Source: Bacteroidota bacterium
GTDB lineage: Bacteria; Bacteroidota; Bacteroidia; B-17B0; Aurantibacillaceae
NCBI GenBank assembly: GCA_021155905.1
Contig: JAJNBG010000034.1
Span: 1-64,000, forward strand
Direction: 5' to 3'
Length of the DNA: 64,000 nucleotides
Within the stretch, counting starts at the first letter, position 1; every line of letters starts with the position of its first letter. Shown piece after piece: positions 1 to 64,000 of this stretch. Under the pieces are notes generated by a model. The model worked only from the letters and a program-made list of their open reading frames with translations, made no database searches and had not been told where the DNA came from. The position numbers and the translations under genes were made by a program.

Positions 1-92
1 CTGCTGCTGAAGCTACTGCTAAAATGGCTGCTGATTCTACAAGAATGGCTGATTCAGTTGCTGCTGCTTCTAAAGGTGGAAAAAAACACTAA
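1..92 (+). CDS. 3' end of an Ala/Lys-rich protein truncated by the window edge (…AAEATAKMAADSTRMADSVAAASKGGKKH*)
   Basis: Open frame from the window start to TAA at 90-92, followed by a terminator hairpin. Confidence 0.6.
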   Translation, partial: AAEATAKMAADSTRMADSVAAASKGGKKH

Positions 93-113
93 TATTTAGT
101 TAGCAAAAAATTA

Positions 114-141
114 AAAGCCCGGATTTATCCGGGCTTTTTTT
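114..141 (+). terminator. Rho-independent terminator
   Basis: AAAGCCCGGATTTATCCGGGCTTTTTTT. Confidence 0.85.
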
Positions 142-186
142 ATGATTTTAATTTTGGTAAGGCCGGTTTAGGTTTCTCGGAACAAT

Positions 187-759
187 TTATAAACCAGTGT
201 ACTTCCTGAACAATTTGATGGCTAATGCCAATAAAATAATCCCGAATACTTTTTTAAGAATGGCAATCCCTCCGGGTCCTATAAATCGTTCAACACGGTC
301 AAGGTTTCGTAATACTATATAAACAATAATGACATTTAAGATAATGGCCGTAATAATAGAAACTATGTTGTATTCAGCCCGGATTGATAATAAGGTGGTT
401 AAAGTACCGGTTCCGGCAATTAATGGAAAAGCCAGTGGAACAACTGAAGCCGTTGCGGGCATATTATCTTTAGAGATTTGAATTCCAAGAATCATTTCAA
501 ATGCTACTATAAAAATAAGCAGGGAACCTGCAATTGCGAAATCACCGATGGAGATTCCAATAATACTCAAAATGGATTGACCGATAAATAAAAATACGAT
601 CATAATTCCCATAGAAGTCAGGGAGGCTTTGGAAGCATTGATTTCTCCCGTTTTTTGTTTTAACCCGATAATAATAGGAATAGAACCAATTATATCGATC
701 ACCGCAAAAAGTACCATGGTTACTTTTAAGATCTCAATGATATCAAATTGTAAATTCAT
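187..759 (-). CDS. MarC family integral membrane protein
   Basis: Multi-TM protein with MarC-like motifs (DIIGSIPI, PLAFPLIAGTGTL). Start moved to the internal Met from the ORF start at 777. Confidence 0.85.
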   Translation of the reverse strand: MNLQFDIIEILKVTMVLFAVIDIIGSIPIIIGLKQKTGEINASKASLTSMGIMIVFLFIGQSILSIIGISIGDFAIAGSLLIFIVAFEMILGIQISKDNMPATASVVPLAFPLIAGTGTLTTLLSIRAEYNIVSIITAIILNVIIVYIVLRNLDRVERFIGPGGIAILKKVFGIILLALAIKLFRKYTGL

Positions 760-839
760 AATCCTTGTTTTTAACAAAGGTACTACTTATGAGAAATTTA
801 TAATATGCTCAGCCTTAAAATTATTTGTAAGTTTATCAG

Positions 840-1307
840 ATGAAAAAAATAATTTTATCAGGAATTGTTATGTTAGCGATGTTTTCCTGCACTCAGGTGA
901 ATTCAAACGGAGAAAAAACAATTACAAAGGGTGGAGATACTGTTGCGGATGTTGATATCAGCCTGTCGAAACTGGATGCCATTAATGAATTAGCAGAAAT
1001 AAAAGACCCGTCAGAGTTATTGTTTAGAGCCAGCGGAACAGAACCTGGTTGGTTTGCCGAATTTTATAATGATAAACTGCGTTTAGTAGTGGATTATGGA
1101 AAAGATAGTATCTGGATTGAAGATTCATTTGAAAAAATTAAGGAAGAAAAAAGCTTTACGTATATGAAAACGTTAAACGAAAAATCGGTAACGATGAGTA
1201 TAGAAAGCAAGTCATGTACCAATGCTGCCGGTGAAAAAGCAGACAGGTCAGTGATTATAAAATTTAATAACAGTGTTTACAAGGGGTGTGGGAGTTTTGT
1301 AAAATAA
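840..1307 (+). CDS. Lipoprotein, COG3650-like domain
   Basis: Lipobox-like MLAMFSCT; ASGTEPGWFAEFYNDKLRLVVDYG motif. Confidence 0.6.
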   Translation: MKKIILSGIVMLAMFSCTQVNSNGEKTITKGGDTVADVDISLSKLDAINELAEIKDPSELLFRASGTEPGWFAEFYNDKLRLVVDYGKDSIWIEDSFEKIKEEKSFTYMKTLNEKSVTMSIESKSCTNAAGEKADRSVIIKFNNSVYKGCGSFVK

Positions 1308-1377
1308 TTTTTGACCCGGATTAAACCTTCTCTTTTTTAACCGGTCATAGATACAAATAAACATAAAACGATAAAAT

Positions 1378-2229
1378 ATGAAAACCAGGAAATTAACATT
1401 AGGACTTGCTTTAGCAGCTATTGTAACTGCAGGCATTTTTTCATCTTGCAAAAAGAAAGAAAAAGAAGAGAAAGACAGTGATACTGCAGGGGCAGCTGAT
1501 CAATCTTTAGCATCGTCAACGGTAAACGACATGACCAGCATTTCTGATGAGGCTGCTAAAACTTATTCTGTTTCAAGTTTCAGAACATCCGATGCCAGTG
1601 GATTATTAGCTGCTTCATGCGCATCTATAACAATAGATACACTTGCTGCCGCAAAAACAATCACTGTTAATTTCGGAGCTACCAATTGTGTTTGCAATGA
1701 TGGGAGAGCAAGAAGAGGCTCGTTGATTATTTCATTTACAGGAAGGTACAGGGATTCATTAACTGTTATTACAGTTACACCTCAGAATTACTATGTAAAT
1801 GATAACCAGGTAACAGGTTCAAAAACAATTACCAATAAAGGTCATAATGCCGCTCATCATCTGGTTTATGAAATTAACGCGAATATCCAGATTACTAAAG
1901 CCAACAGCGGCGGAACTATCTCGTTACAAACAAACCGTCAAAGAGAATGGCTGACCGGCGAAAATACATTACAGTGGAATGATGATATCTATTCAATAAC
2001 AGGTACTGCCAATGGATCGACGTCAAACGGGAACTCTTTCAGTTCAAACATCACTTCACCTTTGATCAGAAATATGTCATTTGGATGCCGCCGTCATTTT
2101 ACACAGGGAACTCTGGAGCATACTCCCGGCGGAAAAGCAACCCGTTATATTGATTTCGGTAACGGTACATGTGATGACCAGGCCACGGTTACCATTAATG
2201 GAAATACCTATACCATTACATTACCATAA
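1378..2229 (+). CDS. Hypothetical lipoprotein
   Basis: Signal peptide with GIFSSCKKK lipobox; complete ORF followed by a terminator. Confidence 0.75.
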   Translation: MKTRKLTLGLALAAIVTAGIFSSCKKKEKEEKDSDTAGAADQSLASSTVNDMTSISDEAAKTYSVSSFRTSDASGLLAASCASITIDTLAAAKTITVNFGATNCVCNDGRARRGSLIISFTGRYRDSLTVITVTPQNYYVNDNQVTGSKTITNKGHNAAHHLVYEINANIQITKANSGGTISLQTNRQREWLTGENTLQWNDDIYSITGTANGSTSNGNSFSSNITSPLIRNMSFGCRRHFTQGTLEHTPGGKATRYIDFGNGTCDDQATVTINGNTYTITLP

Positions 2230-2255
2230 GGAATATAAGTTTTTTTAAAGTTCAG

Positions 2256-2282
2256 AAAGGCCGAAGAAATTCGGCCTTTTTT
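2256..2282 (+). terminator. Rho-independent terminator
   Basis: AAAGGCCGAAGAAATTCGGCCTTTTTT. Confidence 0.85.
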
Positions 2283-2351
2283 GTTGATAACCCATTGATT
2301 TTTAAATCTTTTTAAGATAAATTAAGCCCTAAATTTCTGTAATATTGTATT

Positions 2352-2993
2352 ATGCTTTATAACTGGAGAACGGCTTTTTCGGATAAACACTTTAGAAACA
2401 GATTTATTTTTTCTGTCATAGCAGTGAGTATCATTTTAACTGGTTTCGCCTCTTTGTTGGCTTACATAGAAACCCGTCAGGGTCATACCTTTTATGACCC
2501 AATCCTGAATTTTATTAAACCCAGGGATGTTTCTGATTTTATTTTCTTTGCCACGTATTTAACAGCGCTGGTTGGTTTGATTTATGCCTTTGTATCTCCA
2601 TATCGTTTTTTACATCTGATCCAGATGTATGGTACTCTCACTTTATTAAGAGTTGTTACTTTGTTTTTTGTTCCTTTGGATCCTCCAATGGCGATTATCC
2701 CTTTACGGGATACCTTTTTGACCCATACCTTTTATGCGGGGAATGAGAATTTGAAAGATCTGTTTTTCAGCGGACATGCCGCGACTTTATTTTTATTCTA
2801 TTTCTTTGCTTCCAGTAGACCATTGAAGATTTTGTTTCTGGTTTCAGCTATCGCAGTATCCATCGGGGTAGTAGTGCAACATGTGCATTACAGCTATGAT
2901 GTGATCGCGGCCCCGATCTTTGCTTATATCGCCTACCGGGTGATCACGAAGTTCTCCAAGCACTATTACAGCGAGGTTACGGAAGAGCTTTAA
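2352..2993 (+). CDS. PAP2-like / sphingomyelin synthase-like phosphatase
   Basis: Multi-TM; FFSGHAATLFLFYF and HVHYSYDVIAAP match the two PAP2_C catalytic motifs. Confidence 0.7.
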   Translation: MLYNWRTAFSDKHFRNRFIFSVIAVSIILTGFASLLAYIETRQGHTFYDPILNFIKPRDVSDFIFFATYLTALVGLIYAFVSPYRFLHLIQMYGTLTLLRVVTLFFVPLDPPMAIIPLRDTFLTHTFYAGNENLKDLFFSGHAATLFLFYFFASSRPLKILFLVSAIAVSIGVVVQHVHYSYDVIAAPIFAYIAYRVITKFSKHYYSEVTEEL

Positions 2994-3062
2994 ACAGGCC
3001 GCTGTCCAAAACATTCTTAGAGGCTCCGTTATTTTTATATTTTTGGTGGTAATTTTATCATA

Positions 3063-3599
3063 GTGAGAACTATTTTAAAATATTTAGCCCTGGGTTTATG
3101 TTTATCTTATTTAGTTTCCTGTAAACAGAAGCAATCTGTGACCAAATCGACGGATTCAGAGAAAAAAGAACATGTATCGCGTTCGGTCAAAAAACAATAC
3201 GCTGATAAATTGGGCGTTTCTGAATCCGATATTAAGAATGAAAAGTTATATCAGTTCATTCACGACTGGTATGGTGTGACTTATAAATACGGTGGAAAAG
3301 ATAAAAGCGGGATTGACTGTTCAGGCTTAACATCGGTTTTATATTCAAACGTGTACAAAAAAACAATCTCGTGTTCTACAAAAGCTTTAGTTGGTGAAGT
3401 GAAAAAAATAAAACAAAACGAGTTGAAAGAAGGTGATCTTGTATTTTTTGAGACCAATGGCCGAAGTATTTCCCATGTAGGCGTATATCTCCAGAATAAT
3501 AAATTCGTACATGCGTCTACCAAAAAAGGTGTGATGATCAGCGATATGAATGAACCTTATTTTAAGAAGGCCTATGTCACTTCGGGAAGAGTGAAGTAA
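3063..3599 (+). CDS. NlpC/P60 family (C40) peptidase, lipoprotein
   Basis: Lipobox YLVSCKQ; GIDCSGLTSVLY catalytic Cys and HVGVYLQNNKFVHAS His motifs; GTG start. Confidence 0.9.
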   Translation: MRTILKYLALGLCLSYLVSCKQKQSVTKSTDSEKKEHVSRSVKKQYADKLGVSESDIKNEKLYQFIHDWYGVTYKYGGKDKSGIDCSGLTSVLYSNVYKKTISCSTKALVGEVKKIKQNELKEGDLVFFETNGRSISHVGVYLQNNKFVHASTKKGVMISDMNEPYFKKAYVTSGRVK

Positions 3600-3721
3600 T
3601 TTTGAGCATCTCATTAAAACATTGATTTAAAATTATTTAACGGATCACTATCAAGACACATCTGTTAAAAACAATCGCTTTTCGTAAATTTAAAAAAGGC
3701 TATTCATAGTATCTTAACCAC

Positions 3722-6679
3722 ATGATTCATTTTTTTTATAAGACTCTTTTTGCTTTCTCGGTCGTGGTTATAATGGCGTTTGTCACACATAAACAAACGA
3801 CAAAAAGCGATCCCGATTTTCTTCGTTCCGAATCCCGCTGGGTGGACTCCGTGTTTGCTTCCTTAAATTCTGATCAGCGTTTAGCACAGTTATTTATGGT
3901 GGCAGCATACAGTAACAAAGATATGAAGCACGTAGCGGAGATCAGGGAGTTGGTGGAAACCTACAATATTGGTGGACTGATTTTTATGCAGGGTGGTCCG
4001 TTACGCGAAGCAAAGCTGAATAATTATTACCAGAGTAAAGCTAAAACACCTTTGCTGATTTCCATTGATGGAGAATGGGGGCTGGCCATGAGATTGGATA
4101 GTACTCCGAAATACCCAAGGCAAATGACCCTGGGAGCCATTAAAAATGACACCCTGATTTATCAAATGGGAAAACAAATTGCGAGGGAATGTAAGCGCAT
4201 GGGAATTCACGTGAACTTTGCGCCGGTAGCGGACGTCAATAACAATCCTTTAAATCCGGTAATAGGGATGAGGAGTTTTGGAGAAAACAAATACAATGTC
4301 GCCAGTAAAGCTGTAATGTATATGAAAGGCTTGCAGGCCGAAGGTGTGATGGCTAACGGAAAGCATTTTCCGGGCCATGGAGACACGGACAGTGATTCTC
4401 ACAAAACATTGCCTGTTATTAGTGCCTGCAAAGAACGGATGGATACATTAGAGTTATATCCCTTTAAGCAATTATTCGATCAGGGTTTATCAAGCATCAT
4501 GGTAGCACATTTATTTGTCCCGTGTTATGATACAACTAAAAATACTGCATCCACTTTATCTCCATACATCATCCAGGATCTTTTGAAAAAACAACTGGGT
4601 TTCCAGGGATTGATTTTTACAGATGCCCTGAACATGAAAGGAGTCGCTAATTTTTATGAGCCAGGCATGGTTGATGTAAAAGCTTTACTGGCAGGAAATG
4701 ATGTATTGTTGTTTGCAGAGAATGTTCCAAGAGCCATTGAACAGATTAAGTTGGCCGTTAGCAAGGGACAAATTTCGCAGGAAGAAATTGACGCCCGTTG
4801 CAAAAAAATTCTGAAAGCAAAATTCTGGTGCGGACTAAATAATAAACAGTATGTCAATCCTAAAAATTTATATGAAGACCTCAATACCAAAGCGTCTTTT
4901 GTGATGAATACCAAACTGGCAGAAGCTTCTGTAACGTTACTGAAGAACGATAATAATTTTATACCTCTTCAGCGATTGGACACTTTGAAAATTGTTGAAG
5001 TTTCTGTTGGGGATTCAAAAGAAAATATTTTCTCCTCAACCATCAATAAATATTCAAAAATACCTCATTTAGGAATTGACCATGACGCAACAAAGAAGGA
5101 GAGAGATACCTTGATGGCCAGATTGAAAAAATATGACCTCGTTCTCCTGCAAGTCAATAAAACGTCCTATAAGCCTGAAAAAGATTTCGGTTGTTCGGAA
5201 GGCAGCATGGATGTGATTTCAAAAATTTGTTCAAAGAAGAACACCGTAGCCTGTTTATATGCTAATCCCTATTTAATTAATAAACTGGAGAATATCAATA
5301 AATCAATTACCATTTTGGAATTGTACGAGAACAGCCAATTCAGTCAGAAAGCCGCAGCCGATGCAGTAATGGGAGCTATTGTCGTAAATGGTACCTTACC
5401 TGTTTCAACTTCTTTATTCAAGGCAGGTACGGGAATTGAAATTAAAAATTCAATCAGGGTCCAGTATGTGACTCCCGAACAGATCGGAATTAACAGCAGC
5501 AAATTGTTACAGGTTGATTCAATCGCTAAGCATGGTATCAAAGAAAACGCTTACCCGGGTTGCCAGGTGATTGCTATAAAAAACGGTAAGGTGTTTTACC
5601 AGAAAAATTTCGGAAAACAAACCTACGAAGCGTCTGCAGAAAAAGTAAATGATCAAACCATTTATGACCTGGCATCTCTTACCAAAATTTTGTCTTCATC
5701 ATTGGCCTTAATGAAACTAAGTGAACAAAACCAGTTTAATTATAATGAATACCTGGAGTCTTATTTCCCTGAATTAAAGGGCACCAATAAGTCGACCATT
5801 CAATATAAGGATATGTTGACCCATCAGTCGGGTTTACCTGCCTGGTTACCGTTCTGGCAAAAAACAGTGGATAAGAAGAGTGTTTATAAAACAGGTTATT
5901 ACAGTGATGAATATTCCGAGCAATTTCCTGTTCAGGTAGCGAAAGGCTTGTATGTCGTTAAAGATTTTAATGATTCTATTTATCACCAGATCATGGCCTG
6001 TAAGATGGAAGAAACCTGTAAATATGTTTACAGTGACATTGGCTACTATTTTTCAAAAATATTAATTGAGAAATTAACCAAAACAGCTCTGAACAATTAC
6101 GTTCAATCCCGGTTTTATAAGCCTTTGAATTTAGGACTTATGTACAATCCGCTTTCGGTTTATCCGCCGGCTCAAATTGCACCAACAGAAAATGATTTGA
6201 AGTTTAGAAAGCAATTGGTGAGAGGATATGTTCACGATCAGGGTGCCGCTTTGATGGGTGGAGTAGGAGGGCACGCCGGTTTATTTGGAAATGCAACAGA
6301 TGTAGCATTGATTATGCAAATGCTTTTGAACAACGGATATTATGCAGGGCAACATATTTTGGATGGTGACATTATCAGGCAGTACACCAGTACCCATTTT
6401 TCTGATAACAGAAGAGGCTTGTGTTTTGATAAGCCCGAGCCTGATGATAAAAAAGAAAGCCCGGTAACAAAGGAATGCAGTTTACAGAGTTTCGGACACA
6501 GTGGGTTCACGGGAACATTTGCCTGGGCAGATCCGGCCAACGGATTGATTTTTGTCTTTCTTTCAAACAGGGTTTATCCAAGCGCCGATGAAAACAAACT
6601 GGCAAGGCTCGGGATAAGGGGCAAGATTCATAAAGTTTTATATGATGTTGTAAATCAGCAAAGCTTTCTTTTAAATTAG
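3722..6679 (+). CDS. Glycoside hydrolase family 3 N-terminal domain fused to a class C beta-lactamase-like serine hydrolase
   Basis: GKHFPGHGDTDSDSH NagZ/GH3 signature; C-terminal half with DLASLTKI (SxxK) and HSGFTGTFAWADP. Confidence 0.9.
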   Translation: MIHFFYKTLFAFSVVVIMAFVTHKQTTKSDPDFLRSESRWVDSVFASLNSDQRLAQLFMVAAYSNKDMKHVAEIRELVETYNIGGLIFMQGGPLREAKLNNYYQSKAKTPLLISIDGEWGLAMRLDSTPKYPRQMTLGAIKNDTLIYQMGKQIARECKRMGIHVNFAPVADVNNNPLNPVIGMRSFGENKYNVASKAVMYMKGLQAEGVMANGKHFPGHGDTDSDSHKTLPVISACKERMDTLELYPFKQLFDQGLSSIMVAHLFVPCYDTTKNTASTLSPYIIQDLLKKQLGFQGLIFTDALNMKGVANFYEPGMVDVKALLAGNDVLLFAENVPRAIEQIKLAVSKGQISQEEIDARCKKILKAKFWCGLNNKQYVNPKNLYEDLNTKASFVMNTKLAEASVTLLKNDNNFIPLQRLDTLKIVEVSVGDSKENIFSSTINKYSKIPHLGIDHDATKKERDTLMARLKKYDLVLLQVNKTSYKPEKDFGCSEGSMDVISKICSKKNTVACLYANPYLINKLENINKSITILELYENSQFSQKAAADAVMGAIVVNGTLPVSTSLFKAGTGIEIKNSIRVQYVTPEQIGINSSKLLQVDSIAKHGIKENAYPGCQVIAIKNGKVFYQKNFGKQTYEASAEKVNDQTIYDLASLTKILSSSLALMKLSEQNQFNYNEYLESYFPELKGTNKSTIQYKDMLTHQSGLPAWLPFWQKTVDKKSVYKTGYYSDEYSEQFPVQVAKGLYVVKDFNDSIYHQIMACKMEETCKYVYSDIGYYFSKILIEKLTKTALNNYVQSRFYKPLNLGLMYNPLSVYPPAQIAPTENDLKFRKQLVRGYVHDQGAALMGGVGGHAGLFGNATDVALIMQMLLNNGYYAGQHILDGDIIRQYTSTHFSDNRRGLCFDKPEPDDKKESPVTKECSLQSFGHSGFTGTFAWADPANGLIFVFLSNRVYPSADENKLARLGIRGKIHKVLYDVVNQQSFLLN

Positions 6680-6725
6680 TTTTTTTTGGTTATATTTATT
6701 CAACCATTTTTATCCGATATTCAAC

Positions 6726-7436
6726 ATGAGTCATGATGTAAATACGCAAAAAGAACAGATCATTAAATTGTTAAAGGAAAAATCTGTGATGAAGCAGGAT
6801 GTTTTTCGGAACACAATCGCTTCTTTTGCCTTATTAAAGGAGTGTGTGAGGGAGATTGCAGCCGATCTGGCAACTGAGACTCAGGAGATTGATAAACGTA
6901 TTATCGTTTCCGCGACAGAAACAAATGCTTATGCTACGCAGTTAAGGGTTGCAGGGGATATGCTCGAATTTTTTATGCATACCAATGTGTTTGAATTTGA
7001 AAAATCGCATTCTATGTTCCGCACCGGTTATATCAAACAAAACGAATACAACTCTTATTGCGGGATCATCAATGTCTATAATTTTCTGTCTGATTCTTTT
7101 AAATTCAATCGTTTGAATGATTTAGGCTATTTGGTTTGCCGTATTTTTATCAATCGTGAAATGAAATTTTTTATTGAAGCCAAAGGTCCGATTGGCGTAA
7201 AATATTCTTCTTTTTCCGATGAACCTTTAGGAAAAGAGCAGGTCTGTGAAATTATCAATGATTTGATTATTTATGCGATTACCTTCGATTTATTTACGCC
7301 TCCGATTGAACAGGTAAGAGAAGTTTCTGTTAATGAGATACAGGAAAAAGTAAGTAGTATTAATCTGCGTACAGGTAAACGTTTAGGTTATGGTACAAGT
7401 GCAGCCTATGATGAGGACAGCAATATGTACATTTAG
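6726..7436 (+). CDS. Conserved hypothetical protein
   Basis: Long ORF in tight gene order with the following CDS. Confidence 0.75.
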   Translation: MSHDVNTQKEQIIKLLKEKSVMKQDVFRNTIASFALLKECVREIAADLATETQEIDKRIIVSATETNAYATQLRVAGDMLEFFMHTNVFEFEKSHSMFRTGYIKQNEYNSYCGIINVYNFLSDSFKFNRLNDLGYLVCRIFINREMKFFIEAKGPIGVKYSSFSDEPLGKEQVCEIINDLIIYAITFDLFTPPIEQVREVSVNEIQEKVSSINLRTGKRLGYGTSAAYDEDSNMYI

Positions 7437-7441
7437 GTTTC

Positions 7442-8911
7442 ATGCTGAACAAAAATAAATTATATACTATTTCTTTTATCGAAGGCGCGTCTGTCATGGC
7501 CGCTGAAATTTGCGGAGCTAAACTACTGGCTCCTTTTTTTGGCAGTAGTTTGTATGTGTGGAGTTCGGTAATGGCTATTACCCTGGCGGGTTTGGCGAGC
7601 GGTTATTTTTTAGGAGGCAAGTTAAGTAAAAGCGAGCAAAAAGACAGGCTGCTTTTATATGTTTTAATGGCCGCTGTTTGTTGTTTGTGTTTTATGCCGT
7701 TTTTAACTTCTTTATTTGTGATTCTTGCATCCGTCTTATCATTGATACCCGCAGTGATCATCAGCGTGTTTTTTTTATTGTTTCCCACTATGTTATGCAT
7801 GGGCGCGACTTCTCCATTAATTATTTCTATTTTAACACAAGAGGTAAATGAAAGCGGAGAGAATAGCGGAAGGGTATATGCCGTTTCAACGGTTGGCGGA
7901 ATACTGGCTACTTTTTTATGCGGATTTTATTTAATTCCAAATTTCGGTGTGCAGTTTAGCTTAATTGGTTTCGCCATCATTCTGGCAGCAGCAAGCTTAA
8001 TCCTTGTCGTTAAAAAAAAAAGTAAGTTAAACGCTTTTTTACTTTTCCTGGTTATTTCGATTGCTTTATTTGGTTTTGTAAAATCCGGGAATAACCATTA
8101 CTCTATCTATAAGTCTGAGGGAGTTTTGGGAAAATTAGAGATCAGGGACGAACCTTCGGAAAGCAATGCCTCGGTTATCATCAGGAAATTACTGATCAAT
8201 ACAACTATTCAAACGGAAATGAACGTGCTAACGGGTCAATCTGTTTCAGAGTACGTACGATTATTGGAAAAAAACATGTTGTATTTCCCCAAGGGAAAAG
8301 CTTTGGTTTTAGGACTGGGCGGAGGAGTGTTGGCTAACCTGTTTCACCAGCATGGCTATGATGTAACGGCAGTTGAATTTGATGGAAGAATAATAGACAT
8401 GGCCAAACAATTTTTCTATTTAAATGATTCTGTGAAAACGGTCTGTGCCGATGCGCGCTATTACATGAATAGCTCAACAGAAAAATACAATTTAATTTTA
8501 TTCGATGTGTTTAAAGCCGAGGAGCAGCCCTCACATGTGATAACCACGGAGAGCCTCGAGAAATTAAAAACCATGTTGGAGAAGGATGCGGTTGTTTTAA
8601 TAAATACTCATGGCTACCTGACCGGAAAAAATGGAAAGGGTACGCAGTGTATGTTAGCTACGTTAAAGAAAGCAGGTTTTGATCTGAAAATCTGCACCTT
8701 CAGTGAAAATGAAGACTACAGGAATTTACTGATTGTGGCCAGTTTAAAGCCATCGCGCTTTACTTTGAATAATGAGTTGTATCCAATTATGATCTATAAT
8801 TCAGAAGTGATTAATACTGATGACAAACCAATTATGGAAGCATTAAATGCTCCTGCCAATCAGACCTTTCGAAGTCTTTACCTGAAAAACTATATTTTGT
8901 GGAACTACTGA
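7442..8911 (+). CDS. Fused MFS/spermidine synthase-like protein
   Basis: N-terminal TM helices, then Rossmann methyltransferase-like LVLGLGGGVLANLFHQHGYDVTAVEFD. Confidence 0.85.
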   Translation: MLNKNKLYTISFIEGASVMAAEICGAKLLAPFFGSSLYVWSSVMAITLAGLASGYFLGGKLSKSEQKDRLLLYVLMAAVCCLCFMPFLTSLFVILASVLSLIPAVIISVFFLLFPTMLCMGATSPLIISILTQEVNESGENSGRVYAVSTVGGILATFLCGFYLIPNFGVQFSLIGFAIILAAASLILVVKKKSKLNAFLLFLVISIALFGFVKSGNNHYSIYKSEGVLGKLEIRDEPSESNASVIIRKLLINTTIQTEMNVLTGQSVSEYVRLLEKNMLYFPKGKALVLGLGGGVLANLFHQHGYDVTAVEFDGRIIDMAKQFFYLNDSVKTVCADARYYMNSSTEKYNLILFDVFKAEEQPSHVITTESLEKLKTMLEKDAVVLINTHGYLTGKNGKGTQCMLATLKKAGFDLKICTFSENEDYRNLLIVASLKPSRFTLNNELYPIMIYNSEVINTDDKPIMEALNAPANQTFRSLYLKNYILWNY

Positions 8912-10549
8912 TTAAGCTTCTTTAAACGCTTTATTCAGTCTTTTCAGTAATGACATCATCACAATAAAAGCCAGCATCAGTAAAGCAAAGTTTAACCAGA
9001 AAAAGTAAGCTTTGTTATCAAACTTATCCCAGTTCTTGGCCAAGACGCCGCTTAATTTATTCCCGATAGATGTTGCCAGGCTCCAACCACCCATCATTAA
9101 TGCGGTAAATCTGAGTGGTGACAATTTGGATACCATCGATAGTCCCATAGGACTCAAACACAATTCACCAATAGTAATAACGCCGTAACTTCCAACGAGC
9201 CACCAGGCACTGGCTTTACTGACTCCGTTATTCGTGAAATAAACGGCAGCAACCATTACCAGGGTTGATAAGGCACTGATCAATAAACCATAGGCAATTT
9301 TTGTGGCAGTGGTAGGTTCCATTTTCCGTTTTCTTAAAAAACCAAAGAAGAGCACGACCACCGGAGTTAATATAATCACGAAAAACGGGTTGATAGATTG
9401 GAATAATTCGGTTGGCATCAAGGTGAGGTTTTCACCTTTCTCCGGGTATTCTTCCGGTGCCAGGTTTTTAAAGTAAGATGGATAATCCACGCACTTCACC
9501 GCGTTTCCGCTGGCATCTTTGATCCTTCTGAAATGTTCATCCAGCTGATAAACCGAATCATTTTCTGCCACAACCGATTTATCACATAAGTATAATGAAT
9601 CTGCTAATGGGACCATCGCAGTAGGCATGGCCCTGTCCGTATAAGAATTGGCATACGTTGTTAAAGCCGTACCGTTTAATTTAAAGATGGCCCAGAAAAT
9701 AATCACGATTCCGAAAATGGTATACATGGTGCCAACCGGTTGTTTCTCTTCAGTAGTGCAGCTTTTATAAATAGTGGCATAAAAGTAAACCACGGGAATA
9801 CATGCACATAAAAATGCATCAGTGCTGTCGCTGCCGAAAATGGTATCTGGTATAAACCATCCTAATATTCCAAAACCAAAGGCAACGGCTAATACTTTTA
9901 AAAAGCGCATGATAATAGGCTTGTCTTCCGGAGTAGGTTCTTTTCGTACGTCCACATGTTTGTAATGCTTCATGCCAATCCAAAAAGTAACAACCCCTAA
10001 AAACATTCCGATTCCGGCAGTAATAAAGGCCCAGTTCCACCCATATTTAATGCGCATAAAGGCCGCAATGAAATTACAAAGGAAAGCCCCGATGTTGATA
10101 CTCATATAAAATAAATTGTAGCCGGTATCTTTATTGGCTTTGTATTTAGGGTCGTTATATAAATTTCCAAGCAGCGTTGAAATATTAGGTTTAAAAAATC
10201 CGTTTCCAACAATCATGATGACCAATGCTGTGTAAAAGGCCCATTCTTCATGAACGGATAAAAGACAGTATCCGATACCCATTAAAATTCCCCCCAGCGT
10301 AATTGCAAATCGATAGCCCAGTTTCATATCAGCCAATAAGCCGCCAATAAAAGGTGTCAAATATACACAGGCAATAAAAGTTCCGAAAACATCAGAAGCT
10401 TTGCCGCTTTCCCAGCCAAAACCACCTGTTTCAGTATCAGTCATGTATAAAAAGAAGATCCCGATCATCAGGTAATACCCAAATCGTTCCCAGAATTCAG
10501 TGAAGGCTAAAAAAAATAATCCTGTTGGATGTTTAGAGGTAGAACTCAT
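8912..10549 (-). CDS. Proton-dependent oligopeptide transporter (POT/PTR family MFS)
   Basis: FTEFWERFGYY motif, GNGFFKPNISTLLG, GELCLSPMGLSMVSKL. Confidence 0.93.
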   Translation of the reverse strand: MSSTSKHPTGLFFLAFTEFWERFGYYLMIGIFFLYMTDTETGGFGWESGKASDVFGTFIACVYLTPFIGGLLADMKLGYRFAITLGGILMGIGYCLLSVHEEWAFYTALVIMIVGNGFFKPNISTLLGNLYNDPKYKANKDTGYNLFYMSINIGAFLCNFIAAFMRIKYGWNWAFITAGIGMFLGVVTFWIGMKHYKHVDVRKEPTPEDKPIIMRFLKVLAVAFGFGILGWFIPDTIFGSDSTDAFLCACIPVVYFYATIYKSCTTEEKQPVGTMYTIFGIVIIFWAIFKLNGTALTTYANSYTDRAMPTAMVPLADSLYLCDKSVVAENDSVYQLDEHFRRIKDASGNAVKCVDYPSYFKNLAPEEYPEKGENLTLMPTELFQSINPFFVIILTPVVVLFFGFLRKRKMEPTTATKIAYGLLISALSTLVMVAAVYFTNNGVSKASAWWLVGSYGVITIGELCLSPMGLSMVSKLSPLRFTALMMGGWSLATSIGNKLSGVLAKNWDKFDNKAYFFWLNFALLMLAFIVMMSLLKRLNKAFKEA

Positions 10550-10582
10550 AGTGTTGTTTTTTTATAAATATAATGAAAGGAT

Positions 10583-10987
10583 TTATTTTACAATAAAATT
10601 GTTTTGAAGAATTCTTCTACGCGTCAGGGTATTGATAAACTCAACCGTAATGATGTTAGATGGGGAACAATTCCCTTCCAATAAGGTTTGAAAAACACTG
10701 TCCGGTTTTGAGTGGGAATATTTCATACCGGGCAAAGGTCTTAGCCGATATACTGAATCTTTATTGGTGGCGATGAACTGCCCGTTTTTCAAAAAGATCT
10801 GAATTGAATTTTTTAAACTGTCAGGAAGTTTGAGTAAAAACAGGTCAGACTTGTTGCGGATAATGGTATCCGTCTTTGATCCAATTTGAAAAAAGAGTAG
10901 ACGATTGTCCTCTCTTTTTATTTTTACAGTGTATTGTGCTTTTAAAGATAATGAGAAGAGTAGGAGTATAGGACAGAGGAATTTCAT
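10583..10987 (-). CDS. Hypothetical secreted protein
   Basis: ORF with signal peptide from the internal Met (MKFLCPILLLFSLSLKAQ). Confidence 0.6.
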   Translation of the reverse strand: MKFLCPILLLFSLSLKAQYTVKIKREDNRLLFFQIGSKTDTIIRNKSDLFLLKLPDSLKNSIQIFLKNGQFIATNKDSVYRLRPLPGMKYSHSKPDSVFQTLLEGNCSPSNIITVEFINTLTRRRILQNNFIVK

Positions 10988-11015
10988 TATAAATTCTTTA
11001 TTAGTTTTTGTCACA

Positions 11016-11072
11016 TCGAGCGGAGTCGAGATGTTTTAAAGATTCTCCTTTTAGGTTCTCGACTTCGCTCGA
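11016..11072. repeat. Inverted pair of a 16-bp element (TCGAGCGGAGTCGAGA … TCTCGACTTCGCTCGA)
   Basis: Two inverted copies with one mismatch separated by 25 bp. Confidence 0.8.
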
Positions 11073-11094
11073 ACTGACAATAGATAATAATTAT

Positions 11095-12045
11095 TTACTT
11101 CAACGCATCAATTAATTTCTCTGCCAGCTCGACCCCAATTCGTTCCTGGGCTTCATTGGTAGCGGCACCAATATGCGGTGTTAAAGAAATTTTCGGGTGC
11201 TTTAACAGTGCTTCATTTGGTGTCGGTTCATTTTCAAACACGTCTAAGCAGGCATGAGCAATTTTACCGGAATTCAATCCATTGATCAGGGCAGTTTCAT
11301 CAATCACACCACCTCGCGACGCATTGATGAGGATCACACCATTTTTCATGGCTGCAATTTCCTTTTCACCAATCATTTTTCCTCCCGGTACGTGCATGGA
11401 AATCATATCCGAACTGGCAACCAATTCTTCCAGGCTCACAGTATTGATTTTAACATCCACACCATTCGTTCCGTGTATCTCTAATTTTAAAACAGCTTCT
11501 TTTACAAAAGGATCGTAGGCTAAAACTTTCATTCCACATCCTAAGGCTATTTTAGCAGTGTACTGGCCAATCCGGCCGAAACCAATGATTCCAATAGTTT
11601 TATCTCTTAACTCAATTCCCTTGGAATAATTTTTTTTAAGGTCGTCAAATTTTGTATGACCGTTGGTTGGCATGTTCCGGTTACTATCGTAAACAAAACG
11701 TACAGCATTGAATAAATGAGCGAATACCAATTCCGCCACAGAATTGCTGGAAGCGGCAGGCGTATTGATTACCTGTATTCCTTTGGAGCGGGCATAGTCC
11801 ACATCAATATTATCCATACCAACACCACCGCGCCCAATAACTTTTAATCTCGGACAGGCATCAATAACATCTTTACGCACTTTAGTAGCGCTACGAACGG
11901 TTAAGGCTATGTATCCTTTATCGTTGATTTCCTTCGCCAGATTTTCCTGCGCTACTTTTTCAGTGATCACCGTAAAGCCCACTTTTTCCAATAAGCTTTT
12001 TCCTACAGCATCGATGCCATCATTGGCCAGAATTAATTTACTCAT
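11095..12045 (-). CDS. serA: D-3-phosphoglycerate dehydrogenase / D-2-hydroxyacid dehydrogenase
   Basis: GIIGFGRIGQYTAKIALGCGMKVLAYDP; ASRGGVIDE; SLTPHIGAAT. Confidence 0.88.
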   Translation of the reverse strand: MSKLILANDGIDAVGKSLLEKVGFTVITEKVAQENLAKEINDKGYIALTVRSATKVRKDVIDACPRLKVIGRGGVGMDNIDVDYARSKGIQVINTPAASSNSVAELVFAHLFNAVRFVYDSNRNMPTNGHTKFDDLKKNYSKGIELRDKTIGIIGFGRIGQYTAKIALGCGMKVLAYDPFVKEAVLKLEIHGTNGVDVKINTVSLEELVASSDMISMHVPGGKMIGEKEIAAMKNGVILINASRGGVIDETALINGLNSGKIAHACLDVFENEPTPNEALLKHPKISLTPHIGAATNEAQERIGVELAEKLIDALK

Positions 12046-12057
12046 CTGAAATTTTTT

Positions 12058-12729
12058 TTAGAATTTACCTGAAAGACCTATCTGAACAGCAGGGCCACCA
12101 AGTCCGGCTTCGATACCAACACCCATATTTTTTATAAAATAGTAACGCATACCGATACCTAATCTGAAAGCAACAGGAATGATATTCATAGTATTAGATA
12201 CGTTATTAACCGCTTCCTGGTCGTCAATATTGTTTGAGTATACATTAGTTAACTTATAACCAATACCACCGGTTGCATAAGGGTCCAGGTTTTTCGTGGT
12301 AGCAAAATGGATATTGATTTTTCCTAACACACGCTGTTTATTAAAACCGAGTGTGTAGTAGTCATTCTGGGTCTCATACTGATTTGTGGAATAATTGTAA
12401 ACTGAATGAGTCTCTATATATTTAGCGGTTACTGATGCGTATGTATATTCCAACCCTAATCCAATTATATCATTGACCATGTATTCAAAACGACCTCCGA
12501 TATGGTTAAGATTTGTCACATCAATACTTCCTGAACCTGATTCCGACACAATCGTTTTAATATATTTACCAACCACGTATGGATAACCATAGAATGCATC
12601 CATGATAAATTTTCCTTTACCGACACATTTGTTCGATACTTCTTTTTTAGCGGCGTCCTGTGCTTTCAGGCTATTAAAACCAAAAAGAATAAAAGAGGCT
12701 AAAGCTAATACACTGATTTTTTTCATCAT
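12058..12729 (-). CDS. Outer membrane beta-barrel protein
   Basis: Signal peptide; alternating pattern; C-terminal GLSGKF barrel end. Confidence 0.75.
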   Translation of the reverse strand: MMKKISVLALASFILFGFNSLKAQDAAKKEVSNKCVGKGKFIMDAFYGYPYVVGKYIKTIVSESGSGSIDVTNLNHIGGRFEYMVNDIIGLGLEYTYASVTAKYIETHSVYNYSTNQYETQNDYYTLGFNKQRVLGKINIHFATTKNLDPYATGGIGYKLTNVYSNNIDDQEAVNNVSNTMNIIPVAFRLGIGMRYYFIKNMGVGIEAGLGGPAVQIGLSGKF

Positions 12730-12743
12730 ATTTGTTTTTAGGG

Positions 12744-13706
12744 TTATTTTAATTGTTCAATAATTGCTTCAATACTCATTCCATCCGCTTCTGCTTTATA
12801 GTTACGAATGATACGGTGTCTTAAGATCGCATTAGCAACAGCCTTCACGTCTTCAATATCCGGGCTGTATTTCCCATTGATGGCTGCATGGCATTTTGCG
12901 CCCAATACCAAAAATTGCGAAGCCCGTGGCCCGGCGCCCCAGGCTAAATATTTTTTTGCTACATCTGAACTAAACTCGGAGTTTAAACGTGTTTTGTTCA
13001 CCAGTTTCACAGCGTATTCCAAAACGTTATCGGCCACCGGAATTTTACGAATGACATTTTGAAAATAAATAATTTCTTCAGCAGAAATAATTTTTTTTAA
13101 ATCCACTTTCATATCAGTGGTCGTTTGTTTCACTACCTGCAGTTCTTCCAGGAAGCTTGGATAATCTAACCAAACGTTAAACATGAAACGGTCCAGTTGC
13201 GCTTCGGGCAGGGGATAGGTACCTTCCTGTTCAATAGGGTTTTGAGTTGCGAGAACAAAGAATGGACTTCCAAGTTCGTATTTTTTTCCTGCCGTCGTCA
13301 CGCATCTTTCCTGCATGGCTTCTAATAGAGCTGCCTGTGTTTTTGGAGGCGTCCGGTTGATCTCATCTGCCAGTACAATATTCGCAAATAAAGGACCTTT
13401 AATGAATTTGAAATTGCGCTGTTCATCCAGTATTTCTGAGCCGATGATATCGCTCGGCATCAAATCGGGAGTAAACTGAATACGGTTAAAAGTTAAACCC
13501 AATACGTCGGCAATGGTATTTACCAATAATGTTTTTGCAAGGCCGGGCACTCCAACCAATAAACAATGTCCCTTGCAAAATATGGAAATCAATACATTTT
13601 TAACCGTATCATTTTGTCCTACAATAACTTTCGCTATTTCGGCATTCAGTTCTTTGTACTTAACTACAAAAGCATCAATTGCTTCTACATCGTTCTTATA
13701 ATTCAT
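12744..13706 (-). CDS. MoxR family AAA+ ATPase
   Basis: GVPGLAKTLLVNTIA Walker A; ADEINRTPPKTQAALLEAMQE; ATQNPIEQEGTYPLPEAQLDRF. Confidence 0.95.
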   Translation of the reverse strand: MNYKNDVEAIDAFVVKYKELNAEIAKVIVGQNDTVKNVLISIFCKGHCLLVGVPGLAKTLLVNTIADVLGLTFNRIQFTPDLMPSDIIGSEILDEQRNFKFIKGPLFANIVLADEINRTPPKTQAALLEAMQERCVTTAGKKYELGSPFFVLATQNPIEQEGTYPLPEAQLDRFMFNVWLDYPSFLEELQVVKQTTTDMKVDLKKIISAEEIIYFQNVIRKIPVADNVLEYAVKLVNKTRLNSEFSSDVAKKYLAWGAGPRASQFLVLGAKCHAAINGKYSPDIEDVKAVANAILRHRIIRNYKAEADGMSIEAIIEQLK

Positions 13707-13724
13707 AAATTCTTTGTTCTTGAA

Positions 13725-15080
13725 TTAAGGTGTAATGGTCCAGTTATATTCTAATTTGCAGCTATTAAACTCACTGTCTATCTTAATATAGGTAGACTTT
13801 GATTTTTTAGCGATCCAATCTGTAATCGATTTTTTTTGTCTTTCAAATGTTGCCATGTTTAATAACCGGATGTAGTCATCTTTCATATTGGCCTTGTGAG
13901 GCTCTGTCCTTGATTTTAAATAAATAATGCGCCATGCCTGTTTGGCATCAGAACCAACATGCTGAATAACAGGGCTCACATCACCCACTTTCATCTGGTT
14001 TTCCAGCATAAAAACCAGGTTCTGATCCATTTGGCCTATCTCGTCCAGTTCCCACTTGGCACTGTTGGCAGCGGGATTAATTAAAACTCCGCCATTTTGT
14101 TTGGTTTCATTATCGCTGCTGAATTTTAAGGCTGCGTCTTCAAATTTTAGCTGACCACTGTTTATTAATTCACGGATACTATCCAGCTCTTCTTTAGCTT
14201 TTAAAATTTCACGCTGAGAAATCTTTGGTGACATTAAAACGTGTCTCACATCTACCGATTCCCCTTTGCGTGCTACCAATTGCATAAAGTGGTAACCGTA
14301 AGAAGTTTCAAAGATCTCGGATACTTCACCTGCTTTTAAACGAAAGGCAACAGCTTCAAATTCAGGAACCATCTGTCCGCGCATCACGGATTCATACCGT
14401 CCCCCGTTTTTTGCCGAACCCGGATCTTCACTATATAAGGCGGCGATAACGCTCATGCTCTCTCCATTTACCACGCGGGATCTATAAACCCCAAGCTGAT
14501 CACGAACGGCCTTTTTTGCTTCCTCTGAAATAGGTGGTTTCCTAACGATATGACTTATTTCCAATTCTGAATTAATGAGTGGTAAACTATCAATAGGTAA
14601 AGTATTATAAAACGCCCTCACTTCACTGGGAGTCAGTTTTGCTTCTCCTGTAACTTTTTGTTGCATTTTTTGAGCCAGTAACTGGTTTTTAACATCATCC
14701 CTTAACTCATCTTTAAATACACTGATACGTTTTCCGTAAAAAGCTTCAAATTTTTCTTCGCTTCCAAGCATACCAACATAGTATTGGATTCTTCGGTTTA
14801 ACTCACCGTCAACTTCTGCGTCAGATACAACGATACTGTCCCTGTCGGCCTGAGCCAACAATAATTTTTGAAATAAAACATCTTCAAAGACTTTACACCT
14901 GTCCTCCTGTGTAAATTCTTTTTTTTCTTTTTGCTCTCTTTGCTGCAATAAATTTGTTTCCACTTCTGATAAAAGAAGCGGATTTTTACCAACAATGGCA
15001 ACAACCTTGTCCAAAACCTGCGGTTGGGCAAAAGATAATGATGTCAAAAATAAAAAGGTAAAGGCAAGTTTTAAGTTCAT
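13725..15080 (-). CDS. Peptidylprolyl isomerase, SurA-like
   Basis: Two parvulin-like segments (RYESVMRGQMVPEFEAVAFRLKAGEVS); SurA N-terminal VLDKVVAIVGKNPLLLSEVE. Confidence 0.88.
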   Translation of the reverse strand: MNLKLAFTFLFLTSLSFAQPQVLDKVVAIVGKNPLLLSEVETNLLQQREQKEKKEFTQEDRCKVFEDVLFQKLLLAQADRDSIVVSDAEVDGELNRRIQYYVGMLGSEEKFEAFYGKRISVFKDELRDDVKNQLLAQKMQQKVTGEAKLTPSEVRAFYNTLPIDSLPLINSELEISHIVRKPPISEEAKKAVRDQLGVYRSRVVNGESMSVIAALYSEDPGSAKNGGRYESVMRGQMVPEFEAVAFRLKAGEVSEIFETSYGYHFMQLVARKGESVDVRHVLMSPKISQREILKAKEELDSIRELINSGQLKFEDAALKFSSDNETKQNGGVLINPAANSAKWELDEIGQMDQNLVFMLENQMKVGDVSPVIQHVGSDAKQAWRIIYLKSRTEPHKANMKDDYIRLLNMATFERQKKSITDWIAKKSKSTYIKIDSEFNSCKLEYNWTITP

Positions 15081-15089
15081 TTTACTAAG

Positions 15090-15959
15090 TTAATTATAAA
15101 TTTCTAATTCTTTATTTGTTTTGGCTTTATCAAAAAAGTCTTTTTTGATGGTGTTTATCAATTGCTGTTTCCTTTGATTGATCAACATGTTTTTGATATT
15201 ATTTTTTTCAAAATTTAAAGGAGATATGGTGTTTTTTGATTTCACCTCAATGATCTTTAAAAAGTAAAAGCTGGTGGCATCGGTAAACTCAAATATTTTG
15301 CCGTTCTGAATGTTATATTCCGGTATTTCATTCAACTGGCGGATTTCTTTTTTCAAATCATCAAACATGAGCCAGGTATTATCGTTCATAAAATAATTAT
15401 TAGCATATTGAATGCACATGCTTTTCAATTGCTCGGCATCTTTGGGATTTGTAGAATAGCACAGTTTCTTCAGTTTAGCCAGGTTGGGAATGTTTACCGG
15501 TGTTTTTACATAAAGTACTTTTACAATATTATTTTTCAGCAAAAAATTCTGGGAATTGGCATTATAATAGTCTTCAATTTGATGAATCGTGACATTGGTA
15601 TCCAGTTTTTCTTCGATTAATTTCGCCTGGAATTTATAAGCCAGTAATTCTTTTTTGTACGCTCCCAGTTCTTTGGTAATATCAGCTTCTTCTTCCGATA
15701 AATAATTAACAGACTGTTGGTAAAACACTTCATTATAAGCCCACTTATTAATGAATGTCTGTATAAATGCAGTACTGTCTGACATGGATAAACCCTGGGG
15801 TGCGATATGCTCCAAATCTGTTGCATATAAATTAGCAGTATTTACCCTGGCAATCACTTTTCCTTTTTCTTCGGCGGCCTCCGATGGTTTGTCGCACGCA
15901 AGCAGCAACAGCAACTGCCCAAACAAAAGAAATGATTTTATGTTAAAGTAATATGGCAA
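15090..15959 (-). CDS. Lipoprotein related to SurA/PPIase N-terminal region
   Basis: LLLLACDK lipobox; located between two PPIase genes; no clear parvulin catalytic domain. Confidence 0.6.
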   Translation of the reverse strand: MPYYFNIKSFLLFGQLLLLLACDKPSEAAEEKGKVIARVNTANLYATDLEHIAPQGLSMSDSTAFIQTFINKWAYNEVFYQQSVNYLSEEEADITKELGAYKKELLAYKFQAKLIEEKLDTNVTIHQIEDYYNANSQNFLLKNNIVKVLYVKTPVNIPNLAKLKKLCYSTNPKDAEQLKSMCIQYANNYFMNDNTWLMFDDLKKEIRQLNEIPEYNIQNGKIFEFTDATSFYFLKIIEVKSKNTISPLNFEKNNIKNMLINQRKQQLINTIKKDFFDKAKTNKELEIYN

Positions 15960-15975
15960 GTTTATTTATAAAAAG

Positions 15976-16001
15976 AAAAGGCTGTATAGCTACAGCCTTT
16001 T
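15976..16001 (-). terminator. Rho-independent terminator
   Basis: AAAAGGCTGTATAGCTACAGCCTTTT downstream of the minus-strand PPIase gene. Confidence 0.8.
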
Positions 16002-16019
16002 CAGTTGTTTTATTTTTTT

Positions 16020-18140
16020 TTACTTAACGGTGTTTAAAACGTCTTCGTTTACCTTAACGGTGTACTTGTTTTTAAGATAAGCTAACCATTCTTTTTCCAG
16101 GTAATTCTGATAATCGGCAGTAATCATTCCTTTTGCTTCAGCAATCGTTTTTGGAGTTTTACCCATAACCTTATTTACCACTAAAACAGTTACCTTGTTT
16201 TCTTTTGTATCTTTGATATCGGTAGCAACAACTCCCTGTTTCCAGTTTGCATCCACATCTTTATTTTCTCCTTTTAAATATGTAATGTTTTCAACCGAAA
16301 CATTTAACTGGGAAGTTTTATTAATGGTTTCTGTAATTTCCTTTTCAGATTTATTTTTCTTCAACATGCCGCGTACTTCTTTAGCCACTTTATCATTGGC
16401 GCATTTGTACATAGTGACATCAGCACGTTCATCCCATAAATAATTGTTTTTATTTTGCTCGTAAAAAGCTTTTAAACCTGCAGTATCTTTCACCGCTTTG
16501 CTCCACACTTTCTGGTCAGTCAGGTCAAACAATAAGATTCCATCTCTGTACTCCTTTAATAAATTTCTGAACTCAGGATATTTTGATTCTAAATTCCCAT
16601 CTTCATAATTAATCAATGTTTCATCTACAAACTCTTTATAAGATTGGTTCAGGAACATGCTGAAATCCGTTTTAGGCCTTGCCGTTTGATGAGTTTCAAT
16701 GTACTTTGCAAAATCAGCCTGAGTAAAGATAATAACTGCTGCTTTCTCTTTATTAAATAGACTGAACAGTTCCTTCTTACCTAATTTTTCAGCTTTTTTC
16801 GCCTCCCATCTTCCCTGGAAAACAGTAGAATCTATCACTTTTAAAAATTCTTTTTTAGCTACTGCGTTTTCTTTAAAGTTATTTTCTTTTTTAATTTTTT
16901 CAATTAAAGAAGTTTTTCCGGCCTGCGTGCGGCTGTCTTTACCGATACGTTGTTTCAGGTCGCCTTTCATGTCGGCAAAAGAAGCTAAGCCTTTTTTATC
17001 GAGACGTTTAACGATGTGCCATCCGTAAGTAGTTGTAAAAGGAGCACTGTAATCGCCATTATTTTCTAAAGCGAAAGCTGCTTTTTCAAATTCAATCGGC
17101 ATGCGGCTGCTTCCAAACCACTGAAGCTGTCCGCCTTTTTCTGCGCTAGGTTTATCATCAGAGAATTGACGGGCAAGATCTTCAAATTTTTCTCCTGCTT
17201 TTAGTTTAGTATAGATTTCATCAATTTTGGTTTTAAGATTGGCTTTGTCCTTTTCGCCCATGTCTTTCGAGAATTTTACCATGATGTGAGCTGTTAAGAT
17301 TTCACCCTGGCTAGGGCGTTTGTCATTTACTTTTAAAATATGGTAACCAAAACGAGTTCTAACCGGCATCGTAATGTCGCCTACATTAGTTTTAAAAGCA
17401 GCTGTCTCAAAAGGATAAACCATTTGTAAAGAAGTAAAATACCCTAAGTCTCCACCGTTTTCAGCAGCAGAAGGATCTTCTGATGTTTTTTTGGCAACAG
17501 CTGCAAATTTATCACCTCCAGAACTCAACGCGGATGTTATTCCTCTGACAGCACTTAATTTACTGTTATAGTTGACTGAATCCTGATGAGTGGATGATTT
17601 GGTTAAGCCTGCACTTTTCTTTAATAAATTTTCATATTCAGTGAGTTTTGCAGGCGTAGGATTTTTTCCGGTTAATGCGTCACGGATAATCATTAAACGC
17701 GTATAAGCTTCAATGGTATCTTTTGGTAATGCATCTTCTGCTACACGGATTAAAATATGGGAAGCTTTAATTTCTGTTTTCATGCGATCGTATGCTTCCT
17801 GTAATAAAGCGTCGTTCACATTTTTATCAGTTAAATATGGGGCAGCCAGTTGTTTGCGGTAACCTGCAAGCTCTGTTTTAAATGAACTATTAGTGTCCAG
17901 GCCGTTAGCTTCTGCTTCAAACACTTTCATTTTAAATGTAGAAAAAAGATCTACATATTCTTTCACTGATTTTTGTTCTTTGTTTACTTCCTTACCACTG
18001 TTTTTTTTGTAAACATTTTCAAACTCACTTTTGTAAACCGGTTTTCCGTTTATGGTCATAATAACCGGTTCTGTTGTTTGCGCAAAAGCAGTAAAACCTA
18101 CTGCAGTTAATGTTAAAAATCCAAGCGTACGTTTCTTCAT
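16020..18140 (-). CDS. Peptidylprolyl isomerase with two parvulin domains
   Basis: ASHILIRVAED…GGDLGYFTSLQMVYPFETAAF and TAHIMVKFSKD…GGQLQWFGSSRMPIEFEKAAF. Confidence 0.92.
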   Translation of the reverse strand: MKKRTLGFLTLTAVGFTAFAQTTEPVIMTINGKPVYKSEFENVYKKNSGKEVNKEQKSVKEYVDLFSTFKMKVFEAEANGLDTNSSFKTELAGYRKQLAAPYLTDKNVNDALLQEAYDRMKTEIKASHILIRVAEDALPKDTIEAYTRLMIIRDALTGKNPTPAKLTEYENLLKKSAGLTKSSTHQDSVNYNSKLSAVRGITSALSSGGDKFAAVAKKTSEDPSAAENGGDLGYFTSLQMVYPFETAAFKTNVGDITMPVRTRFGYHILKVNDKRPSQGEILTAHIMVKFSKDMGEKDKANLKTKIDEIYTKLKAGEKFEDLARQFSDDKPSAEKGGQLQWFGSSRMPIEFEKAAFALENNGDYSAPFTTTYGWHIVKRLDKKGLASFADMKGDLKQRIGKDSRTQAGKTSLIEKIKKENNFKENAVAKKEFLKVIDSTVFQGRWEAKKAEKLGKKELFSLFNKEKAAVIIFTQADFAKYIETHQTARPKTDFSMFLNQSYKEFVDETLINYEDGNLESKYPEFRNLLKEYRDGILLFDLTDQKVWSKAVKDTAGLKAFYEQNKNNYLWDERADVTMYKCANDKVAKEVRGMLKKNKSEKEITETINKTSQLNVSVENITYLKGENKDVDANWKQGVVATDIKDTKENKVTVLVVNKVMGKTPKTIAEAKGMITADYQNYLEKEWLAYLKNKYTVKVNEDVLNTVK

Positions 18141-18203
18141 AAATTTTTTGTTTTTTAAGGCTAGCAAATTTAAAATTAGTTTTTAATTATTTATCGGTCT
18201 TTA

Positions 18204-19313
18204 TTATTTAATCACTTCTTCCAGTTTCGCATCCAAATCCGGACCTCTTAGGTTTTTAGCAATTATTTTTCCTTCTTTATCCAGGAGCAGGTTTTGTGGA
18301 ATGCTGGTAATGCCGTATAATTTCCCGGCTTCGTTGCCCCATCCTTTTAAATCGCTGATCTGGGTCCAGGTTAACTGATCTTTTTCAATAGCCTGGATCC
18401 ATTTTTCTTTTACCTGGTCAAACGAAACACCTAATACGGTGAATCCTTTGTCCTTGTATTTGTTATAGGCCATCACTACATTAGGGTTTTCGGCACGGCA
18501 GGGTCCGCACCAACTTGCCCAAAAATCCACCAATACATATTTTCCTTTGAGATCTGATAAATTCACCATTTTACCGTTTGGATCTGCCTGTGCGAAATTA
18601 ACCGCCGGGTATCCGATAGTAGTTCCTCTTAACTGGGTTAATTTTTCCTGCGCCAGTTTCCCGTATTTGGTATTTAAAACGCTTTTGTCCAGTAAACCGA
18701 CTATTCTTTCCAGTTCTTCAACCGTTGCTGTTGAATTTTGATTGTTAAAATAGATAGCGTAACCGCTAACAGCAGACTTTGGATGTGTTTTGATGAAATT
18801 TTCCATAGACGCTTTCACCTCTTTGTCCATGGCCTGGTATTCTGCCACTTTTGCATTCATAGTAGCACCGTCTCCTTTGGATTTAGCCTCATTATAAGCA
18901 TTTACAATGGACTGCTGCTTACCGCCAAATCCCTGCATCATCTCATTATAAGCAATATAGTCTTTTTGGGTCTGCCCACCGGCCACTTTAGCTTGAGGTA
19001 AGCTGTCGATGTTCCCGGAAATGGTTGTTTTTCCACCATCTACAAAGAAAATCAGGTTGGGCTGTTCATTAATATTATGGGATTTAGTGATCCAGTACAT
19101 ATTAGCTTCCGTTCCTTTGCCGGTAAAAGCGAATTTGCCAGCCTTTATTTTGGCACTGTCCGTATAATCAGCGCCATCCCACTTATGGTGCATGAAAATG
19201 TATGAGTTATCTGGAGCATTTCTCAGTGCGCCATTAATGTTAAAATTGAATTTGGTTTGAGCAAAAACGGCAATAGATAACAGAGAGAAGCTGAATAGGA
19301 ATAGTTTCGTCAT
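18204..19313 (-). CDS. TlpA/AhpC-type thioredoxin with N-terminal DUF4369-like domain
   Basis: VDFWASWCGPCRAENP active site. Confidence 0.9.
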   Translation of the reverse strand: MTKLFLFSFSLLSIAVFAQTKFNFNINGALRNAPDNSYIFMHHKWDGADYTDSAKIKAGKFAFTGKGTEANMYWITKSHNINEQPNLIFFVDGGKTTISGNIDSLPQAKVAGGQTQKDYIAYNEMMQGFGGKQQSIVNAYNEAKSKGDGATMNAKVAEYQAMDKEVKASMENFIKTHPKSAVSGYAIYFNNQNSTATVEELERIVGLLDKSVLNTKYGKLAQEKLTQLRGTTIGYPAVNFAQADPNGKMVNLSDLKGKYVLVDFWASWCGPCRAENPNVVMAYNKYKDKGFTVLGVSFDQVKEKWIQAIEKDQLTWTQISDLKGWGNEAGKLYGITSIPQNLLLDKEGKIIAKNLRGPDLDAKLEEVIK

Positions 19314-19492
19314 TTTTTTTGTGTTTAACAAGCAAATGTAGTTTTTATTGTGACTTTGAAGAATAGGTATTCGTTAAAAAATGAAAATTTACGGTCTTAA
19401 AATGGCTTGGAAGTGACATTTGATCAAATATTTCAGCCTATAAAGTAATTGTTAAATGTTTCTTATTTAATTATCATTTTTATTCACAATTG

Positions 19493-19523
19493 TTTGTGGG
19501 TAGTTCAAATTGTCTTATTTTTG
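19493..19523 (+). promoter_or_regulatory. Bacteroidota-type promoter TTTG-N19-TATTTTTG
   Basis: TTTG at 19493-19496, 19-nt spacer, TATTTTTG (TAnnTTTG) at 19516-19523. Confidence 0.6.
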
Positions 19524-19621
19524 CTTCGCTAAAAAGTGACCACCCTATAAGAGGAGTTCTATTCTGAAATCCGCCTTAAACCACTTTTAGAAATAAAAAA
19601 TAAACACCTAAAAATTATAAC

Positions 19622-20542
19622 ATGAAAAAAACTTTACTTGGTTTATCGTTAGTTACTTTGGCTTTAGTTGGTAAAGCGCAGGATTGTTCCGAATTATTTA
19701 TTTCGGAATATGTAGAAGGGGGAGGCAATAATAAGGCTCTTGAAGTTTACAACCCAACGGCAAACGCAATAAACTTAAGCAATTATAGATTAGTGCGGTA
19801 TTCGAATGGCGCATCCTACGCGAACCCAATTGATGATATCGATAGTACGGATCTTACCGGTTCTATTGATTCATATTCCGTGCATGTATTGGTAAATGGT
19901 CAAACTTCAGGTACAGCTAGTTCTCCAGCATGTGATCCGATTCTTCAGGCAAAAGGGAATCAATTAGATCACGCTTATGGAGCACCAACTTATATGAATG
20001 GTGATGATGCAATTGCTTTGGTAAGAATAAGCCCTTATAAAGTAATAGATATTTTTGGAGTTATTGGAGAAAGACCAAATGTAGCATGGAGTGATGTTGC
20101 TCCTTATATCGGAACAACCGGTAAATGGTGGACTAAAGATCATTCTATGCAAAGAAAGTCCAACATCAAGATTGGTGTTATGACTAATCCTGGGCAATTT
20201 AATCCAAAATTAGAGTGGGATTCTTTGCCAAAAGATATTTGGACAGATCTTAATGTTCATGATTGTGCGTGTAAGCCGGTTGGTGTAAAAGAAATTTCAA
20301 ATCAGATTAGTTTAAAAGTTTTTCCAAATCCTTCAAACGGAAATGAAATGGCTTTTGTTTCGGACAAATCAATAAAAGAAATTGTAATAACAAACGCTGT
20401 TGGGCAGGTTGTTTATAGAAGAACTGTTGAATCTAAGGAAAAAACAATTATCCTGAAAGATCTGGAACTTTCCAAAGGAATATATTATGCTACAATAAAG
20501 AGCGAGGCTGGTTCAAAATCAGAAAAAATAATTGTAAAATAA
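19622..20542 (+). CDS. Lamin-tail domain (LTD) protein with T9SS C-terminal sorting domain
   Basis: CSELFISEYVEGGGNNKALEVYNPT LTD start; C-terminal KVFPNPSNG…SKSEKIIVK. Confidence 0.88.
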   Translation: MKKTLLGLSLVTLALVGKAQDCSELFISEYVEGGGNNKALEVYNPTANAINLSNYRLVRYSNGASYANPIDDIDSTDLTGSIDSYSVHVLVNGQTSGTASSPACDPILQAKGNQLDHAYGAPTYMNGDDAIALVRISPYKVIDIFGVIGERPNVAWSDVAPYIGTTGKWWTKDHSMQRKSNIKIGVMTNPGQFNPKLEWDSLPKDIWTDLNVHDCACKPVGVKEISNQISLKVFPNPSNGNEMAFVSDKSIKEIVITNAVGQVVYRRTVESKEKTIILKDLELSKGIYYATIKSEAGSKSEKIIVK

Positions 20543-20568
20543 TAAAACTTTAATCAAATTTTTTAACA

Positions 20569-20592
20569 GGGCTGATGCAATATTCAGCCCTT
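20569..20592 (+). terminator. Terminator-like hairpin
   Basis: AGGGCTGA-tgcaatat-TCAGCCCT followed by TTATAT. Confidence 0.6.
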
Positions 20593-20605
20593 TATATTTA
20601 AAACA

Positions 20606-23344
20606 ATGCTTAAAAACAGTTTTTTCTTTCTTTTTATTTTTACTTCAGTTTTTCTTAAAGCGCAGGATAGTATTAAGGTAACTTTATCCGGATCAATAAA
20701 AGATTCAGAATCGGGTGAAGGCCTGATAGGGGCTGTGATCATGGTGAAACCGGGGATTGGAACAGTAGCTGATCTTGAAGGAAATTTCAGTATTAATGTA
20801 CCTAAGGGAGATTACAATATTGAAGCCTCAATGCTTGGTTACAGAAAATTCAATCAAAAAATAAAACTGTATTCCAATAAAAAAATGGATGTTAAATTAG
20901 AAAATGCAGTTCTTGATGAAGTTGAAGTTGTTGCTAACATGGCTCAGATCAGGGAAACACCCGTAGCTTTTAGTTCTATCTCAGCCACAAAAATACAGGA
21001 AGAGTTAGGGTCGCAGGATATTAGTATGATTGCAAATACCACGCCCGGAGCCTATGCTTCAAGTAGTGGTGGAGGATCAGGAGATTCACGTGTAACGATT
21101 CGTGGTTTTGATCAAACTAATATTGGTGTGTTGGTAGATGGAATTCCGGTAAATGATATGGAAAACGGCGCGGTGTATTGGAGTAACTGGGATGGATTAA
21201 AAGATATCACAAAAACTATGCAGATACAACGCGGATTGGGCGCATCCAAGTTGGCTATAACTTCTGTTGGTGGAACTATGAATTTTATCACCAACGGAAT
21301 TGAACAAAAAAGGCAGATGGTGATCAAGAAAGAGTGGGGAAATAACCGCCATAATGTGATGGCTATGTCTTACAATTCTGGTTTAATAAATAATAAATGG
21401 GGCTTTACTTTAGCCGGCACTTATAAAACAGGTGACGGATGGGCTGACCAGACCTGGACAAACGCTTATTCTTATTTTGCTAAAGTGCAATTTATGCCAA
21501 CTAAGAGACACATTATCAGTATTGGGGCAAATGGTGCTCCGCAACAGCACGGTCAAAGAACAACGATGCTACCTGTTGCTGTTTATAGTAAGGATTTTTC
21601 CGATAAGCTAGGTATTAATACTGATTCTATGATATATGCTATTTCGAAATCATCGAATAAGTTCACTAAGCCATCTGAAGGAGATAGAGGATTAAGATGG
21701 AATGCGGATATGGGATATCTTAATGGAGAAGTTTTAGGAGATCGTGTTAACATGTATCATAAGCCATTGTTTAATTTAAATCATTTCTGGACTGCATCGG
21801 AGAGGGTAACGGTTTCGACAGTATTGTATGCTTCTATCGGACGAGGTGCAGGTACAAGGTATTCTAACGGGGGATCTAATACAACTCCCGGCAGAGATAC
21901 CATAACGGGTTATTACGATGTACAGAAGATTTATAATTCTAACTCTATTAACATAAATACTTCAGTAAGCCCAACTTTACATAGAGCAGGTGTTTATATC
22001 AGGACACAAAATAACGACCATGATTGGTATGGTGGATTATCGACTCTTACATTTAAAATTAATAAACCTTTTACCTTAACCACGGGATTGGACCTACGTT
22101 ATTATAAGGGATATCATTACGACAAAATATATAACCTTATTGGAGGAGATTATGTGCTTGACTATTCAAACGCTAACGAAAACCCTTTTCAAATAAAAAA
22201 TTATTCAAGGTCCGGTAACGATATTGTTTCTAGAAATTATAATGGTTTCGTTAAATGGGGAGGATTGTTTTTGCAGGGAGAATACAAAAAGAATAAGCTT
22301 AGTACGTTTGTAACTTTAACCGGCGGTTATACTGGTTATAAAAGGGTTGACTATTTCAAAAAGAAAGATATAGTTTTATCTGATACAACATTATATACAG
22401 CTGTAGGATATGCGGATTCAGTTCAATACAATGGCGTCTATTATTATAATGATTCAAAAGAAGCCAGAACTGCTACACGAGGATATAAATGGTTTCCAAA
22501 TTTTACTGTGAAGGGCGGGGCAAATTATAATCTGAATGATCATCATAACGTTTTTGTGAATTTGGGTTATATGAGTATAGCGCCAAAATTTAATAACGTT
22601 TTTGATAATAATAATAAAGAATTCAAGGAAGTAAAAAATCAAACCATTCAATCATATGAAATTGGTTATGGTTATAAACAGTCTAATTTTTATGCGAATG
22701 TAAATGTCTATTACACATTGTGGAAGGATAAGCCACTGACAAGAACCAACGTGGGTCCGGATCTTCTTTCGTTTAATATTAATGGTTTAAATTCTCAATA
22801 TACTGGAATAGAGTTTGATGGGACTTATAAATTAATGAAACAGTTAGAAATTGAAGGGATATTATCATTGGCGGACTGGACATACACTTCAGCAAGTACT
22901 GTATATTTATTAGATGCTCAGGATCTCCCTTCAGATACAATTACATTTTCCGCGAAAGGCGTGCATGTTGCAGATGCAGCTCAAACTCAAGTTGGGGCAG
23001 CGGTAAGATATATGCCAATTAAAGGTGCCTATATTAAACCGCGATTCACTTATTTTGGAAGAAATTATTCAAACTTTGATCCTTTAACCCTGGATGGAGT
23101 AAACAAAGACAGAGAGAGTTGGAAAATGCCTTCTTATTATTTAATTGATTTAAATCTTGGATACGAAATTCCTTTCGGTGCTTTTAAATTAAATATCTAC
23201 GGAACCTGTAACAATTTATTAAACGCCATTTATATTAATGATGGCCGCAATAATACGAATGGCAGTGGTTTTGGAGCAGTGAATGCAACTGTGTTTTTCG
23301 GAACCGGCAGGACCTATATTATAGGAACCAAATTAACTTTTTAA
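20606..23344 (+). CDS. TonB-dependent receptor with CarboxypepD_reg-like N-terminal domain
   Basis: GLIGAVIMVKPGIGTVADLEGNFSINVPKGDY; plug RVTIRGFDQTNIGVLVDGIPVNDMENGAVYWSNWDGL; terminal aromatic beta-signal. Confidence 0.93.
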   Translation: MLKNSFFFLFIFTSVFLKAQDSIKVTLSGSIKDSESGEGLIGAVIMVKPGIGTVADLEGNFSINVPKGDYNIEASMLGYRKFNQKIKLYSNKKMDVKLENAVLDEVEVVANMAQIRETPVAFSSISATKIQEELGSQDISMIANTTPGAYASSSGGGSGDSRVTIRGFDQTNIGVLVDGIPVNDMENGAVYWSNWDGLKDITKTMQIQRGLGASKLAITSVGGTMNFITNGIEQKRQMVIKKEWGNNRHNVMAMSYNSGLINNKWGFTLAGTYKTGDGWADQTWTNAYSYFAKVQFMPTKRHIISIGANGAPQQHGQRTTMLPVAVYSKDFSDKLGINTDSMIYAISKSSNKFTKPSEGDRGLRWNADMGYLNGEVLGDRVNMYHKPLFNLNHFWTASERVTVSTVLYASIGRGAGTRYSNGGSNTTPGRDTITGYYDVQKIYNSNSININTSVSPTLHRAGVYIRTQNNDHDWYGGLSTLTFKINKPFTLTTGLDLRYYKGYHYDKIYNLIGGDYVLDYSNANENPFQIKNYSRSGNDIVSRNYNGFVKWGGLFLQGEYKKNKLSTFVTLTGGYTGYKRVDYFKKKDIVLSDTTLYTAVGYADSVQYNGVYYYNDSKEARTATRGYKWFPNFTVKGGANYNLNDHHNVFVNLGYMSIAPKFNNVFDNNNKEFKEVKNQTIQSYEIGYGYKQSNFYANVNVYYTLWKDKPLTRTNVGPDLLSFNINGLNSQYTGIEFDGTYKLMKQLEIEGILSLADWTYTSASTVYLLDAQDLPSDTITFSAKGVHVADAAQTQVGAAVRYMPIKGAYIKPRFTYFGRNYSNFDPLTLDGVNKDRESWKMPSYYLIDLNLGYEIPFGAFKLNIYGTCNNLLNAIYINDGRNNTNGSGFGAVNATVFFGTGRTYIIGTKLTF

Positions 23345-23368
23345 AAAATGATTACTAAAATAAATAAC

Positions 23369-25663
23369 ATGAAAAAAATAAAACTATTTGCCGCAATTCT
23401 TGGATTAGGGTTTGCGACTGCAAATGCACAATGTCCTTTACCTACCGGGTATAATTTTGAGAATTTTATTTCAGCCGCGAGTTTCACGCCGTGTACAAGC
23501 GGATGGTCAACCAATATTGGTGGGTCTTTTACTTATGCTACTGGTCAGGCCGGGCTAGCCGGAAGGTTAGATATAGCAAATGAGTATGTTCAGATAAATA
23601 CCGCAGATGCTATGGGTGTGGTAAGTTACTATTTGAAAGGCTGGAATACCGGCGGTGCCTGGCAGGGAACTCTGAAATTACAGGAGTCAGCAAATGGTAC
23701 AGCCTGGACTGACTTAACAGTCTTTGCGGGTACCATAAGTAGTACTGCATATACAAACTATACTGTAACGCCAAATACAAATTCAAGACATTTAAAATGG
23801 ATATTGACTACAAAGGTATCAGGACATAATGTTGGTTTGGATGAAATTAATATTGCTGCTGCACCAGTTACTGCGCAGGAAATAAATATTAAGCAATCCG
23901 GTAATACAATTCTGAACGGTGGAAGCTCTGCTTTATTTAATTCAGCGGTTGGAACGCCGACAACTGTTGCTTTTACTATTGAAAATATCGGAAGCATATC
24001 TGCATTAACGATTAACTCATTTGGATTATCAGGAGTTGCAGCATCAGAATATACAGTGACTGCACCTACTGCTCCGGCAACAGTTAATCCGGTATCGAAT
24101 GTGCCATTAACCATCACATTTAATCCTTCTGTAGCTGGAACACGTTCGGCTATATTAACCATAAATAATGATGATGCAAATGAATCTGCTTATGTTATCA
24201 ATTTAAATGGAATAGGAGGAAGTTTTGCAACTGAGCCCTCTACTCAACCTTCAAATTTAACTTTTTCAAATATTAAATCTTACCGTGCATCAGCAACTTT
24301 CACGGCCGCGTCAGGGTCACCTGATGGTTATCTTGTGATTAAAAAAGAGACCTCTTCTGCAATTACGGATGTGCCGGCTGATGGGATTTCTTATCAGATT
24401 GGTGATGCCGTTGGAAACAGCAAAGTTATTTATAAAGGTCTGGGAACGAATATTGGCTTGACTAATATTTATGCAGGTTTGCCTTATGGTCTGGCTATTT
24501 TTGCTTATAACGGTTCCGGTTCTTTTGTCAATTATAATACAGTAGCACCGTTAACCGGTAATTTCAATGCTGCCGCATCTATGCAATCTACGTCAGAGTA
24601 TAGCAGTATAAACGTTACAAATCCTGGTTTTTTAACAGGTTTATCTGGAATTATTTATCCTCATACATCAATTTTTTATAGCAATTATGATGAGACTATG
24701 ATTAAATTATTTACAGCTCGTGATACAACTGCAGGTAAAAAAGTATTAAATTGTGTTTATAGCGGTGAAACGTATATTTATACGGAGCCATTTGATTATT
24801 CTTATTTTAGCCGTGACCATAGTTTTTGCCATAACTGGATGCCAACGAACCCTGCAGATGGATCTGGTAATGCACCTAATAATGTTGAAAGAAAAGAATA
24901 CAATGATCAACATAACTTATTTCCAATACAACAAAACGATGTGAATGCTGTTCGTAGTAATTATCCGGTCGGTGAAGTTGTTTCAGTTACGAATGCTTAT
25001 TTGTTAGGTAAGTATGGTCAAAATAGTCAGGGGCAAACAGTTTATGAGCCACGTGATGCGCATAAAGGAATTATTGCGAGAGCAATTATGTATATGTCCA
25101 CCTGCTATAATGGACAAAATAATGCTTCAGGTGCACCTCAAAATTGGAAGTTAAGAAATCCTATTAGTACCTCGATTAATTATGGACAGGATCAAAATCT
25201 ATTGAAGAAGTGGCATTTTCAATTCCCGCCTACTGCCTGGGAAATCTCCCGTAACGACTTTTTAGATTCCTTACAGGGTAACCGTAATCCGTTTGTGGAT
25301 AGTGTACGTTACGCCTGTTATATCGATTTTTCGAGCATGACTTATATTTCTGATCCAAGCAATGCTTTTGGATGTCCTGTTGCTGTTGGTATTAAGGAAA
25401 ATGTAGCAACCCAATTTGAATATCTGTTGGCGCCGAACCCAACATCCGGAGAATTTTATTTATTGATCGACGCTAAAGTGGCTGAGAAATTTAATTTAAA
25501 CATTACCGATGTAGCAGGTAGAAACGTGTACCAGAAATATGTTGAAGTGGTTAACGGATTTAATAATGTCGTGGTTAATGATATCAAGCTCCAGAGTGGA
25601 ATCTACTTTGTTAATCTGAGTTATAAGAATGAAAAAATTACGAGGAAATTAATCATTCAGTAA
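23369..25663 (+). CDS. Endonuclease I family secreted nuclease with choice-of-anchor D-like domain and T9SS sorting domain
   Basis: FSRDHSFCHNWMP…EYNDQHNLFPIQQNDVNAVRSNYPVGEV nuclease motif; C-terminal LLAPNPTSGEF…KITRKLIIQ. Confidence 0.88.
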   Translation: MKKIKLFAAILGLGFATANAQCPLPTGYNFENFISAASFTPCTSGWSTNIGGSFTYATGQAGLAGRLDIANEYVQINTADAMGVVSYYLKGWNTGGAWQGTLKLQESANGTAWTDLTVFAGTISSTAYTNYTVTPNTNSRHLKWILTTKVSGHNVGLDEINIAAAPVTAQEINIKQSGNTILNGGSSALFNSAVGTPTTVAFTIENIGSISALTINSFGLSGVAASEYTVTAPTAPATVNPVSNVPLTITFNPSVAGTRSAILTINNDDANESAYVINLNGIGGSFATEPSTQPSNLTFSNIKSYRASATFTAASGSPDGYLVIKKETSSAITDVPADGISYQIGDAVGNSKVIYKGLGTNIGLTNIYAGLPYGLAIFAYNGSGSFVNYNTVAPLTGNFNAAASMQSTSEYSSINVTNPGFLTGLSGIIYPHTSIFYSNYDETMIKLFTARDTTAGKKVLNCVYSGETYIYTEPFDYSYFSRDHSFCHNWMPTNPADGSGNAPNNVERKEYNDQHNLFPIQQNDVNAVRSNYPVGEVVSVTNAYLLGKYGQNSQGQTVYEPRDAHKGIIARAIMYMSTCYNGQNNASGAPQNWKLRNPISTSINYGQDQNLLKKWHFQFPPTAWEISRNDFLDSLQGNRNPFVDSVRYACYIDFSSMTYISDPSNAFGCPVAVGIKENVATQFEYLLAPNPTSGEFYLLIDAKVAEKFNLNITDVAGRNVYQKYVEVVNGFNNVVVNDIKLQSGIYFVNLSYKNEKITRKLIIQ

Positions 25664-25693
25664 ATTATTGTTGACGAGAACAGAAGGAACGAG

Positions 25694-25727
25694 AAAAAGT
25701 CCCTTGCAGAAATGTGAGGGACTTTTT
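25694..25727 (+). terminator. Rho-independent terminator
   Basis: AAAAAGTCCCT…AGGGACTTTTT. Confidence 0.8.
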
Positions 25728-25792
25728 ATTTAAAAGTAATTAAAAAGCTATAATTTAATAAAGGTTATATTTGTATAATTATTGGTCCTCGC

Positions 25793-27730
25793 ATGAAAAT
25801 AGTATATCTTTTTGTTCTTTTATTTTATGTGTCTTGTTTTGTTTATTCCCAGGAACCTAAAAATGTAAAATTTGGAATCGTAAACGACGAGGAACTTCGA
25901 ATGAAATTTGATGCTTCTGATTCATCAGCCGAAGCTGTATTGTTGTACGAAAAAGAAAACATAGAATTTTCGAATTTTAACGGATTTGCTATTCATACAG
26001 AATACTTTGCCAGAATTAAAATTTTAAAAACGTCCGGTCTGGATAGGGGTAATATCTCTCTTCCTTATTTTATTACATCTGATGGAGAAGAAGAAATTTC
26101 TGATATAGCGGGGTTTACATATAATTTAGAAAACGAAAAAACCGTTGTTACTTCCTTGACAAAGGCATCTGTTTTTACGGAAAAAATTTCCGGAACCAAT
26201 TATGTAAAGAAATTCATTTTACCCAATGTAAAAAAGGGTTCTGTTATAGAATATAAATTTAAACGTAGAACCCCTTTTTCGATCGATGACAAACCGAAGG
26301 ATTGGTATTTTCAAGGAGATATCCCCTTTAAATGGAGTGAGTTGAATATTACGATACCTGCTTATTTGGGTTATAGAATTATATTCGGTGGATATATCCC
26401 GTTGTATATTAAAAATATAGAGAAAAATAAATTAGATGACGAAACGAAATATAAATTTGTCATTAAGGATGCGCCTGCGTTTAAAGACGAATCGTTTATT
26501 ACTTCCAGAAAAGATTATATATCCAAAGTAGAATTTGAATTGGTATCCAGGTCCGGATATTCAAATTTTTATCGTTATTCCGAAAGCTGGGGGGATATCG
26601 CTAAACTTTTAAATAAGCATTCCCGGTTTGGGGAAGAATTGAGGTATAGTAATTATTTAAAGAAGGTAGTTAACTCGTTCTCTTCTATTAAAGATTCAGC
26701 TGAACTTATTAATGCAGCCTATAGCTATGTGAAAAATAATTTTTCATGGAATGATAGTTACCGATTGTTAGTTCAGGATGAGTTAAAAACTGTTTTTGAA
26801 AATAAAAAAGGCAATTCTTCAGAAATAAATTTATTACTACTTGTTCTTTTGAGAGAACTCGGCATAAAGGCCAATCCTGTTATTCTTAGTACACGTGGTA
26901 ATGGCGAGATCAAACAGGAATATCCTATGCTTGATAGGTTTAATTATGTTATTGTAAATGCAAAACTTAGAGGGAAAGATTTGCTTATGGATGCCACTGA
27001 GCCTTTTTGTGTTCCGGGATTGCTGCCGGAACGATGCTTAAATAATACCGGCTATGCTATAGAAAAAGATACGGTAAGACTTATATCATTACAACCTTCA
27101 AAAAGCTCTGTTTTATATACGATCAACGTGGAATTAGATAGTTTGGGTAAACAAATCACCGGTGATTATTCTGTTTTATCTGCTAGTTACGCTGCACTTT
27201 CTTTTAGAAAATTTCTTAAAAAAGAAGGCGAAAAAGAACTCTTGAATTTTTATAAAAGAGTTAAACCGGATTGGGACATTGAATCAATTGTTACTGAGAA
27301 TGAAGAAGATCCATTTAAGCCTTTTAAAGTGAAGTTTAATTTTTCGGAAGCGGTAATTTTAAATACCCAACATAAATTATACATCAACCCTTTATTTTCT
27401 GAAAATATTAAAGAAAATAAATTTAAACATAATGAGCGGCTTTATCCGGTGGATTTAGAAAATCCTTATGAGTTAATCGTCGTGGTAAATTTTAAAGTGC
27501 CATCTAATTTTGCGATCGAAGAAATACCTCAAAAGATGGCGATCACGATACCCGACAAAGGTGCAAAATTTGCTTTTGGAATAGAGGTAGATCAAAATGT
27601 CATTAAAATTAGAAGTCATCTGTTAGTCGCTAAATCGCTTTACAGCACTGATCAATACCATTATTTAAGAGAGTTTTATAACACCCTGATTCAAAAACAG
27701 GCAGAACAGATTATTTTAAAGAAAAACTAA
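25793..27730 (+). CDS. DUF3857 / transglutaminase-like protein
   Basis: DUF3857-like N-terminus and transglutaminase-like core (ELINAAYSYVKNNFSWND); homologous in layout to the next CDS. Confidence 0.8.
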   Translation: MKIVYLFVLLFYVSCFVYSQEPKNVKFGIVNDEELRMKFDASDSSAEAVLLYEKENIEFSNFNGFAIHTEYFARIKILKTSGLDRGNISLPYFITSDGEEEISDIAGFTYNLENEKTVVTSLTKASVFTEKISGTNYVKKFILPNVKKGSVIEYKFKRRTPFSIDDKPKDWYFQGDIPFKWSELNITIPAYLGYRIIFGGYIPLYIKNIEKNKLDDETKYKFVIKDAPAFKDESFITSRKDYISKVEFELVSRSGYSNFYRYSESWGDIAKLLNKHSRFGEELRYSNYLKKVVNSFSSIKDSAELINAAYSYVKNNFSWNDSYRLLVQDELKTVFENKKGNSSEINLLLLVLLRELGIKANPVILSTRGNGEIKQEYPMLDRFNYVIVNAKLRGKDLLMDATEPFCVPGLLPERCLNNTGYAIEKDTVRLISLQPSKSSVLYTINVELDSLGKQITGDYSVLSASYAALSFRKFLKKEGEKELLNFYKRVKPDWDIESIVTENEEDPFKPFKVKFNFSEAVILNTQHKLYINPLFSENIKENKFKHNERLYPVDLENPYELIVVVNFKVPSNFAIEEIPQKMAITIPDKGAKFAFGIEVDQNVIKIRSHLLVAKSLYSTDQYHYLREFYNTLIQKQAEQIILKKN

Positions 27731-27739
27731 TTAGTGGTC

Positions 27740-29653
27740 ATGAAACTGTTATACCTGGTTGTTTTGTTGATTGTGAATCAAATAATGTTTTCTCAAAACG
27801 AATTTGATGTCAGTTTAATTAAACCTGAATTAAAAAATAATGCCGATGCTGTGATCAGAATTCATGATCAGGTAATTGAAATAAGTGACATTGAAAACAA
27901 AAAATCCAAAGAGCATTTGGTAGTTACTGTTTTTAATGAAAAAGGAGAAGATCTTTATTCTTCTTTTAGCCGTTACTATGATAAATTTAATAAGATAAAA
28001 AAACTGGAAGGCTCTATTTACGATAGTTCAGGTAAAAAAATCAAAACGTTAAAAAATTCAGACATTAAGGATTACAGTAATTTTGATGCTACTAATGAAG
28101 TAACGGATAATCGACAAAAAGTGGCTTTCTTTGATAAAAAACAATACGCATTTCCTTATACAATTGATTTTTATTGTGTAGAAGAAAATAGTAATGGTAT
28201 GTTTTTTCCAATATGGAATCCTGTTTCAAATGAACATATTGGTATAGAAAAAACCAGGTTCACAATTATTTGCCCCTCAACTATTAGTTTTAGATATAAG
28301 GAAAAAAATACCATCACTAAAGCATCCATTACACATGAAAAGGACGATGATATTTACGCCTGGAGTATTGAAAATATTCTGCCTATGGAATTTGAATGTT
28401 ATATGGCAGACGATCAATTACCGGTAGTATACACTTCTCCAACTAATTTTGAAATTGACTCTTATATTGGAAGTGCTTTAACATGGCATGATTTGGGTAA
28501 ATTTTATTATATGCTTAATAAAAACAGGGATGCAATACCGGAACCAATAAAACAAAAAATAGAAGAATTGATCCGAACTGAAACGGATACAATTAAAATT
28601 ATTGAAACATTATATAAGTATATGCAATCTACGACTCGTTATATAAGTATACAGTTGGGGATAGGAGGTTGGCAAACAATGAAAGCGATGGATGTTGCCC
28701 AAAAAGGTTATGGCGATTGTAAAGCTTTATCCAATTACATGATTGCGTTGTTAAAACAAGCGGGTATTAAAGCATTGCCGGTTCTTAATTATGCAGGAAG
28801 TGCAAATAATATTATACAGGAAGACTTTCCGGGTAATTTTTTTAATCATGTGATCGTTTGTGTTCCTATGGCAACTGATACTATTTGGCTTGAATGTACC
28901 AGTCAAACCAACGCAATGGGTTTTCTTGGAAGCTTTACCGGGAATCGTCAAGTGTTAGTGATTGATTCTACAGGTGGCAAATTAGTGAACGGTATCTTTT
29001 ACCATTCAAACGATAACACGCGGGAGAGAATAATCCTGGTTGACGTTAAAGAAAGCGGGAGTGCAAATGCAGTTATTAAAACGAGTTGCAGGGGTATAGA
29101 ACAGGAATATTTAAATTATATCATTAATAATCTGGCAAAAGAAAAGCAGAAAGAATCAATTATCAAAAAAATGAAAATACCTGATTTTGAACTTAAGAAT
29201 TTTTCATTTAAAGAATCCAGTGAGCGGATTCCTAAAATAGATGAGATAATTGAAATATCTATGAAAAATGTGGTTCCAAAAAATCGCATCACTTTTTTTA
29301 TAAATCCAAATCTTTTAAGTGGTTTTATAGCTACACCTTTGTTTGATCCCAAACGAAAATCATCATTTTACCTGAACCCAGGTGATTTTAATTTTAATGT
29401 ATCCGATTCGGTTATTTATAATTTTGAACAGGAAATTAAATTAGAATCATTGCCTTCTGCAGTTACTATTCAATCAAAATTTGGCAGCTATTCCATCAAT
29501 TTTATTTATAAAAACAACCAATTGATTTACTATCGAAATTTGATGGTAACAGGAGGATATTTTCCAGGTTCGGATTATACTGCCTGGGTTGATTTTGTGA
29601 AGCAGATTAATAAGAATGATAAACAGAAGGTTGCATTTTCATTAATCAAATAA
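27740..29653 (+). CDS. DUF3857 domain-containing transglutaminase family protein
   Basis: YMQSTTRYISIQLGIGGWQTMKAMDVAQKGYGDCKALSNYMIALLKQAGI transglutaminase Cys motif. Confidence 0.88.
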   Translation: MKLLYLVVLLIVNQIMFSQNEFDVSLIKPELKNNADAVIRIHDQVIEISDIENKKSKEHLVVTVFNEKGEDLYSSFSRYYDKFNKIKKLEGSIYDSSGKKIKTLKNSDIKDYSNFDATNEVTDNRQKVAFFDKKQYAFPYTIDFYCVEENSNGMFFPIWNPVSNEHIGIEKTRFTIICPSTISFRYKEKNTITKASITHEKDDDIYAWSIENILPMEFECYMADDQLPVVYTSPTNFEIDSYIGSALTWHDLGKFYYMLNKNRDAIPEPIKQKIEELIRTETDTIKIIETLYKYMQSTTRYISIQLGIGGWQTMKAMDVAQKGYGDCKALSNYMIALLKQAGIKALPVLNYAGSANNIIQEDFPGNFFNHVIVCVPMATDTIWLECTSQTNAMGFLGSFTGNRQVLVIDSTGGKLVNGIFYHSNDNTRERIILVDVKESGSANAVIKTSCRGIEQEYLNYIINNLAKEKQKESIIKKMKIPDFELKNFSFKESSERIPKIDEIIEISMKNVVPKNRITFFINPNLLSGFIATPLFDPKRKSSFYLNPGDFNFNVSDSVIYNFEQEIKLESLPSAVTIQSKFGSYSINFIYKNNQLIYYRNLMVTGGYFPGSDYTAWVDFVKQINKNDKQKVAFSLIK

Positions 29654-29680
29654 AAGTTATTACCGGATGGCTAAACTGGA

Positions 29681-30808
29681 TTATTCTTTGTGATTTTCTT
29701 TTACCTCTTCCGAATGTCTCGTAATTTCATGGATGACATGATCCAGTTCAAGAGCCGATTTTTCTACATTTGCTATTAAATTTTCCCTGTCATCGTCATC
29801 ATCCGTCATTTTATACACGTTCAATAGTCCAAGGATTCTTGCTAAGGGCGCCCTGAATTTATGAGACTGGATCCAGGCTATCTCCTTTAGCTTCCTGTTT
29901 TGATCTTCAATTTCAGATAAATTTCGTGTTAGTAACACTTCATGTTTTCTGATTTGTTCGGTCCGTTCAGCGACTTTTAATTCCAGTTTTTTTGGCAGAT
30001 ACAGTAAATAAACAGTGAGAATTCCCCCGCTCAAAGATAGAACAGTTCCCATGATAATAGTATAGATGAAATGAAACAGCCGGACCGATTTTTTAGCCTC
30101 CACCTCGAGTATCCATTCTCCCATAGGAAGATGAATGCTGACTGTGGCAGATCCGTTGTTTTCGGATTTCTTACCGATAAAATATTCCTTTTGGCCGGTA
30201 TTCAAATTTATCTTACTTAGCTGGTAGTTATAGTTGCTTTTTTCGGTGTTGCTCAGTTGGGCGGTTTTTATCAGCGTGTCCATTTTTATAATAACCGCGG
30301 CAAAGCCGGCAAAGCGACTGTTGAGAAAGTATGGCACTCTTCCAATGATTCCTATGCCACCTTGTTTTAAAGAGAGTGGTCCTGCAAAATAAAGATTTTC
30401 TGAGGTAATTGCTTTTGCGGCTTCCCTGTTTCTTAAGGAATCCTTGAAAATATTATAGCCGATTACCACTTCATTACCCTTCATGGGATATACTTTTGTA
30501 ATGACACCTTTTTCGACCAATTGAATGGACGAGGCACAGTTATTATTTTTCATGAGGGTAGCCGCCACTTCATCAAAGTCATAAGGAACGCCGTAGTATT
30601 CAATAATGAACTTAAGTGTTTGCGCCGGTGCTATGGCATGGTAAAGGCAGTTCTCAAGTCTGTTTTTGGCATTTAATGCTTCGTTATAAAGGGCTTTTTG
30701 TTCTACTTCTTTAAATGAATTATAGCGGTTGTAAACAATAACAACGGTTAAGGCAAGCAGGCCACCGCAAATGATGGTCCCATATAATATCGGTTTGTAC
30801 TTTCGCAC
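29681..30808 (-). CDS. CHASE-domain membrane protein with HisKA-like segment and no visible ATPase domain
   Basis: KVYPMKGNEVVIGYNIFKD…GGIGIIGRVPYF CHASE-like; H-box-like IQSHKFRAPLARILGLL; ends shortly after without N/G boxes. Confidence 0.75.
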   Translation of the reverse strand: MRKYKPILYGTIICGGLLALTVVIVYNRYNSFKEVEQKALYNEALNAKNRLENCLYHAIAPAQTLKFIIEYYGVPYDFDEVAATLMKNNNCASSIQLVEKGVITKVYPMKGNEVVIGYNIFKDSLRNREAAKAITSENLYFAGPLSLKQGGIGIIGRVPYFLNSRFAGFAAVIIKMDTLIKTAQLSNTEKSNYNYQLSKINLNTGQKEYFIGKKSENNGSATVSIHLPMGEWILEVEAKKSVRLFHFIYTIIMGTVLSLSGGILTVYLLYLPKKLELKVAERTEQIRKHEVLLTRNLSEIEDQNRKLKEIAWIQSHKFRAPLARILGLLNVYKMTDDDDDRENLIANVEKSALELDHVIHEITRHSEEVKENHKE

Positions 30809-30943
30809 TTAAATAATTTAACGGATTTACGTCGGGACAACGGAATGCTTTTCAACATGAAATTAAATAAAAACAGACCTATAAAAGTTACATATAAATT
30901 AAAAAAAGAGACGAGTTAGCATTAATTCTTACAGCAAAAAAAA

Positions 30944-30970
30944 AAGGCTGTTCTTGTGGAACAACCTCTT
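30944..30970 (-). terminator. Terminator-like hairpin downstream of the acyl-CoA dehydrogenase gene
   Basis: GGCTGTTC-ttgtg-GAACAACC with flanking A/T tracts. Confidence 0.5.
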
Positions 30971-30991
30971 TATATGGTGTTTTAAAATACA

Positions 30992-32167
30992 TTAATCTCT
31001 TAATAATTCGCGGGCGATAACCACTTTTTGAATTTCGCTGGTTCCTTCGCCTATCGTACATAATTTACTGTCGCGGTAGTATTTTTCTGCCGGGAAATCT
31101 TTTGTGAATCCATAACCTCCAAAGATCTGAACAGCTTCGTTCGCATTTCGTACGCATACTTCAGATGCATAGTATTTAGCAAAAGCACCTTCCTTGGTCA
31201 TTTTTTGGTGACGGTTCTTAAGGTCTGCTGCTTTGAACGTTAACAATTCAGCTGCTTCCAGTTCAGTAGCCATATCAGCCAGTTTGAAAGCGATACCCTG
31301 GAAGTGAGAAATTGGTTTCCCGAATTGCTCGCGCTCTTTAGAATATTTTAAAGCACATTCATAAGCGCCACGTGCAATACCACAGCTTAATGCTGCAATA
31401 GAAATACGTCCGCCATCCAATACTTTCATGGCCTGTACAAATCCTTGTCCTTCTTCACCCATCATCTGGTCCTTGTGAACTCTGCAGTTTTCAAAAATCA
31501 ACTCAGCAGTTTCGCTGGCACGCATTCCCAGTTTATTTTCTTTTTTACCGGATTTAAACCCTGGTGTTCCTTTTTCAATAATGAAGGCACTCATTCCTTT
31601 GCTGTCGTTTTTGTTACCTGTACGCGCAATAACTACTGCTACGTTACCTGTAATGGCATGCGTGATGAAGTTTTTAGAACCATTCAGTACATAATAATCT
31701 CCGTCTTTTACGGCCGTTGTAGCCATTCCGCCTGCGTCTGACCCTGTTCCTGTTTCTGTTAATCCCCAGGCACCGATCCATTCAGCAGTTGCTAACTTTG
31801 GTAAATATTTTGCTTTTTGAGCTTCGTTACCGAAAGCTAAAATATGCCCTGTACATAATGAATTGTGTGCAGCCATAGATAAACCAATAGATCCACAAAT
31901 CTTTGATAATTCAATAATGGCAGTTACATACTCAGAATAAGATAAACCGGATCCACCGTACTCTTCAGGAACCAATACGCCCATTAACCCTAATTCGCCT
32001 AATTTCTTAAATACTTCCACAGGAAAGGTTTGTGCCTCGTCCCATTCCATCATTTTAGGATAGATATTCTCTTTGCCAAATTTGCGGATCATATCGGCAA
32101 TGGCATTCTGGTTTTCGTTTAATTGGAAATTCATTCCAACATTTGGTTCTAATACTGCGCTAGACAT
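30992..32167 (-). CDS. Acyl-CoA dehydrogenase
   Basis: WGLTETGTGSDAGGMATTA; QIFGGYGFTKDFPAEKYYRDSKLCTIGEGTSEIQKVVIAR. Confidence 0.95.
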   Translation of the reverse strand: MSSAVLEPNVGMNFQLNENQNAIADMIRKFGKENIYPKMMEWDEAQTFPVEVFKKLGELGLMGVLVPEEYGGSGLSYSEYVTAIIELSKICGSIGLSMAAHNSLCTGHILAFGNEAQKAKYLPKLATAEWIGAWGLTETGTGSDAGGMATTAVKDGDYYVLNGSKNFITHAITGNVAVVIARTGNKNDSKGMSAFIIEKGTPGFKSGKKENKLGMRASETAELIFENCRVHKDQMMGEEGQGFVQAMKVLDGGRISIAALSCGIARGAYECALKYSKEREQFGKPISHFQGIAFKLADMATELEAAELLTFKAADLKNRHQKMTKEGAFAKYYASEVCVRNANEAVQIFGGYGFTKDFPAEKYYRDSKLCTIGEGTSEIQKVVIARELLRD

Positions 32168-32676
32168 GTGATATTGTTTGAGTGTATATTAAGTTTTTGT
32201 TTTCCGTTTAAAAATTCCAGTTCAACCACAAAGCAAAAGCCACTGACATTCGCTCCCTGGTCTTTTACCAACCTTGCTGCCGCTTCCGCTGTTCCGCCTG
32301 TTGCCAGTAAATCATCATGGATCAATACATTCCACCCTTTTTTAAGGCTATCGATGTGCATTTCCACAACGGCTGAACCGTATTCCAAAGCGTATTCGCA
32401 TTTGATGGTTTTGTAGGGCAATTTACCTGCTTTCCTGATTAAAACAAAGGGAATGTTCAATTTATTTGCCAATAAAAAGCCGAATAAGAATCCGCGGCTT
32501 TCAACTCCCACAATGGCGTCCGGTTTTACAGGTATCTGATCAATAAATCCGTTTACAATGTCATTACAAAGGGCTTGATTTTCTAAAATAGGGGTAATGT
32601 CCTTGAACATAATTCCCGGCTTTGGAAAATCAGGAACGTCCCTGATGATTGCTTTGATACTGGATTCTAGTGACAT
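32149..32676 (-). CDS. apt: Adenine phosphoribosyltransferase
   Basis: DVPDFPKPGIMFKDITPIL; VGVESRGFLFG; VLIHDDLLATGGTAEAA. Confidence 0.95.
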   Translation of the reverse strand: MSLESSIKAIIRDVPDFPKPGIMFKDITPILENQALCNDIVNGFIDQIPVKPDAIVGVESRGFLFGFLLANKLNIPFVLIRKAGKLPYKTIKCEYALEYGSAVVEMHIDSLKKGWNVLIHDDLLATGGTAEAAARLVKDQGANVSGFCFVVELEFLNGKQKLNIHSNNITCLAQY

Positions 32677-32804
32677 AAATTCTTAGGATTACAAACTTAA
32701 TGAAATTTTAATAAAAAGCATATTATTCGTCTAAATATGGTTTGCTTTTTGGCTTTTCAGCAAAAAACCGTTTCGATTTCCCTAATTATTTTAAAAATTA
32801 GAAC

Positions 32805-33247
32805 GATACTTTTAAAAAAGTATCCAAAATTTTCTTTATCATACTTTTTTCCTTGATGAAAAAAGTATGCAAAAAAATCAAGAACGAACGCCAACTCCAA
32901 TCTTTTTCAGGACGCACAGCGAAAGGACTCCCGAAAAAATTGTAGTTCACACCGTTCGTTCACGTCCGCGCGCCATTTGCGGTCATGGCTTTGTCATGCT
33001 ATTGTGAGATATAGATGTGCTAAAAAACTCCGACAGGATAGCGCTAGCACCTCACTCATACGTTGGTAATAGTGCGGCTGGTTTTGGCGAAAGAGTGCGA
33101 ACCGCCATTTTTTCACTCCGTTTCCTGGGCTGCCATGCGCGCAAAAAATGGCGGTTGGTCTTTCGCCTTGATTTTTTGGTTCTTTTTCATCAAGGAAAAA
33201 GAACAATAAAAAATGCTTTTGGATACTTTTTGGCTGTAAAAAGTATC
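32805..33247. repeat. Structured palindromic repeat element, copy A
   Basis: Starts GATACTTTTAAAAAAGTATCC and ends GGATACTTTTTGGCTGTAAAAAGTATC; contains stems 32840-32869, 32882-32890/32953-32961, 33086-33094/33159-33167, 33100-33113/33143-33156 and 33179-33204; core 33013-33088 shared with copies B and C. Confidence 0.85.
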
Positions 33248-33270
33248 GTAAAAACTGGCTGAAGAATTAC

Positions 33271-33306
33271 AAAAAAGTCCCATACAGAAATGTATGGGAC
33301 TTTTTT
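33271..33306 (-). terminator. Rho-independent terminator of the phosphohexomutase gene
   Basis: AAAAAAGTCCCATACA-gaaa-TGTATGGGACTTTTTT. Confidence 0.85.
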
Positions 33307-33330
33307 GTAAAATATTAAATAAAAAAAATC

Positions 33331-34737
33331 TTAATTCAATAAAACTTTCTTCACATCCGCAAGGATGTCAAAAGCCTGTTCCTTCGTAGCAGCTTCAGCA
33401 TAAGTCCGTAAAACGGGCTCTGTGCCCGAAGCGCGGATCATCGTCCATGTATTATCATCGATGAAAAATTTAAAGCCATCCAGGTCATCCAGGCGCTGCA
33501 CTTTGTATTTGCCGAATTCTTTGTAAACACCGTTCTTGCAATTCGACACGATTTTATTCTTCAAATCTTCAGTGATCGCCAAATCATTTCTCTCGAAAGA
33601 AAAAGGCCCGGTGATCGCGTATACTTCCTCAATTAATTCAGTCAGTTTTTTTCCTGTTTTTGCCATGAACTCCCAAAGCACTAATCCCATCCAGATACCA
33701 TCGCGCTCTGGGATATGTCCTTTAATAGCGATACCACCGCTTTCTTCACCACCCACCAATACATCTTCAGTGATCATGATGTTACAAATGTATTTGAAAC
33801 CAATCTTCACCACATCCAAAGGAAGGTTGTAGTGGTCGCACATGTTTTTAATTTTAACCGTGGAACTGAAGGCAGTACACACTTTCCCGTCCATACCTTT
33901 GTATTTCTTCAGGTAATGAATCAGTAGTAAAATGATGTGGTGTGAATCCACGAAGTTTCCTTTATGGTCATATAATCCGATACGATCGGCATCCCCGTCA
34001 GTTACCAAGCCACAATCAATGTTGCCGCTCGTTTTAATCAGGTTAGAGAATTCCGTTAAATTTTTGTGAATAGGTTCAGGGGCCTGGCCTTTAAAGCCAG
34101 GGTTGTGATCATTGTGTAAATGAACAATTTCCGGGAACAAGCGGTACATCACACGCTGTCCGGCACCATACATACTATCGTAGGCAAATTTAAGTCCTGA
34201 GTTTTTAATAGCTGCCAGGTCAAAATTCGCTTCCACATGTTTCACATACATGTCCTCTAAAGGCGTAATTTCCAATAAGCCTTTTTCTTCGGCCGATTTT
34301 AAATCGATGGAATCCAGTTTCGCTGAACTTTTCTCCGGAATCATATCTTCAATTTCCTGAACTTTTTCAGGCCCTAACGGACCGCCATAATAACCTTTTA
34401 ATTTAAAGCCATTATATGACGGGGGATTATGAGACGCTGTAATGATAATACCTAAACTGGCTTTATGCCTCACGGTTCCTAAAGAGATCATAGGTGTGCT
34501 TACGAAATCCTTTGCCAGGAAGACTTTGATATCATTAGCAACTAATATTTTCGTTACGGTGTGAGCAAATAACTCACCGGCGAAACGGCAATCATGCCCA
34601 ACAACCACAGATGGTTTATCAAAATTTTTCTTTAACCATATAGCTGTTGCTTCTGTTACACGGGCAACGTTCTCCACTGTAAATTCTTCCGCGATGATAG
34701 CTCTCCAGCCATCCGTTCCAAATTTTATTTTTGTCAT
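33331..34737 (-). CDS. Phosphoglucomutase/phosphomannomutase family protein
   Basis: KFGTDGWRAIIAEEFT; GIIITASHNPPSYNGFKLK; DGDADRIGLYD; RASGTEPVLRTYAEA. Confidence 0.95.
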   Translation of the reverse strand: MTKIKFGTDGWRAIIAEEFTVENVARVTEATAIWLKKNFDKPSVVVGHDCRFAGELFAHTVTKILVANDIKVFLAKDFVSTPMISLGTVRHKASLGIIITASHNPPSYNGFKLKGYYGGPLGPEKVQEIEDMIPEKSSAKLDSIDLKSAEEKGLLEITPLEDMYVKHVEANFDLAAIKNSGLKFAYDSMYGAGQRVMYRLFPEIVHLHNDHNPGFKGQAPEPIHKNLTEFSNLIKTSGNIDCGLVTDGDADRIGLYDHKGNFVDSHHIILLLIHYLKKYKGMDGKVCTAFSSTVKIKNMCDHYNLPLDVVKIGFKYICNIMITEDVLVGGEESGGIAIKGHIPERDGIWMGLVLWEFMAKTGKKLTELIEEVYAITGPFSFERNDLAITEDLKNKIVSNCKNGVYKEFGKYKVQRLDDLDGFKFFIDDNTWTMIRASGTEPVLRTYAEAATKEQAFDILADVKKVLLN

Positions 34738-34801
34738 AACTTCTGAAATATAAATAGGGTTTAAATATATCTAATAAATAATGCCTGAGCAAAGATTTAA
34801 C

Positions 34802-35296
34802 TTATTCCATCAGGGCTTTTAAATGCTCAACTGTCGATTCATCATCCCATTCAATATAACCCACATTATTATATACGATTTCACCTTTTGTATTCAATAA
34901 ATAAGTAACCGGAATCGAATTGATCCCAATAGTTCCAAAGGGAGCATTGAGTGTTAGAAAAGTAAAAGGATATTGTTTTTGTTGTTTGAAATTCAGCAAG
35001 CGTTCAACGCCTTCATCCGTAATGGCAAGAATTTCAATACCTGCCAGTTTCTGGTCTTTAATTTTGTTCAATATCTCTAATTCTTCCCTGCAGGGAGGAC
35101 ACCAGGACGCATAAAAACTGACGATCACTTTTTTGCCTTTCAGTGACCCGATATCAAATTTAGCAGATTGCTCGTCAACGACATCCAATTGCGTAATTTG
35201 TAAAACAGGTGCCACATTGTATTTATTATAGAAATAAAGTCCAACAACTCCAAGAACGGCGATGATGAGGATGATATAGGTAGTTTTTTTGCTCAT
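34802..35296 (-). CDS. TlpA family thioredoxin-like protein
   Basis: VSFYASWCPPCREELEIL; N-terminal membrane anchor. Confidence 0.92.
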   Translation of the reverse strand: MSKKTTYIILIIAVLGVVGLYFYNKYNVAPVLQITQLDVVDEQSAKFDIGSLKGKKVIVSFYASWCPPCREELEILNKIKDQKLAGIEILAITDEGVERLLNFKQQKQYPFTFLTLNAPFGTIGINSIPVTYLLNTKGEIVYNNVGYIEWDDESTVEHLKALME

Positions 35297-35374
35297 GTTA
35301 TTAAAAGGAAGATGTTGTTAAAAATTTATTCCACGGCAAACTTAAGGTAAATAATAGAATAGTTTTACTCTTTT

Positions 35375-36109
35375 ATGATAAAATTACTTGGAAGAATCTT
35401 TAGAATCCTTTGGAAAATATGCCTTGCATTTTTCATCTTATCTGTTATTTCCGTGATCATTTTCCGATGGGTGCCGGTTCCGCTTACACCTTTAATGATC
35501 ATCCGAAACGTTGAACAAATGGGGGATGGAAAAGGTGTGGTAATGGAGCATGACTGGGTGCCTTTAGAAGAAATTTCACCGAAATTACAGCTGGCCGTGG
35601 TTTGCAGTGAAGATCAGAATTACCTAAAACATTTTGGCTTTGATTTGGGCGCCATTAAAAAAGCGATGAAGGAAAACGAAGAAGGAAAACGTTTCAGGGG
35701 TGGGTCAACGATTACTCAACAAACAGCGAAGAATGTTTTTTTATGGCAGGGTAGGAGTTACCTGAGAAAAGGATTTGAAGCCTGGTTTACCTTATTAATT
35801 GAAGTGTTCTGGAGCAAAGAGCGCATCATGGAAGTGTATTTAAACAGCATTGAAATGGGCCCGGGTGTATACGGAGCGGAAGCTGCCTCGCAACATTGGT
35901 TTCATAAGCCTGCAAAAAAATTAACGAAAGACGAAGCGGCAGCCATCGCGGCAATCTTACCAAACCCTATTCGTTTAAAAGCGAATCCCGCCAGCAGCTA
36001 CGTGAGTAACCGCAAAGCCTGGATCAAACAACAGATGAATTTCTGGGGTAATAAACTGGATTACGACAAGTACAAGGATGATGATGAACCATCCCGTAAA
36101 AAGAAATAG
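35375..36109 (+). CDS. mtgA: Monofunctional biosynthetic peptidoglycan transglycosylase
   Basis: VCSEDQNYLKHFGFD; RGGSTITQQTAKNVFLWQGRSYLRKGFEAWFTLLIE. Confidence 0.93.
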   Translation: MIKLLGRIFRILWKICLAFFILSVISVIIFRWVPVPLTPLMIIRNVEQMGDGKGVVMEHDWVPLEEISPKLQLAVVCSEDQNYLKHFGFDLGAIKKAMKENEEGKRFRGGSTITQQTAKNVFLWQGRSYLRKGFEAWFTLLIEVFWSKERIMEVYLNSIEMGPGVYGAEAASQHWFHKPAKKLTKDEAAAIAAILPNPIRLKANPASSYVSNRKAWIKQQMNFWGNKLDYDKYKDDDEPSRKKK

Positions 36110-36316
36110 GGCTTTCTCTTTTCATTATTTTTCTTTGGATTTCTGCAAACCACCTGGACTTTTATGTAAGTAGTTTGCTTCCTCCGTTTTAAAAATCTTT
36201 TGATTTTTGATAGAAATCTATGGAAAGATGTAACGATCATCGTTTTAAATATGCGGTACTTTATCCACTCAATTAAAAACCAAAAACATTTAAAAAAATT
36301 AAGCCAAAATCTAAGT

Positions 36317-36994
36317 ATGGAAACAACAAATTCAACGACTACTGCCAACGAAACTTTACAGGAAAGCACAAGAATGATTAACCAATGGGCCAATGAAGTA
36401 ACTGCTTCTATGACCGACCTTTATAAAAAGCAATTAAACCTTGTTACCGGATTCTACAGTAATTTATTTAGTTCATTATATGGTGAAAACAATGGCAATG
36501 CCTGGAACCCGATGAAAACCTATACCGACCTGTTTTTCATGAACCCAATGAAATCACGTTTGACACCATTTGGAAATTTTGGCACAAGCGCTAATCCATT
36601 CGAGAAAACCATCCAGCAAATCACTGAGTATAACCAAAATTTATTTAATAGTTTCACGAAGAAAGTGGATAATGGAAACATTGACTGGACAACTATTAAC
36701 GAGAAATACCAGCAAACGATTGAGAAAGAATTTGAAGCTTCTCAGAAAATGGTAAAGACCTTAATTGAGTCATACAACAAACGCATGGAAAATACCATGG
36801 AGATCAATAGAGATTTACAGAAAGAATTTAACAACCAGTTAAACGAGTTGTTTAACCTGAATAAACAATTATGGGCTGACACCACCAAAGCTGCCAAAGA
36901 ACAAACTGAAGAGACAACCGAAAAATTTTCCAAAAACGGAAACTCTCACGAGCCTGAAGTGAAGAAAAACCAAAAGGTAACTGTCCATAATTAA
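36317..36994 (+). CDS. Phasin-like / PHA-granule-associated coiled-coil protein (by gene context)
   Basis: Helix-rich, Gln/Asn/Glu-rich ORF directly upstream of phaC; start taken at METTNST. Confidence 0.5.
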   Translation: METTNSTTTANETLQESTRMINQWANEVTASMTDLYKKQLNLVTGFYSNLFSSLYGENNGNAWNPMKTYTDLFFMNPMKSRLTPFGNFGTSANPFEKTIQQITEYNQNLFNSFTKKVDNGNIDWTTINEKYQQTIEKEFEASQKMVKTLIESYNKRMENTMEINRDLQKEFNNQLNELFNLNKQLWADTTKAAKEQTEETTEKFSKNGNSHEPEVKKNQKVTVHN

Positions 36995-37014
36995 TTATTG
37001 AATCTATCATCAGA

Positions 37015-37036
37015 GCCCGGGCTAAAACCCGGGCTT
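37015..37036 (+). terminator. Hairpin between the phasin-like gene and phaC
   Basis: AGCCCGGG…CCCGGGCT followed by TTGTT. Confidence 0.65.
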
Positions 37037-37053
37037 TGTTATGAAATAAAGTT

Positions 37054-38814
37054 TTGTATATGCAGGAAAACGGAGAATTTACTTATGCAGATTTAATGGG
37101 TGGCTTAAATAAAGCCGGCCAGAAACTCATTGGAAATTATTTTAAAAACTTTACCGGCTACAGGCATGATAGCCGCTCCATTGTAATTACCTATCTGAAT
37201 TTCTGGTCCAAGATTGCTATCAATCCTCATGAAATATACAAGATCAATACTTATTGGTTAGACTATCTACAGAGCCAGCAAAAAATATGGAACAGTATTT
37301 TTCTGAAACCGGAAGAAGAAAATTCCTTCAGCGTACATCCTAAAAAGAATGACAAACGTTTTGTCGCTGAAGAATGGAACATTCCTTATTTTGATTTTAT
37401 CAGACAAAATTATTTACTGACGGAGCGACTGGCGGAGCGCATCATTGCTGAAATTGAAATTGGTGATAAGGCCCGGAAAAAAATGGAGTTTTATAACCAG
37501 CATTTCATGGATCTGTTTTCACCCGCCAATTTTCTGGCCACTAATCCTGAAGCTTTGAAACTGGCCGTGGAGACCAAAGGTAAGAGCCTTGTGAATGGTT
37601 TTCAGAACCTGGTTAAGGATATTGAAAAAGGGCAGATTACCCAAACCGATGAATCGGCTTTTGAAGTGGGGAAGAACCTTGCTGTGACCAAAGGCGCGGT
37701 GATCTATGAAAACAAGCTCATGCAGTTAATTCAGTATTCACCTGCCACTAAAGAGGTTCACGAAATTCCCATCCTGATGATTCCACCATGGATCAATAAA
37801 TTTTATATACTCGATCTGCAGGCAGAAAATTCTTTCGTGAAGTTTATGGTGGAGAAAGGGATCACGGTTTATGTCATTTCCTGGAGAAATCCTTGTCCCG
37901 GTACCGTCCAACTCAGCTTTGATGATTACGTACAGGAGGGAGCAATGAAAGCAATTCAAATTGCGAAGGACGTTTCCGGTGTGAAAAAAATAAATACTTT
38001 AGGTTATTGTCTGGGAGGTACTTTACTGGGAGTGGCTTCCGCCATCCTTTCCAAAGATGAAAAAAATAATCCCATTAATTCAGCGACTTTTTTAGCAGCG
38101 ATGATCGATTTTATTGATGTGGGCCCGATGGGAAATGTAATTGATGAAGCCCTTGTCAGAAAACTGGATAGGGGAGAACTCCTGCATGATGGCGTTCTAC
38201 ACGGACACGATATGGAACATGCCTTCAACCTGATCCGCTCACATGACCTGATCTGGAATTATGCGGTGAACAGTTATTTAAAAGGACTGAAGCCTTCGGC
38301 TTTTGATGTGTTGTACTGGACGAATGACAATACCAACCTCCCGGCAGAGATGTATAAATATTACATTCGCCATATCATTCTGGAGAACGGCCTTAGCCGG
38401 AAAAATGCACTCACTATTTGTGGCAAGCAGCTGGACATTGGCAAGATTGAATTTCCTGTTTTTGTCATCGGTTTCACGGAAGATTATATTTCACCGGCCA
38501 AAACGGTTTTCATTACCACCCGTATGGTCAGTGGACCGGTAGAATTTATCCTTGGTGGTTCCGGGCATGTGATGGGCGCCATTAATCCTCCTTCCAAAAA
38601 GAAGTATGGTTATTATTTAAACGGTAAGCTCGAAGGAAATTTCGATCACTGGAAAGAAACCGCTCAGTTTTTTGAAGGCAGTTGGTGGAATGCCTACAGC
38701 GAACGTTTGATCGCCTATTCAGGCAATAAAGTTCCTGCTAAAAAAGAATTAGGGAATAAAAAGTTTCCTGTTATTGAAGAAGCCCCAGGGGCTTATGTGA
38801 AGGAAAGTTGTTAG
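37054..38814 (+). CDS. phaC: Polyhydroxyalkanoate synthase
   Basis: GYCLGG lipase-like box with Cys nucleophile; FTEDYISPAKT; GGSGHVMGAINPP; LNYAVNSYLKG-like WNYAVNSYLKGLKPSAFDVLYWTNDNTNLP. Confidence 0.92.
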   Translation: MYMQENGEFTYADLMGGLNKAGQKLIGNYFKNFTGYRHDSRSIVITYLNFWSKIAINPHEIYKINTYWLDYLQSQQKIWNSIFLKPEEENSFSVHPKKNDKRFVAEEWNIPYFDFIRQNYLLTERLAERIIAEIEIGDKARKKMEFYNQHFMDLFSPANFLATNPEALKLAVETKGKSLVNGFQNLVKDIEKGQITQTDESAFEVGKNLAVTKGAVIYENKLMQLIQYSPATKEVHEIPILMIPPWINKFYILDLQAENSFVKFMVEKGITVYVISWRNPCPGTVQLSFDDYVQEGAMKAIQIAKDVSGVKKINTLGYCLGGTLLGVASAILSKDEKNNPINSATFLAAMIDFIDVGPMGNVIDEALVRKLDRGELLHDGVLHGHDMEHAFNLIRSHDLIWNYAVNSYLKGLKPSAFDVLYWTNDNTNLPAEMYKYYIRHIILENGLSRKNALTICGKQLDIGKIEFPVFVIGFTEDYISPAKTVFITTRMVSGPVEFILGGSGHVMGAINPPSKKKYGYYLNGKLEGNFDHWKETAQFFEGSWWNAYSERLIAYSGNKVPAKKELGNKKFPVIEEAPGAYVKESC

Positions 38815-38820
38815 TTCCTT

Positions 38821-39642
38821 GATACTTTTGAAAAAGTATCCAAAACCTACTTCTCTTTTCTTTTTGCTTGAACAAAAAGAAACAAAAATTCAAGTCAAAA
38901 CGATGCCCCGCGCTCTTTCCTTTTTTAAGATTCGCAACCAAAAGAGTACTAAAGCTCTTTTGGGCTCATCTAAAAAAAGGAAATTCACAGCTCATCCGCC
39001 TCCGCGTTTTGACAGGCCTTCGCGCTTTCCATTCGGAATTTTATGAGAGAGATGTGCTAAAAAATACCGGAGATTTGTAATATGTCAATATCTTACAATA
39101 GAATTAAAAGTTCTGACTACAAATGTCGTGGATTTAACTAATCTTCTACTGATACTTTTGAAAAAGTATCCATCACGCCAAGGCGTGTTTACTTCTCTTT
39201 TTCTTTTTGCTTGAACAAAAAGAAACAAAAAATCAATCCGCCAGCTGGCGGAAGCCTCCATTTTTTGCGCGCAAAGCGGCCCAGGAAACGGAGTGACAAA
39301 CCTGCACACTTGCCGGCTCCTCGCTAAAAAAGTTCACCGAACTTTTTCTTAACGCTCAGCCCCACACCGAATTGCCGAAACCAGCCGCACTATTACCAAC
39401 ATATAAGTGGGATGCTAGCGCTTTGAAGTCGGAGTTTTATAGCACATCTATATCTCACGAGAGTATGATAGACATCGGTCTATGTTTAAATGGCCTATTA
39501 AAATTTAGCGCAAAAATCAAGAGGCATCAAAAGTGTAAGCATGTGCGGAGATGGTTTGGGCTGTTCGCGAAGCGCTTTCAAAGCATCAGCTTGATGCCGC
39601 GCAGATTTTAGCTAAATTTTAATAAGCCTTGATTTTTTTGTT
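38821..39642. repeat. Structured palindromic repeat element, composite copy B (B1 38821-~39150, B2 39151-39642)
   Basis: Two GATACTTTTGAAAAAGTATC hairpins (38821-38840, 39151-39170); stems 38857-38882, 39200-39225, 38894-38902/39005-39013; inverted core 39374-39449. Confidence 0.8.
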
Positions 39643-40373
39643 AACTTAATAGCGCGCGAAGAGTTCACCAATAAACCAATGTCATGATTAATCATCCCGT
39701 ATTTAACTACTTCGGATAAAGAACCGCCCTGGGTGCCAACACCGGGCACGAGTAAAAAATGGTTAGGAACAATTTTACGGACATCTGCCAGCATCGCTGC
39801 TTTTGTAGCACCTACCACGTACATCATGTTTTCAGGAGTTCCCCAGGTGGCGGAAGTTTTTAAAACCTGTTCGTACCAAAGGCCGTCCTTGGCATCGGTC
39901 ATTTGAAAATCTTTGGAACCTTCGTTAGAGGTTAAGGCTAACACGATGGCCCACTTGCCATTAAATTCTAAAAACGGTTTTACGGAGTCACTGCCCATGT
40001 AAGGTGCAATGGTAATGGCATCTGCATGCAGGCGTTTGAAAAATGCTTTGGCATACATAGCCGATGTATTTCCGATGTCACCACGCTTGGCATCTGCAAT
40101 TAAAAAATGGTGTGGGTAATTCTGACGGATGTATTTAATGGTACGTTCAAGGCTGGTATAACCGCTTACGCCATAGGCTTCGTAAAAAGCAGTGTTCGGT
40201 TTAAAGGACACGCAGTATTCAGCCGTGGCATCAATGATCTGGCGGTTGAATTCAAAAATCGGATCATCTTCTTCCAATAAATGCTTTGGTAGCTTTTCCA
40301 CATCCGGATCCAATCCAACACATAAAAATGTTTTCTTGGCTCTGATCTCTTTGATTATTTCTGCTCGTGTCAT
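39612..40373 (-). CDS. pyrF: Orotidine 5'-phosphate decarboxylase with an altered C-terminus
   Basis: [44 protein letters not shown]; ends [17 protein letters not shown], the tail overlapping repeat sequence. Confidence 0.92.
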
Positions 40374-40477
40374 AGTTTTATTTTTAAAGTGGATTAAAGA
40401 TGAATGATACAGGATTAAAGATTATTTTTCGGATGTTCTATCTTTAATCTTTAATCTTTCATCTTTAATCAGTTCTC

Positions 40478-41548
40478 TTACAGTCCTCCTTCTTTCAACC
40501 TTTCTGCATTCTCCGCAAACTGTAGGGCATCAATCATTTGTTGAATATAGCCATTTGTAAAGTCAGTCAGGTTATATAAAGTCAATCCAATGCGGTGATC
40601 TGTGATTCGGTTCTGAGGATAGTTGTAGGTCCGGATCTTCTCCGAACGGTCACCTGTACTCACCATACTCTTACGTTTACCCGTAGTTTCTGCCAAACGT
40701 TTCTGAAACTCCAGATCATATAATTTAGAACGCAGCATCTCCATGGCTTTCTCACGGTTACCTAACTGGTTACGCTGTGTCTGGCAGGTTACCACAATAC
40801 CCGAAGGCTTATGGGTTAAAATTACTTTCGATTCTACTTTATTTACGTTCTGTCCACCGGCACCGCCACTTCGGGCAGTTGCCATTTCAATATCGGCCGG
40901 TTTAATTTCAATGTCCCATTCTTCGGCTTCAGGTAATACTACTACGGTTGCGGCTGATGTATGAACCCTTCCGGCTGCTTCTGTTGAAGGAACACGTTGT
41001 ACACGGTGTACACCACTTTCAAATTTCATCGTACCAAAGGCGTTATCACCTTTTACGTTAAATACAATTTCTTTATAACCACCCATCGAACCCGGACTTT
41101 CATCCACGACCTCTAACTGGAAACCTTTGATCTCGCAGTAACGGCGATACATTTCAAATAAGTCCCCTGCAAAAAGGGCCGCTTCATCACCTCCTGTTCC
41201 TCCGCGAATTTCCATCGTGCAGTTCTTGGCATCTTCCGGATCTTTAGGGATCAGTAACAAACGAACTTCCTCCTGCAATTTCTCTTCTGCCAAACGGTTT
41301 TCTTCCAGTTCGGCTTTCGCCATATCTAAAAACTCCTTGTCTTTTTCAGTAGCCAGTACTTCTTTGGCACCATTGATATTGTCTGTGATTTGCTTGTACT
41401 TGTAATAAGCCTCTACGATGGGTTGTAAACTCTTGTACTCTATATTCAGTTTTTTGAACAGACGCATATCGCCGATGACACTCGGATCCCCCAATTTCGC
41501 TTCCACATCATTGTACCGTCTCTTTATTTCTTCTAATTTCGCTAACAT
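40478..41548 (-). CDS. prfA: Peptide chain release factor 1
   Basis: [55 protein letters not shown]. Confidence 0.96.
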
Positions 41549-41737
41549 ACCTAATTTATCACTATAAGGGCGCTAAGATACTAAATCCATCGTGATTAGG
41601 AAAAATATGGAGCCTGATGTTGTAATTTTCAAAGATTGCGGAATCATTTTTATGCAATTCATTTCCCTTTCAATATTATTATTATAAATTTGGCGTAAAA
41701 TATTGAATTTTAAACATTTATCTTATTTAAGTAAATC

Positions 41738-43402
41738 ATGGCTTTAAAAACATTCAAGCAGGGAATTTTACCCCTGGTGATCGCGGCACTTACATTTAAC
41801 TCCTGTGTAAAGAAAAAAATGGACTTTGAAAATATGGCGGATCAGCAATGGACGCCTGAACTGGCTATTCCTTTAGTGAACAGTAATTTCACCATCAAAG
41901 ACATTTTACTGGAAACGGATAAGAACAACCAGATTGAAGTGGACGGAACCGGTTTTTGTACTTTGGTTTATAAAGGCAATTTGTTTTCTGTAAAAGGTAC
42001 CGACCTCATTCCTTTGACCGATAATAACGTTAACACCAGTTATAATTTAACGGCCGGTAATGTTTTAGCATTGAATGCATTGCCAACGGGCTCCACTTAT
42101 ACCATGAACTTCAGTAACCCGGTGACGTATGCGACAGGGAATTCTTCTATTCAGGTCGACGAGCTTACTTTGAAAACCTGTGATTTGAACATCGCGGTTA
42201 ATTCTACTTTCAGGCAAAGTTCTGTGCTGACGATTTCTATTCCGGACGCTAAAAAAGCCGGTGTACCATTTTCACAAACTATTGTGATTCCTGCATCCAC
42301 CGGTGGGAACATCAACGTGAACCAGTACGTGGATTTTGCAGGTTATGCGATTGACATGACCAATGGCGGAACCACCACTAATCAATTTACGGTGAACTAC
42401 AAAATCGTGGCTACGAAAACTGCCGCTGCATCAACCGTGGCTGAATCTTTCCAGATTTCCCAGGCATTTTCTAACCAGAGCTTTTTAACGGTTAAAGGAG
42501 ACGTGGGACAACAGTCCATCAGTGCAAACGTAGATACGGTAGCGATTTCTATTTTCAAAAATGCCGTACCAAGCGGTGGTGATTTCCGGATCAATTATGC
42601 TACCATTGATTTTACGATTGATAATTCATATGGTATTCCAATCCGTTTAAATAATATCCAGTTGTTCCCTTATGGTCCGGGACAGACTTTCCCTTATTCA
42701 TCTGTGCCTTTACCTCCGGCTTATACGAATTTAGATATCAACGCGCCGGTGGTTGTGGGAGCTCATGCTTTTACCTATCCTCCGCGAATTGGCGGACCTT
42801 CGTCCACACAGCTAAATGCTATCATCAATGCCAAGCCAAAGAATTTCATTTACAATGTAGGATCACAAACCAATCCTAACGGAGTGCCTTCTGCATCGCA
42901 GCGAAATTTCGTAACAGATCAGAGCCAGTTTAAAGTAGACATGGAACTGAGAATGCCGTTGGATGGTGGTGCCTGGGATTTTATTTTCAGGGATACCATT
43001 CCTTTTGATTTCGGTGAGCAAACTTCAGAAAATATCAATTCCATGTTATTCAGGGTTTACGCCAATAACGGCTTCCCGTTTGATGTATCTATGAACCTGG
43101 ATTTTGTAGATACCAATTATGTGGTGATGCAAACACTGGCTCCTGGTACTTTATATGCAGACGTGATCAAATCGGCACCGGTTGACGGCAATGGAATTGT
43201 GAACGGGAAAACAGAAAAAACCAATGATTTTACATTAACCAAAGCACAGATCGATAATTTAAAAACAGTGAAGCATATCATAGTGCGGGCCATTGGAGCA
43301 ACCAGTAACAATGGTGCTACTGATATTAAAATTTACGACCACTATAATTTAAATATCAGGATGGGCGTAAAAGGAGAATTTAATTTCCCATTGAATAAAT
43401 AA
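41738..43402 (+). CDS. Hypothetical secreted/lipoprotein
   Basis: Signal with ALTFNSCVKKK lipobox; long ORF adjacent to the OmpA gene. Confidence 0.7.
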   Translation: MALKTFKQGILPLVIAALTFNSCVKKKMDFENMADQQWTPELAIPLVNSNFTIKDILLETDKNNQIEVDGTGFCTLVYKGNLFSVKGTDLIPLTDNNVNTSYNLTAGNVLALNALPTGSTYTMNFSNPVTYATGNSSIQVDELTLKTCDLNIAVNSTFRQSSVLTISIPDAKKAGVPFSQTIVIPASTGGNINVNQYVDFAGYAIDMTNGGTTTNQFTVNYKIVATKTAAASTVAESFQISQAFSNQSFLTVKGDVGQQSISANVDTVAISIFKNAVPSGGDFRINYATIDFTIDNSYGIPIRLNNIQLFPYGPGQTFPYSSVPLPPAYTNLDINAPVVVGAHAFTYPPRIGGPSSTQLNAIINAKPKNFIYNVGSQTNPNGVPSASQRNFVTDQSQFKVDMELRMPLDGGAWDFIFRDTIPFDFGEQTSENINSMLFRVYANNGFPFDVSMNLDFVDTNYVVMQTLAPGTLYADVIKSAPVDGNGIVNGKTEKTNDFTLTKAQIDNLKTVKHIIVRAIGATSNNGATDIKIYDHYNLNIRMGVKGEFNFPLNK

Positions 43403-43435
43403 TTTTAAAAACACGACTTCATTATATCTCAGTTT

Positions 43436-45799
43436 ATGCAACTCAAAACCTATATAACAAGCTTATTATTTTTCTCCGTTCTGTCTTTGTCCGTTACTGC
43501 GCAGCAAAACTTAACGATGTACAACATCAGCTCCATTCAGCAAACGCAGGCGCATGTGAACCCGGCTTTTACTCCCGGCGCTAAAATAAATATTGCCATT
43601 GCGCCTTTGTTTCCGCCATTCCCGATTCCATCGGCCTATATCAATGTGAGCAACAGCGGTTTTAAAATGTCTGACCTCGTGAAACAGGACAGCGAAGGAA
43701 AAACCTATTATGATTTTGATAATATGATTTCCAAAACCAAAAAGAACAATTACCTGACTACGGCTTTGCATGTGGACCTGTTGACTTTTGGTTTCCGTTT
43801 TAAAAAGAAAAATTACCTGAGCTTTAATGTCTCTAATAAATTCGATTTCAGGTTCAGGTACCCGAAAGACTTTTTAAATGTGTTGATCAATGGTAACGGT
43901 GCAGACGCTACCCTTGGCCAGGAGCAAAAATTCAATTTCGGTGCGGACATGATGCACTATACAGACATCAGTGTTGGATTTAGCCGCGAAGTGATTGAAA
44001 AGAAATTAACCATTGGAGCCAAAGTGAAATACCTGATGGGTCAGGAAAACATCTACACCAAGAAATCGGATGTGTCTTTAACGACAGGTTCACAGAATTT
44101 TGACCTTACCGCTAAATCTGATATCGCAGTGTACACATCCGGACTGGATACGAATTCCCGTTCTCAACAGGATTTCAGCCCGATGCGTTATTTCTTCAAT
44201 ACCAAAAATTCAGGAGTGGGCATTGACTTAGGTGCCAATTACATTTTGAATGATAAATGGAGTGTATCTGCCTCTATGTTGGATCTGGGTTTCATTGAAT
44301 GGAAAGAAGCTACCAAAAATTATGTGAGTGCTAATCCGGGTTCTTCGGTAACCTTCACCGGTGTGAACTTAAAGGATTTCATCAACGATAGCACAACTAT
44401 CGAAGAGTCTTTCAGCAAAACGATTGACTCAATTGCCGAGCAGTTCAAGGTAGAAGAAAACATCAATACTTACCGCACCAACTTAAGCACGAAGATTTAC
44501 CTGGGTGGTAAATACCACATCAACGAAAAGAATTTTGCGGCTTTAGTATTATACGGACAGTTCTACGATAAAAAAATACATCCTGCTGCTTCCTTATCCT
44601 TCAACACAACCGTTGGCCGTTGGTTAAATGCTTCTATTTCTTATTCCATGTTAAACAGAAGTTATAACAATGTAGGATTAGGATTAGTGATCAACCCGGG
44701 TTGGTTCCAGTGGTATGTGATCAGTGATAACGTACTGGGCGTTTTGGTGATGGACAAATATAACAAGGCTTATGTACCGGCTTATACCAAAAACATTAAT
44801 GTGCGCGTGGGCTTTAACTTAAGCATCGGTAAAAAACCGAAGGATAAAGATAAAGACGGTGTAGCCGATAAAAAAGATGCATGTCCTGAAACCTTTGGTT
44901 TAGAAGCCTTACAGGGTTGCCCGGATAGAGACGGTGATGGTGTGAAAGATCTGGATGATAAATGTCCGGATACACCTGGCTTATCTAATTTAAGTGGATG
45001 CCCGGATAAAGATATGGATGGCATTATGGATTCAGAAGATGCCTGTCCGGATGAAAAAGGTTTACCAACGTTTAAAGGTTGCCCGGATAGAGACGGTGAT
45101 AACATCATGGACAAAGAAGATGATTGCCCGGATGAGGCAGGCTTAATTGATTTCAAAGGATGTGCAGACCGTGATGGTGACTTAACACCGGATAAGGAAG
45201 ATCCTTGCCCGGATGTAAAAGGGCCTAAGGAATTTAAAGGTTGCCCGGACAGAGATGGTGACAGCGTGATGGATAAAGACGATGGCTGTCCTGAAATTAT
45301 TGGTGCGGTAGAGAACAAAGGTTGTCCTTGGCCCGATACCGATGGAGATGGAGTAGTGGATAAGGATGATGATTGTCCTGCAGTACCGGGAGTAAAAGAA
45401 TTAAGAGGTTGTGTGCCTGCACCGGTATTGAAAGCTGAAGAGCAGAAGATCCTGGAGAAAGCATTCTCGAGTTTAGAGTTTGCAACCGGTAAAGACATCA
45501 TCAAACCGGTATCTTTCAAATCCTTGAACGACCTTGCGAAACTGATGAAAGAACATGAGAACGACTGGACACTGAAGTTATCAGGACATACCGATAACCA
45601 GGGTGACGCAGCGAAGAACATGCTCTTATCTGAGAAGCGTGTTAAAGCAGTGAAGAAATACTTAGTAAGCAAAGGAGCGAAAGCGGATAAGATCATTACA
45701 GAATGGTTTGGAGCTGATAAGCCAATTGCAGACAATGCCACTGAAGCAGGCCGCCAAAAGAACCGCCGTGTGGAAATGAAAGTAGAGTTTAAAAAATAA
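43436..45799 (+). CDS. OmpA family outer membrane protein with thrombospondin type 3 repeats
   Basis: Tandem DxDGDGVxDxxDxCPD repeats; C-terminal LSGHTDNQGDAAKNMLLSEKRVKAVKKYL OmpA motif. Confidence 0.92.
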   Translation: MQLKTYITSLLFFSVLSLSVTAQQNLTMYNISSIQQTQAHVNPAFTPGAKINIAIAPLFPPFPIPSAYINVSNSGFKMSDLVKQDSEGKTYYDFDNMISKTKKNNYLTTALHVDLLTFGFRFKKKNYLSFNVSNKFDFRFRYPKDFLNVLINGNGADATLGQEQKFNFGADMMHYTDISVGFSREVIEKKLTIGAKVKYLMGQENIYTKKSDVSLTTGSQNFDLTAKSDIAVYTSGLDTNSRSQQDFSPMRYFFNTKNSGVGIDLGANYILNDKWSVSASMLDLGFIEWKEATKNYVSANPGSSVTFTGVNLKDFINDSTTIEESFSKTIDSIAEQFKVEENINTYRTNLSTKIYLGGKYHINEKNFAALVLYGQFYDKKIHPAASLSFNTTVGRWLNASISYSMLNRSYNNVGLGLVINPGWFQWYVISDNVLGVLVMDKYNKAYVPAYTKNINVRVGFNLSIGKKPKDKDKDGVADKKDACPETFGLEALQGCPDRDGDGVKDLDDKCPDTPGLSNLSGCPDKDMDGIMDSEDACPDEKGLPTFKGCPDRDGDNIMDKEDDCPDEAGLIDFKGCADRDGDLTPDKEDPCPDVKGPKEFKGCPDRDGDSVMDKDDGCPEIIGAVENKGCPWPDTDGDGVVDKDDDCPAVPGVKELRGCVPAPVLKAEEQKILEKAFSSLEFATGKDIIKPVSFKSLNDLAKLMKEHENDWTLKLSGHTDNQGDAAKNMLLSEKRVKAVKKYLVSKGAKADKIITEWFGADKPIADNATEAGRQKNRRVEMKVEFKK

Positions 45800-45853
45800 A
45801 GTTAAACCGGAGGTTGAGGGTCTCGAAACCACCAGTTTAAATTGGATGAATTG

Positions 45854-45885
45854 AAAAGCCCCGCTGGAAACAGCGGGGCTTTTTT
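45854..45885 (+). terminator. Rho-independent terminator
   Basis: AAAAGCCCCGCTG-gaaa-CAGCGGGGCTTTTTT. Confidence 0.9.
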
Positions 45886-46054
45886 GTTGCTCTTCTAAAT
45901 AAAGAAAAATGTTACATTTGGTAAACTATTAATATTACAAAATACAATTCTGATATGGAAAAAATAAACCAAATAGGAATGAAAAAAAAAGAATTACATA
46001 CGTTAGTTATACCAATTCAAAGAATAAATACATTCAAAGCATAAAATTCAGACA

Positions 46055-47530
46055 ATGCGACCGAAAATACAATTTACAGAAGAAAATATCCGCAGACTAT
46101 TTGGATTTGAAGACGCTGAGGGAGAAGAGGTAGAGAGACTTAAGCAATACTATTTTAAGAATGATACCTTTGAACACGTATTGGCAGACTTACCAATACG
46201 CGTTTTAGTTGGTCACAAAGGCGTCGGAAAATCTGCATTGTTCCGAGTTGCAATGTCTGAACAACAAGAACGAGGCGATCTTACCATTTTGATTAAACCT
46301 GATGACGTAGCGGAAATTGGGGAAAAACATGAGAGTTTAGTGTTGAGTATTCCTAAATGGAAATTTGGGTTAACCGCGATAATTGCTGAAAAAGTACTTG
46401 CTCAATTTGGAATTAATGATGACTCAATTAAAGGAAAAATTATTCAAAGCGGAATGAAAGTTGTTTCGTTGGTCACAGACACGGTAACTCCGCTTCTTAA
46501 GGGCAAAGTAAAATTTAGTTCAAGTCAACTAAAGCTAATTGAACATTTCTTGAAAACTCAAAAAATCATTGTTTATATTGATGATTTGGATCGTGGATGG
46601 CAAAATAGAAAGGAAGGAGTAATAATGATTTCTTCTCTGTTAAATGCTGCTAGAGACCTGGCGTATCAAAATAAAGGTCTGGCCTTTAAGATATCTTTAA
46701 GATCAGATGTATATGCGGCAATCAGATTTGAAGATGAATCTTCCGACAAAATTTCCGGATCAGTAATTTGGCATTCTTATGAGTTACACGAAATATTTGT
46801 AATGCTGGTAATTCGTGTCCTTACATTTTTCAACGAATCGATAAATGAAGAAAACTTGAGAAAGTCAGGTCAAAGACATTTATCTTATTTTTTAGAATCA
46901 ATAATCGCAATAAATTTTGAGGGACGTGGTAATTGGGAAAAGGCGCCTATTCATCAGGTGATTCTATCCTTGATTAGAAAGAGGCCAAGAGATATCGTAA
47001 AACTATGCTCATTAGCGGCAAGAAAAGCTTATTCTGATAGGTCGGCAATCATCACCACCAAACACTGGGAGTTAATATTTGAACAATATTCACAAGGAGT
47101 TATTCATGACACAATTGTCGAATTTAAATCAGAATTACTAGAAATTGAAAGGTTACTTTTTGGTATGAAACCGGAAAAGAAAAATACAAAAGCTGCCGAT
47201 GCTTTTGTATTTACGAGCGCTGAGCTAAGACTGAAACTGAATAAAATTATTGAACGTGGTACTTTTAAATTTGCAAACGGAAGGATTGCTACAGCTTCAG
47301 ATCTCGCACAATTTTTATACAAAATAAATTTCTTAACTGCTAGAAAGACCTTGGAGAACGGAACTATTCAGAGAAAATATTTTGAAGAAAACAATTACTT
47401 ATCATCAACCTTTGTCGATTTTGGATATGATTGGGAAGTTCATCTCGCATATCGATGGGCATTACAACCTGATACATTAGAAAACATTCTTGCCAAACTA
47501 GTCCGCTCCAAAGATGAATTGCAGATATAG
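46055..47530 (+). CDS. P-loop ATPase, resembling the Sll1717 family
   Basis: FGFEDAEGEEVERLKQYYFKND; Walker A VGHKGVGKSALF; Walker B-like IIVYIDDLDRGW. Confidence 0.75.
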   Translation: MRPKIQFTEENIRRLFGFEDAEGEEVERLKQYYFKNDTFEHVLADLPIRVLVGHKGVGKSALFRVAMSEQQERGDLTILIKPDDVAEIGEKHESLVLSIPKWKFGLTAIIAEKVLAQFGINDDSIKGKIIQSGMKVVSLVTDTVTPLLKGKVKFSSSQLKLIEHFLKTQKIIVYIDDLDRGWQNRKEGVIMISSLLNAARDLAYQNKGLAFKISLRSDVYAAIRFEDESSDKISGSVIWHSYELHEIFVMLVIRVLTFFNESINEENLRKSGQRHLSYFLESIIAINFEGRGNWEKAPIHQVILSLIRKRPRDIVKLCSLAARKAYSDRSAIITTKHWELIFEQYSQGVIHDTIVEFKSELLEIERLLFGMKPEKKNTKAADAFVFTSAELRLKLNKIIERGTFKFANGRIATASDLAQFLYKINFLTARKTLENGTIQRKYFEENNYLSSTFVDFGYDWEVHLAYRWALQPDTLENILAKLVRSKDELQI

Positions 47531-47643
47531 CAACTATTTGAACGTTGCAAATAACATGTTTTAATTGTCTTGTAATTCGCTTTGATTTTGCAATTACAAA
47601 ATAACTCGAATATCGTATTAAAGGTTCAAGAATAATTTGACAT

Positions 47644-48600
47644 ATGGACAAAGAAGATGACACAATACTTGGATATATAAAATATGAGGGAGGCCTTGTA
47701 AGCGATGGTTATTTAGATGCCCGCAAATCTGGAGAAACATTGTTAGGTATTGATGAAGTTCTTAGGTATTTTATTTACCAAGAAAACCCTCAAATACAAG
47801 GTTTTGAATTTGAGATTCCCGTGCGTATTCGAAAAGGAAGTTGGATAACAACTTTTCCTGAGAATCCTGAAAAATGGGCTGCAGGCGCATTTACCCTTTG
47901 GATGGCCGGTAAATATGCAGGAAGTGCATTAGAAGAAATTGCAAAAAATGATTTCAAAAATGTCAGCCTGAAAGAAGTTTTTAAAAAAGCATTTATAGGC
48001 GCTATTAGCGTTATAAAAGTTGCAAAACATTTTGGTTCTATTTCAAAAAAGAAATTCGATAAAATTGAATTTGACGAAAACAACGAACTAATTAAGATTA
48101 TTAACGATGATGGGGAAGAATTATGGATACCACCTGAAATGTTAGAGTTGTATTCAAATTGTCCCCAGTCTATTTTTAATAAAATGACAAAGTTAATAGA
48201 AGAAGAGCGGGAACTTGTCGTTGGGTTGCATGATGAAAATGTAATTATAGAAGAAAAAATTACGGTAAAAAATAAATATATATTTACAAAACCTGATGAA
48301 GAGGATGAAATTATTCTCCCTGAATTGAAACATGGTGAGTATATTGAAATACAAGGTCATGTAACAAGAGGTAATGAAAAAGCAAATACAATAGGTTTTT
48401 TGTACTCAGATCATATAATAACTTGTTATCCACAAATAGGCAATATTAAAGAAAACAAAAACAATTTATTTAATAATTGTTTACTTAAAGGTTACGTTAA
48501 CAGAGAAGACAAAAATGGCAAGCTCATAGAGAAGCGTCCAAGAATTGCATTTGTGGAAATTATCAATCTGGACAAACCAGGGAAATCTCTTTTTGATTAG
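47644..48600 (+). CDS. Conserved hypothetical protein
   Basis: Long ORF co-oriented with the ATPase gene. Confidence 0.65.
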   Translation: MDKEDDTILGYIKYEGGLVSDGYLDARKSGETLLGIDEVLRYFIYQENPQIQGFEFEIPVRIRKGSWITTFPENPEKWAAGAFTLWMAGKYAGSALEEIAKNDFKNVSLKEVFKKAFIGAISVIKVAKHFGSISKKKFDKIEFDENNELIKIINDDGEELWIPPEMLELYSNCPQSIFNKMTKLIEEERELVVGLHDENVIIEEKITVKNKYIFTKPDEEDEIILPELKHGEYIEIQGHVTRGNEKANTIGFLYSDHIITCYPQIGNIKENKNNLFNNCLLKGYVNREDKNGKLIEKRPRIAFVEIINLDKPGKSLFD

Positions 48601-48635
48601 CTATCCAATTTTCATTGAACGCCAAAATTATTAAA

Positions 48636-49289
48636 ATGAGCATGTTAAATAATTATCTTCCACAAATACTAATCTTCGCTGGTGTAATGTTGACCTTTTT
48701 AGGAGGGTTGATAAGTTTTACTCGAGATGCAGAAACGCAAAAAGAAAACAAGACACTCGTGATAGAAAATAAGAGGCTATTAGAAAGTAATTTAAGTTTG
48801 TCAGAATTAATTAAAAATAATTTGACTGGTGGTGATTCTTACGGCGTTGTTTCACCCTTAGCAATTTTAGATAACAACAAAGAAGTTTATTTTTTATATT
48901 TTGAAAATAAAGGAGACTTTCCGTTGTATGACGTAATAATTAAATACTGGAACCCTGATGTAATTAAAGGTAAAGCTGACCCTGATGGAAAAGCCTCTAC
49001 AGAAGTGCTTAAATATTATAAAACGGTAAACTGTGGCAATATACCCCCTAAGGGAGGCCAAGCACTTGGATCTACGTTTGATCTTAGTGATGGGGAGTTC
49101 GTAAAGTTTAACATCAGTATCAATGCAAAGAATGGTTCGTTTTCTCAATTGCTTAGAGTGACAAAAAAAGATGGTAAGTTGAGCATTGCAAAAAGAATAA
49201 ATACTATTGGGGAAGGTTCCAGAATTATTTTGGAAGAAGTTGGTTTGGATTTTCCAAAAGATGCAAATGGGCAGCTCGATTGGAAGTAG
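48636..49289 (+). CDS. Hypothetical membrane-anchored protein
   Basis: N-terminal TM helix (QILIFAGVMLTFLGGLISF) then soluble domain. Confidence 0.6.
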   Translation: MSMLNNYLPQILIFAGVMLTFLGGLISFTRDAETQKENKTLVIENKRLLESNLSLSELIKNNLTGGDSYGVVSPLAILDNNKEVYFLYFENKGDFPLYDVIIKYWNPDVIKGKADPDGKASTEVLKYYKTVNCGNIPPKGGQALGSTFDLSDGEFVKFNISINAKNGSFSQLLRVTKKDGKLSIAKRINTIGEGSRIILEEVGLDFPKDANGQLDWK

Positions 49290-49420
49290 ATGAATCCCAG
49301 TTGGTTAAAAAGCAGTTAGCTTTTTATTGAGCTTTTCAGTAGGCAAAGTTTCAAACCTCAAACTGAAATTTAGCCCCCAAAACGTTATGTGTAATTTACT
49401 TGACCCCAAAATAGGATTTA

Positions 49421-50449
49421 GTGTTTGATAAAGAAAAATATAAAAAAACTGCACTTAACATTCTTTCCCCGATAAAGACTGCTGATATAGAATCGTGGAA
49501 AAAACAAAAAGTTATTTTTAAATCTGAAAAAAGTTTGTTAAGCTTCAAACTGCCAGAATATTATTTGGTCTATTTTTTATTCGCAGAATTATTAGATTTT
49601 CATAACCTTGGCCAATTTGAAAAAGTTGCATGGTCATTTCCTATTGACTACAAAGGAAAAGCATTCATTATAGAATATAGAAAATTTGGTATGACTCTTC
49701 TTGTTCAAGACTTAGACAATATAGAACAAGAAGCAGAGGAACTTACTAAAAAATTAAACGGTGCTGTTACAAGTGCTAGGCCATTTTACGATTATCTTGC
49801 TGAACAAGCAGTTAAAAGTTCTCAATTTAATGTGACTAATAGAAATTCAGAGCTGTTTGGACGATTCAATTTTTTACTGTCGCTTTATAAAAAAGAGTAT
49901 AATAAGTATATTAAAAATAAAGGTAAAATTGAGAAGAAGACAAAAATGACAAAAATAGGTGAAGTGACTTCTTTTATACGCCCAGAATACAAATATCAAG
50001 AAAAAGCGAATTGGATAGCTATTTCGTGTATTGAGGCTTTTTATAGTTGGACAGAACATCTATTTATACATCTGGCAATTGTTGCTCAGAACTTATCTGA
50101 TGGAGTGCAGGTTTCAAAACTAATCGAAGCAGAATGGAAAACTAAATTTAAGGCTGCTGTACCCTATGAATCAGAAGAAGCAAATCGATTTTATGTTGAT
50201 TTACTGATTATAAGACAACAACTTCGAAACTTTGTTGCGCATGGATCATTTGGAAAGGATGGTAATGCATTTAAATTTCATTCAAATACAGGAACTATTC
50301 CTGTAATAATGAGCCATAATAGAAATAAAAATAGGTTTTCGCTTCATGGCGGGTTGACTTTTAAAGAAGATAATGTAATCAAGTTAATTGAAGATTTTAT
50401 TAAATTTCTTTGGAGTAGTCCTCTACTATCCGCTCCGCTGCATTTGTAA
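49421..50449 (+). CDS. Hypothetical protein with HEPN-like Rx4H motif
   Basis: LLIIRQQLRNFVAHGSFGKDG contains RNFVAH; GTG start. Confidence 0.6.
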   Translation: MFDKEKYKKTALNILSPIKTADIESWKKQKVIFKSEKSLLSFKLPEYYLVYFLFAELLDFHNLGQFEKVAWSFPIDYKGKAFIIEYRKFGMTLLVQDLDNIEQEAEELTKKLNGAVTSARPFYDYLAEQAVKSSQFNVTNRNSELFGRFNFLLSLYKKEYNKYIKNKGKIEKKTKMTKIGEVTSFIRPEYKYQEKANWIAISCIEAFYSWTEHLFIHLAIVAQNLSDGVQVSKLIEAEWKTKFKAAVPYESEEANRFYVDLLIIRQQLRNFVAHGSFGKDGNAFKFHSNTGTIPVIMSHNRNKNRFSLHGGLTFKEDNVIKLIEDFIKFLWSSPLLSAPLHL

Positions 50450-50494
50450 TGCCGCGGAAATTTACCGTGATAAATTTCACTGACTTAAAAATGG

Positions 50495-50812
50495 TTGACG
50501 AAAATATTTACCTTTACAAAAATGCAGGAAATATTATTTTATACCTTTTTGGCCATCTACATTGTATTCTCTTTGATTCAATCGACTGAATTTTACAGAG
50601 AGGATGTCTTTTATTCCGGGAAAATTAAATTAGTTCACCTGTTACTAATTTGGCTGATTCCTTTTGTGTATGCCATTCTTCTTTCATCGTTGAGGCAAAA
50701 AACAAAAGGTTCTTTTGATCCTGATAAAAAACCAAAAAGCCTGGGACAGATTGCGGGAAATCGTCGCCACATTTCTAGTGGTGGTTTTAACAATTTCGGT
50801 GATTTACAATAA
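50495..50812 (+). CDS. Small two-TM hypothetical protein
   Basis: Hydrophobic helices and a soluble polar tail. Confidence 0.5.
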   Translation: MTKIFTFTKMQEILFYTFLAIYIVFSLIQSTEFYREDVFYSGKIKLVHLLLIWLIPFVYAILLSSLRQKTKGSFDPDKKPKSLGQIAGNRRHISSGGFNNFGDLQ

Positions 50813-50843
50813 AAAAAATGTAGAAATCAATATAATACAATAT

Positions 50844-51275
50844 ATGTGGCTCAAAGACCAACTAAATAAATATTGCCACGCCCGATTTCCTATTTTTAAG
50901 GTATTAGCGTTGATTGTCTTTACGCAGATCATTGTTTTTTGTGGGGATCCGCATTCCATTTTGATTTATTCAGTTATAAATGACTCAGCTGATACTTTGT
51001 ACATTGAAAAGCCATGTTGCGATGACTCAGAGGAGCCAATAGTGGTAATTGATCAGACAAATTATTATAAAATAGCACCGAACTCCGGGATCCAATATTT
51101 CGAGGATGATAAAGTTGGCTGGCCTGGAGAAAAGGAACTAAATAACCGAAATCTGAATGATAAATTAAAACTCATTAAAGGTAAAGATACCCTTGATTTT
51201 GTGTTTGCTCTAAAAGGCAAATGCGATATTGATATTAATGGACAGATTGGACGCTATACACGTACCATTGAATAA
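50844..51275 (+). CDS. Hypothetical protein
   Basis: ORF from the internal Met (MWLKDQLNKYCHARF), N-terminal TM helix; avoids overlap with the previous ORF. Confidence 0.5.
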   Translation: MWLKDQLNKYCHARFPIFKVLALIVFTQIIVFCGDPHSILIYSVINDSADTLYIEKPCCDDSEEPIVVIDQTNYYKIAPNSGIQYFEDDKVGWPGEKELNNRNLNDKLKLIKGKDTLDFVFALKGKCDIDINGQIGRYTRTIE

Positions 51276-51304
51276 TAGGAATAAATGATTTCATCTGTTC
51301 TCCG

Positions 51305-51329
51305 GTTGTCGCGGACATGTTGTCCGTGA
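51305..51329. repeat. Direct repeat copy 1, containing inverted repeat CGGACA-TGT-TGTCCG
   Basis: GTTGTCGCGGACATGTTGTCCGTGA; second copy at 52343-52366. Confidence 0.75.
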
Positions 51330-51360
51330 AGCATCTTTCAGCCACCTATAATATATCTTC

Positions 51361-51778
51361 AAGCACCCATCAAGGACTCTTCAAACACCCCTCAAGCACT
51401 CTTCAACCACTCATCAAGTACCCTTCAGGTACCCATCATGCACCCTTCAACCACCTGTAGGGTACTTGACAAGCACCCATCAAGTACTCTTCAAGCACCT
51501 GTAGGGTACTTGACAACCACCCATCAAGCACCCTACAACCACCTGTAGGGTACTTGATAACCACCCATCAAGCACTCTTCAACCACCTGTAGGGTACTTG
51601 ACGACCACCCATCAAGTACTCTTCAAGCACCTGTAGAGTACTCTTCAACCCCCTGTAGAGTAGTCATCAAGCACCTGTAGAGTACTCTTCAACCACCTTT
51701 AGAGTACTCTTCAATCACCTGTAGAGTAGTCATCAAGCACCTGTAGGGTACTCTTCAATTACCTATAGGGCCCTTTTC
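51361..51778. repeat. Tandem array of 38 degenerate 11-bp units
   Basis: Parsed by hand with no phase slip: aagcacccatc|aaggactcttc|aaacacccctc|…|aagcacctgta|gagtactcttc|…|aattacctata|gggcccttttc (38 x 11 = 418 bp). Confidence 0.95.
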
Positions 51779-51800
51779 GCGAAAGTATCATTAAACAATT

Positions 51801-51808
51801 TATCTTTG
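51801..51808 (+). promoter_or_regulatory. TAnnTTTG -7 element
   Basis: TATCTTTG 28 bp upstream of the ATG at 51836; no clear TTG at -33. Confidence 0.45.
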
Positions 51809-51835
51809 TGACACCCTTTTGCAAAACCTTAACCT

Positions 51836-52321
51836 ATGTTCAGACTTTTAGTTTTTATGTGCATGTTCCCTGTGTTTGGATCCGCACAGGCTACTGTTGC
51901 CCTATCGGAGGAGGAGCAAACCAAAGTGTTCTGCCAGGCCATTGCCGAATACATAAAGGCCGTGTACAAAAACGACCAAAAGACTTATGATACGTTATTT
52001 ATAGGCCAATATGAGGATCATCATAACAAAAAATTACCGGCCACGATCCAGAACACGAAGATCGTTCTTCTGAAGAATGAAGAGGAGGGGGCTGAAAAAT
52101 TGAAGTACCGGAAGTCTTTTGGCTTTGTGAACATCGCAGAATTTAAACCCACGAAAGACGGAGCGGAGTATATCTTTGTTACTTTCCTGGTGGAAAAAAC
52201 CAATGGTAATGTCAGCTGGATGCCGAAACATAATTGTTTCGTCCGTTTTAATTATGATGCTAAATTGAAGGGGTTTAAATTGGACAAGGTGAAGTTTGAA
52301 TATCAGTATTCTAAAAAATAA
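51836..52321 (+). CDS. Hypothetical secreted protein
   Basis: Signal peptide MFRLLVFMCMFPVFGSAQA; complete ORF. Confidence 0.7.
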   Translation: MFRLLVFMCMFPVFGSAQATVALSEEEQTKVFCQAIAEYIKAVYKNDQKTYDTLFIGQYEDHHNKKLPATIQNTKIVLLKNEEEGAEKLKYRKSFGFVNIAEFKPTKDGAEYIFVTFLVEKTNGNVSWMPKHNCFVRFNYDAKLKGFKLDKVKFEYQYSKK

Positions 52322-52342
52322 TAATTTCCCATGAATGCTTCC

Positions 52343-52366
52343 GTTGTCGCAATATGTTGTCCGTGA
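52343..52366. repeat. Direct repeat copy 2
   Basis: GTTGTCGCAATATGTTGTCCGTGA; see 51305-51329. Confidence 0.75.
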
Positions 52367-52399
52367 CCAAATCTCACGTATCTCAATCAAAAAAAAGTA

Positions 52400-54817
52400 C
52401 TATTTCCCTGTTTGAACGCCGCCACCACCGTCAGTGTTTAATCTCTGCTGGATCTGCATTTTCCCGAAACGATAACTCACTCTGAATCGTATCCTGCGTG
52501 TATCCGTGATATCCTCCCAATAGGAAGTTTGATCAGAATATTTAGTAGTGTATGAGAAATAATCCTTATAAAAAACATCATGAAGCGCTAATGTAATATT
52601 CAGTTTGTTTTTTAAAAAGCCTTTATCAATACTGATATGTTCGGCGCTACGGGGATGATAGGTTTGTGGACCATGCTGAAACGCAGAGCCGCTTCCGGCC
52701 CAGACAGCAATTTTAAAGTCTTTAGGTAAGTAAAACTCCTGATTGAGATTAAAATAATAACTGCGCGTCTGTGAAGTAACGTCTTCTCTATTCAATTCAC
52801 CAAAAAATGCCTGATACATGCCTACAGCGTAGGCTTGAATACTATACCACTTTATTCTTTTTTGAAAGGATATACTTAAGTAACCGTTATCCATTTTTGG
52901 TAAATTAGATATAGTATCAATATTAACTCTTGAAGAATCCGGTGTGTATGAGTAATAGAAAGTAAAATCTTTTGTTTTGTCATAACCAAGGCTCAGTGTT
53001 ATAAACTGATTATAATTGTAATCTAAATTCATGTGGTGAGCGTACTGGGGCCTGATCTCAGAATTTCCTACACCATAATTTAACTGATCATTAAATTGCC
53101 TCACCGGATTTAACATACCATAATGAGGCCGTCGGATGCGATAACTGTATGCAGCCGTTATTGTATTTTTTTTATTTAAGTTGAAGTCAAGACTCCCGCT
53201 TGGAAATAAATTAATATAATTTCGTTTATAATGATAGCCTGAACTTAAAAAATTGATGTTAAGATCCGTTTCTTCAGCCCTCAATCCAAGACTAAATCCT
53301 ATTTTCTCCCAGCTTCTGCCAAGTGTGGCATATGCCCCTAAAATGCGTTCTTTATACTTGTACCTGTTATTGAATACTGTATCACCAACAAAAAAACCGG
53401 TGGAGAGGTTCGATAAATTCCATTTTGTATCGTCATCATCATCTTCAAAATTTGCTTTTAAACCCGCTTCCAGAGAAAGTTTATTCTTAAATGTTTTATT
53501 AAGATCTAATTTCCCGGTATAAACATTAAACGAACGATCACTTAAACTGGTATACTTACTGGAAGGAGCTACTTCCAGATCATTGTCATCGAAAAACCGG
53601 TAATCCATTGTTTTCTCCAATTTTTCGAAATAAGTATTATATCCTAAACTCAGTTTAACCTGTCCACCAGTCGAATCAAGCCTTTGCAACAAACTCATAT
53701 TATAATTTGGAGAGTTTGCTGTATTCTTTTCCTTAACGCTTGAAATGGTTTTTTGGTAATTAAAGTATGTGCTGTTTCCAATTCCTGTTTCATATTCAGT
53801 AAGAAAACGGTTGTTGTTGCTATTACCATTGACATAAACACCTAAAAGTAAATTTTTAGTAACATCGTATTCAATACCACCACTGCCTGAAAAAATGCGC
53901 TCCAGCGTTTCATTAGTTCCTTTTGAGGTTATCGTTTCTGTGCTTCCGTTGGTAGTAATAGTGCGCTCAAGTTTTTGACGATTTATTCCTTCATAATGTC
54001 CATAATTGAAATTGGTGAAGACGCTTAGCTTATTTGATTTGTAATTAAATCCAATATTGGGCCCGAAACGTACTTTTTGACCGTAACTCGCACCAAAGGC
54101 AATACTGCCGCTATAACCTTTTACCTTTGCACGTTTTGTAACTATATTAATTAAACCGCCCGTACCTGCAGCGTCATAACGTGCCGGTGGATTTTTTATC
54201 AGCTCTATTTTGGACACAGCATCTGCGCTCATCCCGGAAAGCATGTCGATCACCTGAGGCGCGGGCATTTGTTGTAAACGCTCATCGATCATAAAAAGTA
54301 CGCCTGCAACCCCATTTACAGAAATGTTATTTTGCGCATCAACCATAACGCCCGGTATACGTTTCAACAATTCAAGAACAGTATTTCCTTTGGCGAGGAT
54401 ATCATTCTCTACATTCATTACAACAATGCCTTTTTTAAATTCTATAGCAGGCTTATAAACTGATACTGAAATTTCTTTGAGATTTAATCCCTCGGCTTTC
54501 AAAATCTGAGGTGGAACAATTATCTGTGATAGAGAATCAACAAAATAATTAATGGTATTAGCTGATTTGAAACCAACAGCGCTGAACCTGATAAAATAAT
54601 TTCCAGGGATAATTTTTTCAAAAAAATAAAAGCCTGCGCTATCACTAATATTACCTTTGACCTGGGAGCTATCTTTAGCACTCATTAAAGCCATTGAGCA
54701 ATAAGGAACAGGTGTCCCGGTAGAATCAGTTACTATACCTTTGATAAAATTTTGTGAGAAAGTGAAAGCGCTTAAAAATATAAGAATAACAACAGTAAAG
54801 TTTTTATTTAGTTTCAT
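52400..54817 (-). CDS. TonB-dependent receptor / outer membrane beta-barrel family protein
   Basis: FIKGIVTDSTGTPVPYCSMALMSAKDSS CarboxypepD_reg-like; LLKRIPGVMVDAQNNISVNGVAGVLFMIDERLQQ plug. Confidence 0.88.
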   Translation of the reverse strand: MKLNKNFTVVILIFLSAFTFSQNFIKGIVTDSTGTPVPYCSMALMSAKDSSQVKGNISDSAGFYFFEKIIPGNYFIRFSAVGFKSANTINYFVDSLSQIIVPPQILKAEGLNLKEISVSVYKPAIEFKKGIVVMNVENDILAKGNTVLELLKRIPGVMVDAQNNISVNGVAGVLFMIDERLQQMPAPQVIDMLSGMSADAVSKIELIKNPPARYDAAGTGGLINIVTKRAKVKGYSGSIAFGASYGQKVRFGPNIGFNYKSNKLSVFTNFNYGHYEGINRQKLERTITTNGSTETITSKGTNETLERIFSGSGGIEYDVTKNLLLGVYVNGNSNNNRFLTEYETGIGNSTYFNYQKTISSVKEKNTANSPNYNMSLLQRLDSTGGQVKLSLGYNTYFEKLEKTMDYRFFDDNDLEVAPSSKYTSLSDRSFNVYTGKLDLNKTFKNKLSLEAGLKANFEDDDDDTKWNLSNLSTGFFVGDTVFNNRYKYKERILGAYATLGRSWEKIGFSLGLRAEETDLNINFLSSGYHYKRNYINLFPSGSLDFNLNKKNTITAAYSYRIRRPHYGMLNPVRQFNDQLNYGVGNSEIRPQYAHHMNLDYNYNQFITLSLGYDKTKDFTFYYSYTPDSSRVNIDTISNLPKMDNGYLSISFQKRIKWYSIQAYAVGMYQAFFGELNREDVTSQTRSYYFNLNQEFYLPKDFKIAVWAGSGSAFQHGPQTYHPRSAEHISIDKGFLKNKLNITLALHDVFYKDYFSYTTKYSDQTSYWEDITDTRRIRFRVSYRFGKMQIQQRLNTDGGGGVQTGK

Positions 54818-54930
54818 ATAAGACCGAAAGTATGAATTGATACTATTTCCCCATATTTTATTACTGTTATTATATGTTAATTTGGCAGCCTCCAGTTGAG
54901 CATGAATAACCTTGGTTCGATATTACTACA

Positions 54931-54960
54931 TTGCAAAAGTCGGGTAATCATTTATCTTTG
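54931..54960 (+). promoter_or_regulatory. Bacteroidota-type promoter TTG-N19-TATCTTTG
   Basis: TTG 54931-54933, 19-nt spacer, TATCTTTG 54953-54960; ATG at 55000. Confidence 0.6.
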
Positions 54961-54999
54961 TTATGAGCTTGCGATAGCGTTTACACAACCCACAAAGAC

Positions 55000-55638
55000 A
55001 TGACAATACGGTATTTATTTCTCACAGTTATTTTAACTCTTTTAATAAGAACTGGCTTTGGGCAAAATGTGGTTTTTTACCTTCATGGCAAAATTGTGGA
55101 GAACAAAGGTCCGAATGCCGTTGACAGTATCAACGGATATGGCGCCTACAAATATTTTGACATTCTTGACTCTTTGAAAAAAAGGAATTTCACGGTCATG
55201 AGTGAAGTCAGAAAAGCGAATACAAACGTCACCTCATATGCACAAATTGTAGCCGGTCAAATCGATAGCCTGTTGAAACGACATATCCAGCCACAACACA
55301 TAACGGTTATTGGGGCTTCCAAAGGTTCCATCATTGCTATGTATGTTTCCACTTATGTGAAAAACAAAGACGTCAACTATGTGTTCATGGGTGCCTGTGA
55401 TGACGAGATATACAGTCAACGTTCTGACATTCTTTTTTATGGCAACATCCTTTCTATTTACGAAAAGAGTGATTCCTTAAATGGTGTCAGCTGTCATAAA
55501 TTCAGAGACAGATCTAAAGCCATGCCGCAGTATAAAGAAATAGAATTAAATACCGGGTTAAGGCATGGGTTTATATATAAGCCTATCCGGGAATGGTTGG
55601 AACCGGCTACCAGCTGGGCAAATGGGAATTACAATTAA
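55000..55638 (+). CDS. Alpha/beta hydrolase-like secreted protein
   Basis: VVFYLHGKIVENKG; nucleophile elbow-like VIGASKGSIIAMY; C-terminal LRHGF. Confidence 0.7.
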   Translation: MTIRYLFLTVILTLLIRTGFGQNVVFYLHGKIVENKGPNAVDSINGYGAYKYFDILDSLKKRNFTVMSEVRKANTNVTSYAQIVAGQIDSLLKRHIQPQHITVIGASKGSIIAMYVSTYVKNKDVNYVFMGACDDEIYSQRSDILFYGNILSIYEKSDSLNGVSCHKFRDRSKAMPQYKEIELNTGLRHGFIYKPIREWLEPATSWANGNYN

Positions 55639-55708
55639 AGTATATTATTGAACCAGGGTAGAAGTTTCAGTTTGAACCTATATGAGATTTATTCTGATAC
55701 TTTTGCGA

Positions 55709-55726
55709 TCCCGATAGCTATCGGGA
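55709..55726. repeat. 18-bp perfect palindrome TCCCGATAGCTATCGGGA (copy 1 of 4)
   Basis: Exact; other copies at 56101-56118, 57888-57905 and 57976-57993. Confidence 0.95.
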
Positions 55727-56100
55727 GTATCCAAAACCCTTTACCTTACTTTTTTCATTGCTAAAAAAGTAAGCAAAAAAGCTAGTCAAAACGATAGCCC
55801 CGCGCTCTTTTGATTTTTAAGTTTCGCTACCCAAAAGAGAACTAAAGCTCTTTTGGGCTCAACTAAAAAAATCAAAATTCACAGCTCATCCGCCGCCGCG
55901 TTTTGACAGGCCCGCGCGCTTTCCAGTCGAAATTTACATGAGAGATGTGCTGTAAAACTCCGATTGGATAGCGCTAGCACCTCGCTCATACGTTGGTAAT
56001 AGTGCGGCTGGTTTTGGCAATTCGGTGTGAACCGCCATTTTTTTACTCCGTTTCCTGGGCCGCCTTGCGCGTAAAAAATGGTGGTTGGCGAATTGCCTTG

Positions 56101-56118
56101 TCCCGATAGCTATCGGGA
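56101..56118. repeat. 18-bp perfect palindrome TCCCGATAGCTATCGGGA (copy 2 of 4)
   Basis: Exact sequence match. Confidence 0.95.
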
Positions 56119-56272
56119 TTGTTTCTTTTTCATCAAGGAAAAAGAAAAGTAGAATATACGCCGTAGGCAAGCAATTTAAGTCACGGACTACAAGTCTGCG
56201 AGAACGGCTGGCATAGGGTATCTGTGTATGTGATTGCTTCGTCGTTGGGAAAACTCCTCGCAATGACGAAAT

Positions 56273-57730
56273 TTACTGAATCACTATTTTTTTAATGGTA
56301 TGATGATCATCGGCCATCACTTTTACAAAGTAAACACCTTTGGATGCGCTACTCAGGTCGATGGCCTGGCTCAGCATGGCCGGGGAATGTTTTTGGTAAA
56401 CACATTTTCCTGTCATGTCAAACACACTGATGTTCATGTCGGATACATGATTTGTTTCAACCGTAAATATTCCGGTAGAAGGACTCGGAGAAATGAGGAT
56501 TCCGGTATTATTATTGGCGAGGCCCCGTATGCTGATAACTGCACAGTTTGCGCTATACACGGCGGTCGCATCTTTACCGATGGCCCAGTTCGCATTTGAA
56601 TACGCCACGTTATCTACTTCAATGCATTGAAGATTTGGGTTACCGGTGGCGCTGAAAAACCCAAAAGCGGTATTGTTTCCGTTTTTTACATTTAAGCTCG
56701 TTAACTGGTTGCCGCTACAATTCAGTTCCATCAAAGCGGTATTGGCGCTCACATTTAAACCCGTTATCTGGTTACCAGCACAGGATAAACCGGTCAGCGC
56801 TAAATTGGCAGAAACATTTAAGCTGCTTAAATTATTGTCGTAACAGTCTAAGGCCTGCAGGGCAGTATTCGTTGACAGATTCAGTGTGCTTAACTGGTTG
56901 ATACTGCAATGCAGGGAGGTTAATGCCGTATTGGTTGAGACATTCAAACTACTTAATTGATTACTGTCGCACCACAGGTGTTGAAGGGCAGCATTTGCGG
57001 CCACATTCAGGTTCTGCAACGGATTGTAAGAACAGTACAATCGAACCAGGGATGGAGTTGAAGCATTCAGGCTCGTGAGTTGGTTGTTGCTACAGTCGAG
57101 AAGCACCAGGGAAGTATTGGCGGAAACGTTTAAACCGGTTAATTGATTGATATGACATTTTAAGGTAGCAAGAGCAGTATTCGTGGATACGTTTAAACTG
57201 GTTAATTGATTATCATAACAATACAACTCGGTTAAATTTACAAGGCCAGTCACATTTAAATTCGTTAAATCATTGTCATAGCATGTCACGTCGGTAAGTG
57301 CAGGATTGCCGGACACGTCCAGATTCGTTAAACGGTTAGTGAAACAATGGACATAGTCAAGTGCGGTAGCACCTGTGACATTTAAACTGGTCAGTAAATT
57401 ATTTTCACATTCTAAATTTTCGAGCGCCGTATTCGAGGACAAATTTAAACTGGTCAACTGATTGTTGGCGCAGTATAAGGTAGTGATGGCTGTGAATGCT
57501 TCTATGCCTGTGAGGTTAGCAATATTCTTTGAGGAAACATTTAATAAGCCGGTATAGGCAGCAGCTTCCGAAACCTGTATTTCGCTATCCATGTTTGTAT
57601 TAATGAGAGAATTACTCACTAAATACGATTTAAAATTCGCATCCGGGATGTTGACGTTTTGGGCTTCCGCCATATTGCTAAATCCAACTAATGCAATAAT
57701 GACTATTAAGAGTGTAAATTTATTGTTCAT
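56273..57730 (-). CDS. Leucine-rich-repeat protein with T9SS C-terminal sorting domain
   Basis: Tandem ~21-aa repeats (LTSLNVSTNTALATLKCHINQ); C-terminal ISPSPSTGIFTVE…HHTIKKIVIQ. Confidence 0.92.
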   Translation of the reverse strand: MNNKFTLLIVIIALVGFSNMAEAQNVNIPDANFKSYLVSNSLINTNMDSEIQVSEAAAYTGLLNVSSKNIANLTGIEAFTAITTLYCANNQLTSLNLSSNTALENLECENNLLTSLNVTGATALDYVHCFTNRLTNLDVSGNPALTDVTCYDNDLTNLNVTGLVNLTELYCYDNQLTSLNVSTNTALATLKCHINQLTGLNVSANTSLVLLDCSNNQLTSLNASTPSLVRLYCSYNPLQNLNVAANAALQHLWCDSNQLSSLNVSTNTALTSLHCSINQLSTLNLSTNTALQALDCYDNNLSSLNVSANLALTGLSCAGNQITGLNVSANTALMELNCSGNQLTSLNVKNGNNTAFGFFSATGNPNLQCIEVDNVAYSNANWAIGKDATAVYSANCAVISIRGLANNNTGILISPSPSTGIFTVETNHVSDMNISVFDMTGKCVYQKHSPAMLSQAIDLSSASKGVYFVKVMADDHHTIKKIVIQ

Positions 57731-57887
57731 GTAAGGATCGTTTTAATTTGTAATACCAGAGGTTATAAATTACTTTAAAAATAATGCCTTGCATGCATTA
57801 CACACTTATATGATCTTTATAAAAGCTTTTAAAAAATCATATATTCTTACCATTATTCAAAAGGTATTTTTTACGATACTTTTGCGA

Positions 57888-57905
57888 TCCCGATAGCTAT
57901 CGGGA
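57888..57905. repeat. 18-bp perfect palindrome TCCCGATAGCTATCGGGA (copy 3 of 4)
   Basis: Exact sequence match. Confidence 0.95.
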
Positions 57906-57975
57906 GTATCCAAAAGCGTTTTTTATTGTTCTTTTTTCTTGATGAAAAAGAACCAAAAAATCAAGAACGAACGCC

Positions 57976-57993
57976 TCCCGATAGCTATCGGGA
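57976..57993. repeat. 18-bp perfect palindrome TCCCGATAGCTATCGGGA (copy 4 of 4)
   Basis: Exact sequence match. Confidence 0.95.
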
Positions 57994-58427
57994 CCAATCT
58001 TTTTAGGGGCGCACAGCGCAGGGACCCCTAAAAAATTGGCGGCGCACTTTCTGGCTCTTCGCTAAAAATGTTTGCCAAACATTTTCTTAACGCTCAGCCC
58101 TACACCGTTCGTCCACGTCCACGCGCCATTCCAGTTGATGTTTTATATTGGTTTTCAATACACATGGCTCTAAATGGAATATCCAATCGGAGTTTTATAG
58201 CACATCTCTATCTCACAATAGAATGACGAACATCAGGTGTGGGACTATGATTTTGTGCAGCAATAGCTGTAAAAGCAACGAAGGGTCGGCACGCGCAAGC
58301 GGGTTGCTTTTATCAGCGATTTTGGATAGAGCGATAGCGGCATCCAAAAAATGCCTATCACAAAATCATAAGCTTTTTTGGATACTTTTTGGCTGCAAAA
58401 AGTATCAAGAAAATAATAAGAAATAAA

Positions 58428-59213
58428 TTAGAATTTAAGTACAAAGTGCTCTTTGTTCTTCTGTTCGGATCGGAAGAACACAATCCCAAAATAAAATAAA
58501 TCCAGACTGAGTGTCACATCGGGATGCGCGCAGATCTCCTTCCATGCCTTTAGCATGCCGGCACTCCAGTAAATATCATCAAACACAAAAATGGAATCGG
58601 CAGTTTTTTTCTCCAGCGCCATGTTGAAATAACGTATGGTTGGTTCATAGGCATGGTTGCCGTCGATGTATAAAAGATCCAGGTGATCAATGCTTTTCAA
58701 AAGATGCGGAAAAGCCGTATCAAAATTTCCGGTGATGTTCTGAATGTTTCGTGCGTGATGTTCGATAAATAATTTTTGAGAGAACTCCACCAAATCAGGA
58801 CAACCTTCAATACTGTATATATCGGAGCGGGGAGAAGCTTTGGAAAGATACAAGGTGGTTAAGCCAATAGAAGTTCCCAGTTCAACGACCGTAGTCGGTG
58901 CAAATTTATTCAACAGACGGTACATAAATTCCGCCTGTTTCTTTTGTGCAATGCCGTGTTTCGCAATTTGATTGACGAAGCGTTTATCAGATTGTAATTT
59001 TTTAGAGCCTGCGCCAAGGTCAACGATGTGAATCGCCGTCGTATTTTTTTCCAGGGATTGTCTGACTGCCTGCAATTCTTCAAAGTCTCCAAACGGAAAT
59101 TCATTCTTAATCAGCTCCATGTAAAAATTATACAGGAAAGGGGAGTGCAGATCGTGCTCCGTATAGGCAGTGAGCCGGTAATTGATATATTTAAAAAGGC
59201 GTTTCAGTTCCAT
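58428..59213 (-). CDS. Class I SAM-dependent methyltransferase
   Basis: TTVVELGTSIGLTTLYLSKASPRSDIYSIEGCPDLVEFS; LLYIDGNHAYEPTIRYF. Confidence 0.88.
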   Translation of the reverse strand: MELKRLFKYINYRLTAYTEHDLHSPFLYNFYMELIKNEFPFGDFEELQAVRQSLEKNTTAIHIVDLGAGSKKLQSDKRFVNQIAKHGIAQKKQAEFMYRLLNKFAPTTVVELGTSIGLTTLYLSKASPRSDIYSIEGCPDLVEFSQKLFIEHHARNIQNITGNFDTAFPHLLKSIDHLDLLYIDGNHAYEPTIRYFNMALEKKTADSIFVFDDIYWSAGMLKAWKEICAHPDVTLSLDLFYFGIVFFRSEQKNKEHFVLKF

Positions 59214-59343
59214 GATAATTTAATCACATAGTTACATAGTTTTTCTGAATGATAAAAGTAATGCATAGGGAGAGCTTCGCTCTTACAAATAGGAATAATG
59301 AGTTTATATTCTTTGCTTATCAATACTCTATGTGTCTGTGTAT

Positions 59344-60741
59344 TCAATGATTCTCTTCGCAATAGCACAACGTTGTTTTCACAGTTGGTTTTACTTTATA
59401 ATCGGGTAAAGTCGTTTCTTTCATAAAAAAAATGGCCAGATCTGAAATTGGATTATCAGGGTGTTCTTTGTTCCATTTCTTCAGCAGATATTTGCAGTAG
59501 AAGGGCCGCATGTAGTTGTTATTATTAAAGGTATAGTTTTCATGGAACTTTCGCCAGCGATCGCTTTCAAATTCGGTAATGCCTGTCTCCGGTTTTTGAA
59601 AGGAAACCGGGTTGGTGTTATGCTTAATGTCGATATACTGATGTTGTTTGTTTAAGCCACTGTACACAAACCATCCATCATCTTTTAAAATGCTGGGAGA
59701 AAACATGCCCCAGTTCTGTTCGAGCCGTAATACTTTACCATAAGCGATCACCGTTGGATCGAGGGCGTAAGGAAATTTTTTGATACTTCCCAAATTCATC
59801 ATCAGGCAGAAAATAATAACGGCTATCACGAAATAGTTTTTGATGGTCTCCGCTACTTTAATAACAGGCGGCTTTTCCAGGCTTTCAAAAGAAGCATCAT
59901 ACAGCGTCCTGTTTTTATAAAAATGTTTTTCAAACCAATCAATCACGGAAGACGGTAGCAAGCCAATAAGCCCAACCAGGCCGATGATATAAAACAAGCC
60001 AACATAGAGTGTACTGCCTATCCCGATAAACAAACACGCGTATGCAATCAACCCAGCGGATCGAACTTTTGTTGGGACAAAAGGCAGGAGCAATAAAACA
60101 GGCGCGAGTAGTTCAATGTAAAAAACGGCAAAGGTCAGTGCTTTTAACAGGGTAGGAAACTGGTACAGAAAACTTCCAAATGGCAAGCGGATTTGGTCGA
60201 GGCTCAATGCATAATACAGGGCCGTTCCTTCGCTTCTCCATTCCGGTGACGTTTTTAGCATGGCCGAAAAAAAGAAAATGGAACACATCAACAGCAAGTA
60301 TCCGAAGCCCGCCCAGGACACATAGCGGTTAGGGTAGACGGATTTTTTTTGAATGGAATAGTGTTCGCCCCATGGTAAAAACAGTGCCCAAAATAAAAGC
60401 AATCGTAATAAATCGTCACCTCCCTGGAGAATAAAAGGGTTACGGTTTTGCAATGACGTTAAAAATACCCAGCAGATAAACGTCATCAGTCGTGTCCTGA
60501 AGCCAATAATCAACAGCACCAGACAAAAGACATTCAATATAAACAAAACAACCTGCCACCACAGTTCGCCATGCATGGCATGAAAGGAAAAATAAACAGG
60601 ACTCCAGTTATATTGCTTCAGCGTTTCAAGGGGCAATACCCCTTCATCGGTAAAGAAGGCCCGTATGGATAAGGAGCGCACAAACAGGTCCACCAGTAAA
60701 ATGATACCTGTCCCGATACGCATCAGGGAAAGCGCCCTCAC
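59344..60741 (-). CDS. HTTM domain membrane protein (vitamin K-dependent gamma-carboxylase-like)
   Basis: Multi-TM; LMRIGTGIILLVDLFVRSLSIRAFFTDEGVLP; GGDDLLRLLLFWALFLPWGEHYS; GTG start. Confidence 0.85.
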   Translation of the reverse strand: MRALSLMRIGTGIILLVDLFVRSLSIRAFFTDEGVLPLETLKQYNWSPVYFSFHAMHGELWWQVVLFILNVFCLVLLIIGFRTRLMTFICWVFLTSLQNRNPFILQGGDDLLRLLLFWALFLPWGEHYSIQKKSVYPNRYVSWAGFGYLLLMCSIFFFSAMLKTSPEWRSEGTALYYALSLDQIRLPFGSFLYQFPTLLKALTFAVFYIELLAPVLLLLPFVPTKVRSAGLIAYACLFIGIGSTLYVGLFYIIGLVGLIGLLPSSVIDWFEKHFYKNRTLYDASFESLEKPPVIKVAETIKNYFVIAVIIFCLMMNLGSIKKFPYALDPTVIAYGKVLRLEQNWGMFSPSILKDDGWFVYSGLNKQHQYIDIKHNTNPVSFQKPETGITEFESDRWRKFHENYTFNNNNYMRPFYCKYLLKKWNKEHPDNPISDLAIFFMKETTLPDYKVKPTVKTTLCYCEENH

Positions 60742-60803
60742 ATCCAGGGTGTAAGATTGCTTTAATCGCGCGATTATGTGAGTCAGTGTTTCCGTAAAAT
60801 AAA

Positions 60804-60828
60804 AAGGCTCTACAATTTGTAGAGCCTT
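60804..60828 (-). terminator. Rho-independent terminator-like hairpin
   Basis: AAGGCTCTACAATTTGTAGAGCCTT downstream of 60848-61423. Confidence 0.7.
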
Positions 60829-60847
60829 AATTTAATATTCTTTATGT

Positions 60848-61423
60848 TTATAAGCAACCAACCTGTCCTGAAACCGTTACCGAGTAAAATGCCCCGGGTG
60901 TTTTGTAGCAGGCAATGTTTGAGAATGTTGCTTTAATATCTGTGGCAGGAGCAGGGCTAACTGTTACATTCACCGTTCCGGCTGAAGAGTACCATGTACT
61001 TCCTTCATCCTGGCTAGGAGGATTAGTTACCGTCATAATTGCTTTACCTGTTGTTAAAGGTGTGTTTTGGTTCACAAGCGCATAGGTTCCTGTAGTAATG
61101 GTTCCAGAGAAACATACAGAAATAGTTGTGCTGGTGCTTGTATTAATATTCGTTAAGCAGGTTTGTCCCGCCTGGCAACCATAACTTGTCCATGCTGCAC
61201 CAATTCCCACGCTGCTCATACTTGAGTTTTGCTGAGTAGAAGTTGTCGCAATGGTACCGGTTGTAGTTACATTGGTAATGTTTGGATTATTACCTGTACC
61301 CGTTTGCGCTTCATCCTTATAAGTTGGAGTGATGGCATCATCATCATTTTTTGATTTACAGGAAATAAAAACGATGCTTCCGATAAATAAAATGCTGAAT
61401 GCTGATAAAATGATTTTTTTCAT
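60848..61423 (-). CDS. Hypothetical lipoprotein
   Basis: SIVFISCKSK lipobox; Thr/Ser-rich ORF. Confidence 0.7.
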   Translation of the reverse strand: MKKIILSAFSILFIGSIVFISCKSKNDDDAITPTYKDEAQTGTGNNPNITNVTTTGTIATTSTQQNSSMSSVGIGAAWTSYGCQAGQTCLTNINTSTSTTISVCFSGTITTGTYALVNQNTPLTTGKAIMTVTNPPSQDEGSTWYSSAGTVNVTVSPAPATDIKATFSNIACYKTPGAFYSVTVSGQVGCL

Positions 61424-61507
61424 TTTTATAAATTTTGATATTCAAATCTATAGATTATAATTCTATTTTCCAAACAGTTACACTCAGTGGTTTAACACAT
61501 TGGCTGG

Positions 61508-62677
61508 TTAATAAAAGCGTTTGCCATGTTTCACCATGTCTTTTAACAAAACACATGCCCTGTAACGGTCTTCTTCGTAACGCGCGTACAGTGCATTCAT
61601 TGCAGCCAGTACCTTATCCGGCCCGATTTCATCAGCCCATTGCAGCAAGCCTTTTGGATAATTGACACCTTTAGTCATGGCAAGGTCAATATCTGTAATA
61701 GATGCAATACCTAAATAATTGGTGTCACAGGCTTCATTTACGAGCATACATAGGATGCGACTCACGATTTCCCGCCCCAGCGCTTCATCTTTTTTTGGCT
61801 CAGGTACTGTGACCCCTTCCCGGTAGTCATAGAAGCCACGTCCTGATTTTTTTCCGAGAAATTTTGCTTCCAGTAAACGTTTTTGTGTCAGCGATGGTTT
61901 AAAACGAGGATCATAATAAAATTGCTGCCATACGGTTTCGGTTACTACGTAATTCACATCATGTCCTATAAGGTCCATTAACTCAAAAGGACCCATTTTA
62001 AATCCACCAATCTCGCGCATGGCCCAATCGATGGTTGCCATGTCGGCTAATTGTTCATCATATATGCGTAAAGCTTCGCTGTAAAAAGGCCGGGCCACAC
62101 GATTCACAATAAATCCCGGTGTATCTTTTGCCATCACCGTTACCTTACCCCAGCTGTTAATCAAGGCCTGACATTGATGAGCAATGTTCGGATCAGTTGC
62201 AACACCAGGAATAATTTCCACTAAAGGCATCAGTGTAGCCGGGTTAAAAAAATGTATACCGACTACTTTTTCAGGTTTCTGGCAGGCAGACGCGATTGAA
62301 GTAATGGATAGGGAAGACGTATTGGAAGCTAACACGCAGGTTTCGGAAGTAATGCTTTCCAGTTCCTTAAATACACTTTGTTTGACCTCACTTTTTTCTA
62401 CAATCGCCTCAATGATCAGGTCACAGGATTTAAAATCGCCGATGTTTCCTGTATAGCTTGTTAAGCTTAAAATGGATTGCGCTTTCTCCGCGGTAATTTT
62501 TTGTTTTTCAACCAGCTTGTTTAAAGAGCTTTGTAAATTGCTTTTGGCTTTCTCCAGAGCGGCTTCGTTTGTATCGTAAACAATAGTTTTGTGTCCTGCG
62601 GTGGAAGCCACCTGAGCAATACCGCTTCCCATGGCTCCTGAACCTACTACGCCAATAATTGAATCTTTTGTGAACAT
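61508..62677 (-). CDS. 3-hydroxyacyl-CoA (3-hydroxybutyryl-CoA) dehydrogenase
   Basis: IGVVGSGAMGSGIAQVASTAGHKTIVYD; HFFNPATLMPLVEIIPG; DTPGFIVNRVARPFYSEAL; two C-terminal HCDH-like domains. Confidence 0.93.
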   Translation of the reverse strand: MFTKDSIIGVVGSGAMGSGIAQVASTAGHKTIVYDTNEAALEKAKSNLQSSLNKLVEKQKITAEKAQSILSLTSYTGNIGDFKSCDLIIEAIVEKSEVKQSVFKELESITSETCVLASNTSSLSITSIASACQKPEKVVGIHFFNPATLMPLVEIIPGVATDPNIAHQCQALINSWGKVTVMAKDTPGFIVNRVARPFYSEALRIYDEQLADMATIDWAMREIGGFKMGPFELMDLIGHDVNYVVTETVWQQFYYDPRFKPSLTQKRLLEAKFLGKKSGRGFYDYREGVTVPEPKKDEALGREIVSRILCMLVNEACDTNYLGIASITDIDLAMTKGVNYPKGLLQWADEIGPDKVLAAMNALYARYEEDRYRACVLLKDMVKHGKRFY

Positions 62678-62695
62678 ATAAATTTTTAGTCTCTG

Positions 62696-64000
62696 TTATT
62701 TTTGAATGATTATTTTTTTTGTTTCATGCAGGTTGTCTCCTTTGATCGTTACAAAATAACAACCATCGCTTAAACCGTTGGTATTAATGTTTGCCTTATA
62801 CAATAACCGGTCGATGTGCCATGTGTCTGAAACAACGGTTTTACCCAACACATCGGTAATGCTGAATTGTAGATTGGCATTGTTGTGATTGGCAATGATG
62901 CAATTCAGTTCGTGAGAGGCCGGGTTTGGAAATACTGAGAATACGCTGGAGATCGCAGAGGCCTCTGTTTCTTTAACCCCTGTCGTGCTTTCATAGGTAT
63001 TGTTTCCTTTCAGAATAAAAATCCCGTTCTGCATGTCAGTGGCAATAATAATTTTACTTGGCAGATATGGATAGGCACCCCAGTTCCCACGGTAAGCGTT
63101 GGTACTGAAATTATCATTCACGCCATACAACGGGCTGGTGTCGAAGTAACCATATATGGTCGTATTGGATGGATTCGAAATATTATACAAATAGAGCCCG
63201 TCCTGGTAAGTACTCATCCAGCACCAGTTGTTGCCGATGATGTAAGGATTATGAGGAGTTGCCAACGGATGTGAATTGATAGTATCCAACACTGATATAT
63301 TATAAATATCGGTCACGTCGATTACCTTCGCGGGCTTACTGGCAGGAACTTCATCGGCAAACACAATGGTTTTACGATCGTCGGTTTGCCAGGAGCTGTG
63401 GTTATAACCACTGTAGGGATATCCGGTAAAAGATTGCATCAGTGAAAATGTGTTGGCTGCCGTTAATTTTAAAATATGAAAACCTTTGTAGCCACAGGAG
63501 GCAAAGACCGTATCGTTTCTCACAAACATATCATGCACGACATCAATGATGGTTGTGCTCACATCCTGCTCCAGGCTTCTTACTAAAACCGGCACTGAAG
63601 GGGTGGCCAGACTATACACGCGCATGGTAGAATAACCTCCACCCATGGCTGCTGAATTTTTGACGGAACCACAATAGAGTTTATCCTGATCAACAAAAAT
63701 GGTATGACAAAATTCAAAAAGGGCGTTGCTGTCATATACCACATGAACGGAATCAGGAAGGTATTGCATATCCACAATTTGCAGGCTGTTAGGCTGGCAC
63801 TGATCACTTACCATGTAACAATAATTCTGATAGGTTTTTATTTCCCTCCAGGTGCAACCGGTATGTTTGGCTCTCACAGAATCTAAAATGACAGGGTTTG
63901 TGGGATTGCTCACATCTATAAAATAGGTTTGCTTACTGGTTCCAACAATAGCGTATTCTTTATTTTTTGTGGACTGGTACCATCCCCAGCATCCCGAATA
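62696..64000 (-). CDS. Choice-of-anchor B family protein with T9SS sorting domain; continues past the window end
   Basis: Frame stays open upstream of the listed Met (…YSGCWGWYQSTKNKEYAIVGTSKQTYFIDVSNP…); C-terminal SVFPNPASHELN…ETKKIIIQK. Confidence 0.82.
   Translation of the reverse strand, partial: YSGCWGWYQSTKNKEYAIVGTSKQTYFIDVSNPTNPVILDSVRAKHTGCTWREIKTYQNYCYMVSDQCQPNSLQIVDMQYLPDSVHVVYDSNALFEFCHTIFVDQDKLYCGSVKNSAAMGGGYSTMRVYSLATPSVPVLVRSLEQDVSTTIIDVVHDMFVRNDTVFASCGYKGFHILKLTAANTFSLMQSFTGYPYSGYNHSSWQTDDRKTIVFADEVPASKPAKVIDVTDIYNISVLDTINSHPLATPHNPYIIGNNWCWMSTYQDGLYLYNISNPSNTTIYGYFDTSPLYGVNDNFSTNAYRGNWGAYPYLPSKIIIATDMQNGIFILKGNNTYESTTGVKETEASAISSVFSVFPNPASHELNCIIANHNNANLQFSITDVLGKTVVSDTWHIDRLLYKANINTNGLSDGCYFVTIKGDNLHETKKIIIQK

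Follow-up and report, generated by a model that had tools for sequence, protein, structure and literature searches.

What would have to be recognised in a piece of non-coding DNA that keeps its spacing without a single insertion or deletion while its bases drift? This question is raised by positions 51361-51778 of the window, i.e. the whole stretch of 64,000 nucleotides from a Bacteroidota genome that was analysed here.

Organization of the window array

The array (51361-51778, no strand assigned) is 418 bp long and, read in 11-bp steps, was composed of 38 units, all in phase, with CAAGYACYCWT as canonical form. The initial annotation had described this strict phasing without indels, and the observation held: cyclic alignment counted 76 mismatches and 0 indels, where about 15 indels were expected, and Tandem Repeats Finder reported a period of 44 bp with 87% matches and 0% indels over positions 51431-51728. 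Self-identity peaked solely at multiples of 11, the strongest peaks being those at 22, 44, 66 and 88. Yet the 11-bp element, first taken for the repeat itself, stood only as a half-unit. Since identity rose from 0.48 at lag 11 to 0.69 at lag 22 and 0.82 at lag 44, the true repeat is one of 22/44 bp built from 11-bp half-units. A 19-base pattern spanning two units (up to 2 mismatches) gave 16 matches, every one of them inside the array; the expectation from shuffles was 0.16.

As already noticed in that annotation, units occur in both orientations. AGGGTACTTGA is the reverse complement of TCAAGTACCCT, and inverted units were found in register at four positions, the first at 51459-51469 (minus strand) and the others at 51503-51513, 51547-51557 and 51591-51601. 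The central GTAC, which forms the dyad, therefore holds its position within the 11-bp frame.

No entry of the ORF list crosses the array and stops were present in all six frames. These stops, together with a period (11/22 bp) that is not a multiple of 3, led to the rejection of a decayed coding repeat, which had been raised at the outset as a finding that would overturn the initial reading. Directly downstream of the array lies TATCTTTG (51801-51808, plus strand), which matches the -7 box of Bacteroidota promoters (consensus TAnnTTTG); this match is weak on its own because about 80 TAnnTTTG matches occur on both strands of the window.

A second array and its linked gene family

A genome-wide search with the window's unit uncovered one further array in the same genome (C27:109406-109697). 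Both arrays are 76% identical, within the array only: they have the unit in common but not the flanks. Among relatives of this genome, BLAST of the window array against 59 others, plasmids and phages returned only short marginal matches. Unit patterns gave nothing in 19 species of the same genus and a single match, of 2.3 copies, among 396 genomes of the phylum. A side observation concerned the 11-mer ATCAAGTACCC, short tandem copies of which occurred in unrelated phages and in bacteria of several phyla (L034-L053; e.g. L045:1231-1290, L053:1371-1397 and L034:5036-5060). Some of these copies lay in linkers (SSTHQVPIKYP) of Fic and wHTH-like proteins, others immediately ahead of start codons; the pattern matched nine viral contigs, and reversed or permuted control patterns matched none.

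The C27 array is located about 400 bp upstream of a gene coding for a 232-aa protein (L009:6105-6803). The family of this protein had no match in Pfam, NCBIfam or PHROG, no credible match in PDB and no relatives in the viral-contig search, and the protein displayed no recognisable DNA-binding domain. Read by eye, its sequence suggests that the N-terminal half is helical and the C-terminal half FN3-like. The class to which both arrays belong was visible only through periodicity and the neighbouring gene combined.

Period of the arrays across Bacteroidota

Nearly all homologues of the 232-aa protein in other species and genera were preceded by a non-coding array. Such arrayed homologues were found both in the same genus and beyond it, namely in further genera of the family and in a pair of more distant genomes. 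Their arrays comprised about 10-25 degenerate units, which differed from one example to the next (GGTAGGTAGGCATCTTACCTCA in G007, units centred on TTGCACCGGTGCAA in G458, CACTAGCAATGGTTCCTAGTA in G075). The period was scored automatically over 13-30 bp in the regions upstream of these homologues, two of which were left out because their position at contig edges provided too little upstream sequence. The best period was 21 bp in 13 and 22 bp in 9 of 23 loci, and again 21 bp in the two loci of the more distant outgroups. Altogether, 24 of the 25 tested loci displayed 21 or 22 bp, the exception being L145 (G031:C17), where nine copies of AAGTCA followed a strict 43-bp period from -595 to -251 before the gene.

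In 846 kb of the window's own genome, period-22 arrays were found only in the window and at three copies of the 232-aa gene (C27, C19 and C6), other repeats being almost exclusively multiples of 3. Likewise, 800 kb of G007 contained no unlinked 21/22-bp array. The spacing had initially been described as close to one helical turn; this has to be corrected to two turns (21 or 22 bp), the 11-bp half-period being displayed by the window array and its C27 partner only.

Dyad symmetry and RNA folding

Over the set of arrays, dyad symmetry of the units exceeded that of column shuffles (combined p 2e-25), although at 22 bp it was not significant for the window array alone (p 0.06) nor for C27 (p 0.45). 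A structured transcript had been put forward early on; the array would then be transcribed and its units would pair into long hairpins. Very stable folds were indeed obtained for the window array (z from -8 to -15.5, with -10.8 and -15.5 for the minus strand) and for the minus strand of C27 (z -9.8). This stability is explained by the self-complementary GTAC units and was absent from sister arrays, where z was near 0 (-0.6/-0.7 for L074 and -1.3/0.0 for L084). Arm swaps over the array set revealed no systematic compensatory changes between unit arms, and an Rfam search with the window array returned only sub-threshold chance matches to miRNAs. A structured transcript thus fits the window array alone and not the class; we consider it very improbable, and a structured RNA family or a general RNA structure was rejected. 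Taken together, missing arm compensation and unshared stability indicate that a DNA platform fits better than RNA.

Conservation of the period and turnover of the units

Indels and mismatches were counted at 20:3580 in the arrays, and the intergenic parts of collinear flanks had 159 substitutions with 31 gap openings. Relative to mismatches, indels were therefore about 35 times rarer in arrays than in intergenic DNA, bearing in mind that the intergenic reference is small and drawn from local alignments and that indels cannot be counted reliably in the weakest arrays. This depletion and the 21- or 22-bp period of 24 of 25 homologous loci, whose units are mostly unrelated, strongly support the early proposal of a constrained spacing with a drifting sequence.

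The choice between both periods followed the phylogeny of the linked protein. All 22-bp loci formed one clade of the protein tree (support 95/93), which corresponds to 1 change of period against 7.6 in shuffles (0/500 as low). For this analysis L145 was coded as 21 bp despite its 43-bp period, which does not affect the 22-bp clade.

No such constancy was observed for the units. Loci L075 and L082, both from G003, encode proteins that are 96% identical and have flanks that are 80-85% identical; both arrays kept 21 bp, yet their unit similarity was at the null level. The same lack of relationship was found between the units of L071 and L072 (proteins 71% identical). Within an array, units diverged by 17-50% from their own consensus, while higher-order repeats of 42/44 bp revealed homogenisation within loci. 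From these comparisons, it would seem that cells read spacing rather than sequence.

Inheritance could produce part of this pattern. The arrays might be non-functional satellites: an ancient tandem repeat in linkage with the gene would be passed on with it, homogenised by unequal exchange and constant in period by mere inertia, with the window copy as a stray. The higher-order repeats, the common unit of the window and C27 arrays without common flanks, and the agreement of the period with the protein tree, as expected of linked inheritance, all speak in its favour. Such an origin is harder to reconcile with the approximately 35-fold depletion of indels, with dyad symmetry at most loci and with the fact that complete turnover of the units left no period other than 21, 22 and 43 bp in 25 loci. 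We regard it as unlikely, though it is to be kept in mind since the constancy of the period could partly reflect an ancestral array.

The relaxed relationship between unit and protein also bears on a sequence-specific system of the iteron type, in which a cognate protein would bind the units, co-evolve with them and autoregulate its own gene. Plasmid iterons and their Rep proteins are the known system closest in layout and in dependence on helical phase. Iterons are direct repeats, in about 2-7 copies at replication origins, bound sequence-specifically, cooperatively and with dependence on helical phase by winged-helix Rep proteins (PMC4980987). The arrays resemble them by direct repeats of about 20 bp (17-22 bp in iterons) upstream of one linked gene, by a putative dependence on helical phase and by a locus-specific sequence. 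Moreover, unit similarity and protein identity were weakly correlated (Spearman 0.33, p 0.001), L072, L079 and L080 having a common unit. In contrast to iterons, the arrays comprise some 10-25 degenerate units, the linked genes encode no winged-helix Rep initiator nor any Rep family match, and units turn over without a matching change of the protein. Their setting is probably chromosomal, since the loci lie among genes that are collinear between species. Divergence of the units from their own consensus and the unrelated units of L071/L072 make sequence-specific binding quite improbable, and its strict form, with co-evolution of unit and protein, was contradicted by the L075/L082 pair.

Possible promoter elements near the arrays

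Within the window's genus, 12 of 15 loci displayed a sigma-54-type -24/-12 element (TTGGCAC-N5-TTGGA type) between array and gene, compared with a background rate of 0.0017 per 700 nt, and rpoN is present. The element was found neither at the window array nor in the other genera examined. Pairs of CCACTTA close to it were 21 bp apart in 8 of the 8 loci having two, even where the array has a 22-bp period. Arrays and upstream CCACTTA sites are therefore probably read separately. The arrangement is reminiscent of sigma-54 upstream activating sequences, but array units are not CCACTTA, 22-bp arrays coexist with the 21-bp spacing of these sites and other genera lack the element.

The window locus and its neighbourhood

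The window array is surrounded by two conserved flanks. The left one (39648-45888) is collinear with G007:C21 (82% DNA identity), where defence-like genes come next, followed by a 22-bp array with a different unit and by a 232-aa gene. The right flank (58441-64000) is collinear with G009:C15 (75-76%), where the opposite side of the common segment carries a 232-aa gene together with a 22-bp array. Collinearity of both flanks with array loci of other genomes thus delimits a variable slot, 12.5 kb in size, around the window array. Copies of a dispersed repeat of about 100-240 bp (70-97% identical) were recorded several times in the window and around G007:C21; those of the window (38820-39643, 32819-33247, 55687-56176 and 57866-58434) occur near the edges of the slot.

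Variable cargo upstream of the array starts with a gene coding for a P-loop ATPase (46055-47530, plus strand). It displayed a weak match to PADLOC PDC-M28C (3.9e-5) and a match to the phage protein family phrog_22717 (4e-24), and a homologue, 72% identical, adjoins a 21-bp array in another genus (L204). It is possibly a new defence gene. The remaining cargo (47644-51275, plus strand) consists of ORFs of 318, 224, 342 and 186 aa with no family matches. The first gene past the array, a 161-aa ORF (51836-52321, plus strand), was rejected as a general partner of the arrays, having homologues in three genomes of the same genus without arrays. TTGTCGCGGACATGTTGTCCGTGA and variants of it, possibly a terminator-like intergenic repeat, were observed beside the array (51308-51333), past the 161-aa gene (52345-52365) and before the G007 array (upstream of L072).

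Although its period of 22 bp, its lack of indels and its non-coding status are those of the class, the window array is not followed by a 232-aa gene, and neither gene nor remnant had a credible match within the window (best tblastn E 0.09). It is best classified, from these sequence features, as an orphan rather than a complete member, the counterpart slot of the sister species having retained the gene. Its units were similar to those of C27 (0.93) but not to those of its positional counterpart in G007 (0.24, the null level), which makes copying or replacement within its own genome the probable origin of the window array. With the 232-aa gene absent, a function of this particular copy is the least certain.

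Defence genes were encountered in about half of the array neighbourhoods, an association that we consider as a lead, based on raw counts among array loci. Neighbours included PDC-M11A, mREase_IV with a NUDIX gene, HsdR with Septu PtuA/PtuB, PDC-S06, an HNH nuclease, a CRISPR array, a type IIG R-M enzyme and Vsr with a methylase (MTase). The CRISPR-like array (repeat of about 47 bp, spacers of about 30 bp) directly adjoins a 232-aa array locus (upstream of L084; L151:900-1300, G007:C31). Arrays might accordingly mark the insertion sites of defence cargo, with a recombinase or the pairing of one array with another as the means; cargo was indeed located between conserved flank and array in the comparisons of the window with G007:C21 and of C19 with G007:C22. 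Yet an unsystematic look noticed no integrase or transposase beside the arrays, neighbours were housekeeping-like at many loci (e.g. G003, G458:C13 and C7), and insertion does not need a strict period. Capture as the role of the arrays appears improbable to us.

Relationship to other repeat classes

Other repeat classes share single features with the arrays. Dispersed palindromic repeats (BIME/REP) are likewise palindromic and intergenic, but they are scattered copies of one sequence, whereas the present arrays are single and tandem, fixed in period and individual in sequence. CRISPR and other interspersed-repeat arrays have a strict period and lie beside defence genes at some loci; the window array, however, does not display a constant repeat with unique spacers in its unit table, and the genuine CRISPR array next to the G007:C31 array is separate from it. 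Bacterial minisatellites (VNTRs) also expand locally as tandem repeats, whereas here the period, not the sequence, is conserved across genera and linked to one gene family. The open-access literature, to which our search was mainly devoted with few subscription journals covered, contained no earlier description of phased or palindromic tandem arrays in Bacteroidota; 'new' means here that none was found in it.

A possible role for the arrays

Our best guess is still the one suggested at first, a phased protein-binding array acting in cis, which at this stage is a candidate designated from sequence comparisons. More precisely, the window array may represent a platform, encoded by spacing and close to a promoter, for the repeated assembly of protein, a reading to which we would give nearly even chances. 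In this scheme, units of two turns (21 or 22 bp), usually dyad-symmetric, would be placed upstream of a promoter, and a protein would probably assemble repeatedly on them, each unit taking up one protomer or dimer. Selection would act on the geometry of the assembly, contacts with the sequence being loose, so that mutation and local amplification could renew the units without hindrance. The platform would normally belong to the 232-aa gene family, the window copy being an orphan. An effect on transcription may follow from such binding, and the 232-aa protein or a partner would be a plausible reader. One argument against this assembly platform is that 22 bp are not exactly two turns of relaxed B-DNA, so that 19 units would drift by almost two turns; the lack of a recognisable DNA-binding domain in the 232-aa protein is another.

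A more specific version, conceivable but more tentative, would have the protein of this undescribed family, or its partner, polymerise on the arrays with a clade-specific pitch of 21 or 22 bp upstream of its own gene, often in slots of defence genes, the information residing in the spacing and the unit sequence being free.

Non-coding DNA is normally recognised by its conserved sequence. Here, most loci cannot be aligned, and yet a difference of one base in the period (21 versus 22) was kept and tracks the phylogeny of the linked protein. Should this be confirmed, such arrays would carry regulatory or architectural information that is invisible to ordinary motif and homology searches. They would also offer a handle on the multi-copy 232-aa family and may mark slots in which defence genes are collected.
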